DNA of 64,000 bases, from assembly GCA_023653095.1 (NCBI GenBank), contig JAMNXP010000005.1, positions 58,048 to 122,047 of the forward strand, given 5' to 3'. A program made the position numbers and the translations under genes. Positions 1 through 64,000 of the stretch are shown in pieces. How positions within the stretch are numbered: the stretch's first letter is position 1; every line of letters starts with the position of its first letter. The notes under the pieces are model-generated. The model saw only the letters and a program-made list of their open reading frames with translations, ran no database searches and was not told the DNA's origin. The DNA is from Bacteroidia bacterium (lineage in GTDB: Bacteria; Bacteroidota; Bacteroidia; NS11-12g; UBA955).

Positions 1-1
1 A

Positions 2-802
2 CAAGAAATGGCTTGGATTGTTGACGAGTACAGTAAAATCAAAGGGCAAAATGCCTGGGCGGTAGTTACAGGAAAACCCATTGTTCTGGGCGGTTCTTTG
101 GGACGTGTGGAAGCAACAGGACGTGGCGTTATGGTGAGCACCCGCAGTGCATTAGCCAAAATGGGATTAAAGCCTACGGAAGCAAATTGCGCGGTGCAAG
201 GTTTTGGAAACGTTGGTTCTATTTCTGCAAAATTGATTTCTCAAATGGGAGTTAAAATTGTCGCTATTTCTGATATATCAGGCGGTTATTTTGATTCTAA
301 AGGAATTGATGTTGATGCAGCAATTGCCCATGTAGCAAATTCAAGCAGCAGATCTTTAGAAGGATTCCCATGCGAGCGTAAAATCACAAACGGTGAACTT
401 TTGGAATTGGATGTAACGGTTCTTGTTCCTGCCGCTATGGAAGATCAAATTACTCCTGAGAATGCACATAACATCAAAGCAAAATTAATTGTTGAAGGTG
501 CTAACGGACCTACAACTGCAGAAGCTGATAAAATTCTTGATGATAAAGGTATTTTAGTGGTTCCAGATATTTTGGCTAACGCCGGTGGTGTTACTGTTTC
601 TTATTTTGAATGGGTACAAAACCGTTTGGGTTATTATTGGACAGAAGAGCGCGTAAATAGACGTGCAGATCGCGCAATGAAAATGGCCTTCGATAACATA
701 TACAATGCATCTTCAAAGTACGGCGTAAATATGCGTTTAGCCGCTTATTGTGTAGCATTAGACAAGGTATCGTCGGTTCTTAAATTGAGAGGGTCTTTCT
801 AA
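2..802 (+). CDS. gdhA: Glutamate dehydrogenase, C-terminal part (5' end outside window)
   Basis: Frame is open to the left edge (QEMAWIVDEYSK...); GKPIVLGGSLGRVEATGRGV and VQGFGNVG Rossmann motif typical of Glu dehydrogenase. Confidence 0.9.
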   Translation, partial: QEMAWIVDEYSKIKGQNAWAVVTGKPIVLGGSLGRVEATGRGVMVSTRSALAKMGLKPTEANCAVQGFGNVGSISAKLISQMGVKIVAISDISGGYFDSKGIDVDAAIAHVANSSSRSLEGFPCERKITNGELLELDVTVLVPAAMEDQITPENAHNIKAKLIVEGANGPTTAEADKILDDKGILVVPDILANAGGVTVSYFEWVQNRLGYYWTEERVNRRADRAMKMAFDNIYNASSKYGVNMRLAAYCVALDKVSSVLKLRGSF

Positions 803-818
803 TTTAGACATATTTTCA

Positions 819-1475
819 ATGATCAGAATTCACAGAGAAGGTTACTCCATCATTTTTTACACCATGGTTGCTTTGGTTCTAATCAATGCACCATTGGGTT
901 ACTGGTTTGAAGGTACTTGGTACACCCAAGTAGTTTTCGGATTGTCAATCTTGTTTTTTATTGCCATTGTGCAATTCTTCCGTCACCCCAATCGAAATAC
1001 ACCCCAAGACGATGATTTAGTGATTGCGCCAGCTGATGGTAAGGTGGTTGTAATTGAAGAGGTTGATGAACCAGAATTTATCAAAGGAAAATGCAAACAA
1101 GTGAGTATTTTCATGTCACCCATCAATGTCCACGTAAACCGATATCCGGTTGCAGGAAATGTGGTGTACGAAAAATACCATCCAGGTAAATACTTGGTGG
1201 CATGGCATCCAAAAAGTTCAACCGAAAATGAAAGAACTACTGTGGCTGTTAAAAACGAACACGGTATTATTCTCTTCAGACAAATTGCAGGTGCATTGGC
1301 TAAACGTATTGTTTGTTATGCCAAAGAAGGGCATAAGGCCAAAGCCGGCAAAGAGTTTGGATTTATCAAGTTTGGTTCAAGAGTGGATATCTATTTGCCC
1401 TTGGCTGCCGAAATTACGGTGAAACTTGACCAAAAAACGACAGGCGGTGAGACGGTCATTGCTAAATTTCCATAG
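819..1475 (+). CDS. psd: Phosphatidylserine decarboxylase family protein
   Basis: APADGKVV, FMSPINVHVNR, and C-terminal FGSRVDIYLP (pyruvoyl-type cleavage GS) motifs. Confidence 0.92.
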   Translation: MIRIHREGYSIIFYTMVALVLINAPLGYWFEGTWYTQVVFGLSILFFIAIVQFFRHPNRNTPQDDDLVIAPADGKVVVIEEVDEPEFIKGKCKQVSIFMSPINVHVNRYPVAGNVVYEKYHPGKYLVAWHPKSSTENERTTVAVKNEHGIILFRQIAGALAKRIVCYAKEGHKAKAGKEFGFIKFGSRVDIYLPLAAEITVKLDQKTTGGETVIAKFP

Positions 1476-1514
1476 ATATAACGTATATTCGTACTAATTA
1501 AAATTTTATACAAA

Positions 1515-1895
1515 ATGAAAAAATTCTTTGCATTGTTGGCTATTACCGTAGGTTTTGCCACAGTATCATTCGCTCAAACAGCAGAAGCCGCTCCTAAGCA
1601 AGAGGTAAAAAAGGAATGTAAATCAGAAAACGGAGAAGCTAAAGCTTGTTGTAAGAAGTCACATTCAACTGATGCTTCTGCCAAGCCTGCTTGTCATGGT
1701 GCTGAAAAAACTGCTTCAGCTGAAGGTGCAGCTAAAAAAGAATGTTCTAAAGGTGGCGAAGCTAAGGCTTGTTGCAAGAAAGACGGTGCAAGTGCAACCG
1801 CTTCTGCAGAAGGCGCTGCCAAAAAAGAGTGTTCTAAAGACGGCGAAGCCAAAGCTTGTTGCAAAAAAGCAGGTGACGCTAAAACCAAAGAATAA
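1515..1895 (+). CDS. Small exported Cys/Lys/Ala-rich repeat protein
   Basis: Signal peptide MKKFFALLAITVGFATVSFAQ followed by three KKEC...GEAKACCKK repeats; terminator-like hairpin downstream. Confidence 0.7.
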   Translation: MKKFFALLAITVGFATVSFAQTAEAAPKQEVKKECKSENGEAKACCKKSHSTDASAKPACHGAEKTASAEGAAKKECSKGGEAKACCKKDGASATASAEGAAKKECSKDGEAKACCKKAGDAKTKE

Positions 1896-1919
1896 TATTT
1901 CAACACATTTTATAGAAAA

Positions 1920-1943
1920 GGTCGGCTTTTGTCGGCCTTTTTT
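1920..1943 (+). terminator. Rho-independent terminator-like hairpin
   Basis: GGTCGGC-TTTT-GTCGGCC (7 bp with two G-U) followed by a T-run. Confidence 0.65.
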
Positions 1944-1979
1944 GTTTTTATTAGAGAAAAGTTTGCCCTTTATCTGTTG

Positions 1980-1987
1980 TATCTTTG
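1980..1987 (+). promoter_or_regulatory. Bacteroidota -7 element TATCTTTG just before ATG 1992
   Basis: Exact match to TAnnTTTG, 4 nt before the start codon. Confidence 0.6.
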
Positions 1988-1991
1988 CAGC

Positions 1992-2864
1992 ATGGATTCT
2001 AGAGGCTTCAGAAGAACCACGCTTTCTTTGATGGTTATCATTACCATAACCGTGGTAGCTTTCGGTATTTATCTCTACTTTAATTTTACCTCTCGCTCTA
2101 GTTTGCCTGTAATTGTTCCTGCTAAGGTGGAACAATTTGTTCATTTTCAAACCCGTAAATTTAGAGATGATTTTGCTTCGGCTAAACCCACAAGTTTTAT
2201 TGACAGCATTTCTAATTTGGTAGGGAGTTGGGTAATTTTTTCACATTGTGATAAACCCGCTGAACCGGGTATCGCACTTTTCTCTGATGTCGTATATTTT
2301 AAAACCAAAGAAGCCCGATTCATGGCTTTTACATTGACTTCTGAAGAATCATTCAGTAGTTTTTGCGATACACTAAAGAAACAGAACTTGATTTCCAATA
2401 AGATGGACTTGGGTACATACAACCTAGTTAAAGTAGCGGGTTCCCCAGTATATTTTGCCTTTAAACACAAAGTATTGGTTTTCGCCAAGCCTGTTGATTC
2501 CACAGTAAGCGATGAATCACTGAAATTTGCGCTCAGAGATGTTTTTTCAGGTAGGTCTGATGGATTTATCACAAATGCTGGTTTGCAAGCATTGTATGAC
2601 GCAAAAGTCCAATTCATAGCTTACAACTCAAATGCTCCAGAAAAAGTCTTTGGTTATCATTTTCAACCAAATCAGTTGCCAAAAGAATTAGTGGCTTCAC
2701 TCAAAGATAAATCAGAGCCTAAAGCGGAGAAATTCTCAGTGAACGGCCCTTTTGCTCAAATTTACCAATCATTAGGGCAAGAATTTCCGTCCCCAGGAAA
2801 TCAAATAGAATCATTGTTTAACGGAGTTTTTAATACGCTTAAAAGCGATACAATTTTAAAATAA
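1992..2864 (+). CDS. Hypothetical protein, single N-terminal TM helix
   Basis: ORF 1929..2864 with internal ATG at 1992 just after the TATCTTTG motif; MDSRGFRRTTLSLMVIITITVVAFGIYLYF. Confidence 0.7.
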   Translation: MDSRGFRRTTLSLMVIITITVVAFGIYLYFNFTSRSSLPVIVPAKVEQFVHFQTRKFRDDFASAKPTSFIDSISNLVGSWVIFSHCDKPAEPGIALFSDVVYFKTKEARFMAFTLTSEESFSSFCDTLKKQNLISNKMDLGTYNLVKVAGSPVYFAFKHKVLVFAKPVDSTVSDESLKFALRDVFSGRSDGFITNAGLQALYDAKVQFIAYNSNAPEKVFGYHFQPNQLPKELVASLKDKSEPKAEKFSVNGPFAQIYQSLGQEFPSPGNQIESLFNGVFNTLKSDTILK

Positions 2865-2865
2865 C

Positions 2866-3864
2866 ATGAGTATTCATCAATTATTGAATGAACGGATAGT
2901 AATCATTGACGGTGCAATGGGCACCATGATCCAGAAGTACAAACTGTCAGAAGAAGATTACCGCGGTGAGAAATTTGCCAATTATGAGCATTCCTTGAAG
3001 GGAAATAATGATTTATTGGTGATAACCCAGCCTCAAATCATTAAAGAGATTCACAAAGATTTCTTGAAAGCGGGAGCCGATATTTTGGAAACCAATACGT
3101 TCAATGCCAATTCTATATCAATGGGCGATTATCACATGCAAAAGTGGGTGATTGAGCTCAATGTAGAAGCAGTTAAAGTGGCGAAGGCAGCGAGAAAGGA
3201 ATACGTTCAAGAGTTTGGTGAAAGACCTATTTTCATCGCCGGTGCAATTGGACCAACCAATAAAACCGCTAGTTTAAGTCCAGATGTCAACAATCCAGGA
3301 TACAGAGGTGTAACCTTTGACGAACTTGTTGAAGCGTATACTGAACAAGTTTTGGCCTTGATTGATGCGGGTGCAGATATACTTTTGGTAGAAACCGTAT
3401 TTGATACATTGAATTGCAAAGCAGCATTGTACGCAATCAATACTTTAAAAGAGGAGAGAGGACTAGATATTCCATTGATGGTAAGCGGTACCATTACAGA
3501 TGCATCAGGCAGGACATTGAGCGGACAAACAACAGAGGCCTTTTACAACAGCATTTCTCACGGCAATTTAATGAGTGTAGGACTTAATTGTGCTTTGGGC
3601 GCTGATCAAATGCGTCAATATGTGGAGGAACTTTCAAGAGTATCTGAAGTGTTTGTGAGTTGTTATCCAAACGCTGGGTTACCCAATGAATTTGGAGAAT
3701 ACGATGACAGTCCTGAGGGAATGGCAAAAGTAATTGCGGAATGGTGCAGTCATGGCTGGGTAAATATTGTGGGAGGTTGCTGTGGAACTACCCCAGATCA
3801 TATTCGCGCAATTGCCCATGAATGCAAGAAATTCGCGCCAAGACCAATACCATCAAGGGCGTAA
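2866..3864 (+). CDS. metH: Homocysteine S-methyltransferase domain protein (N-terminal part of split MetH)
   Basis: IIDGAMGTMIQKYKLSEEDYRG, ADILETNTFNAN, VGGCCGTTPDHIRAI Zn-binding motif; stops after the Hcy-binding domain. Confidence 0.88.
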   Translation: MSIHQLLNERIVIIDGAMGTMIQKYKLSEEDYRGEKFANYEHSLKGNNDLLVITQPQIIKEIHKDFLKAGADILETNTFNANSISMGDYHMQKWVIELNVEAVKVAKAARKEYVQEFGERPIFIAGAIGPTNKTASLSPDVNNPGYRGVTFDELVEAYTEQVLALIDAGADILLVETVFDTLNCKAALYAINTLKEERGLDIPLMVSGTITDASGRTLSGQTTEAFYNSISHGNLMSVGLNCALGADQMRQYVEELSRVSEVFVSCYPNAGLPNEFGEYDDSPEGMAKVIAEWCSHGWVNIVGGCCGTTPDHIRAIAHECKKFAPRPIPSRA

Positions 3865-3912
3865 GTGTCATTCTGACACTTTGAAAATCAATAATTTTAA
3901 AGAAAAAAAGGT

Positions 3913-3920
3913 TAAATTTG
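3913..3920 (+). promoter_or_regulatory. -7 element TAAATTTG upstream of leucine dehydrogenase
   Basis: Matches TAnnTTTG; supports ATG 3933 as the start. Confidence 0.6.
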
Positions 3921-3932
3921 CACTTTAATTCA

Positions 3933-5036
3933 ATGGCAGACGTTCAATTTGAAACAAAACCTGCGACTCAGTTCGACTTATTTGCAGGATTAGAATCAAC
4001 CAACCACGAGCAAATCGTTTTTTGTCAAGACAACGCAACCGGTTTGAAAGCAATCATTGCTATTCACAACACCGTGTTGGGTCCTGGGTTGGGTGGTACG
4101 AGGATGTGGTATTACGAGCACGAAAAAGATGCCGTAAGAGACGCTTTAAGATTGTCACGCGGAATGACCTACAAGGCGGCCGTTGCTGGTTTGAACTTGG
4201 GCGGAGCAAAAGCAGTGATCATTGGCGATCCAAAAACTCAAAAAAGCGAAGCTTTGATGAGAAAATTTGGTCGTTTTGTCAATAATTTAAACGGTAAGTA
4301 CATTACCGCTGAAGATGTTGGAACCACCACCAAAGATATGGAGTACGTTCAAATGGAAACTGATCACGTTGTAGGTTTACCAGAATCAATGGGCGGAGGC
4401 GGAGATCCTTCTCCAGTTACTGCTTATGGTACTTACATGGGTATTAAAGCATCTGCAAAGATTGCATATGGTACCGATTCTCTAGAAGGTAAAAGTGTAG
4501 CCGTTTTAGGTATTGGTAAAGTGGGTTGGCATTTATTGGAATATCTTCATAAAGAAGGTGTGAAATTATATGTTGCCGATATCAACCAAGATATTTTAGC
4601 TAAAGCAGCCAACGAATTTGGAGCAATTGTTGTTTCCATTGATGATATGATTGGTTTAGATGTTGATGTATTTGCACCTTGTGCTTTGGGAGGGATTTTA
4701 AATGAAAATACCATCTCAAAATTAAAGTGTCAAATCATTGCAGGTGCTGCCAATAACCAATTGGAAGACGAAAAAGTTCACGGCGATAAATTGAAAGAAA
4801 TGGGCATTATTTATGCTCCTGATTTTGTGATTAATTCTGGCGGACTTATCAACGTTTATTCTGAATATACTGGGTATGTGAGAGAGAGAGCCTTAGCACA
4901 AACAGAAAACATTTACCAAACCATTCTTGATATCAATAAAATGGCCGTTGATCACAATATCAATAACCAAATTGCAGCTATTAAGCACGCTGAAAAGCGC
5001 ATCAATGATATGATGTTGGTGAAGAGCACTTATTAA
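3933..5036 (+). CDS. ldh: Leucine dehydrogenase (Glu/Leu/Phe/Val dehydrogenase family)
   Basis: VLGPGLGGTRMWYY, RGMTYKAAVAGLNLGGAKAVI, VLGIGKVGWHLLEYL motifs. Confidence 0.9.
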   Translation: MADVQFETKPATQFDLFAGLESTNHEQIVFCQDNATGLKAIIAIHNTVLGPGLGGTRMWYYEHEKDAVRDALRLSRGMTYKAAVAGLNLGGAKAVIIGDPKTQKSEALMRKFGRFVNNLNGKYITAEDVGTTTKDMEYVQMETDHVVGLPESMGGGGDPSPVTAYGTYMGIKASAKIAYGTDSLEGKSVAVLGIGKVGWHLLEYLHKEGVKLYVADINQDILAKAANEFGAIVVSIDDMIGLDVDVFAPCALGGILNENTISKLKCQIIAGAANNQLEDEKVHGDKLKEMGIIYAPDFVINSGGLINVYSEYTGYVRERALAQTENIYQTILDINKMAVDHNINNQIAAIKHAEKRINDMMLVKSTY

Positions 5037-5065
5037 TTTAAAATTACACACATTTTAATTTTATA

Positions 5066-5096
5066 AAAAGCCCCGAATTCGGGGCTTTTCTTTTAT
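5066..5096 (+). terminator. Rho-independent terminator
   Basis: Perfect inverted repeat AAAAGCCCCGAATTCGGGGCTTTT followed by T-rich tract. Confidence 0.85.
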
Positions 5097-5105
5097 TTTC
5101 GCCTT

Positions 5106-6617
5106 ATGTCCCAAAAAACTTTGTGGTCAAACTTTTTTAAAGTCCGCAGAAATTCCAGTGCAGCCATTGTTGCTTTGCTCGGAATAACGTTGGTTTACCT
5201 GGGTGTTGCCTTTACCGCTGAAGATCCAGCAGGTGGACAAGATTCTTGGAATCACTATTTATTTGCACGTTGGTGTTTTAAACACCCTGAGCTCATGCTC
5301 GATTTGTGGGCAAAACCGTTTTTTACCATTCTTGCCGCTCCATTTGCTCAAATATCTATTGACGCAGTCTATGCTTTAAACATGGTCGCCACCCTTGGTG
5401 CTGCTTGGATGACCTATCTTACCGGCCGAAAATTGGGTATGAGAAACCCATGGACGTTGGTACTTCTCGTGGGTTTACAGCCCGTGGTTCTGGCAAATGT
5501 ATATTCAGCACTTACTGAGCCAACAAACGCTCTCGTTCTGAGTGTGATTTTGTATTTGTTTGCTTCCCATCGATTCAAAACAGCTTTGATTATAGCTTCT
5601 TTTTTGCCCTTGGTTAGAAGTGAAGGGTTGGTCATGATTGCTTGTATTGTTCCCTATGTTGTCTCCCGCAAGCAATGGAAAAGTTTATATTGGCTATTCT
5701 CAGGTACCCTGGTTTTCGCCATTTTAGGTGCCATAATCACCAAGGAATGGGATTATTTCTTTACTCACAATCCATACATCAAGTTTGAAAAAGAAGGCGT
5801 TTTTGATCCTGGACACGGCTCATTTCTACATTATATTGAATCTCAACGCTACATTACCGGAATTTGGATCACCATTCTCATGGCTTTTGCCCTGTTTTTG
5901 AGCATTCAGTATGTTGTTCAGCGCTTGCAGAATAAAACTCCACACGAAATGAGTCAGTTATTGGTCTGGCTTTGGTTGCCCCTTTTCTTGGGATATGGAT
6001 TTGTGCACAGTTTCATTTGGTGGACAGGAACGATGGGGTCACATGGTCTACATCGGGTTTTTATGGCTGTCGCCCCCGTATCAGCATTAATTGCTCAATT
6101 TTCCATTCACAGAATGATGTCTTACGATGTAAGATTTATCAATATTTCATTAAAAGTTTTAACCTCATTGGGTTGCTTTTTTATTGCATTTCCTGGTGCT
6201 CAAATGCCTTATCCTTGGAAATGGAATAGCCAGCCGCCCATAGAAGGATTTCCCGGCAATAAAAACCTAGAAAAAGCATTTACTTTCATAGATTCTGCTG
6301 GCTATAAGCAGTTGCCTTTGGTTCATCAAATTCCGCAAATCAATGTTAAGCGCGATTTAGATCCATTTTTTGATGCAAGCAACCTGAATGACGCCTCCAC
6401 GTTTTACATTTGGAGTATTGACAAAAGACCCGGTTATGATTGGTTGCCCGACTCTCTAGTAGTTATTTGGGATAATTTCCATGCCCGCAGAGACGCACCC
6501 ATGCCTTTAAATGAAATGAGAGCATTAGAAGGGTACAAGGAAATAGCGTATTTCCCATCTAACAGAGATTCAATTTACGATGTGCGAGTATTTCTTAAGT
6601 CGCGCAAACGCAACTGA
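5106..6617 (+). CDS. Polytopic membrane protein (mannosyltransferase-like, GT-C type guess)
   Basis: Many hydrophobic segments, WNHYLFARWCFKHPELMLDLWAKPFF and conserved acidic N-terminal loop; family not certain. Confidence 0.6.
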   Translation: MSQKTLWSNFFKVRRNSSAAIVALLGITLVYLGVAFTAEDPAGGQDSWNHYLFARWCFKHPELMLDLWAKPFFTILAAPFAQISIDAVYALNMVATLGAAWMTYLTGRKLGMRNPWTLVLLVGLQPVVLANVYSALTEPTNALVLSVILYLFASHRFKTALIIASFLPLVRSEGLVMIACIVPYVVSRKQWKSLYWLFSGTLVFAILGAIITKEWDYFFTHNPYIKFEKEGVFDPGHGSFLHYIESQRYITGIWITILMAFALFLSIQYVVQRLQNKTPHEMSQLLVWLWLPLFLGYGFVHSFIWWTGTMGSHGLHRVFMAVAPVSALIAQFSIHRMMSYDVRFINISLKVLTSLGCFFIAFPGAQMPYPWKWNSQPPIEGFPGNKNLEKAFTFIDSAGYKQLPLVHQIPQINVKRDLDPFFDASNLNDASTFYIWSIDKRPGYDWLPDSLVVIWDNFHARRDAPMPLNEMRALEGYKEIAYFPSNRDSIYDVRVFLKSRKRN

Positions 6618-8287
6618 AGTTTAACTTGTCCGTTGTAGAAGTTCTCTTCAATGCAGTAACATGCATCGAAGATGGCACCATTGGTTACAATGGGTAACTG
6701 CTCTGCCAAACCAAATCCTATTCCATCAATCATGAAACGGCTATTGTTTTGTTGAAGCTGTAATTTTAGATGCTTATCTTTTAAGATTCGTGGACTGTTA
6801 TTCGATTTGAGTCGTTGAGACATGAAGATAGGCTGGGGGTTTCCTGGTCCGAACGGCGACATTTGCCCAATGAGCTTCATCATATTTGGGGTGATACTAT
6901 CAATGTCAATTTCTAAATCGTATTCTACTTCTGGAGTTAAAGATGCATTTTGAATGTCACGAGCAACTAGGCCCTCAAATTTTTCAACGAATGCATCAAA
7001 ATTTTCAGCTTTTACACTCAGTCCAGCAGCGTATTTATGTCCCCCGAACTGTTCAACCAAATCAGAACATTGAGTGATGGCTTCGTGGATGTCAAAATTC
7101 TTAACACTTCGGGCGGAGCCTGTTAGCATGCCGTCATTGAGTGAAAACACAATGGTGGGTTTGTAATATTGCTCAACCATTCTGCTTGCAACAATTCCAA
7201 TTACGCCTTTGTGCCATTCATCACCCTTAATGACAACACTTCGGCGGTTGGCCATATCGGGATGCGAATTGATCAATTCAATGGCCGTTTTGGTAATATC
7301 GGTATCTAGTTCTTTGCGTTCATCGTTGCGGTCGTTTAACACGCGCGACAATTGCATGGCTTTGGTATATTCTGTTTCAATGAGGACTCTTACAGCGGCT
7401 TTGGCATCTGAAATTCGACCTGCAGCATTGATTTTAGGTCCAATTCCAAATACGATGTCTTGAATGCTGTAGGACTGTTTTTTAGGGCCTCCATCCATGA
7501 GGGCTTGCAAACCTAAGGACGGATTTTCATTGAGCTTTTTAAGTCCGTAGTAAGCGAGAATTCTATTTTCACCTCTCATATCTACCATGTCAGCGGCAAT
7601 ACTCACAGCAACAAGGTCAATGTACTCCATGGCTTTGTCTTCAGAGAAGCCTTCGCGTTTGGAATAACCCTGTAGGAGTTTGAAGCCAATTCCGGCACCA
7701 GAAAGTTCTTTATAGGGGTAATCGCAATCTTTTCTTTTGGGATTGAGAATGGCAACGGCATTGGGCAACTCTGCACCTGGAAGGTGGTGGTCACAAATGA
7801 TGAAATCAATGCCTATGGATTTTGCATAATCAACCAATTCGTTAGAACGGATTCCACAATCAAGAGCAATGATTAGAGTCACGCCATTGGTTTTGGCATG
7901 GTCAATTCCCATTTTAGAGATTCCGTAACCTTCTTTGTAACGATCTGGAATATAGTACTCAATGTTTTGATTGAGTGTTTTAAAGTATGAATAAACAAGG
8001 CTTACGGCTGTAGTACCGTCAACATCATAATCGCCGTAAACCATGAGAGATTCTTGGGCTTTTATGGCATCTTTAATACGTCTATATGCTAATTCCATAT
8101 CCTTCATTAAATAAGGATCATGCAATTCGCTCAGGGCTGGTCGGAAGAAGTTTTTGGCCTTTTCAAAGGTGTCAATTTCGCGTTGCACCAAGATGGTTGC
8201 CATAGGCTCAGAAACGTTCAATTCCTTGGAAAGCCGAGCTACAATTTCTTGATTGGGAAGTGATTTTGCAGTCCACCGAATTTCCAT
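6575..8287 (-). CDS. recJ: Single-stranded-DNA-specific exonuclease RecJ
   Basis: YGDYDVDGTTAVSL, ICDHHLPG, SGAGIGFKLLQ, GHKYAAGLS motifs. Confidence 0.95.
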   Translation of the reverse strand: MEIRWTAKSLPNQEIVARLSKELNVSEPMATILVQREIDTFEKAKNFFRPALSELHDPYLMKDMELAYRRIKDAIKAQESLMVYGDYDVDGTTAVSLVYSYFKTLNQNIEYYIPDRYKEGYGISKMGIDHAKTNGVTLIIALDCGIRSNELVDYAKSIGIDFIICDHHLPGAELPNAVAILNPKRKDCDYPYKELSGAGIGFKLLQGYSKREGFSEDKAMEYIDLVAVSIAADMVDMRGENRILAYYGLKKLNENPSLGLQALMDGGPKKQSYSIQDIVFGIGPKINAAGRISDAKAAVRVLIETEYTKAMQLSRVLNDRNDERKELDTDITKTAIELINSHPDMANRRSVVIKGDEWHKGVIGIVASRMVEQYYKPTIVFSLNDGMLTGSARSVKNFDIHEAITQCSDLVEQFGGHKYAAGLSVKAENFDAFVEKFEGLVARDIQNASLTPEVEYDLEIDIDSITPNMMKLIGQMSPFGPGNPQPIFMSQRLKSNNSPRILKDKHLKLQLQQNNSRFMIDGIGFGLAEQLPIVTNGAIFDACYCIEENFYNGQVKLQLRLRDLRNTRTS

Positions 8288-8343
8288 AGAACTGCAAAAA
8301 TCGGCATTTTTTTATGATGTTTTATAACTATCTTTGAATTAAT

Positions 8344-9429
8344 ATGAAAAAACACTCCATGCTTTGGCTGTTGTTTGGTTTGGTGAGCGTCGCAAAAGGC
8401 CAAATCACCATCTCAAAATCCTCCATGCCAGTCGCTGGAGATACCATTCGTTTTTCTACGGCCTTGGCAACAGATTTACCTGTTGGGTGGTTGAAAAAAG
8501 GAGCTAGTCAATCTTGGGACTTTTCTAAACTAGAGGCTCAAACTTCAGAGTTAAGACAATATCAGAGCGCAGCGAAAACCCCTTATGCTTTCTATTTCTT
8601 AGGGCAAACGGGTTTGAAAACAGCTGATACCATTGGTGGAGGTCCCATTACATTTACCAATGTCTACTCGTTTTATACTGCGTCAAATTCTGTATTTAAA
8701 GCAGAAGGATTGGGTTATTCATACACGGGTATTCCTTTGGCGAGCATGTATGAAGACGAAGATGAAATTTACCAATTTCCATTGCAGTACAACGACTCAG
8801 ATGTAAGTACTTACAAATTTACGTTTGCCATTCCGGGTCAACAACTGTTCAGTTTCAAACAAGCAGGTAAAAGAACCAATGTGGTTGATGCCTGGGGTAG
8901 TATCAAAACGCCTTATAAAGAATATACCGATGTTATACGGGTGAGAACATTTGTAGATGGAACAGATACCATAGAAACTCAATTTTTCAAACAGGGTCTC
9001 CCCCGCAAACAAATCATCTATCAATGGCTTGCAACTTCGGAAAAGATTCCTGTGATGGAAGTTTCTGGTCAGTTGAGTCCAACCAATCAGTTTGTGCCAA
9101 ACCAAGTGAGATTCAGAGATAAATATAACGGATTAAGTAGCGGTGGTGGATTTAATCCCTTGGGAGTTGAAGAATATACTTCAAAAACAATGGCGGTTCA
9201 TCCCAATCCGTCATCTGATAAAATTACTATTTCTTGTTTGGTGCCTACTTTTGTACCTTTTGTCGCTCCAGAGGAACTTTCAGTGTTTAACAGCATTGGA
9301 CAATCATTCATCTTGAAGAGATTGCCCATGACCGAAGAAAATTACAACTCGTATTCCATAGAAAATTTGCCTTCTGGACTTTACTGGATGCAAATTTGGG
9401 GTGGTGCGTTGCGATTTATAAAAGATTAA
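8344..9429 (+). CDS. Exported protein with T9SS type A sorting-like C-terminus
   Basis: Signal peptide; C-terminal VHPNPSSDKITIS...YSIENLPSGLYWMQIW sorting-domain pattern. Confidence 0.8.
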   Translation: MKKHSMLWLLFGLVSVAKGQITISKSSMPVAGDTIRFSTALATDLPVGWLKKGASQSWDFSKLEAQTSELRQYQSAAKTPYAFYFLGQTGLKTADTIGGGPITFTNVYSFYTASNSVFKAEGLGYSYTGIPLASMYEDEDEIYQFPLQYNDSDVSTYKFTFAIPGQQLFSFKQAGKRTNVVDAWGSIKTPYKEYTDVIRVRTFVDGTDTIETQFFKQGLPRKQIIYQWLATSEKIPVMEVSGQLSPTNQFVPNQVRFRDKYNGLSSGGGFNPLGVEEYTSKTMAVHPNPSSDKITISCLVPTFVPFVAPEELSVFNSIGQSFILKRLPMTEENYNSYSIENLPSGLYWMQIWGGALRFIKD

Positions 9430-9436
9430 TTTTTCA

Positions 9437-10519
9437 ATGATAATAGCAGTTTTTAAAGAAAAAAGAGTTGCCGAAAACAGAGTGTCAATGACACCTACAG
9501 TAGCGGCAAACTTATTAAAAATGGGTTTTGAGGTATGGGTTGAAAACGGTGCAGGTGCGTCTGCCCACTTTACCGATGAATCTTACATCTCAGTGGGTGC
9601 AAGTATCAAACCATTTAACGAACTTAAGTCGGCCGATGTGTACATTCAAATCAATGTACCAACCACCGAGATTTTAAATGAACTCCCAGACAATAAAATC
9701 TGGATTTCTAATGTATACCACCTCTCCAATACAAATTTGGTAGAACAGTTGAAGGCCAAAAAATGGTCTGTTTTCTCATTGGATGCCATTCCCCGAATTT
9801 CTCGGGCTCAATCTATGGACGTACTTTCTTCTCAAGCCAATTTAGCTGGTTACAGAGCTGTGATTGAAGGTGCCTACCATTTGGACAAGATTTTTCCTTT
9901 ATTGATGACAGCCGCTGGAACAGTAACACCAGCAAAAGTGTTGATTTTTGGTGTGGGTGTAGCGGGTTTACAAGCCATAGCCACTGCCAAGAGATTGGGA
10001 GCTGTCGTTGAGGCTACGGATGTCCGTCCCGAAACCAAAGAACAAGTTCAATCTTTGGGAGGAAAATTCATTGAAGTTAAAGGCGTTGAAGTAGGAAGTG
10101 AAGGCGGCTACGCAAAAGAAGCATCCGATGAATACAGAAAAGCTCAGCGCGAGGCTGTTAACAAATCATTGGCTCAAGCAGATTTGGTTATTACAACGGC
10201 CCTAGTCCCCGGTAAAAAAGCCCCAATTCTTATAGATGACGAGCAATTGGCTCTCATGAAAAACGGCAGTATCATTGTAGATATGGCTTCAGAACAGGGC
10301 GGAAACTGCGCTCAAACTAAGGCAAACGAAATTTACGTTCACAATGGTGTGAAAATCATTGGTTCCGTGAATTTGCCATCTAGCTTAAGTTCAAATGCTT
10401 CTGAACTTTTCGCTCGAAACATCTGGGAATTACTCAAACTAGTGGGACCTAAAGGAAATATAGAATTTAACCTTGAAGATGAAATTGTTCAAGGATGTTT
10501 AATCGCTCATCAATCTTAA
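9437..10519 (+). CDS. pntAA: NAD(P) transhydrogenase subunit alpha part 1
   Basis: KEKRVAENRVSMTP, VFGVGVAGLQAIATAKRLGAVVEATDVRP. Confidence 0.93.
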   Translation: MIIAVFKEKRVAENRVSMTPTVAANLLKMGFEVWVENGAGASAHFTDESYISVGASIKPFNELKSADVYIQINVPTTEILNELPDNKIWISNVYHLSNTNLVEQLKAKKWSVFSLDAIPRISRAQSMDVLSSQANLAGYRAVIEGAYHLDKIFPLLMTAAGTVTPAKVLIFGVGVAGLQAIATAKRLGAVVEATDVRPETKEQVQSLGGKFIEVKGVEVGSEGGYAKEASDEYRKAQREAVNKSLAQADLVITTALVPGKKAPILIDDEQLALMKNGSIIVDMASEQGGNCAQTKANEIYVHNGVKIIGSVNLPSSLSSNASELFARNIWELLKLVGPKGNIEFNLEDEIVQGCLIAHQS

Positions 10520-10523
10520 TCTT

Positions 10524-10838
10524 ATGAACAGTATTATTGAATTTATTGGACAAAATATCTCCTATATCTACCTCATTATTTTAATGGTTTTTGTAGGAAT
10601 TGAATTGATTTCTCATGTTCCTTCAGTTCTTCACACTCCTCTGATGAGCGGCGCAAACGCCATTCACGGTGTGGTATTGATTGGAGCTATCATTGTACTC
10701 GGACATTCAGCGTCTGACGATTATTTTTCATTAATCGTCGGATTTGTAGGTGTACTTGTTGGAACTCTTAATGTGATCGGTGGCTTTGTTGTGACTGATC
10801 GCATGTTGGAAATGTTTAAAAAGAAACCCAAAAAATAA
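10524..10838 (+). CDS. pntAB: NAD(P) transhydrogenase subunit alpha part 2
   Basis: HVPSVLHTPLMSGANAIHGVVLIG motif. Confidence 0.93.
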   Translation: MNSIIEFIGQNISYIYLIILMVFVGIELISHVPSVLHTPLMSGANAIHGVVLIGAIIVLGHSASDDYFSLIVGFVGVLVGTLNVIGGFVVTDRMLEMFKKKPKK

Positions 10839-10841
10839 GCC

Positions 10842-12239
10842 ATGAATCACTTACAAGAAATTGCTTACCTCATCGGATCTGTTGGATTCGTGGTAGGATT
10901 AAAAATGATGGGTAAGGCCGATTCTGCCCGTAAAGGTAACTTGGTTGCTGCTTTTGGTATGGCAGTAGCCGTGATTGGCACATTGTTTATTGGCGAAAAT
11001 GGGTTCTATCTCATTCCAAATTTTGGGCTCATTATGGGTGCCATTCTTTTGGGAACCGTGGTTGGAACCTTGATGGCTAAGCGTGTTCAAATGACCGCTA
11101 TGCCCGAAATGGTTTCTCTGTTCAACGGAATGGGAGGTCTAGCAGCAGCGTTGATATCCATCATTGAATGGCAACATATTGAACCAGGAATCTCTTTGGG
11201 AAAGTTCATTCCCATCATTGCCGGTCTGATTATTGGTACCGTATCTTTCGTAGGAAGTATTGTTGCTTGGGGTAAATTGAATGGTAAAATTGGTGATTTC
11301 CGCTTCGCGGGACAACAGTACATCAATGCCATCGTATTGTTTGCGATCATTGGAGCAGCAGCTGTAACCTATTTAGAGGCTATTGTTAGTGGCGGACATG
11401 GATCTTTGCCATTCTTTTATCTTACCATGGGAGTAGCCATTGTTTATGGTTTGCTGTTTGTATTCCCTATTGGTGGAGCCGATATGCCTGTAGTGATTTC
11501 TTTGTTGAACTCTTTTACCGGTGTTGCGGCCGCCTGCGGCGGATTTTTGTACGAAAACAATGTCATGTTGATGGGCGGAGTTTTGGTTGGATCCGCAGGT
11601 ACTATCTTGACGGTGGTAATGTGTAAAGCCATGAACAGATCTTTGACCAATGTACTCATCGGTATGGCGGGTTCTAGCTCTGGTTCTTCTGGTGCAGCAG
11701 TTACTGGAAGCGTACGTGAAGTTCAAGCTACTGACGTGGCTATCATGATGAAATACGCTCAAAAAGTGGTGATAGTTCCAGGTTATGGTTTAGCGGTAGC
11801 ACAAGCACAACACGTTTGTCACGAATTGGAAAATATCCTCCGTGAGGAAGGTGTGGATGTGAAATATGCCATTCACCCTGTTGCAGGACGTATGCCAGGA
11901 CACATGAACGTGTTACTGGCTGAAAGTAACGTGGAGTATGACAAATTGATAGAAATGGAAGAGATCAATTCAGAGTTTGCCACCACCGATGTTGTTTTGG
12001 TTGTAGGTGCGAATGACGTAGTAAATCCAGCTGCGAAAAACGATCCTACCAGCCCAATTTACGGCATGCCTATATTAGATGTAGACAATTCAAAACAAGT
12101 AGTAGTACTAAAACGAAGCATGAAGTCAGGTTACGCGGGCATTGAAAATGCCCTGTTCTTTGACCCTAAATGTGGAATGTTGTTTGGCGATGCTAAAGAC
12201 AGCCTTCAAAAGTTAGTCAACGAAGTAAAGGCTTTGTAA
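10842..12239 (+). CDS. pntB: NAD(P) transhydrogenase subunit beta
   Basis: VPGYGLAVAQAQH...KYAIHPVAGRMPGHMNVLLAE, GANDVVNPAA. Confidence 0.95.
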   Translation: MNHLQEIAYLIGSVGFVVGLKMMGKADSARKGNLVAAFGMAVAVIGTLFIGENGFYLIPNFGLIMGAILLGTVVGTLMAKRVQMTAMPEMVSLFNGMGGLAAALISIIEWQHIEPGISLGKFIPIIAGLIIGTVSFVGSIVAWGKLNGKIGDFRFAGQQYINAIVLFAIIGAAAVTYLEAIVSGGHGSLPFFYLTMGVAIVYGLLFVFPIGGADMPVVISLLNSFTGVAAACGGFLYENNVMLMGGVLVGSAGTILTVVMCKAMNRSLTNVLIGMAGSSSGSSGAAVTGSVREVQATDVAIMMKYAQKVVIVPGYGLAVAQAQHVCHELENILREEGVDVKYAIHPVAGRMPGHMNVLLAESNVEYDKLIEMEEINSEFATTDVVLVVGANDVVNPAAKNDPTSPIYGMPILDVDNSKQVVVLKRSMKSGYAGIENALFFDPKCGMLFGDAKDSLQKLVNEVKAL

Positions 12240-14234
12240 TCAATCGATACTGAAGAGTTCATCCAGTAATTCTTCTACTTGTTCCCACGTTTGAACAGGT
12301 TCAAAACAGCGGTCACCAGAGCAGATGTAATGTCCCTCTTGGCCGCTGTTTTCTTTTGTAATGCTCATCCAAGATGGGTAATGGGCAAACTTTTGATTTT
12401 CGGGTGTTGGAAGATTCCCTCTAATGATGATGTGCGCATCTCCGTAGGTTAACATATTGTGTAATCTCGCCCAACCGCTGTACCAACCAGGAAACTTTTC
12501 AATGTGCTGAGCCATAGGCTTAATCAGGGTATCAAAAATTCCTTTGTATTCAAGGTTTGAAGTATGGCTAAACAAGAAATACAAAACTTCGGACATCAAC
12601 GTATTGCTACCTGGAATGACATCATCAGTAGAATCAGATTTTTTGATGATCAAATTTTCTGCTTCCGAAGATGTGAAACTGAATGTACCTTGATCTTTAT
12701 TATAAAACAATGCAACTGCACGGTCAGCCAGTTCTTTGGCGATGGTTAACCATTTTACGTCAAGGGTGGTTTTATACAGTTCAATAAATCCTAACGATAC
12801 CGATGCATAATCCTCCAAAAAGCCTTCTGTATAGGTTTCGCCTTGAGCGTGAATGCGATAAATGATGTTGTCTTTGATGAGGGTATCCTTGATCCAGCTA
12901 CCCAATTCAATGGCTTCTTGAATGTATTGCGCGTTCAAGAATTTACCCGCTTGACAAAGTCCCTTTAGCATCAAACCATTCCAAGAGGCAATGATTTTAT
13001 AGTCTAATGAGGGTCTGTTTCTAGTGGCCTGAGCATTGAATAATTTACCCAGCACCGAAAACTTCAGTGTGTGAAATTCTTCCGCCGTAATTTTTACATC
13101 CTCAAGTACTTGCAAAGGAGCCTTATTCACGTGAATGATATTCAGCTCGTGCTCCCAATTGCCGTCCTCCCTAATATCAGACCAATGCGTGAGCCATTCC
13201 AATTCTTTCGCGTTGAGAATTTCTTTTAATTCTTGGGACGTAAAAGTGTAGTATCTTCCTTCAATTCCATCAGAATCGGCATCCAACCCGGAGTAAAATC
13301 CGCCTTGAAGATTTTTCAGCTCGCGAATGCAAAAATCGATGGTTTGTTCAGCCACTTGTTTGAAAATATCGGCTTGACTCCAAGCAAATGCCCTAGAATA
13401 TAATCCAATCAACTGAGCATTGTCATAGAGCATCTTCTCAAAGTGGGGCGCAAACCATTTTGCATCGGTGCTGTATCGGTAAAAGCCTCCTCTAACATGA
13501 TCATAAATGCCGCCATTGGCCATTTTGAGTAAGCTTAGTTGCAAATAATCTTTGGCGGTAGGATCATTCGATGCCAAAAAATAATCAAACGTATATTCAA
13601 ACTGTATGGGAACTGGGAATTTGGGAGCACGTTTTTTCGCACCTTCTTCCCAATCAATGTCTTCTGCGTATTTTGCAAAAATTTCACCCGCCATCATTTT
13701 GGAAATGTGCAAATCTCCCAAAACTTTGGGTTGAGCATTCATCTTATTCAATTCCTCCATGAACTTATCGGCATATTCCAAGAACTTGTCAGGATCGCTT
13801 TGGTACTGAGTAGATAATTGTAAGACAATCTGTTGCCATTGTGGTTTTTGGAAATAGGTACCCGCGTATATGGGCCGTCCGTCAGGGAGACAAATAACAT
13901 TTAGTGGCCATCCCCCTCTGCCCGTCATCAATTGGCAAGCATCCATATAGACCATGTCAATGTCGGGTCGTTCCTCTCGGTCAACTTTGATGTTTATCAG
14001 GGCCAAATTCATGATTTCGGCGGTTTGATGATCTTCGAAACTTTCTCGTTCCATCACATGACACCAATGACAGGTGCTATAGCCAATACTCACCAGAACC
14101 AATTTGTTCTGGCTTTTTGCCTGTGTCCATGCACTTTCAGCCCAGGGTTGCCATTCAACTGGATTGTATGCGTGTTGTTGGAGGTAGGGGCTTTTACAAG
14201 CAATTAAAGCGTTCGGTGGATTATTGGAATTCAT
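12240..14234 (-). CDS. Thioredoxin domain-containing protein, DUF255/YyaL family
   Basis: [33 protein letters not shown]; start at 14234 ([11 protein letters not shown]) preferred to 14381, which overlaps the divergent CDS. Confidence 0.92.
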
Positions 14235-14256
14235 GGGAATGTTGTAGTTTAGCGGT

Positions 14257-14802
14257 ATGCCAAAGCGCATACAGTTCAAAGTTCGGAAGGTTTGGTTGAT
14301 TTTAGTCGTTTTTCTAGCGTCTTTTGTTGGGTCTTCATCGGCAAAATTTGCAAATCCCAAAGATTCTTCATTATTCCCCAATCCTAAAGCTTTTTACTCT
14401 ATTTCTCAAAGCATTGATAGTCTGATGCTTTGGTGCTTCGATAAGAAGGCCCCACTCGGATTCGGCCTCATGCCCGAGTCTGACTTTTTAATTATGGTTC
14501 GTATGGTAGATACCATCACTCCCGAAGTGATTGTTCACGGCCAGTACATGAATTATCGTTACCGCTTTCTCAACGGAATCAAACAAATTCGAAAAAAAGC
14601 CTCCAAACAAGGACTTTTTTACAAACAGATGGAATTCAATTCCACCCAATACATTTCATACCAAAATCAAGGAATCTTACCCATCTGGCGCATTGAATTC
14701 AAACTCAAACGCCGAAAAGTCTCCTACAACATGCGTTTCGAACTCATTGAATGGAACGGCAATTGGTACGTTTCTGGGAGTCCGGAGTTATTGAGACTTT
14801 AA
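14257..14802 (+). CDS. Hypothetical exported protein
   Basis: Hydrophobic N-terminus ending SSSA; stop codon lies inside heptad array. Confidence 0.6.
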
Positions 14803-14935
14803 GACTCACGCTGCGCTAGGACTTGCGCTTTGCGCTGCTTGGCACCTTCGGTGCCGCTTGGCGGCAGTGCCATGGCTGACTGCTGATCGCTGATGGCTGA
14901 CGGCCAACGGCTGATAGCTGATCACTGATCAGCGG
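14796..14935. repeat. Heptad (7-nt period) intergenic array, 20 in-register units
   Basis: Hand parse: actttaa gactcac gctgcgc taggact ... tggctga ctgctga tcgctga tggctga cggccaa cggctga tagctga tcactga tcagcgg. Confidence 0.85.
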
Positions 14936-15688
14936 TCACCTCTCCCTAAACCCAATCATTTTCTCAATTTTTATTTCAATCTCGTCATCGAGGGCGGGGA
15001 AGAGGTCACGAGAGATAATGGCTTCGAGGTAATCAATGGGTACGGCGAATGTTGAAAGTGATGATTTACTCGAATGATTTGGAATGATGTAAGCCACGCC
15101 ACGGTCAACGCCCACGGTATCTACGATGGCTTTAAAGAAATAATCGGGTACGGTGACAGCGTTGCGCACGCCAATGTGACGCTTCAAAGTGTCCCCCAAA
15201 AGTGGACCCGTACAAATGAATAGGTGTGAGCCTGAACGAGCCCAGTCGCGAACTTTTTCTTCGAGAACTTTCCAAATGCCTCTGTTGAATCCAGGCACTT
15301 GTGGTGAAATATTGCTCATATAAAAGCTTTCGCGCATGGCGTCATCGTCCCAAAGCATATCAGCAGCCGGTACAAGATGCCCGCGATCGTAGCCCGATTT
15401 GGTGTAATCTGCGCTGAGGCAAGTGGGGGGCTTCACCATAGGGTCTTGGGTAAAACGGTTGTTTCTTTCAGTCACAGCTACCAATCGCTGATTGAAAAGT
15501 TCGTACGCCACCCAATTGGGCTGGTGGTGTTGATGATTGTAAGAAGTGGCGTAGCCCGTGTGCTGAATGATTTTTTCGTTGGGCCCGCGCTGGGGGATTT
15601 CTAATCGGGAAGTTTTAGGCTTGGGTTGAGCTGCTGTAGAGAATAATAGCAACGCAACGGAAACAAAGAATATTCCCGAGTTTTTCAT
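14936..15688 (-). CDS. DNA/RNA non-specific endonuclease (NUC1 family), exported
   Basis: Signal peptide; YDRGHLVPAADM and NISPQVPGFNRGIWKVLE motifs. Confidence 0.92.
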   Translation of the reverse strand: MKNSGIFFVSVALLLFSTAAQPKPKTSRLEIPQRGPNEKIIQHTGYATSYNHQHHQPNWVAYELFNQRLVAVTERNNRFTQDPMVKPPTCLSADYTKSGYDRGHLVPAADMLWDDDAMRESFYMSNISPQVPGFNRGIWKVLEEKVRDWARSGSHLFICTGPLLGDTLKRHIGVRNAVTVPDYFFKAIVDTVGVDRGVAYIIPNHSSKSSLSTFAVPIDYLEAIISRDLFPALDDEIEIKIEKMIGFRER

Positions 15689-15690
15689 AG

Positions 15691-16719
15691 CTAATTTTCG
15701 TATTGAATGTCTCTCAAGATATTGCGAACAATTCGAGGACCTTGGTAAATAAAGCCCGTGTAAACTTGGAGTAAGCTGGCTCCGCGCATGAGTTTTTCGG
15801 TGGCGTCTTCGCCGTTGAAAATTCCGCCAACACCAATGAGAGGTATTTTGCTTCCAAGTTCTATGCTCAAACTAGCAAGAATGGCATTGCTGGCTTCGAA
15901 CAAAGGCAAACCGCTCAATCCGCCAGCGCCAATTTTCTCGAGTTCATCAGAATTGGTGTTCAATCCATCTCTGGAAATCGTGGTATTGGTTGCGATAACA
16001 CCTTGAACATTGAGTTTTTTAATCACAGCTACCAATTTTTTCAATCCGCTCAACTGAAAGTCAGGGGCAATTTTGATGAAAATGGGCTTGAAAGCACTAC
16101 GTTGAGATCTGATGGTATTGAGTTTTTCAAAGAGAGGAACCAAGAAAGTTTCCGTTTGTAAATCTCTTAGTCCAGGTGTGTTGGGACTAGAAACGTTGAC
16201 TGTGATGTAGTCTACGTGGTCGTAAATTTTTTCAAAACAAATGATGTAATCGTCTTCGGCAAATTCGTTGGGAGTTTCTTTGTTCTTGCCAATGTTTCCT
16301 CCTACTATGATTCCTTGGGGACGTTTTTTCAAGCGCTCAACCATGGAATCAATTCCTTGGTTATTGAAGCCCATCCTGTTGATGATGGCTTGGTCTTGAA
16401 CCAAACGAAACAATCGGGGTTTGGGATTTCCGGGTTGTCCAACGGGAGTTACTGTTCCCACTTCAACGTGTCCAAAACCCAAGTCCTTCCAGAGGTTTAA
16501 ATGTTTAGCGTCTTTATCAAAACCTGCAGCAAGTCCTACGATATTTGGAAAAGTAATGCCCGCAAATTCAACGGGTTTATTTCCTACTGGTTTGACGTAA
16601 CTGCGCATCAGACTGTTTAGAATAGGAATGCGAAAAGCAGCTTCCATTAGACTGAGAGCCACTTCGTGTGCCCTCTCGGGGGACATGAGAAATAAAATGA
16701 AACGAACTATCTGATACAT
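15691..16719 (-). CDS. pyrD: Quinone-dependent dihydroorotate dehydrogenase
   Basis: GLAAGFDKDAKHL, INRMGFNNQGID, VNVSSPNTPGLRDLQ, GVGGIFNGEDATEKL. Confidence 0.95.
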   Translation of the reverse strand: MYQIVRFILFLMSPERAHEVALSLMEAAFRIPILNSLMRSYVKPVGNKPVEFAGITFPNIVGLAAGFDKDAKHLNLWKDLGFGHVEVGTVTPVGQPGNPKPRLFRLVQDQAIINRMGFNNQGIDSMVERLKKRPQGIIVGGNIGKNKETPNEFAEDDYIICFEKIYDHVDYITVNVSSPNTPGLRDLQTETFLVPLFEKLNTIRSQRSAFKPIFIKIAPDFQLSGLKKLVAVIKKLNVQGVIATNTTISRDGLNTNSDELEKIGAGGLSGLPLFEASNAILASLSIELGSKIPLIGVGGIFNGEDATEKLMRGASLLQVYTGFIYQGPRIVRNILRDIQYEN

Positions 16720-16758
16720 GAGTGTAAATCTACTTTGCTAAAATTATGCCAAAGTTGA

Positions 16759-18258
16759 TTAATGTTTAAAATGTCTGATGCCTGTAGTGACCATGGCCAT
16801 ATTGTGGTCATTGCAGTAATTGATGCTCTCTTGATCTTTGATGGATCCACCGGGTTGAATAACGGCTGTTATTCCTGCTTTGTCGGCAATTTCCACGCAA
16901 TCAGGGAAGGGGAAAAACGCGTCGCTCGCCATTACTGCACCTTTTAAATCAAAGCCAAATTTATTTGCCTTGTCAATGGCTTGAACCAATGCATCAACAC
17001 GGCTGGTCTGCCCTGTTCCGCTAGCAAGCAACTGTCCATTCTTAGTTAAAACAATGGTATTACTTTTGGTTTGCTTAACCAGCTTCACGGCAAATTCAAG
17101 GTCTTTATATTCTTGTTCTGTTGGTACAGTGTTTGTGACAACAGTCATATTGGCGCTTGTTTCGGTGGCGTTGTCACGTTCCTGCACCAAAGTTCCGTTT
17201 AATGCGGTTCTGTATATGGTTTGCTGAACCTGCTTAAGATCTTTAGAGCGGAGAATGATTCTATTGGTTTTGGCGCTTAATAGTTGCAAGGCTTCATCTG
17301 AATAAGATGGTGCGATCAGAACTTCAAAAAACAACCCATTTATTTGCTGAGCAGTCTCAGTATCAATGGCATGATTACACGCAAGAATACCACCAAAAGC
17401 ACTTACGGGGTCACAAGCCAAAGCATCTGTCCAACTTTGTAAAACCGTTGATCTTGTAGCAACTCCGCAAGCATTATTGTGTTTGATAATGACAAAGGTT
17501 GAACCTTCAGCCTCATTGAATTCATTCAATAAATTCACCGCGCTGTCAACATCTAATAGATTGTTGTAGCTTAATTCTTTGCCTTGAATTTTATCAAATA
17601 ACTCATCTAAATTACCTGTAAAATGGGCTTTTTGATGCGGATTTTCACCGTAGCGCAAGGGGGTAGTGGTATGTCCCGCAAACCAATCAGCGATTTGCCC
17701 GTCGTATTGAGCCGTAACTGCAAAGGCTTTACCAGCATATGATTTGCGTTGGTCATGACTTAAAGAACCGTTGCCATTTTGGAAATCTGACAAAAATTGT
17801 GTATATTCTCTTTTATCTGCTATGATGCAACAGTGAGCGTGATTCTTTGCCGCTGCGCGGATCAATGAAACACCCCCAATGTCAATTTTTTCAATGATTT
17901 CTTGTTCTGTTCCTCCGTCAGCTACGGTCTGTGCAAAAGGATATAAATCTACAATGACTAAATCGTACAAGGGTATCTCGTACTGAGATATTTCTTGCAT
18001 GTCAGATTGCAATTCTCTGCGAGCGAGAATTCCGCCAAATACTTTTGGGTGGAGTGTTTTTACGCGTCCACCTAGAATGCTAGGATAACCTGTTATGTCT
18101 TCAACGGCAACGCAGGGTAGTCCAAGATCTTCAATGAACTTTCTGGTTCCACCGGTGGAATAAAGGGTCACGTTTTGTTGATGCAGAGCCTTCACAATGG
18201 GCTCTAATCCGTCTTTGTAAAAAACTGAAATAAGTGCTGAACGAATAGGTGAATTCAC
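16759..18258 (-). CDS. purH: Bifunctional AICAR transformylase/IMP cyclohydrolase
   Basis: STGGTRKFIEDLG, GGRVKTLHPKVFGGILA, LRYGENPHQKA, ASDAFFPFPDCVE. Confidence 0.97.
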   Translation of the reverse strand: MNSPIRSALISVFYKDGLEPIVKALHQQNVTLYSTGGTRKFIEDLGLPCVAVEDITGYPSILGGRVKTLHPKVFGGILARRELQSDMQEISQYEIPLYDLVIVDLYPFAQTVADGGTEQEIIEKIDIGGVSLIRAAAKNHAHCCIIADKREYTQFLSDFQNGNGSLSHDQRKSYAGKAFAVTAQYDGQIADWFAGHTTTPLRYGENPHQKAHFTGNLDELFDKIQGKELSYNNLLDVDSAVNLLNEFNEAEGSTFVIIKHNNACGVATRSTVLQSWTDALACDPVSAFGGILACNHAIDTETAQQINGLFFEVLIAPSYSDEALQLLSAKTNRIILRSKDLKQVQQTIYRTALNGTLVQERDNATETSANMTVVTNTVPTEQEYKDLEFAVKLVKQTKSNTIVLTKNGQLLASGTGQTSRVDALVQAIDKANKFGFDLKGAVMASDAFFPFPDCVEIADKAGITAVIQPGGSIKDQESINYCNDHNMAMVTTGIRHFKH

Positions 18259-18300
18259 TCGGCGAATTTACGAAATGCCAAGCCCTTAAAAGGTAAATGT

Positions 18301-18507
18301 TTACAACTTTTTGAGAACTTCGGGGTCTAAAGTCAAGCTACCAGCCCCATGTTTGGGTAGGTAAGGACAATGCCTGCATCCACTGCCGCAACACTGCTTT
18401 TTTTTAGCTAAAAAACGCTCAGTGAAAACGCAAAATCCGTTTTCCCAATAATAATCTTCGTGTTCTTTGGCTTTACTAAAAGTTCGTTTTACTCCTTCCC
18501 GTGACAT
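18301..18507 (-). CDS. DUF5522-like small Cys-rich protein
   Basis: KKQCCGSGCRHCPY motif; overlaps secA 3' end. Confidence 0.75.
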   Translation of the reverse strand: MSREGVKRTFSKAKEHEDYYWENGFCVFTERFLAKKKQCCGSGCRHCPYLPKHGAGSLTLDPEVLKKL

Positions 18508-21500
18508 TGCTTAAATTTCTTACCACTTCCGCAAGGACAGGGGTCGTTGCGTCCGACCTTCATTTCGTTTTTGATGGGGTTTTGGGTAGGAACTGCGCGT
18601 TGTTCTGCCTCAGAATTATTTCCTGAGGAAGTTTCTTCTTTAGATGCTACTACCTTTGGATTTTCACGACGGGGGGTATTTCTTGCTTCACTCACTTCAC
18701 CCTCAGTGTAAATGCGGGTTCTGAAAAGTAGTCCTAGAATTTTTTGGTTCAACCTTTGCAACATTTGACCGTACAATTCAAAACTTTCAATTTTATAAAT
18801 CAAAAGTGGATCTTTTTGCTCGTATTGTGCGTTTGAAGTACTTTGTTTTAAGTCGTCAAGTTCACGTAAATGTTCTTTCCATTCCTCGTCTATGGATTGA
18901 AGAGTTACCGACTTTTCAAAATCGCGAACCATAGATTCACATCCAGAACTCAATGCTGCTTGCATAGGTACTGTAACTTGGAAGTTGTGAATTCCATCTG
19001 TCATGGGTACCACTACATTTTCAATTCTATCGCCTTGTGCTTCTTTGATTTGTGAAAATACGGGGAATGCTTGGGCGGCAAGTTGTTGTGATTTTTCTTG
19101 ATATTGCGACGTCAATCCATCGAAAAGAAGGTCAACCAACTTCTCATCTTTACTGCTGTTGTATGTTGCTTCTTCAAATGGAGGGGCCATTGCAAGGGTA
19201 CGAATGACTTCCATTTCAAATTCTTCAAAGCTGTAGTTGTTGTTTTTGGCTTGTGAAACAGTTTCAACACACCAATTTTCTAACATATTGCGCAAATCAA
19301 TGCTCAATTTGTCACCAAACAAGGCATTTCTCCTGATACGATAGATGCTGCTTCTTTGCTGATTCATCACGTCATCGTATTCCAACAAACGCTTACGAAC
19401 CCCAAAGTTGTTTTGCTCCATGCGCTTCTGGTTGCGTTCAATGGTTTTGGTCATCCAAGAGTGTTCAATGACATCACCCTCTTTGTACCCAAATTTATCC
19501 ATGAAGTTGGCTACTTTTTCAGAGCCAAAAATGCGCATCAAATCGTCTTCTAAAGACACGTAAAATCTTGATGTACCAGGATCTCCCTGACGACCTGCAC
19601 GACCGCGTAACTGTCTGTCAACGCGTCTGCTTTCGTGTCTTTCAGTACCAATGATGGCCAATCCACCTGCCGCTTTTACTTCGTCAGAAATTTTGATGTC
19701 AGTACCACGACCAGCCATGTTCGTTGCAATGGTAACTGCTCCAGGCAATCCGGCATCAGCAACTACCTCTGCTTCTTTTTGGTGCTGTTTGGCATTCAAT
19801 ACGTTGTGTTTGATACCGCGAAGTTTCAACATTCTTGAAAGTAATTCGCTGACCTCTACAGAGGTTGTACCCACCAGAACCGGACGTTTTTGTTCGGTCA
19901 TGGCCACAATCTCATCAATTACCGCGTTGTATTTTTCGCGCTTGGTTTTGTAAACCAAATCTTCTCGGTCAATACGCGCAATTGGGCGGTTGGTGGGAAT
20001 TACCTTCACACCTAATTTGTAAATATCCCAAAGTTCTTGTGCTTCCGTTTCAGCTGTACCTGTCATACCCGAAAGTTTATGGTACATACGGAAGTAGTTC
20101 TGCAAAGTAATGGTAGCATACGTTTGAGTAGCCGCTTCTACTTTGACGTTTTCTTTGGCTTCAATAGCTTGGTGTAGTCCATCGCTGTATCTACGTCCAT
20201 CCATGACACGACCGGTTTGCTCATCAACAATTTTTACTTTGCTGTCTTGCAAAATATACTCAACATCACGCTCAAACAAGGTATACGCTTTCAGCAGTTG
20301 ATGAACGGAGTGGATACGTTCGCTTTTTTCAGAGAATTCCTGCATCAAGCGAGTTTTTCTTTGGGTTTTTTCTTCGGGGGATGCTGAGCTGCGCTCAATT
20401 TCAGCCATTTCCGAACCCACATCGGGCAAAACGAAGAAAAGAGGGTCTTCGCCGCCTGTTGTGATCATTTCGATACCCTTATCGGTCAAATCAACCGAGT
20501 TGGATTTTTCATCGATGGTAAAAAACAAAGGGGCATCTGCTTTAGGCATTTCTTTTTGTTGGTCGGCCAAATAGTGGTTTTCTACTTTGATCAACAAACT
20601 TCTCATACCCGATTCACCCAAGAACTTGATTAAATTTCGGTTCTTCGGAAGTGCTCTATGAGCTCTGAATAAGGCCAATCCTCCTTCTCCTTCCAACGGG
20701 CCATCTTTGCCTTCGGCAAGTAGGCGTTTAGCATCAGAAAGACATTGTGTAGCATATTTCTTTTGTGCTTCAACCAATGCATGAATGCGAGGTTTTAGTA
20801 CATCGAATTGCTGGATATCTCCACGTGGGGTTGGTCCGCTTATGATTAACGGTGTTCTAGCATCGTCAATCAAAACCGAGTCAACCTCATCTATGATGGC
20901 GAAATGGTGTTTTCCTTGAACCAATTCATTGGGTTCGTGCACCATATTGTCGCGCAAATAGTCAAAACCAAATTCGTTGTTGGTACCGTAGGTAATGTCA
21001 GCTTGGTAGGCTTTGCGGCGCTCCTCGCTGTTGGGACGGTGGTATTCCAAACAATCGACTGTAAGTCCCAAGAAATTAAAAACGGGCATGTTCCACTCGG
21101 CGTCACGACGAGCAAGGTAATCATTGACTGTTACCATATGCACTCCGCGTCCGCCAAGGGCGTTCAAATAGGCAGGAAGTGTCGAAACCAAGGTTTTACC
21201 CTCACCCGTTCCCATTTCGGCAATGTTTCCGCTGTGCAGGGCATAACCTCCAATCAACTGAACATCATAATGAACCATGTTCCACTTGATTTTTCCACCT
21301 GCAGCAAGCCATTCATTGGCGTATTGAACTTGATCACCGCTGATTTGGATGTGCGGTTTGATGGTAGCTAATTCACGATCTAACGGGGTGGCGGTAGCAG
21401 AAACAATTTCATTTTCAGAAAATCTGCGGGCCGTTTCTTTGATGGTGGCAAAGGCCTCAGGAAGAAGGTCTTTTAATATTTCTTCCAATTTGGCATCTCT

Positions 21501-21800
21501 GCTTTTTTCTAATTCAGCTACTTCCTTGAAAAGCTGTTCTTTTTGATCAATCGCTTCGTTGCCCAGTTCTTTGATCTGATTTTGAACGTCAAGCAGTTGA
21601 CTGTCAATGTCTTTTAAATATTCAGCAATTCTATTTTTGAATTCGGTGGTTTTACCTCGAAGTTCGTCGTTGCTTAAAGTTGAATAAGAATTGTAGTATT
21701 CATTGATGGCGTCTACCACGGGTTGAACCTCTTTCAAGGCCTTTTCGTGAGCGCTTCCACCGAAGATTTTAGCGATACCGCCTAATATATTTCCAAACAT
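18489..21800 (-). CDS. secA: Preprotein translocase subunit SecA
   Basis: GEGKTLVSTLPAYLNAL, IDEVDSVLIDDARTPLIISG, GRAGRQGDPG, C-terminal NDPCPCGSGKKFKQCHG. Confidence 0.98.
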   Translation of the reverse strand: MFGNILGGIAKIFGGSAHEKALKEVQPVVDAINEYYNSYSTLSNDELRGKTTEFKNRIAEYLKDIDSQLLDVQNQIKELGNEAIDQKEQLFKEVAELEKSRDAKLEEILKDLLPEAFATIKETARRFSENEIVSATATPLDRELATIKPHIQISGDQVQYANEWLAAGGKIKWNMVHYDVQLIGGYALHSGNIAEMGTGEGKTLVSTLPAYLNALGGRGVHMVTVNDYLARRDAEWNMPVFNFLGLTVDCLEYHRPNSEERRKAYQADITYGTNNEFGFDYLRDNMVHEPNELVQGKHHFAIIDEVDSVLIDDARTPLIISGPTPRGDIQQFDVLKPRIHALVEAQKKYATQCLSDAKRLLAEGKDGPLEGEGGLALFRAHRALPKNRNLIKFLGESGMRSLLIKVENHYLADQQKEMPKADAPLFFTIDEKSNSVDLTDKGIEMITTGGEDPLFFVLPDVGSEMAEIERSSASPEEKTQRKTRLMQEFSEKSERIHSVHQLLKAYTLFERDVEYILQDSKVKIVDEQTGRVMDGRRYSDGLHQAIEAKENVKVEAATQTYATITLQNYFRMYHKLSGMTGTAETEAQELWDIYKLGVKVIPTNRPIARIDREDLVYKTKREKYNAVIDEIVAMTEQKRPVLVGTTSVEVSELLSRMLKLRGIKHNVLNAKQHQKEAEVVADAGLPGAVTIATNMAGRGTDIKISDEVKAAGGLAIIGTERHESRRVDRQLRGRAGRQGDPGTSRFYVSLEDDLMRIFGSEKVANFMDKFGYKEGDVIEHSWMTKTIERNQKRMEQNNFGVRKRLLEYDDVMNQQRSSIYRIRRNALFGDKLSIDLRNMLENWCVETVSQAKNNNYSFEEFEMEVIRTLAMAPPFEEATYNSSKDEKLVDLLFDGLTSQYQEKSQQLAAQAFPVFSQIKEAQGDRIENVVVPMTDGIHNFQVTVPMQAALSSGCESMVRDFEKSVTLQSIDEEWKEHLRELDDLKQSTSNAQYEQKDPLLIYKIESFELYGQMLQRLNQKILGLLFRTRIYTEGEVSEARNTPRRENPKVVASKEETSSGNNSEAEQRAVPTQNPIKNEMKVGRNDPCPCGSGKKFKQCHGKE

Positions 21801-21959
21801 AACTGAAAAATGCAAAGTTACGCTTTTTTGACGTGCCTTTAAAGTGACTTATAGCCTCTTTTTACATTTTCGTCGGAATTTATTTTGTTAAATTTATAGA
21901 GTAAAGATTAAACAAAACCTTCAACAGTGTGTTTATCTGTCATAGAGTTAAAAGTTTCG

Positions 21960-24359
21960 ATGAAAAAGTATGTGTTCTTAATCTTGTTGACATGGTTCTT
22001 TGCAACAGGAGTGCAGGCTCAAAGCCTGGAAATTAGAGGTGTAGTTGTTAATTCAGAAGATAATCTTCCTGTATCTGGAGCTAAACTCAGTATTTACAAA
22101 ACCGATTATTCAGCCACCTCAGATAAGGAGGGTAAATTTACCATGGTTATCAAAGAACCTGGGTTTTACTCGGTAACCGCCGAAGCAACGGGTTACAAAT
22201 CAGCAAATAGTTACGAGCAGTTATTCACTTTCGATAAACAAATTTCCATCACCATTGAGCTTGTTCGCGAATCAAACATTGATGCTATTGGCGAGGTGAA
22301 TATCAGAAAATCGTCCCTCCAAAAAAGAAGTGCCGAATCGCCCTTGTCTTCGCAAGAACTTTCCATTCGCGAGATTGAAAGAAATCCAGGCGGTAACAGA
22401 GATATCTCAAAAATCATTCAGTCTTTGCCTGGGGTCATCAGCATTCCCGGCTTCAGAAATGATGTAGTGATTAGAGGTGGGGCTCCTTCAGAGAATAAAT
22501 TTTACCTCGACGGAATTGAAATCCCCGTCATCAATCACTTTCAAACTCAAGGTAGCACCGGTGGACCTGTTGGACTTTTAAACGTCAACTTTATCAAGAG
22601 CGTAAATTTGAGCACCGGGGCGTTTCCCCTGAATTATAGCAACGGATTGAGTTCGGTGTTGGAGTTTCAGCAAATTGAAGGAAACAAGCAGAAAGGCAAA
22701 TACCGTTTCACGGTGGGAAGTTCTGATTTAGGACTTACCGCTGATGGTCCAATTGGTAAAAAAGCAACCTATATTTTTTCTGCTCGACAGAGTTATCTTC
22801 AAGGATTGTTTTCGTTGTTAGGCCTGCCGTTTTTGCCCAATTTTATCGATTACCAAGGTAAACTTAATGTAGACTTAGGTAAGCGCGATAAACTCGCCGT
22901 AATCGTAGTTGGTGCTTTCGATTTCTTTCGATTGAACACCGGTGTAAACGACCGTATAACCGATAGCCTTCAGTTGAAATCAAATAAGTACATTCTAGGT
23001 TATTTGCCTGATTACAATCAATGGAATTATGCCTTTGGTACCGTTTATACGCATTTAGGTAAACTCACAAAAACACAAGTGTTTTTGTCTAGAAACATGC
23101 TGTACAACGAAACCAACAAATACCAAGACAATGATGAAAGTAAGAACCTGATATTGAACTACGTCAGTACCGAAGAGGAAAACAAACTCAGAGTTGAACA
23201 TACTGGAAAAACCCGTCGTTGGAAATGGATGGTGGGAGGTGGCTCCGAGTATGCACAATACGGCATTGATAATATTGCCAATATTGTTACTCCATTTGGG
23301 GTTCAAAAGATAGATTTTGAAAGCAATCTCGAAGGATTCAAGTACAGTGCCTTTGGTAGAATATCTGGTGATTTTAAAGGTACACTGATTTCTGGTGGAC
23401 TTAGATTCGATGGTGCGAACTACGGAAAGAACACCCGCAATCCATTGGGTCAGCCAACCGTCAGTTTATCTGCATCAGTGCCGGTTGCGAAGAACATTTA
23501 TTTTAACGCCAACATTGGGCAGTTTCATCAATTGCCAACGTATTCCATCATTGGTTACAGAGTGGGCAACGCTTTGGTGAACCGCGATCGCATTGATTAC
23601 ATCAGAAATCGTATGGTGGCTGCTGGATTCCAATACAACAAGGGACAGGAAACGAAGATTACGGTGGAAGGTTTTTACAAGCACTATTCCAATTATCCAT
23701 TTGCATTGAACGATAGCATCAGTTTGGCGAATTTAGGCGTTGATTTTGCCGTGGTGGGAAATGAGCCGGTGAGTTCTTTTGGTAGGGGACGTGCATACGG
23801 TGCTGAATTTCTCATTCAGCGCAGATCAAGAACCGGACTCTACGGAATAGCCAGTTATACGTTGGCTTGGTCTCAGTTTGAAGACAAGCGCGGTCAATTT
23901 GTGGAGAGTTCATGGGATTCTCGCCATACGTTGAGTTTGACAGCGGGCAAAAAACTCAAGAAAAACTGGGAAATCGGCGCTAAATGGCGCTTTGTGACAG
24001 GTAGACCTTACACTCCAGATGATATCGCCCGAAGCATGCAGGTTCAATATTGGGATGTCAGAGGAATTGCGTTGCCTGATTATAATCGGTTGAATTCAGC
24101 AAGATTGAGTAATTTCAATCAATTTGACATTCGTGTAGACAAAGTTTGGTACAAGAAAAAATGGTCTTTAGATCTCTATTTTGATATACAAAACTTCTTC
24201 AATGCGAAGTTCTATGGCCCAGAAACACTAATAGCTGCCCAAGATAATCAGGGTAACTTAATTAAAGACCCTAACAACCCAGGCAGCTATCAGTCGGAGT
24301 TTCTTCCAAATTCGTCAGGAACGGTGCTCCCAACCATTGGAATTATTTTAGACTTTTAA
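21960..24359 (+). CDS. TonB-dependent receptor with carboxypeptidase-like regulatory domain
   Basis: Signal peptide at ATG 21960; RGVVVNSEDNLPVSGAKLSIYKT; plug domain DVVIRGGAPSENKFYLDGIEIP. Confidence 0.92.
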   Translation: MKKYVFLILLTWFFATGVQAQSLEIRGVVVNSEDNLPVSGAKLSIYKTDYSATSDKEGKFTMVIKEPGFYSVTAEATGYKSANSYEQLFTFDKQISITIELVRESNIDAIGEVNIRKSSLQKRSAESPLSSQELSIREIERNPGGNRDISKIIQSLPGVISIPGFRNDVVIRGGAPSENKFYLDGIEIPVINHFQTQGSTGGPVGLLNVNFIKSVNLSTGAFPLNYSNGLSSVLEFQQIEGNKQKGKYRFTVGSSDLGLTADGPIGKKATYIFSARQSYLQGLFSLLGLPFLPNFIDYQGKLNVDLGKRDKLAVIVVGAFDFFRLNTGVNDRITDSLQLKSNKYILGYLPDYNQWNYAFGTVYTHLGKLTKTQVFLSRNMLYNETNKYQDNDESKNLILNYVSTEEENKLRVEHTGKTRRWKWMVGGGSEYAQYGIDNIANIVTPFGVQKIDFESNLEGFKYSAFGRISGDFKGTLISGGLRFDGANYGKNTRNPLGQPTVSLSASVPVAKNIYFNANIGQFHQLPTYSIIGYRVGNALVNRDRIDYIRNRMVAAGFQYNKGQETKITVEGFYKHYSNYPFALNDSISLANLGVDFAVVGNEPVSSFGRGRAYGAEFLIQRRSRTGLYGIASYTLAWSQFEDKRGQFVESSWDSRHTLSLTAGKKLKKNWEIGAKWRFVTGRPYTPDDIARSMQVQYWDVRGIALPDYNRLNSARLSNFNQFDIRVDKVWYKKKWSLDLYFDIQNFFNAKFYGPETLIAAQDNQGNLIKDPNNPGSYQSEFLPNSSGTVLPTIGIILDF

Positions 24360-25225
24360 TAGTCGTAGCTGAATCCAGTTTCGGTAGGGTGGATACACAT
24401 TACAGCCACCTTACCCGCTCTATTTACCAATTGTTGGGTCATGGTACCAATGATCAATTCACTGATTCCTTTTTCCATGTGAGTCATGGCAACAATTAAG
24501 TCTGCATCGGTGATGTTTGCGTAATTGTGAACTTCAGTAGCGAAGTTATCAAGCAATGAATCTTTGAACTCATAAAGCTTATATTTCACTTTGTGGGTAT
24601 TCAATGCAGATTCAACCAATTTGATGTTCGCCAACATTCTGTTGCTTAGGTATTCGTCATCTGGACGAGTATATACAATGTGAATTTCAGAATTGAATTT
24701 CTGTGCGATGTTAATACCCCAATCTAATTTTTGTCTTGATTCTATGGTCAAATCAAAGGGCATCACAATTTTCTTGTATCCTTCAGAAGAAACGGTAGAA
24801 TTTTTAACCACTACTACAGGTACTTCGGCATACTGAATGGTTCTTGATGCATTTGATCCTACTATGCGCTCCAATCCGCTAGCACCATGGCTTCCCATGA
24901 TGATAGAGTCATATTTTTCGATGTTTGCAGTTTCTGCAACTACTTTATACACTTTACCAGATCCAATTCTAGTAGCAACCTTGATGCCGGTTTCTTTAGC
25001 AATGGCTTCAGCACGAACTTGAAGCTTGGTTTGCATAGCATCTTTCAATAAATCAGATTGAGATTTTGAGAAAATGCTGCCTAAAAGTCCTTCTTCTATG
25101 ACATACATCAAAGTGATTTCATTCTTGTAGGCTTTAGCTACATTGATTGCATGCTTTACAGCGCATTCGGCCACATCCGAAAAATCGGTAGGCACCAAAA
25201 TATTGTTGTTGGTTTGTCTAGACAT
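24356..25225 (-). CDS. Universal stress protein (two UspA domains)
   Basis: ILVPTDFSDVAECAVKHAINVAKAY; IIMGSHGASGLERIVGSNASRTIQYAEVPVVVV. Confidence 0.92.
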   Translation of the reverse strand: MSRQTNNNILVPTDFSDVAECAVKHAINVAKAYKNEITLMYVIEEGLLGSIFSKSQSDLLKDAMQTKLQVRAEAIAKETGIKVATRIGSGKVYKVVAETANIEKYDSIIMGSHGASGLERIVGSNASRTIQYAEVPVVVVKNSTVSSEGYKKIVMPFDLTIESRQKLDWGINIAQKFNSEIHIVYTRPDDEYLSNRMLANIKLVESALNTHKVKYKLYEFKDSLLDNFATEVHNYANITDADLIVAMTHMEKGISELIIGTMTQQLVNRAGKVAVMCIHPTETGFSYDY

Positions 25226-25300
25226 AACTGACTAATTCTAATGATGCAAAGTTACAAACAAAAGTGAGCAGAATCTATGACCTAAGTCATGATTGCTAAC

Positions 25301-27481
25301 TTATTGTTTTATTAATACATAGGAAGCGTTTTTGGCAGTTCCAGTCAATCTGATGTAATAGGTGCCGTTAGCAATGTCTCCTATATACAAGGCCTCTTCA
25401 GCCTGAATTTTCTTGGTCAATATGGTTTGTCCCAATGAATTGATCAATTCAACATTTAAGGCCTCGCTGTTGTTGAAAGTGATGTTATCAAACGCTGGAT
25501 TGGGTTGTGGTTGCCACAATCTAGATTCAAAACCTTGGGTGGAAGCTTTTCCGCAATAAACCCCAACCACTTTTGTGATGGCAGTATCACACTTGTTGCA
25601 AGTGTCAGTCATGACCAATTTCACCATATAGGCACCCCAAGCTGGGAATTTATAATCAACGGTTCTTGATGTTTTAATAATAGAAGATCCTTCTATATAC
25701 CACTTGTATTTAACACAACCATTAGCAAAATAGGGGGCTTCGAAAATCTTAACGCAAGAGTCTTTTGCTGATGTTCCCACGCCAAAATCTTTGCCTTGCA
25801 GGCTGCACTTATTAACGGGTGTAGTGTCTTTACAATTCACATAAACCGTTTGGCAAATCCAAGTATCGCAATTCAAGCACTCATTTTTAGCCCAGAAACA
25901 TACATTGTAATAGCCGTTTTCTTTGAAAGTATAAGTATGATTAGACCCTGTTTCATAGTAAATCACCGTGTTTCCACTCACAATTTTCATCTTTTGAACG
26001 ATACAAGAATCATTGGGAAGGGTTGATTCAAAACTGTATGTTTTGCATTTGTTTCCATAAGAAAAACCAAATTTACTCCAATCACATTTGGTGGTCTTAA
26101 TGCAATCAGTGCTCCACGTGGTACAAATGGTGGTATCACAGCCAGTGCACAAATTCTTGAAATTTAAACAAATGGAATACTTGCCATTTTGAGCCATGGT
26201 GTATTCATAGTATCTCGAATTATTGGCCAATGGCTTAATTGTGGTGTTGTTAACTACCGCTGTAATTTGGAAGCAAGAATCGTCAAACTCATTGATGCCA
26301 ATTTTTAATTTCGGACAAGTGGTCATAACCACCTTAAAGCCCATGTTGGCTGGCCAGGTGCATTTGGGTTTGGATAGACATTCAACAACAGCATACTTCC
26401 ATATGGTGGTGTCACAACCGGTGCATTTGTTCACATATCTAAATCCGAATGGATAATAACCATTTTTCGTAACTCGGGTTGACCATGCACGTTTATTTTC
26501 AATGAGGGTATTTCCCCAGTAAAAATCAATTCGGATGCAGGTATCTTTGATGGCTGTAGCTTCCATCACAATTTTACCACATGAATCTTTTACATTGGCG
26601 TAACCCGTGTTGAGTTGATAATTTGACCAATTGCAAGCCTTTGGAAGACAATCATTGTATACAACTCCGCAAATGGTAGTGTCGCAATTCAAACACGAAT
26701 TGTAAGCAATTAAACAATAACCAAAACTGTCTTTGGTGCTGAATTTATGATCAATAACACCGCCTTTGTATTTGGTGTTATCCAATGTCCAGTAATAAGA
26801 TATACATGAATCTGCAGGGGCAGCCTCAAATTTGAAGGCATTGCACTTATTGGTGATGCTGATTTTTGTTTTACTCCAATCGCACTTCTTGGTCTGAGTG
26901 GAACATTTCACGGTGATGGTTTCGCAAACTGTTTTGGTACAGTTAGTTGTGCTGTTCAAGGTCCATTTTACCGTAACACATGTTTTGTAAGAACCGTCTT
27001 TTGTATAGGTTTGCGTAGGATCTGCATTGGTAGAAGTTGCACTATTTCCAAAATCCCAGCTGTAGGTATATTTAATGCTAGAATTTGAAGAATTTTTTGG
27101 GGTTACATTGAATTTGTACTTGCCACAAGTCACAGTGTCTTTTGTTATTTTCATGACCACTTTGGTGGTGTCGCAAGGACAAGCAGCTACTTTAATTTGT
27201 TGGCAAATGGTAGTGTCCCATTTTTTGCAATTGTTCACTACTTTCATACACAAGGTATAAGTGCCGGCAGTAGAGAAGGTGTATTTTAAACTACTGGTTT
27301 TCCCAATAACGGTATTGCTCACTGACCATGAGATACTCTCACAGCTGTCATAATAATAAGGGCTTGCATAAACGGTTAAACACTGAGATTGAGTTGAAAA
27401 ACCAACCTTTGATTGAGCTGAAGAAGTTTTTACAAATAACAATAATAAGAACAGTGCCAAAATACGTAGCAGTGATTTCAT
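25301..27481 (-). CDS. Exported PKD-type Cys-rich repeat protein with T9SS sorting-like C-terminus
   Basis: Signal peptide; YSWDFGNSATSTNADPTQTYTKDGSYKTCVTV (PKD); repeated CxxCDTxIC; C-terminal PQPNPAFDNITFNNSE...GTYYIRLTG. Confidence 0.85.
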   Translation of the reverse strand: MKSLLRILALFLLLLFVKTSSAQSKVGFSTQSQCLTVYASPYYYDSCESISWSVSNTVIGKTSSLKYTFSTAGTYTLCMKVVNNCKKWDTTICQQIKVAACPCDTTKVVMKITKDTVTCGKYKFNVTPKNSSNSSIKYTYSWDFGNSATSTNADPTQTYTKDGSYKTCVTVKWTLNSTTNCTKTVCETITVKCSTQTKKCDWSKTKISITNKCNAFKFEAAPADSCISYYWTLDNTKYKGGVIDHKFSTKDSFGYCLIAYNSCLNCDTTICGVVYNDCLPKACNWSNYQLNTGYANVKDSCGKIVMEATAIKDTCIRIDFYWGNTLIENKRAWSTRVTKNGYYPFGFRYVNKCTGCDTTIWKYAVVECLSKPKCTWPANMGFKVVMTTCPKLKIGINEFDDSCFQITAVVNNTTIKPLANNSRYYEYTMAQNGKYSICLNFKNLCTGCDTTICTTWSTDCIKTTKCDWSKFGFSYGNKCKTYSFESTLPNDSCIVQKMKIVSGNTVIYYETGSNHTYTFKENGYYNVCFWAKNECLNCDTWICQTVYVNCKDTTPVNKCSLQGKDFGVGTSAKDSCVKIFEAPYFANGCVKYKWYIEGSSIIKTSRTVDYKFPAWGAYMVKLVMTDTCNKCDTAITKVVGVYCGKASTQGFESRLWQPQPNPAFDNITFNNSEALNVELINSLGQTILTKKIQAEEALYIGDIANGTYYIRLTGTAKNASYVLIKQ

Positions 27482-27568
27482 GGTTTTGTGTTTAGTTTAT
27501 TTGTTCTACAAAAATATGATGTATGACGTTAGAAATCTCTAATTCGTTGTATTGGAAGTGTAAAAAAA

Positions 27569-28693
27569 TCAATCAATTAACATAAGTTCTGAAATTATAT
27601 AATCAGATATAAGTTTTCCATCATTTGTGAGCGATATGAAATTTTTAAAATCTGATATCCAACCGTTTTGGCGCGCGTTTTTTAAAAAAATGAAATTGTT
27701 GGATTTGAATTTTTCTGACCATTTACCTAATTCACTAATTTGAAATCCTTCCCTGGTTCTCAATTTGGTCATGATGAGTTCATTGCAACGATCAATGGAA
27801 GTTAAATTCTCGAATTCTACAGCAGGGTTTCCCTTTTTTTCACTTTCAATGTAAAGAGCGTTATTGCTGATATTCCAACTTCTCGTTAGCGAACCATCAA
27901 AAGAATGAGCTGAAGGTCCAAGTCCCAAATAAGCCGAACCTTTCCAATAATTGGAATTGTGTTTTGATCGGTGTCCTGATTTGCAATAATTGCTGATTTC
28001 ATAGGCGTCCCAATCATATTCAAGCATCAATTTTTGTAAAAGCATGAAATCTTCAGTCATTCGCTCGTCTGCGGGTTCTTGAACTTGACCTTTTTTAACC
28101 TGATGCGCCAATGCGGTTTTTGGTTCTACCGTTAACGCATAGGCAGATAAGTGGTTTATACCGGAGTTGAGCGCCCATCGAAGTTCGTTTTCCCATTCAT
28201 CAAGGGATTTCCAAGGGGTTCCATAGATCAAATCAATGGTCAAGTTTTGAAATCCGGTTTCTACTGCGAGTTGAACCGATTTTTTGGATTGTTCGGCGTG
28301 GTGGTTACGGTTCATCAATCGCAATTCAGTGTCGTTGAGCGATTGCACCCCAATACTCAGTCTATTTATACCCAGTTCCAGCCAAGATTCCAGTTGTTTT
28401 GAAGTGATGTCTTCGGGGTTACATTCTAAAGTTATTTCTTGGATTTGGGAAAGATTAAACGAAGAATTCAGTGCATCCAAAATTTGGTGCAACTCATCTT
28501 TTTCAAGCAGGGATGGAGTGCCACCACCAAAATAGATGGTTTCAAGTGACAGCTGTTGATTCTTTTTGCGGTCAATTTCTAGAAGGAGCGCTTCAAGAAA
28601 TTCATTCTTTAGTTTCAGCGATGTGCTGAAATGGAAGTTACAATAGTGGCACGCTTTTCTGCAAAAGGGAATGTGCAAATAGATGCCCGACAT
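27569..28693 (-). CDS. hemW: Radical SAM coproporphyrinogen-like/heme chaperone HemW
   Basis: GIYLHIPFCRKACHYCNFHF, YFGGGTPSLL, RLSIGVQSLND. Confidence 0.93.
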   Translation of the reverse strand: MSGIYLHIPFCRKACHYCNFHFSTSLKLKNEFLEALLLEIDRKKNQQLSLETIYFGGGTPSLLEKDELHQILDALNSSFNLSQIQEITLECNPEDITSKQLESWLELGINRLSIGVQSLNDTELRLMNRNHHAEQSKKSVQLAVETGFQNLTIDLIYGTPWKSLDEWENELRWALNSGINHLSAYALTVEPKTALAHQVKKGQVQEPADERMTEDFMLLQKLMLEYDWDAYEISNYCKSGHRSKHNSNYWKGSAYLGLGPSAHSFDGSLTRSWNISNNALYIESEKKGNPAVEFENLTSIDRCNELIMTKLRTREGFQISELGKWSEKFKSNNFIFLKNARQNGWISDFKNFISLTNDGKLISDYIISELMLID

Positions 28694-28708
28694 AGTGCGA
28701 AGTTATTG

Positions 28709-28716
28709 TATTTTTG
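28709..28716 (+). promoter_or_regulatory. -7 element TATTTTTG upstream of DUF4271 gene
   Basis: TAnnTTTG match 14 nt before ATG 28731. Confidence 0.55.
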
Positions 28717-28730
28717 CCAATCTCACTTTT

Positions 28731-29678
28731 ATGAGCTCAAAGGTTAAGTGGCTATTTTTTTGGTTTCTTTGGATGTTAACAGCCCAATCCAACAGATTGA
28801 AGGCTCAGACTCTCCCTTTAGAAATGGTGGCAGATACATTGCAATTGCTTGATAGCAACAGAAATGTCATAAAATACAGTAGAGCGGGATTTAGATTTTG
28901 GGATTCTGTTGCGAAGGATTCTGGTTCAGGTAGATTCAAAAGTGCACTCAATTGGCAAACTCCTTCGGATAAGGTTGGTCGAGTTTACGAACCTTACTCG
29001 CCTTTTATTCATGAAACGTATTTGAGAATTTCAAGAGTGAAGTTTTGGTTTTTTGGCGTAAGTATTTTCATCATATTGTATTACCTCTATTTTAGAGCGG
29101 CTTTCGCCAAGCAATTCCAGCTCAGAATGAGCAGTTTTACCAAACAATATTATTTCGAAGACTTGATGCGTGAACAAGCCATAAGCTCTGCTGCCGGCAG
29201 TATACATGCTTTTAACTTGGGATTGTTGGTCTTTTGTCAGGGAATTCTCCTTTACCTAGTGGCCGCTGATTACAACCGATTGAACAGTATTTATACCTTT
29301 ATTTTAGCAATTATAGTGACTGGTATTTTTAATGGCTTATTGCTCTTTGCTCAATACATTTTCACCCAAAGCATGGATATGGGAGGGGTGTTGTTGCGAC
29401 AATTTCAAAGGCAAATAAATGTCAATCTGTTGTTTGGCCTCATTTGCATGCCGGTATTTCTTCTAAGTTATTACAATGCTGACTACTCCAACAATTCTTT
29501 GTGGTTGAAAATCATTTATTCGTCTTTAATTATTTGGATATCAATTCGTTTATTGTATCAAGTTTACGGATTAATAAAAGATAACACATTAAATTTCACT
29601 TCAATTTTGTACCTTTGCACCTTGGAAATTATCCCTTATTTGCTTTTGCTAAAGTTTTTAGGAATAAACATATCATAA
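28731..29678 (+). CDS. DUF4271-like integral membrane protein
   Basis: Multiple TM helices, position immediately upstream of hemD as in many Bacteroidota. Confidence 0.75.
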   Translation: MSSKVKWLFFWFLWMLTAQSNRLKAQTLPLEMVADTLQLLDSNRNVIKYSRAGFRFWDSVAKDSGSGRFKSALNWQTPSDKVGRVYEPYSPFIHETYLRISRVKFWFFGVSIFIILYYLYFRAAFAKQFQLRMSSFTKQYYFEDLMREQAISSAAGSIHAFNLGLLVFCQGILLYLVAADYNRLNSIYTFILAIIVTGIFNGLLLFAQYIFTQSMDMGGVLLRQFQRQINVNLLFGLICMPVFLLSYYNADYSNNSLWLKIIYSSLIIWISIRLLYQVYGLIKDNTLNFTSILYLCTLEIIPYLLLLKFLGINIS

Positions 29679-29681
29679 TTC

Positions 29682-30443
29682 ATGTACCCGGAAAGAGAAA
29701 CCAAAGTCAAATCCATTCTGATCACGCAACCCCCGCCAGAACCGGGCAGAAACGTGTATGAAGAGTTTGCAAAAAAGTACAAAATCACCATTGATTTCAG
29801 GGCGTTTATTCACATTGAACCATTAACTCCCAAAGAAATTAGAAAGCAAAAAGTCAATTTTGCTGATTTTACGGCAGTAATCTTTAATTCCAAAAATGCC
29901 GTAGATTATTTCTTTTCTTTGGCCCAAGAAATGAAGGTGGAAATTTCTCCTGAGATGAAGTATTTTTCAATCAATGAGAATGTTTCTAATTACGTTCAGA
30001 AGTACATCGTTCCTCGTAAACGTAAAATGTTTACATCCAAAGGAAACGAAAAAGATTTCTTGACCCTCTTCAAAACCCACAAGAAAGAGAAATTCTTGTT
30101 TCCCTGCAGCGATATTCGCAAACCAAGCATCCCTGATTACTTTACTCAAAATGAATTTGACTTCACCGAAGTCATCATCTATCGCACCGTTTCTTCCGAT
30201 TTGAGCGACCTTGAGAACGTTTTCTACGATGTGATTGTATTCTTTTCACCCGCCGATATCAAATCTTTGTACGATAACTTCCCCGGTTTTGTTCAGAATA
30301 AAACCAGAATCGCCGGTTTCGGAAGTTCTACCCAGCAGGCCATCGAAGAACACAATCTGATTTTAGACATTCCTGCACCTGCAGTGAACATTCCCAGTAT
30401 GGTGGCTGCTTTAGAAGATTATCTGTCTAGAGTAAACAAGTAA
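29682..30443 (+). CDS. hemD: Uroporphyrinogen-III synthase
   Basis: VKSILITQPPPEPGRNVYEEFAKKY; FADFTAVIFNSKNAVDYFF; AGFGSSTQQAIEEH. Confidence 0.88.
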   Translation: MYPERETKVKSILITQPPPEPGRNVYEEFAKKYKITIDFRAFIHIEPLTPKEIRKQKVNFADFTAVIFNSKNAVDYFFSLAQEMKVEISPEMKYFSINENVSNYVQKYIVPRKRKMFTSKGNEKDFLTLFKTHKKEKFLFPCSDIRKPSIPDYFTQNEFDFTEVIIYRTVSSDLSDLENVFYDVIVFFSPADIKSLYDNFPGFVQNKTRIAGFGSSTQQAIEEHNLILDIPAPAVNIPSMVAALEDYLSRVNK

Positions 30444-31651
30444 ATACCTATCCAGGCCCTGAATTCTGATCCTCTTTTGGTGATGAAAACAACCTGATTC
30501 CCGCCGTCTTTTATTCCCAAAAATTTCAAGATTTCTTGGCCTTTCATGCCCCCACAATCCCTGGGTGTTACAGTCGCCTGAACAATGTTTTGATCTTTCA
30601 ACATTCGTTTGAGCTCTTTCAAACTACCAACAAACTCAAAATCTACCCGTATAGTCCTTCCTAAATAATTTGGAAATGGCATGGGTCCCACAAACAAGGT
30701 GCTTTGAGTTGTAACCGATACCAAATCAGCGAGCCCTTTGAATTTCTCATTCAACCCCAACACGTTCAAATGTCCGTGTGGTTCAAAAATGTATTTTTCG
30801 CCATCTCTCGCACTTTCTAATGTTTTCAAATCATCGTCTTCGTGGAAGATGTCAGCTTCTCCGTTTTCTTTGATATATACCGCGCTGCGGAGGATGTTTT
30901 GAGTTTTCTGGGGATGAACTTTCACCAATAATTCCTTCACTTCCGATTTGTGCATGACACTGTAAAAGTGCAATTCGCCCGGCAGCCATTTTCTAATTTC
31001 TCTGAAATCTGTAGCAGGACTCAATTTGATCAGCCAAGGAATATTTTGGGTGCCATATTTATCTATCAACTCCACAATATTGGGTTGGAAAATGGAAAAG
31101 TTGCCTCCCAATCGTTCATTTTCTTGTCTACGGTCTGGGTCTATGTAAATTAAATCTGTGCTCGAATCAATGCTATGGGCGGCTAAATATTCTTCGCAAG
31201 TTACAGTCAATCTGGTGTAACCCAAATGCGCATCTAACCTGCTGAAATTGAAGTTGACCAACTGATTCAGTGCCTCATTCGGGTCTAAACTGATGACCGT
31301 GCTTCCGGTTTTAAGCCAAGCCCAATCATCAATGCCCAATCCGCCAGTGAGGCTGAGCACCATTTTTGCTGAAAAGTAAGCCGATTTCCAAAGGGCTACA
31401 GCTTCTGAGGTTGATTGCTCAAGACTTCGTTGTTCGAATAAACATCCCCCGGAAACAAAAGAAGGCAATTTCTTGACAGCCTTATCTTTAAGCTTGTACT
31501 GTTCTAAGGCGAGGGGCAAGAATTCACCGAACTTTTTCTGCAGTTCGCCGAGAGTTGGCGTTTTCTGCAACGATTTTTCCGAATTTATGGAGGATAAAGC
31601 AAGAGAAATGCCCTCAAAAGCGTTTAATTTGCATATTAAATTGGAAATCAT
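30419..31651 (-). CDS. Class I SAM-dependent methyltransferase, THUMP-like domain
   Basis: MVLSLTGGLGIDDWAWLKTG, DLIYIDPDRR motif, C-terminal RAWIG. Confidence 0.85.
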   Translation of the reverse strand: MISNLICKLNAFEGISLALSSINSEKSLQKTPTLGELQKKFGEFLPLALEQYKLKDKAVKKLPSFVSGGCLFEQRSLEQSTSEAVALWKSAYFSAKMVLSLTGGLGIDDWAWLKTGSTVISLDPNEALNQLVNFNFSRLDAHLGYTRLTVTCEEYLAAHSIDSSTDLIYIDPDRRQENERLGGNFSIFQPNIVELIDKYGTQNIPWLIKLSPATDFREIRKWLPGELHFYSVMHKSEVKELLVKVHPQKTQNILRSAVYIKENGEADIFHEDDDLKTLESARDGEKYIFEPHGHLNVLGLNEKFKGLADLVSVTTQSTLFVGPMPFPNYLGRTIRVDFEFVGSLKELKRMLKDQNIVQATVTPRDCGGMKGQEILKFLGIKDGGNQVVFITKRGSEFRAWIGIYLFTLDR

Positions 31652-31769
31652 GAAGACTGCAAAATTAATCGCAATTATTGGTATCGCTGCAACTCTGTTT
31701 ACTGCATGTGGCGTTCGCAAAAAAGACAAATGCCCAAGCATGGGTGAGAGAACCACCATCAACCGCTAA
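31650..31769 (+). CDS. 39-aa small lipoprotein-like ORF
   Basis: MKTAKLIAIIGIAATLFTACGVRKKDKCPSMGERTTINR with lipobox LFTAC. Confidence 0.55.
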   Translation: MKTAKLIAIIGIAATLFTACGVRKKDKCPSMGERTTINR

Positions 31770-31773
31770 TAGA

Positions 31774-32109
31774 ATGCAGGGTTGGCACGATTTATTGAGC
31801 ACTGAACAAGTAGATCAAGCCGTTCAAAACTCGGCCCATAAACCGGTCGTTTTTTTTAAACATTCTACCCGTTGTTCCATATCTACCATGGCCATGAACC
31901 GGTTGAAAAATTTAGAATCGAGTGCATTGGAAAAGGCAGATTTCTATTATCTAGATCTCATTGCTCACAGGCCTGTGTCAAATTATATCGCTGAGAAACT
32001 CCATGTTTATCACGAATCACCCCAAATTATTGTGGTGAAAAACGGCGAGTGCACCTACGATGCTTCGCACATGGAAATTTCGCCCAAAGATTTGTTACAA
32101 GAACTCTAA
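31774..32109 (+). CDS. ytxJ: YtxJ-like bacillithiol-system redox protein
   Basis: VVFFKHSTRCSISTMAMNRL thioredoxin-fold motif. Confidence 0.8.
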   Translation: MQGWHDLLSTEQVDQAVQNSAHKPVVFFKHSTRCSISTMAMNRLKNLESSALEKADFYYLDLIAHRPVSNYIAEKLHVYHESPQIIVVKNGECTYDASHMEISPKDLLQEL

Positions 32110-32504
32110 TGAAACCGAATCACCAAGTTGGCGATGAAACCCAATTGTCGTTTTTAGTCTCTGAAAATGACTTGGCCGCCTTCAACGGTGAACGGGTACA
32201 TCCTTTTTATTCTACTTTTTCCTTGGGACGTGACGCCGAATGGACCTGCCGACAGTTCGTGCTCAACATGAAAGAAGATCACGAAGAAGGCATAGGAACT
32301 TTTCTGAATATCAAACACGCCTCACCCGCGTTATTAGGCGAAACGGTTTTGATCAAGGCTAGAGTTGTGCGAATGGAAGGCAACAGCATTGACTGTGATT
32401 TCTGGGTTTATGTAGGGGATAGGCTAGTGGCTGAAGGACAACAAGGACAAAAAATCCTTCTAAAGGAAAAAGTACAACGCATCATTGATCAAATATCAAA
32501 GTGA
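32109..32504 (+). CDS. Hotdog-fold thioesterase-like protein
   Basis: FYSTFSLGRDAEWTCRQFVL...NIKHASPALLGETVLIKARV; start overlaps previous stop. Confidence 0.7.
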   Translation: MKPNHQVGDETQLSFLVSENDLAAFNGERVHPFYSTFSLGRDAEWTCRQFVLNMKEDHEEGIGTFLNIKHASPALLGETVLIKARVVRMEGNSIDCDFWVYVGDRLVAEGQQGQKILLKEKVQRIIDQISK

Positions 32505-32956
32505 GCAAGGGAGTAAAGAAAATAGAAATCCACAACCGAAAAGCGTCGTTCAATTATCACATTGAAGAACGATTTGAAGCGGGCATGGAATTGAAAGGTT
32601 CTGAGGTAAAATCTATTAGAAGCAATTCTGTGAACATGGGAGATGGGTATTGCTACATGGAAAATGGAGAACTCTTCTTGAGAAATGTGCATATATCGGA
32701 ATGGAAGCAGGCCAGTTATGATGCCCACGAACCCATGCGCGATCGTAAATTGCTGTTAAATAAACGCGAATTGGCCAAAATTGAAGCTCGCATCAAATCA
32801 AAAGGCTATGCCGTTTTTCCAGTAAGGTTGTTTGAAAGCGACCGCGGATTTTTTAAGCTTGAAATAGGTCTTGGTCAGGGTAAGAAGACGTTCGATAAGC
32901 GCGAAGACCTTAAAGAAAAAGACATCCAACGCGACTTAGATCGCACTCGTTATTGA
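32501..32956 (+). CDS. smpB: SsrA-binding protein
   Basis: NRKASFNYHIEERFEAGMELKGSEVKSIR; DLDRTRY end. Confidence 0.96.
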   Translation: MSKGVKKIEIHNRKASFNYHIEERFEAGMELKGSEVKSIRSNSVNMGDGYCYMENGELFLRNVHISEWKQASYDAHEPMRDRKLLLNKRELAKIEARIKSKGYAVFPVRLFESDRGFFKLEIGLGQGKKTFDKREDLKEKDIQRDLDRTRY

Positions 32957-34545
32957 GAAATAAGCTCAATAAGTTTTGCATTTTTTGCAAAAAATAAATC
33001 CTGTATACTGCTTTCAATTTCCAAAATGCGGTAAGAAGCATGTTCAATCTCAAATTGGGAAGCTAGATGCTGAAAGTTAAACTTTCTGGGTGTATGAATG
33101 AACTCTCGTAAGGGTTTGTATGAGTTAGGTCCTTCAATCCAATCAAAAATTCGTCCACCGGCATTGTTGAATATGACCACTCTCAAATTTGGAGGTAGGT
33201 TGGTCCAAAAGGCGTTTGAATCATATATTGCGGTCACATCTCCTACTACGGCAATCACGGTTTTATTTGGATTTGCCCATGCTGAGCCCACCGCTGTGCT
33301 CAAACAACCATCAATGCCGCTGACTCCGCGGTTGGAATAAATCTGAGCTTGGGTAGGAGTGGACCAACTACCGTAGCGAACCGACATTGAATTACCCAAA
33401 TGCACCAAATGATCTCCATTCAGTTTCTGAAATAGCGCATTCATCCAAGCCAATTCAGAGGCGAAGGGCTCAGATAAATCTTGGGGTTTTAAGGTTTGAT
33501 TTCCTAAAAAGAGATTCCACTCACTCAGGTAATTTTGGTGTATATGAGAATTCTGCTCTTTTAAACTTTCAACAACCCCTTGCAAAAAATCTGCTTCGAA
33601 GCAGGGTATCCAAGTGGGTTCTGTTTCAAAGGGATCTCCAATTTCATCAAATGCACTCAAATGCAGGTGCTTGGGTTTGTGCTTTTTGAGGAAGTTTTTA
33701 AGCGGTTTGGATAAGGTAACCGTTCCTAAGGTGATCAATAAATCAGGTGCTAAATCTGCGGGAATATCTCGTTTGAGTAGGGCGAAATCCCAACCTTTTA
33801 AACCGTAATTCTGCTGGGAACTGCAGACATCGCTGAATACAGGAACGGTATTTTCTAATTGAGATAAAACAGATGAAAGTGTATCTGATGGAGGATTTTG
33901 TCCCACCAAAACGGCAATTTTTGAAAATCCATTCAACTGTTGCGCGACCGAGTCTATGGTGACTTCGGGTTGCTTAACCGATTTAAATACAAACGGAGGA
34001 ACCTCAAAATGAGTGGCATTTTCTGAAATGCCTTCGTAAATGGGCTCCGAAAGGGCTATATTTAAATGGATTGGACCGGGAATATCAATAAATGCTTCGG
34101 TAAATAAAGAGTAGAGTTCTTCTTTAAGTTCAGCAAAATCAGTTTTTCTCGGATTGCAATGATGTGCGTGGCGGGAATAGGTTCCAAAAATACCGGGTTG
34201 TCGGAGGGTTTGGCCGTCCCATTGGTCAATGAGTTCTTCGGGGCGGTCAGCCGATACTATCAGCAAGGGTATGCGTTGGTAATAAGCTTCAACCACCGCT
34301 GGAAAAGCATTAACCAAAGCCGATCCCGATGTGCAAAGAAACGCAGCAGGGAATTGATTTGCTTGAGCCATGCCTAGGGCAGCAAATGCCGCAGAACGCT
34401 CATCTGGGAGGCTGTGAAGCTTATGTCCGTTGCGTAAAAGTGCTGCTACAATGGGGGCATTTCTAGAGCCGGGAGATACTACCCATTGGGTGATTCCGAC
34501 TTCGGTGAGCAATTGGGCGATATAATCTAGCTTTTGAGACAGCAC
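32950..34545 (-). CDS. menD: SEPHCHC synthase
   Basis: WVVSPGSRNAPIVAAL, RSAAFAALGMAQ, SNRGVSGIDGCLSTAVG. Confidence 0.95.
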   Translation of the reverse strand: MLSQKLDYIAQLLTEVGITQWVVSPGSRNAPIVAALLRNGHKLHSLPDERSAAFAALGMAQANQFPAAFLCTSGSALVNAFPAVVEAYYQRIPLLIVSADRPEELIDQWDGQTLRQPGIFGTYSRHAHHCNPRKTDFAELKEELYSLFTEAFIDIPGPIHLNIALSEPIYEGISENATHFEVPPFVFKSVKQPEVTIDSVAQQLNGFSKIAVLVGQNPPSDTLSSVLSQLENTVPVFSDVCSSQQNYGLKGWDFALLKRDIPADLAPDLLITLGTVTLSKPLKNFLKKHKPKHLHLSAFDEIGDPFETEPTWIPCFEADFLQGVVESLKEQNSHIHQNYLSEWNLFLGNQTLKPQDLSEPFASELAWMNALFQKLNGDHLVHLGNSMSVRYGSWSTPTQAQIYSNRGVSGIDGCLSTAVGSAWANPNKTVIAVVGDVTAIYDSNAFWTNLPPNLRVVIFNNAGGRIFDWIEGPNSYKPLREFIHTPRKFNFQHLASQFEIEHASYRILEIESSIQDLFFAKNAKLIELISQ

Positions 34546-34560
34546 GCCTATACTAACACT

Positions 34561-35226
34561 TTACTGAAAAAAAGGATTGTGTTTGATTTCGTGTTCCACG
34601 GTGGTGGAAGGGCCATGTCCGCAGAACAATTTCATGTCTGCCGGAAGGGTAAAGATTTCGGTACGAATTTTTTCTAAGAGTTGATCGTGGTTTCCACCGG
34701 GAAGATCGGTTCTTCCTATAGATCCTTGGAAAACACAATCACCCACAATGGCTATATTCTCGTCTTCTTGGATGTAAATCACGTGTCCCGGTGAATGTCC
34801 AGGAACAAATCTAACATCCAACTTCAGGGTTCCAATGACGATGGAATCTCCGTGTTGAACGTAATGATCGGGGAGGGGAGAAGGAGTATAATCAAGACTC
34901 CAAACAGCGGCCATGGCGTCGGAACGCTGAATCATTTTCACGTCATCGGCATGAAGGTAGTATGGTACATCAGCAAATTCTTGCTTGATGTACCAATTAC
35001 CAAAAATATGATCAATGTGTGCGTGAGTACCTAACAAGTGAGTAAGTGTCAATTGATGGTCTTCTAAAAAAGACTTAATTTGTTGACATTCGTCTCGGTT
35101 GTACATGCCGGCATCAATGATGGCGGCGTGTTTGGTGTTGTCATCCCAGAGGATGTAGGTGTTCTCAGCGAGAGGATTGAAGGTAAACGACTGCAAAGGC
35201 ATGCCTCTGCTTATAAGTGTATACAC
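34561..35226 (-). CDS. MBL-fold metallo-hydrolase (glyoxalase II-like)
   Basis: LLGTHAHIDHIFG, PGHSPGHV, CGHGPSTTVEHEIKHNPF. Confidence 0.92.
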   Translation of the reverse strand: MYTLISRGMPLQSFTFNPLAENTYILWDDNTKHAAIIDAGMYNRDECQQIKSFLEDHQLTLTHLLGTHAHIDHIFGNWYIKQEFADVPYYLHADDVKMIQRSDAMAAVWSLDYTPSPLPDHYVQHGDSIVIGTLKLDVRFVPGHSPGHVIYIQEDENIAIVGDCVFQGSIGRTDLPGGNHDQLLEKIRTEIFTLPADMKLFCGHGPSTTVEHEIKHNPFFQ

Positions 35227-36599
35227 TCATCGTAGGCCTGTGCTACTGCTTCCATCACGGCTTCGCTCATGGTTGGATGCGGATGCACTGACTTCAACAC
35301 TTCCATACCGGTAGTTTCAAGGTTACGAGCAACCACTGCTTCAGCGATCATGTCTGTAACACCTTCGCCCATCATGTGGCAACCCAACCACTCACCGTAT
35401 TTCTTGTCGAAAATAACCTTAACAAATCCGTCTTTATGTCCGCTAGCGCTGGCTTTTCCACTTGCACTGAAGGGGAATTTACCCACGCGAATTTCGTACC
35501 CTTTTTCCTTAGCTTGAGCTTCAGTAAGTCCCACAGAAGCAACCTCAGGATGAGTGTAAGTACAACCTGGGATGTTGCCGTAGTTCAAAGGCTGAGGATG
35601 GTGTCCGCAGATCGCTTCAACGCAAATGATTCCTTCAGCAGAAGCCACGTGCGCAAGAGCTGGACCTGGTACGATGTCACCGATGGCATAAACGCCAGGA
35701 ACGGTAGTTTTGTAGAACTCGTCTACCACTACTTTACCTCTTTCGGTTTTAACACCCATTTCTTCCAAACCTAGGTTTTCAAGGTTGGTTTCAACGCCTG
35801 CTGCGCTCAAAACGATGTCGCATTCGCGGGTTTCAACACCTTTTGCGGTCTTGATGCTCACGGTGCAACGGTCGCCTTTGATATCTACTTTCTCAACGCT
35901 TGATTCTGTAAGAATTTCAACGCCTTTTTTCTTGTATGACATGGCCATTGCCTTGCTCACTTCCTCATCTTCGACAGGAAGAATGCGGCTCATGAACTCA
36001 ACGATGGTCACTTTGGTACCGATGGTGTTGTAGAAGTATGCGAACTCCATACCAATAGCACCGCTACCAATGATCAACATTTCTTTAGGTTGCTTAGGAA
36101 GAACCATTGCTTCGCGGTACCCAATGACGTGTTTTCCGTCAATAGGAATGTTTGGCAATTGGCGGCTTCTTGACCCTGTAGCAAGAATGGTATGATCTAC
36201 CTCAACGGTATTTACTTTCCCATCTTCTCCGGTAACCGCAATTTTGCCTTTTCCGGCCAATTTTGCAGTTCCTTTGATGACTTCAATCTTGTTTTTCTTC
36301 ATCAAGAAGGCAATACCCTTGCTCATTCCATCGGCAACTCCACGGCTGCGTTTTACCATGCCGTCGAAATCGCTTTTAACATCAGCTACGGAAATTCCGT
36401 AGTCAGAAGCGTGGTTGATGTAATCGAACACCTGAGCACTCTTTAACAAGGCTTTGGTGGGTATACAACCCCAGTTCAAACACACACCACCTAAATCTGC
36501 TTTTTCGATGATGGCAACTTTTTTACCCAATTGTGAAGCGCGGATGGCAGCAACGTAACCGCCGGGTCCACTACCTATGACAGCAATATCAAATTTCAT
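35211..36599 (-). CDS. lpdA: Dihydrolipoyl dehydrogenase
   Basis: GSGPGGYVAAIRASQLGKKVAIIEK, GGVCLNWGCIPTKALL, HPHPTMSEAVMEA. Confidence 0.97.
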   Translation of the reverse strand: MKFDIAVIGSGPGGYVAAIRASQLGKKVAIIEKADLGGVCLNWGCIPTKALLKSAQVFDYINHASDYGISVADVKSDFDGMVKRSRGVADGMSKGIAFLMKKNKIEVIKGTAKLAGKGKIAVTGEDGKVNTVEVDHTILATGSRSRQLPNIPIDGKHVIGYREAMVLPKQPKEMLIIGSGAIGMEFAYFYNTIGTKVTIVEFMSRILPVEDEEVSKAMAMSYKKKGVEILTESSVEKVDIKGDRCTVSIKTAKGVETRECDIVLSAAGVETNLENLGLEEMGVKTERGKVVVDEFYKTTVPGVYAIGDIVPGPALAHVASAEGIICVEAICGHHPQPLNYGNIPGCTYTHPEVASVGLTEAQAKEKGYEIRVGKFPFSASGKASASGHKDGFVKVIFDKKYGEWLGCHMMGEGVTDMIAEAVVARNLETTGMEVLKSVHPHPTMSEAVMEAVAQAYDECIHL

Positions 36600-36632
36600 G
36601 GTCTGATCTTTTGTGATGCGAAGATAATATAA

Positions 36633-38447
36633 TTAACTCATGGTTTCTAACTTATTGGATGCGCGCTTACGCTCGTTCTCATCCAATAAAATCTTTCTCA
36701 AACGAATGTTTTCAGGGGTTACCTCAACGTACTCATCTCCCTGAATGTATTCCATTGCTTCCTCCAATGAAAACACCTTTGGTGGCGCCAAAACAGTGCT
36801 ATCGTCTTTACCCGCAGCACGGAAGTTGGTCAACTGCTTAGCAGTACATAGGTTCAACACCAGATCTCCTGGCTTGATGTGCTCACCCACAATCTGTCCG
36901 GCATAAATTTCCGAATTCGTAGGAATGAAATAGTTTCCTCTGTCTTTCAACTTGTCCATAGAATAGCCCGTAGAGCTTCCTTTTTCTTTGGATATCAATA
37001 CTCCGTTGATACGACCCGGAATCTCCCCTTTGTAGGGCTCGTAGGCCTTGAATCTATGCGCCATGATCGCCTCCCCTTGAGTAGCGGTCAACAAATTGTT
37101 TCTCAAGCCAATAAGTCCGCGAGAAGGAACCTCAAATTCCAAACGAACCATATCTCCCTTAGGTTCCATGCTGAGCATTTCTCCTTTTCTTTGGGACACG
37201 TATTCAATTACTTTACCTGAGTGTGCATCAGGAACGTCAACGGTCAATATCTCAATAGGCTCACATCTAACTCCGTCGATTTCTTTCAAAATGACGCGGG
37301 GCTGACCCAATTGCAATTCATAACCTTCACGACGCATGGTTTCAACCAATACTCCCAAGTGAAGAATTCCACGTCCAAAAACCAAAAACTGATCGGCAGA
37401 ATTGGTCTCTTGAACTCTCAATGCCAAGTTTTTCTCGGTCTCTTTCATCAAACGTTCACGAATCTTCTGAGAAGTTACGTGCTTACCCTCTTTACCAAAG
37501 AAAGGAGAGTTGTTGATGGCAAAAAGCATACTCATGGTAGGCTCGTCAATCTTCATTTGTGGCAATGCTTCTGGATTTTCAAGATCGCAGATACAATCAC
37601 CAATTTCGAAGTTTTCCAATCCTGTAACCGCACAAATATCACCAGCAGTAACCTCGGTTACTTTGGCTTTACCCAATCCGGTAAAAGTATAAATTTCCTT
37701 GATTTTATGCTTTTCAATACGTCCATCGCGCTTCACCAACGAAACGGGCATGTTCTCTTTCAAATGTCCGCGCTTCAATCTACCAATGGCAATACGACCG
37801 GTAAAGCTAGAATAGTCTAAGCTGGTGATTTGCATTTGGTTAGTGCCTTCCTCTACATGAGGCTCAGGAATTACTTTCACGATGGTATCCATCAAGAAAG
37901 TCAAATCGGGCGTAGGATTTCTAAAATCAGGACCAAACCAACCATTTTTACCAGAACCGAAAACGGTGGTAAAGTCGAGTTGCTCTTCGTTAGCACCTAG
38001 GTTAAAGAACAGGTCGAAGATATCGTCGTGGGTTTTTTCAGGGTCGCAGTTAGGTTTATCCACCTTATTAATAACCACAATGGGCTTCTTACCAAGGGCA
38101 AGGGCTTTTTGCAATACAAAACGGGTTTGGGGCATAGGTCCTTCGAAGGCATCTACAAGAAGAAGCACACCGTCTGCCATATTCAATACACGTTCAACTT
38201 CACCGCCAAAGTCGGCGTGACCAGGGGTATCGATGATATTAATTTTGGTACCTTTCCAGATGACGCTAACATTTTTCGCTAGGATGGTAATTCCGCGTTC
38301 GCGTTCGAGGTCATTATTATCTAGAATAAGTTCGCCGAAGTCTTGATTTTCACGAAATAGTTTGGCTTGGTGGAGCATTTTGTCGACCAGAGTGGTTTTC
38401 CCGTGGTCAACGTGGGCGATGATTGCAATGTTGCGCAGTTGAGACAT
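36633..38447 (-). CDS. typA: Translational GTPase TypA/BipA
   Basis: IAHVDHGKTTLVDKML, NDLERERGITI, DTPGHADFGGEVERVLNM; DDSTVLAPP. Confidence 0.96.
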   Translation of the reverse strand: MSQLRNIAIIAHVDHGKTTLVDKMLHQAKLFRENQDFGELILDNNDLERERGITILAKNVSVIWKGTKINIIDTPGHADFGGEVERVLNMADGVLLLVDAFEGPMPQTRFVLQKALALGKKPIVVINKVDKPNCDPEKTHDDIFDLFFNLGANEEQLDFTTVFGSGKNGWFGPDFRNPTPDLTFLMDTIVKVIPEPHVEEGTNQMQITSLDYSSFTGRIAIGRLKRGHLKENMPVSLVKRDGRIEKHKIKEIYTFTGLGKAKVTEVTAGDICAVTGLENFEIGDCICDLENPEALPQMKIDEPTMSMLFAINNSPFFGKEGKHVTSQKIRERLMKETEKNLALRVQETNSADQFLVFGRGILHLGVLVETMRREGYELQLGQPRVILKEIDGVRCEPIEILTVDVPDAHSGKVIEYVSQRKGEMLSMEPKGDMVRLEFEVPSRGLIGLRNNLLTATQGEAIMAHRFKAYEPYKGEIPGRINGVLISKEKGSSTGYSMDKLKDRGNYFIPTNSEIYAGQIVGEHIKPGDLVLNLCTAKQLTNFRAAGKDDSTVLAPPKVFSLEEAMEYIQGDEYVEVTPENIRLRKILLDENERKRASNKLETMS

Positions 38448-38506
38448 GTTAAAATTAAAATTGCGCGAATTTCGGTATAATTTATGAATTAATTGTTATG
38501 TTGGGG

Positions 38507-38821
38507 CGGTAATCGGTTTTCGGTGGTCGGTTTTCGGTGGTCGGTTTTCGGTGATCGGTGATCAGCCGACAGACGATTAGTGTAGAGTGTAGAGTGTAGA
38601 GTGTAGAGTGTAGAGGCAGCGGTCAGCTTCGCTTGGCGGTCAGCTCTCAGCGGTCAGCGGTCAGCCGCGGCTTTGCCGCCAGCAGCTCTCAGCCTACAGC
38701 CTTCAGCGGTGGTTCTGACGCCAAGCAGCACCAAAGGTGCCAAGCAGCGCGAAGCGCAAGTCCTAGCGAAGCGCCAGTCATAAAGTCTCCGGCGCAGCCG
38801 TCAACTCTCAATCCTAAACTC
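38507..38821. repeat. Heptad (7-nt period) array, 45 in-register units
   Basis: Hand parse: cggtaat cggtttt cggtggt cggtttt ... ttagtgt agagtgt x4 ... tcagctc tcagcgg ... gcagccg tcaactc tcaatcc taaactc with no frame break. Confidence 0.88.
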
Positions 38822-39668
38822 TAAGGTAGCAGCAATCACTCTATTTCTTGCCCGTTTCAATATCAAATATTTCGTGTAGTTTTTGTTGTAAAATTTTCTT
38901 GTCAGGTAGTTTTGTTTTAATTCAGAAACCATTGTTGAAGAAAGGCTTCTACTCATAGCATATTCTACAACTTCACTATCTTTATCCTTGCACAATAGAA
39001 CTCCAATGCTAGGATTTTCATTTGGCTTTTTAAGGTTTCTGTCTAATGCTTCCAAGTAAAAGTTAATCTGACCCAAGTGTTCGGCTTTAAACTTGTCTGC
39101 TTTAAGTTCGAAAGCTACCAAGCATTGAAGCCCACGATGGTAAAAAAGCAGGTCAATATAAAAGTTGCTATTGCCAACTTGTAACTTGTATTCTTCTCTA
39201 AAAAATAAGTAATATTTTCCAAGTTCGAGAATGAAATTTTTCATTTGGCTTACAAGTCCACGCTATAAGTCGGTTTCACTGTGGTGGTCCGGCAAGTTCA
39301 AAAATTCAAACACATAGCTGTCTTTGAAGGTGTTAGAATTGTTTTTATTTCTTTCTCTGCTTGTTTGGTGTAGAAGCTGATTTTAAGTTCGTTTTCGGAA
39401 CGTAAAATTTCAAAATAATGACTCCAACTCAATACGTTAGACAGCGACTCACTTTTTGGGAAAGCCAGGTAAAGTTTTCTCATGTAAAGCAAGTTAGACC
39501 TACTAAATCCCTTCCCATATAATCGTGTAAGGTCCTTTGAAAGCTTCTCAAAAAGGAAACTTCCATATTCTGCCTTTTCCTTGCCTCCTTGCTCAAATTC
39601 AACGATGTTTCTGCCGATTAGCCAATAAGTCTGAACTAAAATAGTATTTACAGATTTAGCAACACGCT
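38801..39668 (-). pseudogene. Decayed YhcG/DUF1016 PDDEXK nuclease gene
   Basis: N-terminal VNTILVQTYWLIGRNIVEFEQGGKEKAEYGSFLFEKLSKDLTRLYGKGFSRSNLLYMRKLY; frameshift near 39300 (LNF/LPDHHSETDL) then in-frame TAG before RGLVSQMKNFILELGKYYLFFREEYKLQVGNSNFYIDLLFYHR. Confidence 0.85.
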
Positions 39669-39687
39669 GTAACTACCTGGTGAGGCT

Positions 39688-40044
39688 TCACGACTGACGT
39701 TCGACTTCTAAAACCCTTAAAATGTCAGCATAATTCTGAGGCAAATGTTTGGTTGCAATGTCCCAAAGAATTTCATAGTCAATTCCAAAGTACTCGTGTG
39801 ATATTCTATTTCTTAATCTGTACATTTCTTCCCACGGAATATTCGAATATTTATCTTTTAACTGCCGAGGCAAATTTTTACTCGCTTCACCAATAATTTC
39901 GAAATTTCGGATTACTGCATCAACAGTCTTATAGTCCCACTTGAAATGTTGAAAGTCTAGTCCCTCAATGTATTCCTGAACTCTTGCCATAGACAATTGC
40001 ATGTCTTCCAAATAAAGAATTGGATCTCTTTCGCTCGGTTTCAA
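39688..40044 (-). CDS. hepT: HepT-like HEPN ribonuclease (DUF86)
   Basis: IIGEASKNLP, RLRNRISHEYFGIDYEILWDI (RX4-6H HEPN motif). Confidence 0.88.
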   Translation of the reverse strand: MKPSERDPILYLEDMQLSMARVQEYIEGLDFQHFKWDYKTVDAVIRNFEIIGEASKNLPRQLKDKYSNIPWEEMYRLRNRISHEYFGIDYEILWDIATKHLPQNYADILRVLEVERQS

Positions 40045-40331
40045 ATGTAGTGGACTTGGTTTAAAATAGGATCTTTGATTCTTTCTTTAAGAGCATTTTT
40101 TGTTACGAGGTCAATTGGGATTCCAAATGATTGTTCCAGAAAACGTTCAAGTGTAAAGAACTCCCAGCCGATTGGCTCTGAAAATTCAACAAGTATATCT
40201 AGGTCGCTACTTTCGTTTTGTTTATCATTTGCGAATGAGCCGAAATAGCCAATTTGACTAACGTGAAACTTGTAAGTAAGTTCCGGCTTTATTTGCCTTA
40301 ATTTAGTTTCTATTTCTGCTCTGGTCAACAT
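40041..40331 (-). CDS. mntA: MNT-type nucleotidyltransferase antitoxin
   Basis: GYFGSFANDKQNESSDLDILVEF (GSx10DxD); 4-bp overlap with hepT. Confidence 0.88.
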   Translation of the reverse strand: MLTRAEIETKLRQIKPELTYKFHVSQIGYFGSFANDKQNESSDLDILVEFSEPIGWEFFTLERFLEQSFGIPIDLVTKNALKERIKDPILNQVHYI

Positions 40332-40521
40332 ATATGCAATTTATGAAATTTTCTTGGATTACATTCTTAAGTTTATAGTCCATTTGCCGTGAACAAGCAA
40401 ATCTCATCATTGAATTGTTCAGAAATGCTTCATAATCAGTGTCGATTAAATAGGATTCTATTTCGACAATTGCATCAAGAATATGTTTCAACCGAGCATT
40501 GTCTCCCAATCTACCGCGCAT
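40303..40521 (-). pseudogene. Truncated HepT/DUF86 (N-terminal half only)
   Basis: RLKHILDAIVEIESYL...MMRFACSRQ then lost homology, no RX4-6H motif; runs into next mntA start. Confidence 0.7.
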
Positions 40522-40804
40522 AAATTAGCTTCTTTTCGTTGTCAACTATTGGCTTAATGTATTTTGACAGGCTGTTAGAAGAGACTAAGTCTACTTTCTT
40601 TTTAAGAATTCGCTCAAGATCTATCTGCATTTGAACGAAACCCAAACCGATCCTTTGAGAATAATCTAATTCGACTAAAATATCAATATCGCTTTGGTTG
40701 TCAGATTGTCCCCTAACATAAGAGCCAAATAAATATGCTTTAAGAACTGGTCGAGTTCTAAAGTACTCTTTGATGGCTTCTAAAGTTGGGTTGTCCAAAT
40801 ACAT
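40511..40804 (-). CDS. Second MNT-type nucleotidyltransferase
   Basis: LFGSYVRGQSDNQSDIDILVEL. Confidence 0.85.
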   Translation of the reverse strand: MYLDNPTLEAIKEYFRTRPVLKAYLFGSYVRGQSDNQSDIDILVELDYSQRIGLGFVQMQIDLERILKKKVDLVSSNSLSKYIKPIVDNEKKLIYAR

Positions 40805-40845
40805 AACACAAAAATAAGGTTTTCAACCATCTTTTTAGTTGGCCC

Positions 40846-40866
40846 TCAACTCTCAACCCTAAACTC
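40846..40866. repeat. Short 3-unit heptad patch tcaactc tcaaccc taaactc
   Basis: 20/21 identical to 38801-38821; overlaps stop and C-terminus of the adjacent CDS. Confidence 0.7.
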
Positions 40867-41808
40867 TATGCGCTCTGCGAGATTCACAATGTCTTCTGAA
40901 CGGGCGAGTTGCGATAACCAATGGGCGGGAATGGAGCTGAGGGGGTAAAAAAGTCCTGCAATTCCCCCGGTAACACATCCCACGGTATCGGTATCATCGC
41001 CGAGGTTCACCGCCTTGAGAACGGCATCCGAAAAGTTGGAGGTGTTCAGGAAGCACCACATGCTGGCTTCGAGAGTGTCAATCACAAATCCGGTGCTTTT
41101 TATTTCGGGGGACGCTAAACTGTCGAAATCTGCTGAAAGTAGCCGCTCGAAATAGGGCATGGTGCCTTCATCAGGGGATATGGTAGAGAGGAAATTCGTG
41201 AAGTTCAGGATGTGATTTTGGAATGCCTCTTCCTTGGTTTTGGCTTGGATGAGTTCGCGGGCGAATTCGGTGTAATAAAAGCAACTGATATAGGATAAGG
41301 CATGCGCATGAGTGATTTTGGACACTTCCGTGGTGATGCGAAAGCGCTCGTGGATGGGCAGATTGGCGGTGTAAAATGCTAAGGGCAAAGTACGCATGAG
41401 GGAACCATTTCCGTTGCTGTTGATGGTGTATTTGCCGCTAAATTTTGGTGAATGGCCATCGGCGAGTTTTTCCATGACTTCTTGGGTTGTAAGTCCAATA
41501 TCGAAAATGCTACCTCGTGCCGTCCAGAATCGCTCCTTGTACCATTTAAGAAAATAATGAGCTGTACGATCTAATTCATATCCTTCAATCAAACTTTCGG
41601 CAAGGCAAAACGCCATCGATGCATCGTCGGAAAAGGTACCTGGCACCTGCGAATGCGTTCCAAATCCCATAAAATCTGTCACCGGATGTTCAATCAGGTA
41701 TTCTCTTGGCTTAAACTCCACCGGAACCCCCATCGCATCACCAATGGCTAGGCCTAGGAAGGCAGATTTAATGGTGTTGGTGGCAATGATAATAGGAGCG
41801 TGAGGCAT
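40846..41808 (-). CDS. ADP-ribosylglycohydrolase family protein
   Basis: AFLGLAIGDAMGVPVEF, TFSDDASMAFCLAESLIEG, NLGDDTDTVGCVTGGIAGL. Confidence 0.92.
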   Translation of the reverse strand: MPHAPIIIATNTIKSAFLGLAIGDAMGVPVEFKPREYLIEHPVTDFMGFGTHSQVPGTFSDDASMAFCLAESLIEGYELDRTAHYFLKWYKERFWTARGSIFDIGLTTQEVMEKLADGHSPKFSGKYTINSNGNGSLMRTLPLAFYTANLPIHERFRITTEVSKITHAHALSYISCFYYTEFARELIQAKTKEEAFQNHILNFTNFLSTISPDEGTMPYFERLLSADFDSLASPEIKSTGFVIDTLEASMWCFLNTSNFSDAVLKAVNLGDDTDTVGCVTGGIAGLFYPLSSIPAHWLSQLARSEDIVNLAERIEFRVES

Positions 41809-41876
41809 TTATTGGTTTTTTTGAAACTAATTTGGAGTAGTCTTGCGACTTGAAAAACGACTTGTTTATTTTGGAA

Positions 41877-42365
41877 TTAGAATTTGGAAAAATCTACAGT
41901 GCCTTCCATGTAACCTTTGTAAATAATTAAATCTAAATTCTCAGTGATCATTTTTAGCACAAATACAACTCCTTGGGGTTTATATATTTTAATTACTTGT
42001 ACTTTAGCCGTGCCTTTTTTGCCATCATAAGTGTTAATATACCTCCAATTAAAGTAAAAAACATCTGCCTCATAAGTTTCATATGTTTCTCTGTTTGTGT
42101 GACTTTTGATTGAATACATAGGGCCATAACTCTGAGATCTTGATTTTGGCCAAATATTTGCCATGTAAATTGAGCCCTTTCTGTCGCTTTTGTAAAATGC
42201 TGTATAGGCATTATTCTCAATTAGAGTGGGTGTAATATCTATTCCATTTTTAGTTGCATCAGTAATAATAAATTTCGCAATAATTTCTTGGCCTTTACCT
42301 TGGCCAAGCGAATTGTTAATTGAAGTAATTTGAAGAATTAATAATATTACATTACGAAAATTCAT
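41877..42365 (-). CDS. Hypothetical exported protein
   Basis: Hydrophobic N-terminus; last gene of the minus-strand cluster. Confidence 0.55.
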   Translation of the reverse strand: MNFRNVILLILQITSINNSLGQGKGQEIIAKFIITDATKNGIDITPTLIENNAYTAFYKSDRKGSIYMANIWPKSRSQSYGPMYSIKSHTNRETYETYEADVFYFNWRYINTYDGKKGTAKVQVIKIYKPQGVVFVLKMITENLDLIIYKGYMEGTVDFSKF

Positions 42366-42419
42366 TTATTTACGCATTTTTAAGCTGTGAAAATATACTA
42401 TTGAGCTATTTATGTAATT

Positions 42420-42932
42420 TTAAAAATAGGATTTTACTAACCAACCAGCTACATAACCGTATTTAGTCTCAAGCTGATAATTGTAATTGTTAAAATGGCT
42501 GTAACTTACATAATACTAATCCCCAGATCGCTCAATAATAGTTAAACCTTCAAATGAAGAAACAGAATTTAAGATTGAGTAATTGGTTCCTGGACCCGAC
42601 CTTACGTTGATGGTAGATTTTGCATATACAAGTTGACCTCTACTATAAGATTGAATATATCGATAGTTTGATCTATTTCGAGTGCTAGGATAACTGTAAT
42701 TATAGTTATAAGAATTTCTTTCGGTTTTTGAGTATGTCTGATTTTCATAGCCCCATCTTACCCCGCAGTGTGGGCAATACATGCCAATTGTGGAATTTGA
42801 TGAAACACTGCCGCGGCATGACCCGCAGGACTTACTAGTTGTTGTGTAGGTGCTTTGGCTAAATGCTTTTTGGGATGCGGAGAAAAACAATGCGACAAAA
42901 AGCAGTAGAAATATATTTTTTAAATATATCAT
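42420..42932 (-). pseudogene. Exported zinc-ribbon + SH3 protein interrupted by in-frame TAG (ORF called 42516..42932)
   Basis: CGSCRGS...CPHCGVRWG; SH3 NVRSGPGTNYSILNSVSSFEGLTIIERSGD*YYVSYSHFNNYNYQLETKYGYVAGWLVKSYF read in one frame. Confidence 0.75.
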
Positions 42933-42938
42933 TTTTAA

Positions 42939-43724
42939 TTATTTATTGAATTCGGCTTCCGAAATTACATCCGTATCTAAATGATTGCCAATGCTATTAA
43001 TAACACTGAGTGAAAGTGAGTAGGAGGGAAAAGAAGTGACCTTGTTCTCTTTGCCATATTCATATTCAGTTGAATATTTTTTTCTAAAATCTAGTTCTTG
43101 TTCACCAATTTCATATTGGGCATTTTTCATGAATTTAACATGGCAATTGCCGTAATATATCTTTTTGCGATAATCATTGCCGTAGGCGATTTTTAAATAA
43201 TAAATACCTTCAGGTATGTTTTGCATGTTGTATGAGTCTCCAGATCTTATATACGCAATTCGTATACAGACATCTGATTGATTATAGAGCTTTACGATAC
43301 AGTCTGTATTGCCATGAACATTGATTTCCAGTTTGTTTTTCATGGAATAATCGTACAATGGTGAAATGTTAGAACAATCTGGCATACTTCCTGTATAACT
43401 GGTTGTTTTATTCCATCCCTCAGCTGGACGCAAATCAAGGAATTGCCCAATTATCCAGCCATCGGATCTGAAATTTCCATTGTTATCTTCAAAGTCTACA
43501 GGATACCAATTTCTATTCTTTTCATCTTTTTCGGCTTGGCCAGTAATTTCAACTTTAGTGCCTTTTTTTAAACTACAAATGGACTCATTAGAAACACTTG
43601 GACCATACCTAACATTAACAGTGGGACTATTGACATAAGCAGTTGTTGGTGCTTGCGAAAATGCGGTATTGGCAATAATGAATAGTGCCAATTTTACGAT
43701 AATTAGGGTTGTTTTTGATGACAT
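42939..43724 (-). CDS. Exported SH3-domain protein with C-terminal beta-rich domain
   Basis: Signal peptide; SPTVNVRYGPSVSNESICSLKKGTKVEITGQ...WYPVDF. Confidence 0.75.
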   Translation of the reverse strand: MSSKTTLIIVKLALFIIANTAFSQAPTTAYVNSPTVNVRYGPSVSNESICSLKKGTKVEITGQAEKDEKNRNWYPVDFEDNNGNFRSDGWIIGQFLDLRPAEGWNKTTSYTGSMPDCSNISPLYDYSMKNKLEINVHGNTDCIVKLYNQSDVCIRIAYIRSGDSYNMQNIPEGIYYLKIAYGNDYRKKIYYGNCHVKFMKNAQYEIGEQELDFRKKYSTEYEYGKENKVTSFPSYSLSLSVINSIGNHLDTDVISEAEFNK

Positions 43725-43736
43725 AATTTCAACTAT

Positions 43737-44225
43737 TTAAAATATCCTGAACTCAGGAATAGAATGTGAATTGAAGAAATCACTCTGAATTGTACTTAAA
43801 TAAGTTGGGCTGATAATGTCGTCTTCTAGATATTCTTCAAAATCAGGATGAACATTCATAATCAAGTCATTGCTTATTTTCAACTTGCTCTTGATTACTT
43901 TGAAAAACTTTATTTCACTGTATTCAATTTTATCATCTGCCTTGATGGTATCAATAGCAGTTTCGATGATTTTAAGTTCCTCTGCTTCAGAGAGGTCAGC
44001 ATTGGTTAAGTCTTGGAAATACATCTTCAAAAATCCATGACCTTCGTTATTGATCGAAACAACCATTGTTGTTAATTCTTCATTTAGATTGATGTCGCCA
44101 AAAATTTGCTTTTCGGAGTGCATTTTTCTGATCATTTCAATTTCTTTATTGTCAATTTCACCGTCACACGCCATGCAGGAAAATGCAGTTTTTAGTAGTA
44201 ATTGATTAAAACTTTCTTGTTCCAT
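43737..44225 (-). CDS. TerB-like protein
   Basis: FNQLLLKTAFSCMACDGEIDNKEIEMIRKM and second KADDKIEYSEIKFFKVI helix-acidic-loop pattern. Confidence 0.6.
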   Translation of the reverse strand: MEQESFNQLLLKTAFSCMACDGEIDNKEIEMIRKMHSEKQIFGDINLNEELTTMVVSINNEGHGFLKMYFQDLTNADLSEAEELKIIETAIDTIKADDKIEYSEIKFFKVIKSKLKISNDLIMNVHPDFEEYLEDDIISPTYLSTIQSDFFNSHSIPEFRIF

Positions 44226-44237
44226 AATTTTAATATT

Positions 44238-46004
44238 TTAAAATCCGATTTTATTAGGTTTGTTGGTATTGTCGTTGTTTCCGTCAAAATGAGATTGTAT
44301 ATCGGTATACCGTTTTAACTCGCTTCTTGAAAGTGAGGGTTTTTTCATTTCAATAGATTTATGAATCATTTCTGATGTAATTCTTGACTTTGCTTTTAAG
44401 GCCATTCTAGAAGCTTCATCGCACAAGAACTTGATATCGCTTGAAACATAATATTCAGTTGCATGTGCAAAGGATTGATAATTCATTCCAATTTCAATTG
44501 GTCGATCTTTTAGGTATAATTTGAACATCAATTCGCGAGCTTCCAAATCCGGAGGTGGGAGATAAATGTGTTTGTCTAATCTCCCTGCTCTTAAAATCGC
44601 TGGATCAATTGCGTTAGGTCTATTTGTTGCGCCAATTACGAAAACACCTTCGGCTCCAATGTTATTCATTTGGGCTAAAAACTCGTTCACAGCGCTTGTA
44701 TTCATGTGGTTAACTCCAGAATCATCCCGGTTTGGCACCAGTGCGTCTAATTCATCAATGAAAACGATACTTGGGGCATTTTTTCGGGCTTGATCAAAAA
44801 GATTTTTGATGTTTTCTTGGGACGCATTTACCCATTTACTTTGGATGTCTGAAGGTTTAATTTGGAAAAAGTCAAATCCAATTTCTTCAGCCAACTTTTC
44901 AGCAAAAAAGGTTTTACCACAACCTGGAGGGCCATAAAGTAACATGCCATTTGGGATTGTAAGACCGTACTCTCTGTATCTGTCTTTTTCGGTCAATGCG
45001 TCAATTACATCGAGTTTTAGAGTGTCCTTCAAATCTTGCATTCCAGCAATTGATTTAAATCCATCTCCCTTTTTTGTAATATTATTGGGAGTTTTTGTAT
45101 TTGTATCCTCAGAAATAATAGAATTTTCAAATTGAAACTCCCCGTTTAATGCCTTTATGAATTCATTGGTGCTTTGAAATCGACTTTCTGGTTGAAGGTG
45201 TAATGCTTTAGAAATTATTTCTATGGTTTCTGGGCTGATTTTATTATTGCTTTGTAATACTTTAAGGGGTTTTCTGCGTTCAGATAAAATTTGGTCTTCA
45301 ATTAATAGCGCGTCTGATTTATAATTTGATATCTCAAAAAACCAGGGAGTAATTCCAAACAATAAATGATAATAAAGTGCTCCCACAGAGAAAATATCAC
45401 CTTGAATTGAAAATACTAGATTGAATTTTTCACCAGCGGTATAAAAAGGATTTAATCCTATTTTATTGAAGTCTTTATTTGGTTGGCTTTGAAAACGGGC
45501 ATAACCAAAATCTATGATTTTTGGAACTGGAATTTTATTGGAAAGGTCCAACATGACATTCAAATTTGTAATGTCATTATGAATGATTGGATCGGCCTGA
45601 TTATGAAGGTAATTTAAACCATTGAGTACGCCAGATATGATGTCTTTTGCTTCATATGGATTTAAATTTTGTTCTCTTTTCATTTTATCTGAAAGAGTTT
45701 CACCACTAATGAAATCTAAAATTGCAAAGGCAAATTTTTGATTGTCAATTACCACATCTCCACTGTCGTGAAATTTAACAATGTTCGGATGATTTAATTT
45801 CTTTAGGATTTCAATTTCCACAATTTCTGCATTTGCATTAAATTGAGTTCTATGTAGTCTAGAGTAAAAAAACAGTTTTAGCAGTTTGATGTTATTGTTG
45901 CTATCTTTAACTCGATATGTTTCTGCGTAGCTTCCTCTTTTTAAGAAGAAGACAACGGTATATTTACCATTAATTGTCTGGCCTTGGGATAAAACGGAAT
46001 TCAC
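44238..46004 (-). CDS. Protein kinase-AAA+ ATPase (CDC48/Vps4-like) fusion
   Basis: Kinase: PIIHNDITNLNVMLDLS...KIIDFGYAR; AAA+: GMLLYGPPGCGKTFFAEKLAEEIG, PSIVFIDELDALVPNR, GATNRPNAIDPAILRAGRLD; GTG start. Confidence 0.88.
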   Translation of the reverse strand: MNSVLSQGQTINGKYTVVFFLKRGSYAETYRVKDSNNNIKLLKLFFYSRLHRTQFNANAEIVEIEILKKLNHPNIVKFHDSGDVVIDNQKFAFAILDFISGETLSDKMKREQNLNPYEAKDIISGVLNGLNYLHNQADPIIHNDITNLNVMLDLSNKIPVPKIIDFGYARFQSQPNKDFNKIGLNPFYTAGEKFNLVFSIQGDIFSVGALYYHLLFGITPWFFEISNYKSDALLIEDQILSERRKPLKVLQSNNKISPETIEIISKALHLQPESRFQSTNEFIKALNGEFQFENSIISEDTNTKTPNNITKKGDGFKSIAGMQDLKDTLKLDVIDALTEKDRYREYGLTIPNGMLLYGPPGCGKTFFAEKLAEEIGFDFFQIKPSDIQSKWVNASQENIKNLFDQARKNAPSIVFIDELDALVPNRDDSGVNHMNTSAVNEFLAQMNNIGAEGVFVIGATNRPNAIDPAILRAGRLDKHIYLPPPDLEARELMFKLYLKDRPIEIGMNYQSFAHATEYYVSSDIKFLCDEASRMALKAKSRITSEMIHKSIEMKKPSLSRSELKRYTDIQSHFDGNNDNTNKPNKIGF

Positions 46005-46018
46005 GATATTTTTTAATA

Positions 46019-47539
46019 TTAATGGTTAACGGTATTTTGGGCTACAATTAATTCAATTTCTTTTAGGGTATTGTGAAGATTTATTTGATTATTATTGGTG
46101 CTTATTTCATCATACAGTAGCTGAAAAAAAGTAGAGGTTATTATGTTTTCTTGTGCGAGTTGAAATATTAATTCTTCTATTTGAAATTGCTCTAAAGTTT
46201 GATTGTTCCGAATTGAATCTGAAATGCCAAGACTTTCTATAACAACGGATAATTTCTGCGGATCAATAATATGGCAACAAGTATTTTCAGCTTTTGTTGT
46301 AATCTGTCTACTTTCGTCTATATCTTCAATAGTCTTATTGTTAAGCCAGTTATAAAAGGATGTTCTATTTGTGTTTTGTTGCAATTGATGATTTAAATTT
46401 TCTGTTTCTGAAGTCCAATGTATTTTTGATGCATAAACAGCAGCACCTTCTGCAACTGCGGTGATTGGATCTAAGCTTGTATCAGGGGTGCAAATTTGTT
46501 TAGAGAGCATTTTTCTCAAAATAGGTGATATTGTAGGGCCACCTACAAGAATTAGGGATGATATAGACTTCTCATCCAGTCCATTTCGCTTTAATAGTGT
46601 TAACGAGATATCAATCGCTCTTTGAATTAAGGGCGCAATGACTAATTCTAAATCTTCACGATTAACAGAAATTTCCAATTCGAATTCACTGCCGTTGTCA
46701 TCTTCCCAGGGTATGTTACCTAAATTGGAGAGTATGGTAGTTGCTTCATTGAATGAAAGTTGTTCTTGAATTTCCTGAGCATAAAATTTCATTTCGTTCC
46801 GGATTTTTTTATTTTTTTCCGGATCCTCAAGCAGTTCGTCAACGGCATATTTCCGCTTCAAGTATGGAATTATGATATTATCTATTATTGCTTCAACAAG
46901 GGATTTATTTCCTAAATATTGATTACCCTCTGTATCTATAACTTTAATGCCTTCGTTATTTGTACTCAATAGAGTAGCGTCGAAAGTTCCCTCACAAAAA
47001 TGAAAAATCAGGTCAATTCCCACTTTTTCTTCTGACTTTGAATAATATAGATGACCTACTGCTTCGGCTTCTGAAATTATCTCACAATCATCAAAACCAG
47101 CCAATTTTGCGGCTTCTCGAGTATGTTCTATTTGGCTTTTTCCAAATTTGAATGGAACTGTAATCACTGCTGCAATTATAGTTTCATCTTTTTCGAATGA
47201 TTTAAGGGTCTTCAAGACCTCTGCCGATAATTCAATTGAGTTGAAAGATCGATTGGCATTTGAACTACAATATTTAAGATCAGACCCCATGGTTCGTGTG
47301 AATTCTATGAATGAATTGTCATTTTCAGTATTCCAATCTTTCATCGCACTCAATTTTTCTAGCTTATGAGCAGAGAAAGCCCCATCGCCGACATGCATTG
47401 CACCTTTTCGATTTATAAAAACCACCGTTGGCGTAAATGGTCTCAATGTGTTACTCCTTATTATCTGGGTAATACCGTTTTGAAATTTCACAATACTGGA
47501 ATTATATATTCCTAGATGAATTCCATAACTTGAGACCAT
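46019..47539 (-). CDS. Hsp70-like protein with degenerate nucleotide-binding motifs
   Basis: Aligns through NBD with the 48246..50804 product but GIHLGIYNSS replaces GIDLGTTNSA and FHFCEGTFD replaces FDFGGGTFD; no SBD-like tail. Confidence 0.85.
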   Translation of the reverse strand: MVSSYGIHLGIYNSSIVKFQNGITQIIRSNTLRPFTPTVVFINRKGAMHVGDGAFSAHKLEKLSAMKDWNTENDNSFIEFTRTMGSDLKYCSSNANRSFNSIELSAEVLKTLKSFEKDETIIAAVITVPFKFGKSQIEHTREAAKLAGFDDCEIISEAEAVGHLYYSKSEEKVGIDLIFHFCEGTFDATLLSTNNEGIKVIDTEGNQYLGNKSLVEAIIDNIIIPYLKRKYAVDELLEDPEKNKKIRNEMKFYAQEIQEQLSFNEATTILSNLGNIPWEDDNGSEFELEISVNREDLELVIAPLIQRAIDISLTLLKRNGLDEKSISSLILVGGPTISPILRKMLSKQICTPDTSLDPITAVAEGAAVYASKIHWTSETENLNHQLQQNTNRTSFYNWLNNKTIEDIDESRQITTKAENTCCHIIDPQKLSVVIESLGISDSIRNNQTLEQFQIEELIFQLAQENIITSTFFQLLYDEISTNNNQINLHNTLKEIELIVAQNTVNH

Positions 47540-47583
47540 TTTATATTGTATTTAATGTAGACTGTTCTTTGCAAAATTTTTAT

Positions 47584-48234
47584 TTACAATGCTTCATCTG
47601 GGTCACTTGGTAAGGTCTGGAAATTGCCGTTTGTTTGCAACTTTAGCTCGTAAGTTAGAGTTGAGTTTTGCAGTAATTGGGGTTCATCTTTACCAAATGC
47701 TTCATCAGTGATAAAGCCACCCTTGAGCTTGCCACCCTTCATTTCTTTGTTCGGATTCCACCCTTTGCCATAATAGAAAAACGCTTGGTAAGTTCCATCA
47801 GGAAAAGAAAAGGTATATTGGTCGCCTGAACTAATGTAGGCATGTCTGAATACCCTGCCATTTTTCTTGATTGTTACAACTACATCCGAATTGCTTGTTT
47901 GTACCTTGATTTGAGAACAACCATATGAATTACAACTACTGTTCCCTCCATAATACTTGGCGTATGGTGTTCTTCCTGTTGGTAGGGTATTGTTGATGTA
48001 TTTTTCATATTCAAGCTGCTCAATCCTCTTTCGCTCTGCCTCCGCTTCTTGTTCAATACGGAGACGTTCCATTTCTTGAGCTTGTCTTTCTTGTTCTACT
48101 ATATCCAGCTGTTCAAGCCTAGTCGCTTCTTGTTCCTCTTCGTATAATCTAAGTTTTCTTTGAGCATCGCTTTCACATGATGTTAAAAACCCTACATTTA
48201 ATAATAGTAAAAGTGAGATTGTGTATCTTTTCAT
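47584..48234 (-). CDS. Coiled-coil lipoprotein with beta-rich C-terminal domain
   Basis: Lipobox GFLTSC; EEEQEATRLEQLDIVEQERQAQEMERLRIEQEAEAERKRIEQ coil. Confidence 0.7.
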   Translation of the reverse strand: MKRYTISLLLLLNVGFLTSCESDAQRKLRLYEEEQEATRLEQLDIVEQERQAQEMERLRIEQEAEAERKRIEQLEYEKYINNTLPTGRTPYAKYYGGNSSCNSYGCSQIKVQTSNSDVVVTIKKNGRVFRHAYISSGDQYTFSFPDGTYQAFFYYGKGWNPNKEMKGGKLKGGFITDEAFGKDEPQLLQNSTLTYELKLQTNGNFQTLPSDPDEAL

Positions 48235-48245
48235 AACTTTAATTA

Positions 48246-50804
48246 TTAACCTCTTAGAACTCCTATTGGAGGACCGCCAGGCCCTCCGTCTTTGGGGCCA
48301 TTTTCTCCATAGCCAGCATTATCAAAAATATCGTTGACAATCGGTTGAAGGTTATCAATTGTGGGTGAGTCATAAATGATATTTTTACCTTGGTCAACAG
48401 TTATTCTTGCTGATCTCCTGTCTTTCCAGTTGATCTCATTGAAATCTCTATCATGCCACAAAATAAACGCCATTAAATGTTCAATTCTCTCTAATTCAAA
48501 TGCAACAGAATTTATCATTTTGATTAGTTCTGGAGTATTCTTCTTATCCTGATCCTTGATTGCTTGTTCCACATTTGCTCTTATTTCATTGACCTTATGA
48601 GCAGTGTGTTCATTTCCTTTTTTCTTGTTAACATCTTCTAATTTATGAAATGCTGCCTTGAGCTCTTTTTCTAACTTAGGCCATTCGCTTTCTTCTTCAA
48701 TGCTATCTACAGATTTTAAAACTTTCCGCAAATTTTCCAAAGTCTGTTGTTGGTTATCTGGGGATATTTTGTCTCTTTCAAATTGGATTTTAATATTTTC
48801 TAATTCTACTTCTATCTTTTTAAATTCATCTTCATCTCCAATTGTTCCTTTGGATTTCAATTGTTTAATTGAATCTAATCCTTTGTCGATTTCCGATGTA
48901 AGTAAAGTAGCCATATCAGTCCCGGTTTTATCTGTATTTGTCTCGCATATGAAATAATGAGTATGGTCTAAATAGGGGAAAATGGCTTTGCCGTGGATCA
49001 CCTGATTTATATCAACTTTTAATTCTACATCAACATCACTATTTGCCGGCAATAGAGCAGGAAGATCATTTCCTGTAATATAAATTGTATTCACGTGATG
49101 ATTGTAAATAGCTCTGGACCTGTCAACATTATGTTCTCCTTGATATATGGCAATTTTCAAATAGTCAGAGGCCATTCCAGGGCGAATTTGTGAAGGTGTT
49201 TTCAAATTAGGCTTAACGCCAACAGCAGGCAACTGTTTTGATTTAGTAAGTCCTTCAACTACACGGAATTCTAGTTTTCCAGTATTTATGTCTTGAATCT
49301 CAATTCCGATATTGTATGGTAAGACAGCATTTCCTCCCTTACTACCTTGTATAATATTGAAGCTCGATGGTTCACATTCTAATTTGTTACCTGTGTCGTC
49401 AAATAGGGTGATTTCAAAATTATTTAATTTGCCAGAAATTAGCTGTACAGAAATGATTTCTCCCAATTCGTTTATGGAAACACTGCCACTGGACCAGCCA
49501 CCATCTTGACGACTAATATGAACAAATAATTTATCTGGTATTTTATTTTCGGTTTTTTCTTTCAGTATTTTAACGACAACATGCTCTTCCAATTCAACCG
49601 TTGCTGATTCATGGTTAATTTCCAATTGTATTTTTGTTGGGTTAAATACCGTGGTTTCTTGGTTCCGCTTAATGGTGGAGGCATAAATTGCGGCACCTTT
49701 TGCTACAGCAGTCATTGGATCAACGCTTGTATCTGGAGTGCAAATTTGTTGAGAAAGCATTTTTCTCAATATTGGTGACATCGTAGGGCCACCTACAAGA
49801 ATTAGAGAGGATAATGATTTACCATCCAAGCCATTTCGCTTTAATAGGGTTAACGAGATATCAATCGCTCTCTGGAATAAAGGCGCAATGGCAACTTCTA
49901 ATTCTTCACGGTTAACAGTTATTTCTAATTCGAATTCATTGCCGTTGTCATCCTCCCCTGGAATGTCGCCTAAATTGGTGAGTATGATAGTTACTTCGCT
50001 GAAAGAAAGTTGTTTTTTAATTTCCTCAGCATAGAACTTCATTGCGTTCCGAATGATTTTATTTTTGTTTGAATCTTTCAGGAGTTCATCAATGTCAAAA
50101 TTTTCCTGAAGATATGGAATTATAATACTGTCAACAATCGCTTCGTCAAGGTTTTTACCTCCTAGATAATTGTCTCCTTCCGTATCTATAACTTGTCTGA
50201 TTCCATCGGTTACTCTGAGTAGGGCAGAATCAAAAGTTCCCCCTCCAAAGTCAAAGACGAGCCAATAACCATCTTTTTTATCTCCATTGAAACCATAAAC
50301 CCATGCCGCTGCTTCTGGTTCTGTGATAATCTCTACTTGGTCAAAGCCAGCTAATTTACCCGCTTGTCGGGTATGCTCAATTTGATTGCTTTTGAATGCA
50401 GCAGGAACAGTAATAACAGCTGTGTTTATAGTTTCATCTTTCTCAAATGATTTAAGGGTCTTCAAGACCTCTGCCGATAACTCAATTGAGTTGAAAGATC
50501 GATTGGCATTTGAACTTTTATACTGAGCATCAGACCCCATGGTACGTTTGAATTCTATGTAAGAATTGTCATTTTCAGCATTCCAATCCTTCATCGCATT
50601 CAATTTTTCTGCCTTAAGTGCATTAAAAGCAGCGTCACCAACTTGCATTGCACCTTTTCTATTTACATACACACAAGAAGGCATTGTGTCTTTTAGTGTA
50701 TTGCTTCTTACACTTTCTGAGGTTCCGTTGTTGATTTTGGAAATGGCAGAATTGGTGGTGCCTAAGTCTATGCCAAAGTCAACGGTTGTTCTACTTTTTG
50801 TCAT
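48246..50804 (-). CDS. Hsp70 (DnaK-like) chaperone with atypical long C-terminus
   Basis: DFGIDLGTTNSAISK, AVITVPAAFKSNQIEHTRQAGKLAGF, EPEAAAWVYGF, VFDFGGGTFD, LILVGGPTMSPILRKML. Confidence 0.92.
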   Translation of the reverse strand: MTKSRTTVDFGIDLGTTNSAISKINNGTSESVRSNTLKDTMPSCVYVNRKGAMQVGDAAFNALKAEKLNAMKDWNAENDNSYIEFKRTMGSDAQYKSSNANRSFNSIELSAEVLKTLKSFEKDETINTAVITVPAAFKSNQIEHTRQAGKLAGFDQVEIITEPEAAAWVYGFNGDKKDGYWLVFDFGGGTFDSALLRVTDGIRQVIDTEGDNYLGGKNLDEAIVDSIIIPYLQENFDIDELLKDSNKNKIIRNAMKFYAEEIKKQLSFSEVTIILTNLGDIPGEDDNGNEFELEITVNREELEVAIAPLFQRAIDISLTLLKRNGLDGKSLSSLILVGGPTMSPILRKMLSQQICTPDTSVDPMTAVAKGAAIYASTIKRNQETTVFNPTKIQLEINHESATVELEEHVVVKILKEKTENKIPDKLFVHISRQDGGWSSGSVSINELGEIISVQLISGKLNNFEITLFDDTGNKLECEPSSFNIIQGSKGGNAVLPYNIGIEIQDINTGKLEFRVVEGLTKSKQLPAVGVKPNLKTPSQIRPGMASDYLKIAIYQGEHNVDRSRAIYNHHVNTIYITGNDLPALLPANSDVDVELKVDINQVIHGKAIFPYLDHTHYFICETNTDKTGTDMATLLTSEIDKGLDSIKQLKSKGTIGDEDEFKKIEVELENIKIQFERDKISPDNQQQTLENLRKVLKSVDSIEEESEWPKLEKELKAAFHKLEDVNKKKGNEHTAHKVNEIRANVEQAIKDQDKKNTPELIKMINSVAFELERIEHLMAFILWHDRDFNEINWKDRRSARITVDQGKNIIYDSPTIDNLQPIVNDIFDNAGYGENGPKDGGPGGPPIGVLRG

Positions 50805-50827
50805 TCGTTAATGTTTTTATTGTTAAA

Positions 50828-51766
50828 TTATTCACCTATACTTACTTCAATTTGAGCAGATTGAATCATTTTCCCATTGAAATTTACTTGTGGTTTTATG
50901 ACACGTGTGATTATTCTTTTACCAACTTCAATTGAATCACTTGGGATAAAGTTTGCGGTAACATTCATGCCTTCGTTGTATTCTAATTCCAGCATTTCAA
51001 CAATTTCATAACCTTTGGCCAAATAATTTTCTTTAATGCTTTTTACGGCACTTTTGAGTTGCTTAAGGCCTTTGGTATTTGGATCCATTCGATAGTGATT
51101 GGTCTCCATAGCAGTTAGACGGTCAGCTATTTTTAGAACTAATGAATGGTCCTCAGTCGAACTTTCATTGCCTTTTTCTCGGATGAGCTCAATTTGTTGT
51201 TCGAGAATTTTAACCAATTGACCATCAAGTTTTAAACTTTCTTCCTCTAAGGCCGTTTTTGTTTTAAGGATTTGTGTTTCAATAGCAGATTTATTTGATT
51301 TGATTATTTTATTTATCTGGAGAAACATAAAGGATCCCAATAGCACAATCAATAAACTTCCTCCAACCCAATAAACACTATTTGTTTGGAGGTTATTGTC
51401 TATCTTATCAATTTGGTTTTTTGTGGCAGAAGTTGTTGTATCAATTTTTAATCCTAATTCTTTTGAAATAGTATTTAAATTTTGATTTATTAAAAGAGTT
51501 TTTTGAAGTAAACTATCATATTTTAGTTCACTATTAGTCAATTTTGATTCAACAGTCTTTAACTGTTTTTTTAACTTAGATATTTCAATTGAATGCTCTT
51601 TTAATGCGATTTTCTGCTGATCAAAGTCTATTTTTCCTTCAATCTTTAATGAACTAACCTTGGAAATGGCTTGGATTGACCTATTTGGATTTGCTGCTAG
51701 ACTGAAATTAAAAGTTGAAAAGGAAATCAACCATAAAATTAGTGATGGTATAAATGTGTTTTTCAT
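50828..51766 (-). CDS. Membrane-anchored coiled-coil protein with GrpE-like C-terminal beta-wing
   Basis: Signal peptide, central TM (YWVGGSLLIVLLGSFMFLQ), C-terminal GYEIVEMLELEYNEGMNVTANFIPSDSIEVGKRIITRVIKPQVNFNGKMIQSAQIEVSIGE resembling the GrpE C-terminal domain. Confidence 0.65.
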   Translation of the reverse strand: MKNTFIPSLILWLISFSTFNFSLAANPNRSIQAISKVSSLKIEGKIDFDQQKIALKEHSIEISKLKKQLKTVESKLTNSELKYDSLLQKTLLINQNLNTISKELGLKIDTTTSATKNQIDKIDNNLQTNSVYWVGGSLLIVLLGSFMFLQINKIIKSNKSAIETQILKTKTALEEESLKLDGQLVKILEQQIELIREKGNESSTEDHSLVLKIADRLTAMETNHYRMDPNTKGLKQLKSAVKSIKENYLAKGYEIVEMLELEYNEGMNVTANFIPSDSIEVGKRIITRVIKPQVNFNGKMIQSAQIEVSIGE

Positions 51767-51771
51767 GTTGT

Positions 51772-53280
51772 TTAATTTTTTAAGTTAATGTTTACCCAAA
51801 CTAATAGGCTGATAATAAGTATTGCAGCAGCCCAACCAGCGCCGAATGCGGCCCAAACAATCAATACTATAGCAATAAATACCAATAGTAACTGAAAGTA
51901 GAAAATTCTATCTTGTTCTTCTTTCTTTTTACGTTCTTCTTCTTTTTCTTTTCTCTTTAATTCTTCATCTTGTTTGCGTTTTTCCTCCGCAATTACAAAT
52001 GGATGCGTATTGGGCAAGTGGGCAACAAATTTGTTGATAATCACAAATATTTCTAGACTAGCACCGTTTTTTCGAATGTAATCAGCTAATTCGATGAAAT
52101 TAGTGATGTACTCACTTCTATCAGTAGATGCGATTTTTTGTAAAACAGAGTTCGTTATTTCTTTCCTCAAGAACTCATCTACTTTAAAAATATTTAATTG
52201 TTTGGTATAATCTCGGTTGGTATCAATAATGATTTCCTTTAGTCGTTTTAAAATTTCTAAAGCAAAAAGTATATCAGAATATTTTAGGTCATCTAACTCC
52301 TTGAGATTCGAATCAATACGTTCAATGGTTACCGATGTTTTTGCAATTTGTTTTGCAGATTTTAATAATTCGATCGATTTTTTAATGGATAAATCACTTT
52401 TATCTCCTTTTGAATATGAGTCTATTCCGCATTGAATAATTTCTTTGGCAACATTGTCAGAAATCATTCTGTACTGCAAGTTGTTTTGGCCTAAAAGATT
52501 ATGAATTAAGTTTAAACCTTCGCGAGATTTATTGAGTAAATCCTTGCCATATAAGTAACCATCTTTTGGACTGTTTTTGCGTTTTGATTTTGTGTCTTCA
52601 ATTAATAGTTGAATTTCATGTAATGGCCCTTCGGTAAATTTTTTATTTATGTATGTAATTACATTCTGAGAGGAGTTATTAAATAGGTTTGCAATTTGGA
52701 CGCGATCAAATCGAGGAAGTAAACCAATTAATATGTCATCTATGAATTTTTCAAGTTGTTGCTGATTTGTAAAAGTGTAGGTTTGGGCATCACCAACATT
52801 CTTTACGAAATCAATAAAATTTTCTGATTCAATTAACTTGATTTTGAATTCTAAACCTTCTTTTATTTCATCTATGGTATTACTTAATAATTTTAATGTG
52901 CCGATATTATTGAAATATGAGAAGTTTTTAGAACTAAGTTCTTTTCCAGACGTAACTTTTGTCCAAATTTCAATCGCTTTATTCTTGTCACCATTTTTCA
53001 AATAGTTCAGAGCGGTACCGTCAAAATTGTTAACCTCAATAAACCAGAATAACGAGTTATTTATTTTGTCTTGATTTATTTCGATTTTAGTTGAAGCTTG
53101 AACTACCGTTGATTCATTTAATTGAATGGGGGTTAAAAAACTAAAATTATAATGGGAGTCATAGGATCGCCCAATGCTCAAGTTTTTTATTATAAGACTT
53201 TTTCTATTTTGAATCTCCCTTTCTGAAGAATTGGCCAACAAGCCCAAGATTCTGTAAGGATTATTCTCTATTAACTCCAT
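51772..53280 (-). CDS. J-like N-terminal domain protein with C-terminal TM helices
   Basis: ENNPYRILGLLANSSEREIQNRKSLIIKNL; NSLFWFIEVNNFDGTALNYLKNGDKNKAIEIW; KRKEKEEERKKKEEQ then two TM segments. Confidence 0.65.
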   Translation of the reverse strand: MELIENNPYRILGLLANSSEREIQNRKSLIIKNLSIGRSYDSHYNFSFLTPIQLNESTVVQASTKIEINQDKINNSLFWFIEVNNFDGTALNYLKNGDKNKAIEIWTKVTSGKELSSKNFSYFNNIGTLKLLSNTIDEIKEGLEFKIKLIESENFIDFVKNVGDAQTYTFTNQQQLEKFIDDILIGLLPRFDRVQIANLFNNSSQNVITYINKKFTEGPLHEIQLLIEDTKSKRKNSPKDGYLYGKDLLNKSREGLNLIHNLLGQNNLQYRMISDNVAKEIIQCGIDSYSKGDKSDLSIKKSIELLKSAKQIAKTSVTIERIDSNLKELDDLKYSDILFALEILKRLKEIIIDTNRDYTKQLNIFKVDEFLRKEITNSVLQKIASTDRSEYITNFIELADYIRKNGASLEIFVIINKFVAHLPNTHPFVIAEEKRKQDEELKRKEKEEERKKKEEQDRIFYFQLLLVFIAIVLIVWAAFGAGWAAAILIISLLVWVNINLKN

Positions 53281-53372
53281 AGATGTGTTTCGCGTTTAAT
53301 GTTATGGTATAAGTTTAGTTTCGAGGGGACTTTCAAGATTTAAAACATGAATAATGCCTGGTTGTGAAAGTG

Positions 53373-54383
53373 TTATTTTTGACTTTGGATGGATTGATCC
53401 AACTCCTTGGTCATGTTGTTAATCGTGTGAATTCGTGTGTAGATTTGATATTCTAAAAGTTTTTCTAAATCGGTTTTTTGACCGTAAACTTTAGTGAATA
53501 CCACCAATAATTCGAGACTCAGTAAAAAGATGAAAACAAGAATATAAACAATTAGTGCGATTCTAGAATCTCTTAAAATTCCAATCATAAGTGAGAGTTC
53601 ATCTAAAAATCCTCTATTTTCTTCCAATTCTTTTTTAATGTTTTCATACAGATTTATTTTTTCGTCTTCTATTTTGCTAATCATATTATTTAAAAGCACA
53701 ATCTGCTGGCTGATTCTTTTTTTATCTTCGAATGCCGGATTGGTAATTTGAGTTCGATTGGTTTGTGTGACAGGTAATAAATTCAAATCTATATTTAGCT
53801 GTTCCTTGTCAATATCTTTTGGAATTTGTTTGCGGGTTGTCGACTCTGATATCACATTAATCAAAGGATTTTTGTTTAATTCGTCGGTTAATACTTGCTC
53901 CTTGCTTTTTTGCTCTTGCAATTGAATTTCCAGCTCGTTTTTGCGATTTTCGAGCTGCTTAGATTGGGAGGTTGTTATTTTTGTGGCTTCTTCGCCAACA
54001 ATCATGGTTTTTCTTTTATCGAGGTCATCAGAGTAAATGATTTGGTCCAAAATAAGTGAACCAATAATTGACATGACAATAGCCAGAGTGACACGGAAGC
54101 CTACGACTGCTCTATTTGAACTATTCGCCAAAATGATTTGGCGCTCAATTTGGATGACTATAAATGCAAGAATACATGCAGTGGCGATACTCGCAAATGT
54201 GCTCACATCCAAGTATCTGTGTGCAAATGAAAAGCCTACTAAAAACCAAAGAATAGAAATGATGAACAAACCTGCCAAATACTGTTTTATCTTCCCTTTG
54301 GCGGCTTCACTGCAGGTATTCAATAATTGGTAATTGAATCCGGTCAAAAAACAACCGAATTTTAAAATTCTATTTTCAATCAT
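53373..54383 (-). CDS. DUF4407-like membrane protein
   Basis: About four TM helices with an intervening coiled-coil; FLTGFNYQLLNTCSEAAKGKIKQYLAGLFIISILWFLVGFSFAHRY. Confidence 0.75.
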   Translation of the reverse strand: MIENRILKFGCFLTGFNYQLLNTCSEAAKGKIKQYLAGLFIISILWFLVGFSFAHRYLDVSTFASIATACILAFIVIQIERQIILANSSNRAVVGFRVTLAIVMSIIGSLILDQIIYSDDLDKRKTMIVGEEATKITTSQSKQLENRKNELEIQLQEQKSKEQVLTDELNKNPLINVISESTTRKQIPKDIDKEQLNIDLNLLPVTQTNRTQITNPAFEDKKRISQQIVLLNNMISKIEDEKINLYENIKKELEENRGFLDELSLMIGILRDSRIALIVYILVFIFLLSLELLVVFTKVYGQKTDLEKLLEYQIYTRIHTINNMTKELDQSIQSQK

Positions 54384-54384
54384 T

Positions 54385-54978
54385 TTAGTTCAAGAATTTT
54401 GAAACTGAAATTGCATTTAATCCTCTCAAAAAACCTTTATTGTAGGAGAGTAGGATACGTTTTAGTGCACCTGATCCATTAGGTATTTCTGATTTGAACT
54501 TATTTAATTGATCAACATGGGTTTTGAGTTTTACCGTATGCTGTTTTAACTCTTCCACTAGATCTATGAGGCCCGCTTTTGACCTTGTATTGATGTGGAA
54601 TTCAATCTCATTTAATTTGTCGCTATATGTTAATAATAGTTGATCTACCTTAAGTTCAAAATCTATGGTTAAAAACTCTAAGTTGTCCTTACGATAACTA
54701 TCGTCAGGATTTGCAAGGGCATCATTGAATCCATTTTCTTCCCAATTATTTTGGAGGAATAAATACAAACCTTCAATGTCAATTATTTTATCGTTGATTG
54801 AATGTGTTTGTTTTTGATTAGAATTAGCAACGGTATCAAAATTTGTAATTTTAGGAGTCTCATTAAGTTCAGATTGGTTAGATTTCTCAATGAATAAATC
54901 CTCCGGAATATCATTATTAGATTGATTTTCGGTAGGGGCAGGTACTGTGGATTTGTTTAAAAAACTGAATATTGACAT
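54385..54978 (-). CDS. Hypothetical cluster protein
   Basis: ORF packed between DUF4407 and HNH genes with 1-bp spacing. Confidence 0.6.
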   Translation of the reverse strand: MSIFSFLNKSTVPAPTENQSNNDIPEDLFIEKSNQSELNETPKITNFDTVANSNQKQTHSINDKIIDIEGLYLFLQNNWEENGFNDALANPDDSYRKDNLEFLTIDFELKVDQLLLTYSDKLNEIEFHINTRSKAGLIDLVEELKQHTVKLKTHVDQLNKFKSEIPNGSGALKRILLSYNKGFLRGLNAISVSKFLN

Positions 54979-54979
54979 G

Positions 54980-55333
54980 TTATTTTTTTATTATCGGAAC
55001 TTCGTACTTAGTGTGTCCTAACCCATGGCATTTTTTGCATAAGGTTACAAGTAAAGGGTTGCTGTATTCCCAAGGTTCAACGAATCTTCCAAGTTCTGAA
55101 TTGAAATGGTATTGCCTGTGATGAACTTGCAAGTCTTCGCCGGTTCCACAATTTCTACACTTGTTATTGTCTCGCTGAAGAATTTCTTGACGTTTGTTCT
55201 TCCATTCGATTTTGAACAGCGCTTCTTTGTAGCCACCGTGTTTTAAAGGTAAACTGACTGAGTATTGTGTATTGCTTTTAACCTCATTAATGCTGTTTTT
55301 TTGGCGATTTTTAAGTATATACCTTGATTTCAT
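54980..55333 (-). CDS. HNH-type zinc protein
   Basis: QEILQRDNNKCRNCGTGEDLQVHHRQYH...LLVTLCKKCHGLGH; ATG at 55333 (ORF track start is a TTG). Confidence 0.75.
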   Translation of the reverse strand: MKSRYILKNRQKNSINEVKSNTQYSVSLPLKHGGYKEALFKIEWKNKRQEILQRDNNKCRNCGTGEDLQVHHRQYHFNSELGRFVEPWEYSNPLLVTLCKKCHGLGHTKYEVPIIKK

Positions 55334-55369
55334 TAGGCGTAAAAGCAATTATAGTCGAGCACCAAAACT

Positions 55370-55384
55370 ATCATTTGAAATGAT
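55370..55384. promoter_or_regulatory. Candidate operator ATCATTTGAAATGAT
   Basis: Perfect inverted repeat (7-1-7) in the divergent gap between the cluster and the XRE gene. Confidence 0.55.
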
Positions 55385-55406
55385 TGTATCCCACAAAAAA
55401 AAATTG

Positions 55407-55414
55407 TATTTTTG
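55407..55414 (+). promoter_or_regulatory. -7 element TATTTTTG for XRE gene
   Basis: TAnnTTTG match 36 nt before ATG 55451. Confidence 0.55.
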
Positions 55415-55450
55415 AAAATTTAGTGTAAATTGCTTTTTAATTAGTAGATT

Positions 55451-55831
55451 ATGGAAAAAGATATCAAATACGAACGACCTTCGACAATAAGAATCATCAG
55501 AGAAAGTAATGGGTTTTCACAAGAATATGTGGCTTCGAAACTAGAAATTACACAACAAGCATATTCCAATATTGAGAAAAATCCTGAAAATGCTTCAGTG
55601 AAGCGACTAAAGCAGATTTCATCTATTTTTTCTGTTCCGGTTACAAGTTTAATTGGTGAGTCTGAGCATTACGTTCAGCAGAATTTTCAACAGCAAGGTG
55701 GGCAAGCTGCAACAATTATTCATGTACAAGGAATGCCTGAAAATGAGAGACAACTTTACGAGCGGTTGATTGAGGAAATGAAATCGGAAATTCAATTGCT
55801 CAAGTCAATGCTAGAAGTGAAGTCGAATTAA
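55451..55831 (+). CDS. XRE-family HTH regulator
   Basis: TIRIIRESNGFSQEYVASKLEITQQAYSNIEKNPENASVKRLKQISSIF. Confidence 0.92.
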   Translation: MEKDIKYERPSTIRIIRESNGFSQEYVASKLEITQQAYSNIEKNPENASVKRLKQISSIFSVPVTSLIGESEHYVQQNFQQQGGQAATIIHVQGMPENERQLYERLIEEMKSEIQLLKSMLEVKSN

Positions 55832-55953
55832 TTTTTAAATATCAATTATTTTTACAGAGTAAGATTTCGTAAGTTCAACTTTGAAGTCGTCTTCGACATT
55901 ATCCACATCCCCCGAAAAAGAAAAGGGATAGAATAAATAGAGAACCAATAAAT

Positions 55954-56244
55954 TTATTTCTCATCCCTCTTGTAAAACGCGCTGAATAAAAGTCCTAAGC
56001 CAATAATAACATCGATGATGTTCCAGAGTTCGCGGCCAAAAGCAAGTTTGAAAAACGGTTGAAACATGAGGGCGAGAGCCCCGAAAATGAACATTTCGGT
56101 TTCGCGGCCCTCTTGGTTGGACTTGTAAGCAAGAATGCCGAAGCCAATCATGCTCGCGAACCTAACGAATTGATAATAGCCGTAAGGCATGTCTGCCAAA
56201 CATATAAACAATAGGGCTGCAAGGGCGATTTTCAGGATTTTCAT
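55954..56244 (-). CDS. DUF6804-like membrane protein
   Basis: ADMPYGYYQFVRFASMIGFGILAY...FQPFFKLAFGRELWNIIDVIIG. Confidence 0.75.
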   Translation of the reverse strand: MKILKIALAALLFICLADMPYGYYQFVRFASMIGFGILAYKSNQEGRETEMFIFGALALMFQPFFKLAFGRELWNIIDVIIGLGLLFSAFYKRDEK

Positions 56245-56331
56245 ATTCAGCAATTTAAATAAAAAAGTAAATTGACGTGTATTTCTTTGAAATTTAACGG
56301 TAATTTCCCCATCAGGATTTTTAACAACCAC

Positions 56332-56868
56332 ATGCTCCTAGATTCCGCTTCATCATTTACCTATACTGTCTTGCCAACGCTAAAGAAATTGGCCGCTTTT
56401 GCGATGTTTTTTCTGCTGTTTCGGAGGATTTACTACTCAAATGTTAAGCATAGGTTAAAGAATCTATTCCTACGGATCAAGAAGGGGAGTGTTCGATTGT
56501 TTAGGGTTGCTGCTGGGAGGAAAAACCATCAACAGTGGGTGTGGAACGAGCTGAAAAAGTATCATAAAAAGCAAGAATTTTATTACGGCGTGTACGAAGG
56601 CACAAATTCGGTTTTAGCGTCCCACCTGAACAGCATCGTCAGTGCGGGACGAGTGGTTGTGAATGTTCAAGAGAATAGGGTGGAGTACAACCTCGAAAAA
56701 GATCTGACATTGTTTGCCATCTATCCCTAAGAAATTGATGCATCGGTGGGTGAACACTTTGCGTGGTCTGTTCGCATCTATTGGGCATTCAATCAGTTGC
56801 ACGAATACGGCGAGGACCCGTTGGATATTATGATTGATTACAGGAGGCGGTATAAGAAGGATCGATGA
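56332..56868 (+). pseudogene. Unknown-family gene interrupted by in-frame TAA at 56728
   Basis: Frame reads LFAIYP*EIDASVGEHFAWSVRIYWAFNQLHEYGEDPLDIMIDYRRRYKKDR; the second copy has GAA (Glu) at the TAA position. Confidence 0.7.
56716..56868 (+). repeat. Direct repeat copy 1 (gene 3' end)
   Basis: Over 90% identical by eye to 59173..59322. Confidence 0.85.
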
Positions 56869-57139
56869 GATAGCATTCTTCGGCGATTTCCAAGATCGGA
56901 AAGGGAAGTGTAAAATTCAATGAACACCCTAAAAGGTTCTTTGGATTTATCAAAGGCGAATTTGAAAATAAGTATTTAAACATTGTACATTATAAAACGC
57001 AAGGGCTAAAGGTGATGAGTCGCCCCAGTTTCCTTCTTTTATTAATAACATGACTTAATTATTTTGAATCGATTAAGAATTGTACTAATTTAGTCCAACT
57101 TAACTGAAACCACTACACTATTCAAAGAAAGTAGATAGA

Positions 57140-57730
57140 ATGGCAAAAGCAACGCAAAAAATCAAGATAATGGTCGGCTCTACGGTATATGGCTTTGAAG
57201 ACCAGCTTTCGCAGATTGTGGCTCAGTTGCAATTGCTTGATTATGAAGTCATTAACTCTTATAGTGGAAGTGTTAAAGTAAACCCTATTTTATCTAATTT
57301 AGATAATTGTCTCAATGCAGTAAAAGAATGTGATTTGTTTTTAGGCATCATTCGGCCATATTATGGCACGGGCAATATTGGCGAAAAGAACATCACTTTC
57401 GAGGAAATAAAATTAGCCATTAAACTCAAAAAGCCTTACTGGTTTTTAGTGCATCGAGATGTTGTTTTCTCCCGGTTGCTTTTTAGTAAATTGAAACTGA
57501 AGTCTGGCGATGAAATTGTGATAGAACCTAATCGCTTTTTTGATAAACGTACCATTGAAATTTATGATTATATAATCAAGAATCATGAACGGATAACAAT
57601 GCGTAATGGAAATTGGGCGCAGGAGTTTTACCGACTTGATGAAATGATGACTTACATCAATACACAATTTTCTGATTCGGATTTTGTTCAAAATATTCTT
57701 AATGAAAAAATGGTAAAAAATGGAAAATAG
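57140..57730 (+). CDS. DUF4062 domain protein
   Basis: KIMVGSTVYGFEDQLSQIVAQLQLLDYEVINS...ECDLFLGIIRPYYGTG...ITFEEIKLAIKLKKPYWFLVH. Confidence 0.82.
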   Translation: MAKATQKIKIMVGSTVYGFEDQLSQIVAQLQLLDYEVINSYSGSVKVNPILSNLDNCLNAVKECDLFLGIIRPYYGTGNIGEKNITFEEIKLAIKLKKPYWFLVHRDVVFSRLLFSKLKLKSGDEIVIEPNRFFDKRTIEIYDYIIKNHERITMRNGNWAQEFYRLDEMMTYINTQFSDSDFVQNILNEKMVKNGK

Positions 57731-59144
57731 TTTTATCATAGAAAATTTGCTGGAGCAACAGGTAGGTGATCGTTTAGAGTTTCAAGGAACTGTAAACAAA
57801 CAAGCTATTGCCAAAACAATTGCAGCTTTCATTAATGCTGAGGGTGGTGATTTACTGATTGGGGTGCATGGTAATAAGAGAATTGTTGGTGTTGAGAATG
57901 CGGAGAAAGTGCGTGTAACTATTCAGGAAATGCTGGTCGAATACATACAACCTATTGCTCCAATTTTTACACAGGTAGTTAATTACAAAAGGAAAGATTT
58001 AATTCACATTAGTGTTTGGGAAGGTGCAAAAAAGCCCTATCAGTTTAAAGGTAATATTTTTATCCGTGAAAACGATAGTACTAAATTGTCCTCTATCAGT
58101 AATTTAACTTCACTCATTAAAGACCGAAAAGAGGCCGATTTTCATTGGGAACGCAGAGCTGTTTTGGGCGCTACTCTACTGGATTTAGATACTGAAGAAA
58201 TCAATCAAACCATTGCTTTGTATAAAGAATACAAGCCCAATAATGTAATTCAAGATGTTGAGGATTTTTTAATTCAAATGGGCTTGATCCAAAACGGAAA
58301 TCTCACCAATGCTTGTATTGTTTTGTTTGGAAACAACCCAAGCCAATTTATTTCGCAATCTAAAATCAGGATCACCGTATATCCTTCCTCTATCTCAGGC
58401 GATAATTTTTTAAACGACAAAATATTTGATGGAAGCTTGTTCCAAAATATTACCGCAATACTCAATTTTATAGAAATCTCATTTGGCAAAAACATTGTTG
58501 TAGATGGTATCTTGCGCAAAGAGCAGTACAATTATCCATTATTAGCCGTTCGTGAAGGATTGCTAAACGCCATGGTTCACAGAGATTACAACTCAGTAAA
58601 CGGCTTCTTGCAGATTTCTATTTTTAGCGATAGAACCGAAATTTCCAATTATGGGGGATTGCCCCACGGAATAACTATCAAGGATTTAAAAAAGGAGCAC
58701 AACTCTATCCTCCGTAACCCAGATATCGCTCAGATATGTTTTATCAGAAAATATATAGAAATGCTGGGCAGCGGCACATTGCGTATGGTAAGTGATTGCA
58801 AAAAGAATGGATTTAGAATGCCCTTTTGGACAGATAAAAATAATATTACAACGGTAACTTTCCCCGGTCTTTCTATCAAAACCAAAGTTGCTAAAGGTGT
58901 AAATGAAGGTGTAAATGAAGGTGTAAAAAAAGTCTATTTTAAAGCCGAAAGTGAAGGTGTAAACGAAGAGCTAAACCTAATTTACTCAGTAATTGAGAAA
59001 ACGCCAGGATTAAAAGCACCGGCCATCGCAAAGGCTTTAGGTGTAAGCCTTTCAACAGCTGAAAGATATATTAGAAAATTGAAAGATGCTCAGTATATCA
59101 AATTTGTAGGCATACCCAAAACAGGTGGTTATTTTACCAATTAA
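57720..59144 (+). CDS. AlbA_2/Schlafen-like RecG-type ATP-binding protein
   Basis: LEFQGTVNKQAIAKTIAAFINAEGGDLLIGVHGNKRIVGV, VREGLLNAMVHRDY, C-terminal winged HTH. Confidence 0.88.
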   Translation: MENSFIIENLLEQQVGDRLEFQGTVNKQAIAKTIAAFINAEGGDLLIGVHGNKRIVGVENAEKVRVTIQEMLVEYIQPIAPIFTQVVNYKRKDLIHISVWEGAKKPYQFKGNIFIRENDSTKLSSISNLTSLIKDRKEADFHWERRAVLGATLLDLDTEEINQTIALYKEYKPNNVIQDVEDFLIQMGLIQNGNLTNACIVLFGNNPSQFISQSKIRITVYPSSISGDNFLNDKIFDGSLFQNITAILNFIEISFGKNIVVDGILRKEQYNYPLLAVREGLLNAMVHRDYNSVNGFLQISIFSDRTEISNYGGLPHGITIKDLKKEHNSILRNPDIAQICFIRKYIEMLGSGTLRMVSDCKKNGFRMPFWTDKNNITTVTFPGLSIKTKVAKGVNEGVNEGVKKVYFKAESEGVNEELNLIYSVIEKTPGLKAPAIAKALGVSLSTAERYIRKLKDAQYIKFVGIPKTGGYFTN

Positions 59145-59172
59145 TATTTATGGGTCAAGTATTGATGAATAT

Positions 59173-59322
59173 GCCATCTATCCCGAAGAAATCAAAGCAT
59201 CGGTGGGTGAACACTTTGCGTGGTCAGTTCGCATCTATTGGGCATTCAATCAGTTGCACGCCTTCGGCGAGGACCCGTTGGATATTATGATTGATTACAG
59301 AAGGCGGTATAAGAAAAGCTGA
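59173..59322 (+). repeat. Direct repeat copy 2 (intact 3' end of the 56332 gene)
   Basis: AIYPEEIKASVGEHFAWSVRIYWAFNQLHAFGEDPLDIMIDYRRRYKKS. Confidence 0.85.
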
Positions 59323-59328
59323 ATTCAA

Positions 59329-60519
59329 TCACTTCAACATCCGCCACTTCAACATGGCGGGGATTTTCTTGGTTTTTGCTATGTGGATCCAGGTGAAAAT
59401 TAAGTCATCGCGGTAGTACTTTTTCATGCGCTTGAACTTTTCGGCGTTCGATAGTCTGGACTCAGCCAATGCCCATAAATTGTATTTGCAGGTGTACATT
59501 TCGATGTTTTCTTGTAGCAATTTTCGGCCCTGCTCGAAGTCCGGAAACTCCACCTTGCCCTGCTTTTGCGCTTTCTGCGGAATGGGGTACAACCGACGAG
59601 TATGCGGCAGAAAAGCATAAGGAATATCAAATCCCCGAAACTCCGACTGACTGTAATTTCCGTATCTTTCCGAATACAACATCCCCCGAAATTCGTCTGG
59701 AAATGGGTCCAAATAATCTGCCGAAGAGCTGGTCCACAGCGGATTAGGGCTCAAATTTCGCTCCACTTCCCGCATTAACTCCGCCTCATTGTACGTGTTC
59801 ACCGCCGCGTTGATGTGCTCCTGATCTCGAGCATTCAAAATCTCCGCATCCCGCAGAATCGTTGCCCCGTCCAGCTCAAAATCCGCATCCCAATCCATCA
59901 AATGCGCCGCATATCGTGCCCGCTGGCCCGACAAATTCTCGTGGAGCCAATGTTCTTTAACCCACTCGGCGATTTTTTTGTTTCCTTGGGACGTTTGCTC
60001 GATGATGCTTGCCACCCTCTCGTTGGTTAACGCATGGGCCAAAATCCAGTCAATTTGATCATCATTTAGGGGTACACGCATCAAGATTTCGGCCAGATGC
60101 CAGAAGTTGCTGCTGCCTTGGGAGCGGAAAAGCATGTCGTATTGATCGGTGCTGACTCGTTGAAACAACTGGAAACACAGGTCCACCACCTCGGCGCTGG
60201 GAGTCTTTTGAAACACCCTAATCGATCGTCTCATCGGGGCATCGGGGTGCGGCAAATAATCCCAAATAAAGCGAACAGTCTGACTAAACAGCAAATACCG
60301 GTTCATCCGTCTCTCCTCATCAAAATACTTCAAATTGAGCCTAATCAAATCGGCCATCACCGCGTCATTGTACTTGTAATAATCAAGATCGTTTCTCACA
60401 CTGTAATACGCTTTCAAGTCCGGCAGCCGAAAATTCGCCTTCGGCCGGGTCATCTTGAGGTATTGCCTATTAATTTCTTTCTGAATGTACGAATTCATAA
60501 CCACCGTTGAATGAATCAA
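59329..60519 (-). CDS. Hypothetical protein
   Basis: Long ORF, no recognised motif. Confidence 0.7.
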   Translation of the reverse strand: MIHSTVVMNSYIQKEINRQYLKMTRPKANFRLPDLKAYYSVRNDLDYYKYNDAVMADLIRLNLKYFDEERRMNRYLLFSQTVRFIWDYLPHPDAPMRRSIRVFQKTPSAEVVDLCFQLFQRVSTDQYDMLFRSQGSSNFWHLAEILMRVPLNDDQIDWILAHALTNERVASIIEQTSQGNKKIAEWVKEHWLHENLSGQRARYAAHLMDWDADFELDGATILRDAEILNARDQEHINAAVNTYNEAELMREVERNLSPNPLWTSSSADYLDPFPDEFRGMLYSERYGNYSQSEFRGFDIPYAFLPHTRRLYPIPQKAQKQGKVEFPDFEQGRKLLQENIEMYTCKYNLWALAESRLSNAEKFKRMKKYYRDDLIFTWIHIAKTKKIPAMLKWRMLK

Positions 60520-60568
60520 TAAAGGTATAAAATGCGTTGAATTTTTATTGAAATAATTGTTAACATTT

Positions 60569-60848
60569 GTCGGCCTTCAGCCGATTAGTTTAGAGTTTAG
60601 AGTTTAGAGTTTAGAGTTTAGAGTTTAGAGGGCAGCGGTCAACTCTCAACTCTCAACTCTAAACTCTCAACTCTAAACTCTAAACTCTCAGCTCTCAGCG
60701 GGCAGCCAAAGACCAAAGACCAAAGACCAAAGTCCAAAGACCAAAGACCAAAGACCAAAGACCAAAGTCCAAAGTCCAAAGACCAAAGACCAAAGACCAA
60801 AGACCAAAGTCCAAAGACCAAAGTCCAAAGACCAAAGACCAAAGTCTC
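60569..60848. repeat. Heptad array, 40 in-register units
   Basis: Hand parse: gtcggcc ttcagcc gattagt ttagagt x5 ttagagg gcagcgg tcaactc x3 taaactc ... gcagcca aagacca/aagtcca x19 aagtctc = 280 nt. Confidence 0.92.
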
Positions 60849-60858
60849 AAAAATTAAC

Positions 60859-60866
60859 TATCTTTG
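60859..60866 (+). promoter_or_regulatory. -7 element TATCTTTG for metK
   Basis: TAnnTTTG match 144 nt before ATG 61011. Confidence 0.65.
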
Positions 60867-60867
60867 C

Positions 60868-61010
60868 TCCCAGTATCACGAGACCCGTGGGTCACCAACC
60901 GAGCGTTAACCTCGCTACGGTGGTAAAATGATGCGGACGACAAGTCAAAAACAAAAGGTCATTTCCGTTGATTTTCACGCACCCCCGTGTTTCGTAAAAA
61001 CAAAATTTTT
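60868..61010 (+). ncRNA. Structured 5' leader of metK (candidate SAM-responsive element, class unassigned)
   Basis: Long leader after -7 motif; hairpin ACCA-a-CCG-AGCG-TTAACCT-CGCT-a-CGG-TGGT at 60894..60924 plus TATCACGAGA and GACAAG elements. Confidence 0.45.
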
Positions 61011-62123
61011 ATGTCAAAACACACATTTCAATTTACCAGCGAGTCGGTGTCTGATGGACATCCCGACAAGGTAGCAGATCAGATTTCCGATGCCATTCTC
61101 GATGCTTATCTGCAGCAAGATCCCCAATCAAAAGTGGCCTGCGAATGCCTCATCACCACCCAAAAGCTCATCATCGCAGGCGAGGTAACATCCTCCGCAA
61201 ACGTCGATGCGGTCAGCATTGCCCAAAAAATTCTCAACCAAATTGGGTACAACAATCCCGAGGTGGGCTTCGATTGGCACACGGCCGACATCCAAAATCT
61301 CATCCACCAGCAGAGTCCCGAAATTTTCAATAGCGTGGTTGACGGCGGGGCAGGTGATCAGGGAATTATGTTCGGATATGCCTGCAACGAGACCCCCGAA
61401 TTTATGCCGCTGGCCATCTCGTTGTCGCACCAAATTCTCAAGAAATTGCGCGAGTTGAGGGTCAATAAAACCCTTCCGTGGCTTCGTCCCGATGCCAAGT
61501 CTCAGGTCACCGTGACCTACGAAAATCACGTACCCGTGAGCGTGGATACCGTGGTTTTGTCCACCCAACACACCGAAGAAATTGATCAAGAGTCCCTCAG
61601 AAACGCGGTAATTAAGCAGGTGATTGAGCCTGTTTTGGGACGTTGGCTCGAGGTCAAAACGCCCAAATATCTCATCAATCCGTCGGGAAGTTTCACCATT
61701 GGCGGGCCTCACGGCGATACCGGTCTCACGGGACGTAAAATTGTAGTTGACACTTACGGCGGAAGTTGTCCGCACGGTGGAGGCGCCTTCTCGGGCAAAG
61801 ACCCCAGCAAGGTTGACCGAAGTGCCGCCTACGCCGCCCGATATATTGCCAAGAATTTGGTTGCCGAGGGACTGATGGACTGTTGCACGGTACAACTTTC
61901 TTACGCCATTGGGGTGAGCGAACCCACGTCTATTTTCATTGATTCGCACGGCACTCACCGCTGCGACCTCCGCGAACTAGAGCAGCGCATTTACCGCGAA
62001 TTCCCGGTCACACCCCAGCAAATCATTGAACATTTCGGTCTGCGCCGCCCCATCTATTTGCCCACATCCACCTTCGGTCACTTCGGAAACGCAGATTACC
62101 CGTGGGAGGCTTTAAGAGTTTAG
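61011..62123 (+). CDS. metK: S-adenosylmethionine synthetase
   Basis: FTSESVSDGHPDKVADQISDAILD, GAGDQGIMFGYA, GPHGDTGLTGRKIVVDTYGG. Confidence 0.97.
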   Translation: MSKHTFQFTSESVSDGHPDKVADQISDAILDAYLQQDPQSKVACECLITTQKLIIAGEVTSSANVDAVSIAQKILNQIGYNNPEVGFDWHTADIQNLIHQQSPEIFNSVVDGGAGDQGIMFGYACNETPEFMPLAISLSHQILKKLRELRVNKTLPWLRPDAKSQVTVTYENHVPVSVDTVVLSTQHTEEIDQESLRNAVIKQVIEPVLGRWLEVKTPKYLINPSGSFTIGGPHGDTGLTGRKIVVDTYGGSCPHGGGAFSGKDPSKVDRSAAYAARYIAKNLVAEGLMDCCTVQLSYAIGVSEPTSIFIDSHGTHRCDLRELEQRIYREFPVTPQQIIEHFGLRRPIYLPTSTFGHFGNADYPWEALRV

Positions 62124-62247
62124 GGTGTAGAGTTTAGGGTGTAGAGTTTAGAGGGGAGAGTTGATGGCTTGGCGGCAAAGCCGCTGCTGTCCGCTGACGG
62201 CTGTCAGCTGTCGGCTGAAGGCTGATAGCTGTCGGCTGATAGCTGGT
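62115..62247. repeat. Heptad array, 19 in-register units
   Basis: agagttt agggtgt agagttt agggtgt ... cgctgac ggctgtc agctgtc ggctgaa ggctgat agctgtc ggctgat agctggt. Confidence 0.88.
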
Positions 62248-62249
62248 TC

Positions 62250-62318
62250 CGCCAAACTCGGAAGTAAAAATGCGCCAAACTCGGAAGTGAAAGTGCGCCA
62301 AACTCGGAAATTTTTGTA
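62250..62318 (+). repeat. Three tandem 23-bp iterons (third diverging)
   Basis: CGCCAAACTCGGAAGTAAAAATG / CGCCAAACTCGGAAGTGAAAGTG / CGCCAAACTCGGAAATTTTTG. Confidence 0.85.
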
Positions 62319-62324
62319 TATTTG
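62317..62324 (+). promoter_or_regulatory. -7 element TATATTTG for the DUF4143 ATPase gene
   Basis: TAnnTTTG match directly after iterons. Confidence 0.6.
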
Positions 62325-62344
62325 TATTTGTTAAATGTCTAAAT

Positions 62345-63616
62345 ATGAATAAAATAAAGTATTTTGATAGGCTAGGAGATTTAGAGTTAAAATTAGCACT
62401 AGAAACTTCGGGTGCAGTTCTCATTGAAGGTCCTAAATGGTGTGGCAAAACCAGTACGGCTCTCATGGCGTCAAAGAGTGTGATTTATATGCAAAATCCT
62501 GATTACAGCGCGTCTTATTTGGAAGTAGCCAACCATCAACCATCAATTCTGTTGAGGGGTGAGGTTCCTCGACTGATTGACGAGTGGCAAATGGCCCCTG
62601 TTTTATGGGATGCTGTTCGATTTGAAGTGGATCAACGCGCTGAATTGGGGCAATTTATATTGACGGGTTCAGCTGTCCCAGTCGATAATTCAACTGCCCA
62701 CACTGGTACCGGTAGAATTGCACGGATGAGGATGAGGACTATGAGCTTATTTGAATCTAAAGAATCAAACGGTGAAATCTCTTTGAGTGATTTATTCGAG
62801 GGACGTCAAATTGTTGAAAACTCAATGTCTAGTTTGAAAATTGAAGATATAGCATATGTCATTTGCAGAGGCGGATGGCCTTCAACCCTAAAATTGAGTG
62901 AAAATGCAGCACTTAAAAATGCCTTCAATTACACTGAAGCTGTAATAAATTATGACGTTTCTGAGGTTGATCAAGTTGAAAAAAATCCAGAAAGAGTGAG
63001 ACACTTAATGAGATCTTTGGCAAGAAATATCGCAACAATTGCAAATTATCAGACCATAAAAGAAGACATGGAGGCCAATGACGCCGTAATCTCAGATAAA
63101 TCTATTGCTTCGTATATAAACGCACTAAAACGCATTTTTGTAGTCGAAGATGTACCCGCATGGATGCCGTCTCTTCGTTCAAAAACCGCCATTCGTACGT
63201 CTGAAAAAAGACATTTTGTAGATCCTTCCATCGCTACCGCTGTGATGAGAATAAAACCTCAAGCCCTATTAAACGATTTTGAATATTTTGGATTCTTATT
63301 CGAAAGTTTGTGCACCCGAGATGTTCGTGTGTATGCTCAATCGATTGATGGAGATGTATTCCATTACCGCGACAAGAACAATTTAGAAGCAGATCTTATT
63401 GTTCGTTTGCGCGACGGACGTTGGGCAGCGATAGAAGTAAAATTAGGACAAAAGCAAATAGATGAAGCCGCAGCAAATTTGTTGAAGCTAAAGAACATCA
63501 TAGACGTCGAAAAAATGGGTGAACCCTCATTTTTGATGGTAATTACCGGTGGACAATTCGCTTTCAAGAGACCCGATGGTGTCTGGGTTGTTCCTATTGG
63601 CTGTCTTCGGAATTGA
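62345..63616 (+). CDS. ATP-binding protein, AAA_14/DUF4143 family
   Basis: GAVLIEGPKWCGKTSTALM; LIDEWQMAPVLWDAVRFEVD; FILTGSA; C-terminal DLIVRLRDGRWAAIEVKLG. Confidence 0.9.
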   Translation: MNKIKYFDRLGDLELKLALETSGAVLIEGPKWCGKTSTALMASKSVIYMQNPDYSASYLEVANHQPSILLRGEVPRLIDEWQMAPVLWDAVRFEVDQRAELGQFILTGSAVPVDNSTAHTGTGRIARMRMRTMSLFESKESNGEISLSDLFEGRQIVENSMSSLKIEDIAYVICRGGWPSTLKLSENAALKNAFNYTEAVINYDVSEVDQVEKNPERVRHLMRSLARNIATIANYQTIKEDMEANDAVISDKSIASYINALKRIFVVEDVPAWMPSLRSKTAIRTSEKRHFVDPSIATAVMRIKPQALLNDFEYFGFLFESLCTRDVRVYAQSIDGDVFHYRDKNNLEADLIVRLRDGRWAAIEVKLGQKQIDEAAANLLKLKNIIDVEKMGEPSFLMVITGGQFAFKRPDGVWVVPIGCLRN

Positions 63617-63621
63617 TTCAA

Positions 63622-63852
63622 GGTAATCGGTTTTTAGATTTTGGTCCTTGGTCTTTGGTATTTGGTATTTGGCTGCAAGCTTGTTATCCTCTCTAAACAC
63701 TCCCTCTAAACTGACCTCTGTCGGCTGAAGGCTGATGGCTGATAGCTGACGGCTGACCGCTGACAACCGACCGCTGACCGCTGTCGGCTGATCACCGATC
63801 ACCGAAAACTGAAAACCACCAAAGACCAAAGTCTAAAGACCAAAGACCAAAG
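63622..63852. repeat. Heptad array, 33 in-register units
   Basis: ggtaatc ggttttt agatttt ggtcctt ggtcttt ... gaaggct gatggct gatagct ... gatcacc gatcacc gaaaact gaaaacc accaaag accaaag tctaaag. Confidence 0.9.
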
Positions 63853-63857
63853 ACCAA

Positions 63858-64000
63858 TGTCGGTGCCTGAAATATGTTGACCGTTTTAAAGGATTAAAAA
63901 CAAACTTTAAAACGATAAACAACATGGCAACAAGACAACAATTTGAACTCAGCACCGCGGAACGCAGAAAGCGAGTATTCAGCACCGAATTTAAGATTAA
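63858..64000 (+). mobile_element. 5' end of an IS3-like element (partial, runs off window)
   Basis: Starts TGTCGGTGCCTGAAATATGTTGACCG after the heptad array; ATG 63924 MATRQQFELSTAERRKRVFSTEFKIK resembles IS3 OrfA N-termini. Confidence 0.6.

Follow-up and report, generated by a model that had tools for sequence, protein, structure and literature searches.

What does a bacterial protein do that joins a Ser/Thr-kinase-like domain to a AAA+ ATPase, next to genes for Hsp70s, and does phosphorylation lie at the heart of it? This question is raised by one gene in a 64,000-nucleotide stretch of a Bacteroidia bacterium contig (JAMNXP010000005.1, hereafter "the window"), for which an initial annotation, made from the letters alone, had proposed a signal-gated unfoldase coupling phosphorylation to protein remodelling.

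A single gene encodes a kinase-like fold and a classic AAA+ domain

The fusion gene and its main parts are as follows (all positions refer to the window).

44238..46004, minus strand: kinase-AAA fusion gene, 588 aa, GTG start, one continuous ORF
45135..45977, minus strand: Ser/Thr-kinase-like domain, aa 10-290 (PF00069, PDB kinase matches and model)
45573-45581, minus strand: HND motif, aa 142-144
45504-45512, minus strand: DFG motif, aa 165-167
44334..45062, minus strand: classic AAA+ domain and lid, aa 315-557 (PF00004, superposition on p97 D2)
44910-44933, minus strand: Walker A, GPPGCGKT, aa 358-365
44826-44840, minus strand: pore loop, SKWVN
44241..44249, minus strand: conserved C-terminal tail, Ile-Gly-Phe, aa 586-588, preceded by a linker that varies

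The coordinates first proposed for a single ORF are exact, and the strand, which had not been given, is the minus strand, a plus-strand reading of 44238-46004 being ruled out by stops throughout. Because the ORF is continuous, there is no hidden frameshift of the kind that the initial annotation had named as a risk, and two genes joined by frameshift or misassembly are excluded by the single frame found here and in ~40 relatives: the order of kinase then AAA is unbroken in 41 homologues (36-70% identity to the window protein). Overall, 59 fusion loci were recovered when each GTDB species was represented by a single genome, most of them covering the whole query at 35-70% identity, with full-length fusions in many Bacteroidota families as well as in Shewanella, Endozoicomonas and a relative of Melioribacter. 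Phage records searched with the kinase-AAA protein returned AAA-level matches only, none full-length. As first remarked, the combination of a kinase fold and a CDC48-like AAA+ domain in one protein, encoded beside Hsp70s, is a rare architecture.

The N-terminal part matches PF00069 (Pkinase) over aa 23-278 (E 1.5e-34, 120 bits vs. a cut-off of 31.7) and, by sequence, PDB kinases (E 5e-22), including CDPK, DAPK and PknB chains. An AlphaFold2 model built from a 42-sequence alignment (the window protein and proteins of related loci) agrees with the kinase fold originally suggested, aa 1-290 being bilobal and kinase-like at a pLDDT of ~92 (mostly 90-97, with 73-86 around residues 171-260). For the whole protein (mean pLDDT 83, pTM 0.52) it is uncertain how the two domains are arranged relative to each other, and the linker (aa 295-311) and last residues are predicted to be disordered. 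HND in place of HRD, the intact DFG and the loosely conserved Gly-loop are all as first read, and the window protein also keeps K43 (the VAIK lysine), E63 (alpha-C), N149 and D203. The fold together with K43, E63, D144, N149 and D165 is that of a eukaryotic-like Ser/Thr kinase, and in the window protein this domain probably retains catalytic competence as a non-RD kinase.

The C-terminal part matches PF00004 (AAA) over aa 354-483 (E 5.7e-40; pLDDT mostly 66-94 for aa 312-570). It carries the motifs reported initially (GPPGCGKT 358-365, FIDELD 415-420, GATNRP with N461, and R472/R475). Walker A/B, sensor-1 Asn, Arg fingers and pore loop, the full set of the classic AAA+ clade, are all present. 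K364, D417, E418, N461, R472 and R475 are invariant in every aligned row having that column, and the pore-loop residue 391 is W, F or Y in all cassette-type rows having it. The top structural matches in the PDB are p97, CDC48 and NVL (Foldseek), with p97 D2 (3cf0) superposed at a TM-score of 0.85 by target and 3.0 A. The label "CDC48/Vps4-type" is thus fair for the fold but not for a family assignment: CDC48 is the nearest curated model (TIGR01243, 190.9 bits vs. a cut-off of 802.65) with FtsH nearly level (TIGR01241, 188.2 bits vs. 600), and both scores are far under the family cut-offs. Broadly speaking, the domain has the AAA fold, Walker A/B, sensor-1 Asn, double Arg finger and pore-loop aromatic in common with CDC48/p97, Vps4, FtsH and PAN, and differs from them in its single AAA ring, its kinase-like N-domain instead of a CDC48 N-domain, and the absence of a protease domain; its score stays well short of the cut-off in every family model.

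The fusion gene belongs to a conserved chaperone cassette

The fusion gene sits within a gene run (42516-55348) that lies entirely on the minus strand with gaps of 1-92 nt. The other genes of this run and two that lie beyond its head are listed below.

42516..43724, minus strand: two SH3_3 (bacterial SH3) secreted proteins, PF08239 E 4e-8 and 1e-4, at the end of the run
43737..44225, minus strand: TerB-like protein, 162 aa, 12 nt downstream of the fusion gene
46019..47539, minus strand: second, short Hsp70-like protein, 506 aa, mostly nucleotide-binding domain, PF00012 E 4.7e-37
47584..48234, minus strand: predicted lipoprotein accessory, LTSC lipobox (by eye)
48246..50804, minus strand: divergent Hsp70, 852 aa, cassette core, PF00012 E 8e-58
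50828..51766, minus strand: membrane coiled-coil protein, 312 aa, cassette core, C-terminus most conserved
51772..53280, minus strand: J-domain-like all-helical protein, 502 aa, cassette core, C-terminal TM region
53373..54383, minus strand: DUF4407 membrane protein, PF14362 E 5e-35, upstream in the run
54385..55348, minus strand: 197-aa uncharacterised protein and 122-aa HNH-like protein (NCBIfam IscB, weak, 3.9e-5), head of the run
55451..55831, plus strand: divergent HTH regulator, PF01381 E 7.5e-12, adjoining the run
55954..56331, minus strand: DUF6804 small membrane protein, PF20619 E 4.7e-35, elsewhere often right after TerB

The island is flanked by a HepT-like/MNT-type pair (39688-40331; PF01934, PF01909), a second MNT gene (40511-40804), a YhcG PDDEXK fragment (38801-39244) and an ADP-ribosylglycohydrolase gene (40846-41808), with genes for a DUF4062 protein and a Schlafen/AlbA_2 ATPase-like regulator (57140-59144) just beyond it.

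Clustering of the flanking ORFs revealed a near-constant gene order across loci, namely J-like protein, membrane coiled-coil protein, divergent Hsp70, accessories, kinase-AAA, TerB-like protein and DUF6804, in which the lipoprotein, SH3 protein, second Hsp70 and a KilA-N protein are optional accessories; DUF4407 is absent from these clusters and hence not conserved elsewhere. Counted over the 31 non-rumen loci having at least 7 kb of upstream sequence, the divergent Hsp70 is always present, the J-like and membrane coiled-coil proteins are found at 30/31, DUF6804 at 23/31 and the TerB-like protein at 20/31. The adjacency to Hsp70 first noticed in the window is therefore conserved (31/31). Five loci outside this defining set (L086 and L127-L130, one of them on a plasmid) have the Hsp70 and J-like protein in every case and the membrane protein in four. 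The window fusion gene is one gene of a mobile cassette, which goes beyond what the initial annotation had in view. No description of this cassette was found in the open-access literature searched, and an earlier one in a subscription paper is possible.

The 852-aa Hsp70 has an intact nucleotide-binding domain with GTTNS, GGGTFD and VGGP, a diverged substrate-binding-like region (match to the DnaK SBD profile, hhalign single-target E 6e-4 over 182 columns) and a helical tail. For the J-like protein, the helix pattern and the NPYRI.GI start resemble a J domain and a profile match points to weak DnaJ similarity; the HPD motif that a J domain carries between helices II and III is missing from the aligned N-termini, Pfam finds no J domain among all its relatives, and a fold search with its model returned nothing beyond generic helical repeats. 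The TerB-like protein scores below the Pfam TerB cut-off (PF05099 E 0.002, 18.8 bits vs. 24.4), and a plasmid relative is annotated as TerB family. The second Hsp70 has degenerate phosphate motifs (GIHLGIYNS, FHFCEGTFD), lacks the length to contain a complete peptide-binding part, and may be a pseudo-chaperone partner of the first. The lipoprotein has 16 homologues among the cassette loci (about half of them), nearly all encoded between Hsp70 and fusion gene, and its family has a highly conserved C-terminal part (GNSxCxxxGCSQIKVRTSNSDV...FFYYGKGW).

The cassette is mobile and found among defence genes

A full-length match to the fusion protein was detected in 0/70 other genomes of the family and in 6/396 genomes of the phylum, these six being from as many genera. 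GC content over 42-56 kb is 0.31-0.36 (about 0.33), as against 0.37-0.48 (about 0.41) elsewhere in the window. On a Haliscomenobacter plasmid the cassette has SIR2/WD40 genes on one side and a BREX locus on the other, and in the tree the gamma-proteobacterial members nest among Bacteroidota (support 83/74). One virus-classed contig (L134) holds a full cassette, whose kinase-AAA protein has the IGF tail, and two others hold a related set (L135:2059-8783 and L136:2448-8801) with homologous J-like (hhalign E 1e-13) and membrane proteins (5e-9) and an AAA domain 45-49% identical. In both variants the ~250 N-terminal residues before the AAA domain contain no recognisable kinase; because the comparison with a kinase gave no support (hhalign E 0.23), "degenerate kinase" would be only a guess. 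The L136 variant lies among genes that look, by eye, like those for a phage tail or baseplate, and phage records gave no match to an L136 query. The Aminobacter plasmid pAM01 (L217:6106-11544) encodes an Hsp70 28% identical to that of the cassette, preceded by two uncharacterised genes and followed by an integrase; a kinase-AAA gene is undetectable within 20 kb, and this set is a broken or different version of the cassette.

In the cassette flanks, 126 proteins matched 133 PADLOC models, as compared to 21 models for 106 control proteins, these being redundant model counts rather than gene counts. The control proteins were drawn at set positions from other members of the phylum sample, with no matching to variable regions, and their matches are confined to a small number of genes for helicases or regulators. 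Matches in the flanks include type I restriction, DrmA/DrmD, SspE, AbiEii, HmaA and BrxH, and Pfam adds integrases, relaxases, MobC, resolvases, transposases, GmrSD and ResIII. Restriction, DISARM and GmrSD genes are among the neighbours of the cassette. Such flanking genes are typical of variable genome regions generally, and defence company does not prove defence.

PADLOC has no model covering the cassette Hsp70 or membrane protein, and reaches the J-like protein only at E 0.004. Its closest AAA model is IetA (E 3.6e-34 over aa 332-557), a match that excludes the kinase domain; the NCBIfam IteA score is 103 bits vs. a cut-off of 510, and the subtilisin-like IetS protease that stands beside IetA has no counterpart in the cassette run or among the scanned neighbours. 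The closest kinase models are MAD6 of MADS (3e-38) and PD-T4-6 (4e-36), where the matched part is without an AAA domain, and the window run has no other MADS gene. As set out in part of Kaur et al. (2020; PMC7159879), GAP1-N2 GTPase conflict systems comprise Hsp70, GrpE and DnaJ operons, some with kinases, and resemble the cassette in their Hsp70, extra Hsp70 without peptide-binding domain and J-domain protein; in that part, they differ in having a core GTPase with an FNIII partner and no classic AAA-kinase fusion, while the cassette has no GTPase. Type III-A CoCoNuTs (PMC11090510) are defence operons that likewise combine kinases with Hsp70-like parts and may include a p97/CDC48-like SpoVK ATPase. 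Their core is an McrB GTPase with a HEPN RNase, and their kinase is fused to a zinc ribbon instead of to AAA; none of these distinguishing parts was found in the cassette. Membership in MADS, IetAS, CoCoNuT or GAP1-N2 is excluded by these missing partners. A precedent for chaperone-dependent phage detection is bNACHT25 (PMC12169576), which senses through DnaJ, although this NACHT protein uses the host DnaJ and has no dedicated cassette.

An Hsp70-coupled unfoldase as a candidate motor

We lean towards a reading in which the fusion protein is an Hsp70-coupled pore-threading unfoldase, the motor of a mobile chaperone cassette serving defence first and protein-stress tolerance second. The membrane-anchored J-like protein and the coiled-coil membrane protein would place the divergent Hsp70 at the membrane, and the Hsp70 would capture a client and hand it over to the kinase-AAA protein, which would form a hexamer, powered by ATP and bearing aromatic pore loops, and would pull the client through its pore, leading to unfolding or disassembly. 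The kinase-like domain would be a nucleotide- or phosphorylation-responsive switch, or a docking module, on this motor, roles that seem most likely because it is positioned like the substrate-recognition N-domains of CDC48-type proteins. Of the unfoldase beside Hsp70s proposed initially, the core is supported by the constant Hsp70 linkage and the retained pore-loop, Walker, sensor and arginine-finger residues; gating by phosphorylation, as it was stated, does not. As to the role, we infer that it is most likely protection, against phage in the first place and protein stress in the second, defence being the likelier of the two because of where the cassette is found.

A rumen clade encodes the kinase-AAA protein beside ClpP

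Eleven rumen Bacteroidales loci (L052-L060, L062 and L064) form one tight clade in the tree (support 100/100) and have a different gene context. In all eleven, a YbjN-like (TY-Chap1) protein is encoded 3-10 nt upstream of the kinase-AAA gene and ClpP 5-67 nt downstream; this ClpP is the only strong one in the five genomes checked. HtpG is usually next door to the trio, on the opposite strand. A replacement of ClpX is ruled out by its presence in 8/8 rumen genomes checked (away from ClpP in the three inspected). With two such unlike contexts, i.e., the Hsp70 cassette and the YbjN-like/ClpP pair, the kinase-AAA protein is tied twice to protein handling, and the rumen context is a separate link to proteostasis that speaks for the chaperone-coupled unfoldase.

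The seemingly housekeeping setting of the rumen clade, with ClpP, a YbjN-like chaperone and HtpG, fits the possibility that the same machine serves proteostasis in general, as an island on mobile DNA encoding a disaggregase or a quality-control system close to the membrane, and provides stress tolerance and not phage defence. Stress islands with extra chaperones occur in bacteria, and every constant partner in the cassette is a chaperone-type or membrane protein. We consider this possible but not probable, since the cassette is sporadic and lies among restriction, BREX, DISARM and mobility genes.

A more doubtful proposal is that the AAA ring is an unfoldase for ClpP, engaging it via the tail in the cassette type and, in the rumen clade, by pairing directly with the ClpP encoded next door. 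A [LIV]G[FL] tripeptide forms the ClpP-docking loop of ClpX and ClpA, which the IGF tail resembles. An [ILVF]GF lies inside the last 9 residues of 41/42 cassette-type homologues (in the remaining one a stop breaks the sequence), and among six further homologues it is found in four (L086, L129, L130 and L134) and absent in the most distant two (L127 and L128). ClpP is encoded elsewhere in the genome of the window's host. However, the rumen proteins adjoining ClpP end in VVQGL or IVQSL, and because of this the tail is a possible lead for ClpP docking rather than a demonstration. The cassette moreover has no peptidase, its gamma-proteobacterial members are without the tail, a three-residue tail has many possible uses, and all eight rumen genomes have ClpX.

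Kinase catalysis is not conserved with the motor

Returning to the preferred reading of a chaperone-coupled motor, the state of its kinase-like domain varies between lineages. Most cassette members, though not every one, retain K43, E63, D144, N149 and D165, and across the orthologous group the catalytic residues are not kept, being lost in L047, L048 and L061. At the kinase positions the Melioribacter homologue has HNN and GFE, that of Endozoicomonas Q, CNH and NFD, and that of Shewanella R, CNN and NYD, and HNE replaces HND in five further homologues (L009, L039, L042, L043 and L045). By these substitutions the Melioribacter, Endozoicomonas and Shewanella proteins are predicted pseudokinases. 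The two gamma-proteobacterial proteins group together in the tree, separate from Melioribacter, which suggests that the kinase residues were probably lost at least twice.

Set against the invariant AAA site, these losses indicate that the motor is, as read from the alignment, constrained more strictly than kinase catalysis, and point to the kinase fold as a regulatory or docking module. With pseudokinases in some lineages phosphorylation cannot be obligatory, which rules it out as the key conserved activity. The coupling of phosphorylation to remodelling proposed initially thus fails as a general mechanism, given the three pseudokinase lineages, the five HNE proteins and the variants on two virus-classed contigs in which a kinase is not recognisable.

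That the kinase is itself the effector, with AAA domain and Hsp70 sensing infection and releasing it to phosphorylate proteins of the host or the phage, the presumed action of PD-T4-6- or MAD6-like kinases, would suit its nearest PADLOC models and the residues intact in most members, but is improbable given pseudokinases in lineages with a complete cassette core and two more loci without recognisable kinase.

Implications

The boldest form of the favoured reading, which we regard as unlikely though worth stating, is a mobile immune machine with a complete chaperone line of its own, running from a J-like anchor through Hsp70 to a CDC48-like unfoldase gated by its kinase, which would dismantle viral protein assemblies, possibly handing them to the host ClpP via the IGF tail, and the related kinase-unfoldase of rumen Bacteroidales would be a second ClpP partner. 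If the pairing in the rumen clade is read correctly, a kinase-AAA protein beside the only ClpP suggests an unrecognised partner of this peptidase. For the cassette as a whole, the chaperone-coupled motor would, if true, mean a transferable, self-contained Hsp70 and AAA+ remodelling machine whose motor bears a kinase-like domain, and an uncommon anti-phage or anti-stress route in which proteins are taken apart rather than nucleic acid cut. It would also provide a bacterial parallel to the Hsp70- and p97-based protein handling of eukaryotes, and a tractable case of an active kinase repeatedly turned pseudokinase while the motor stayed intact.
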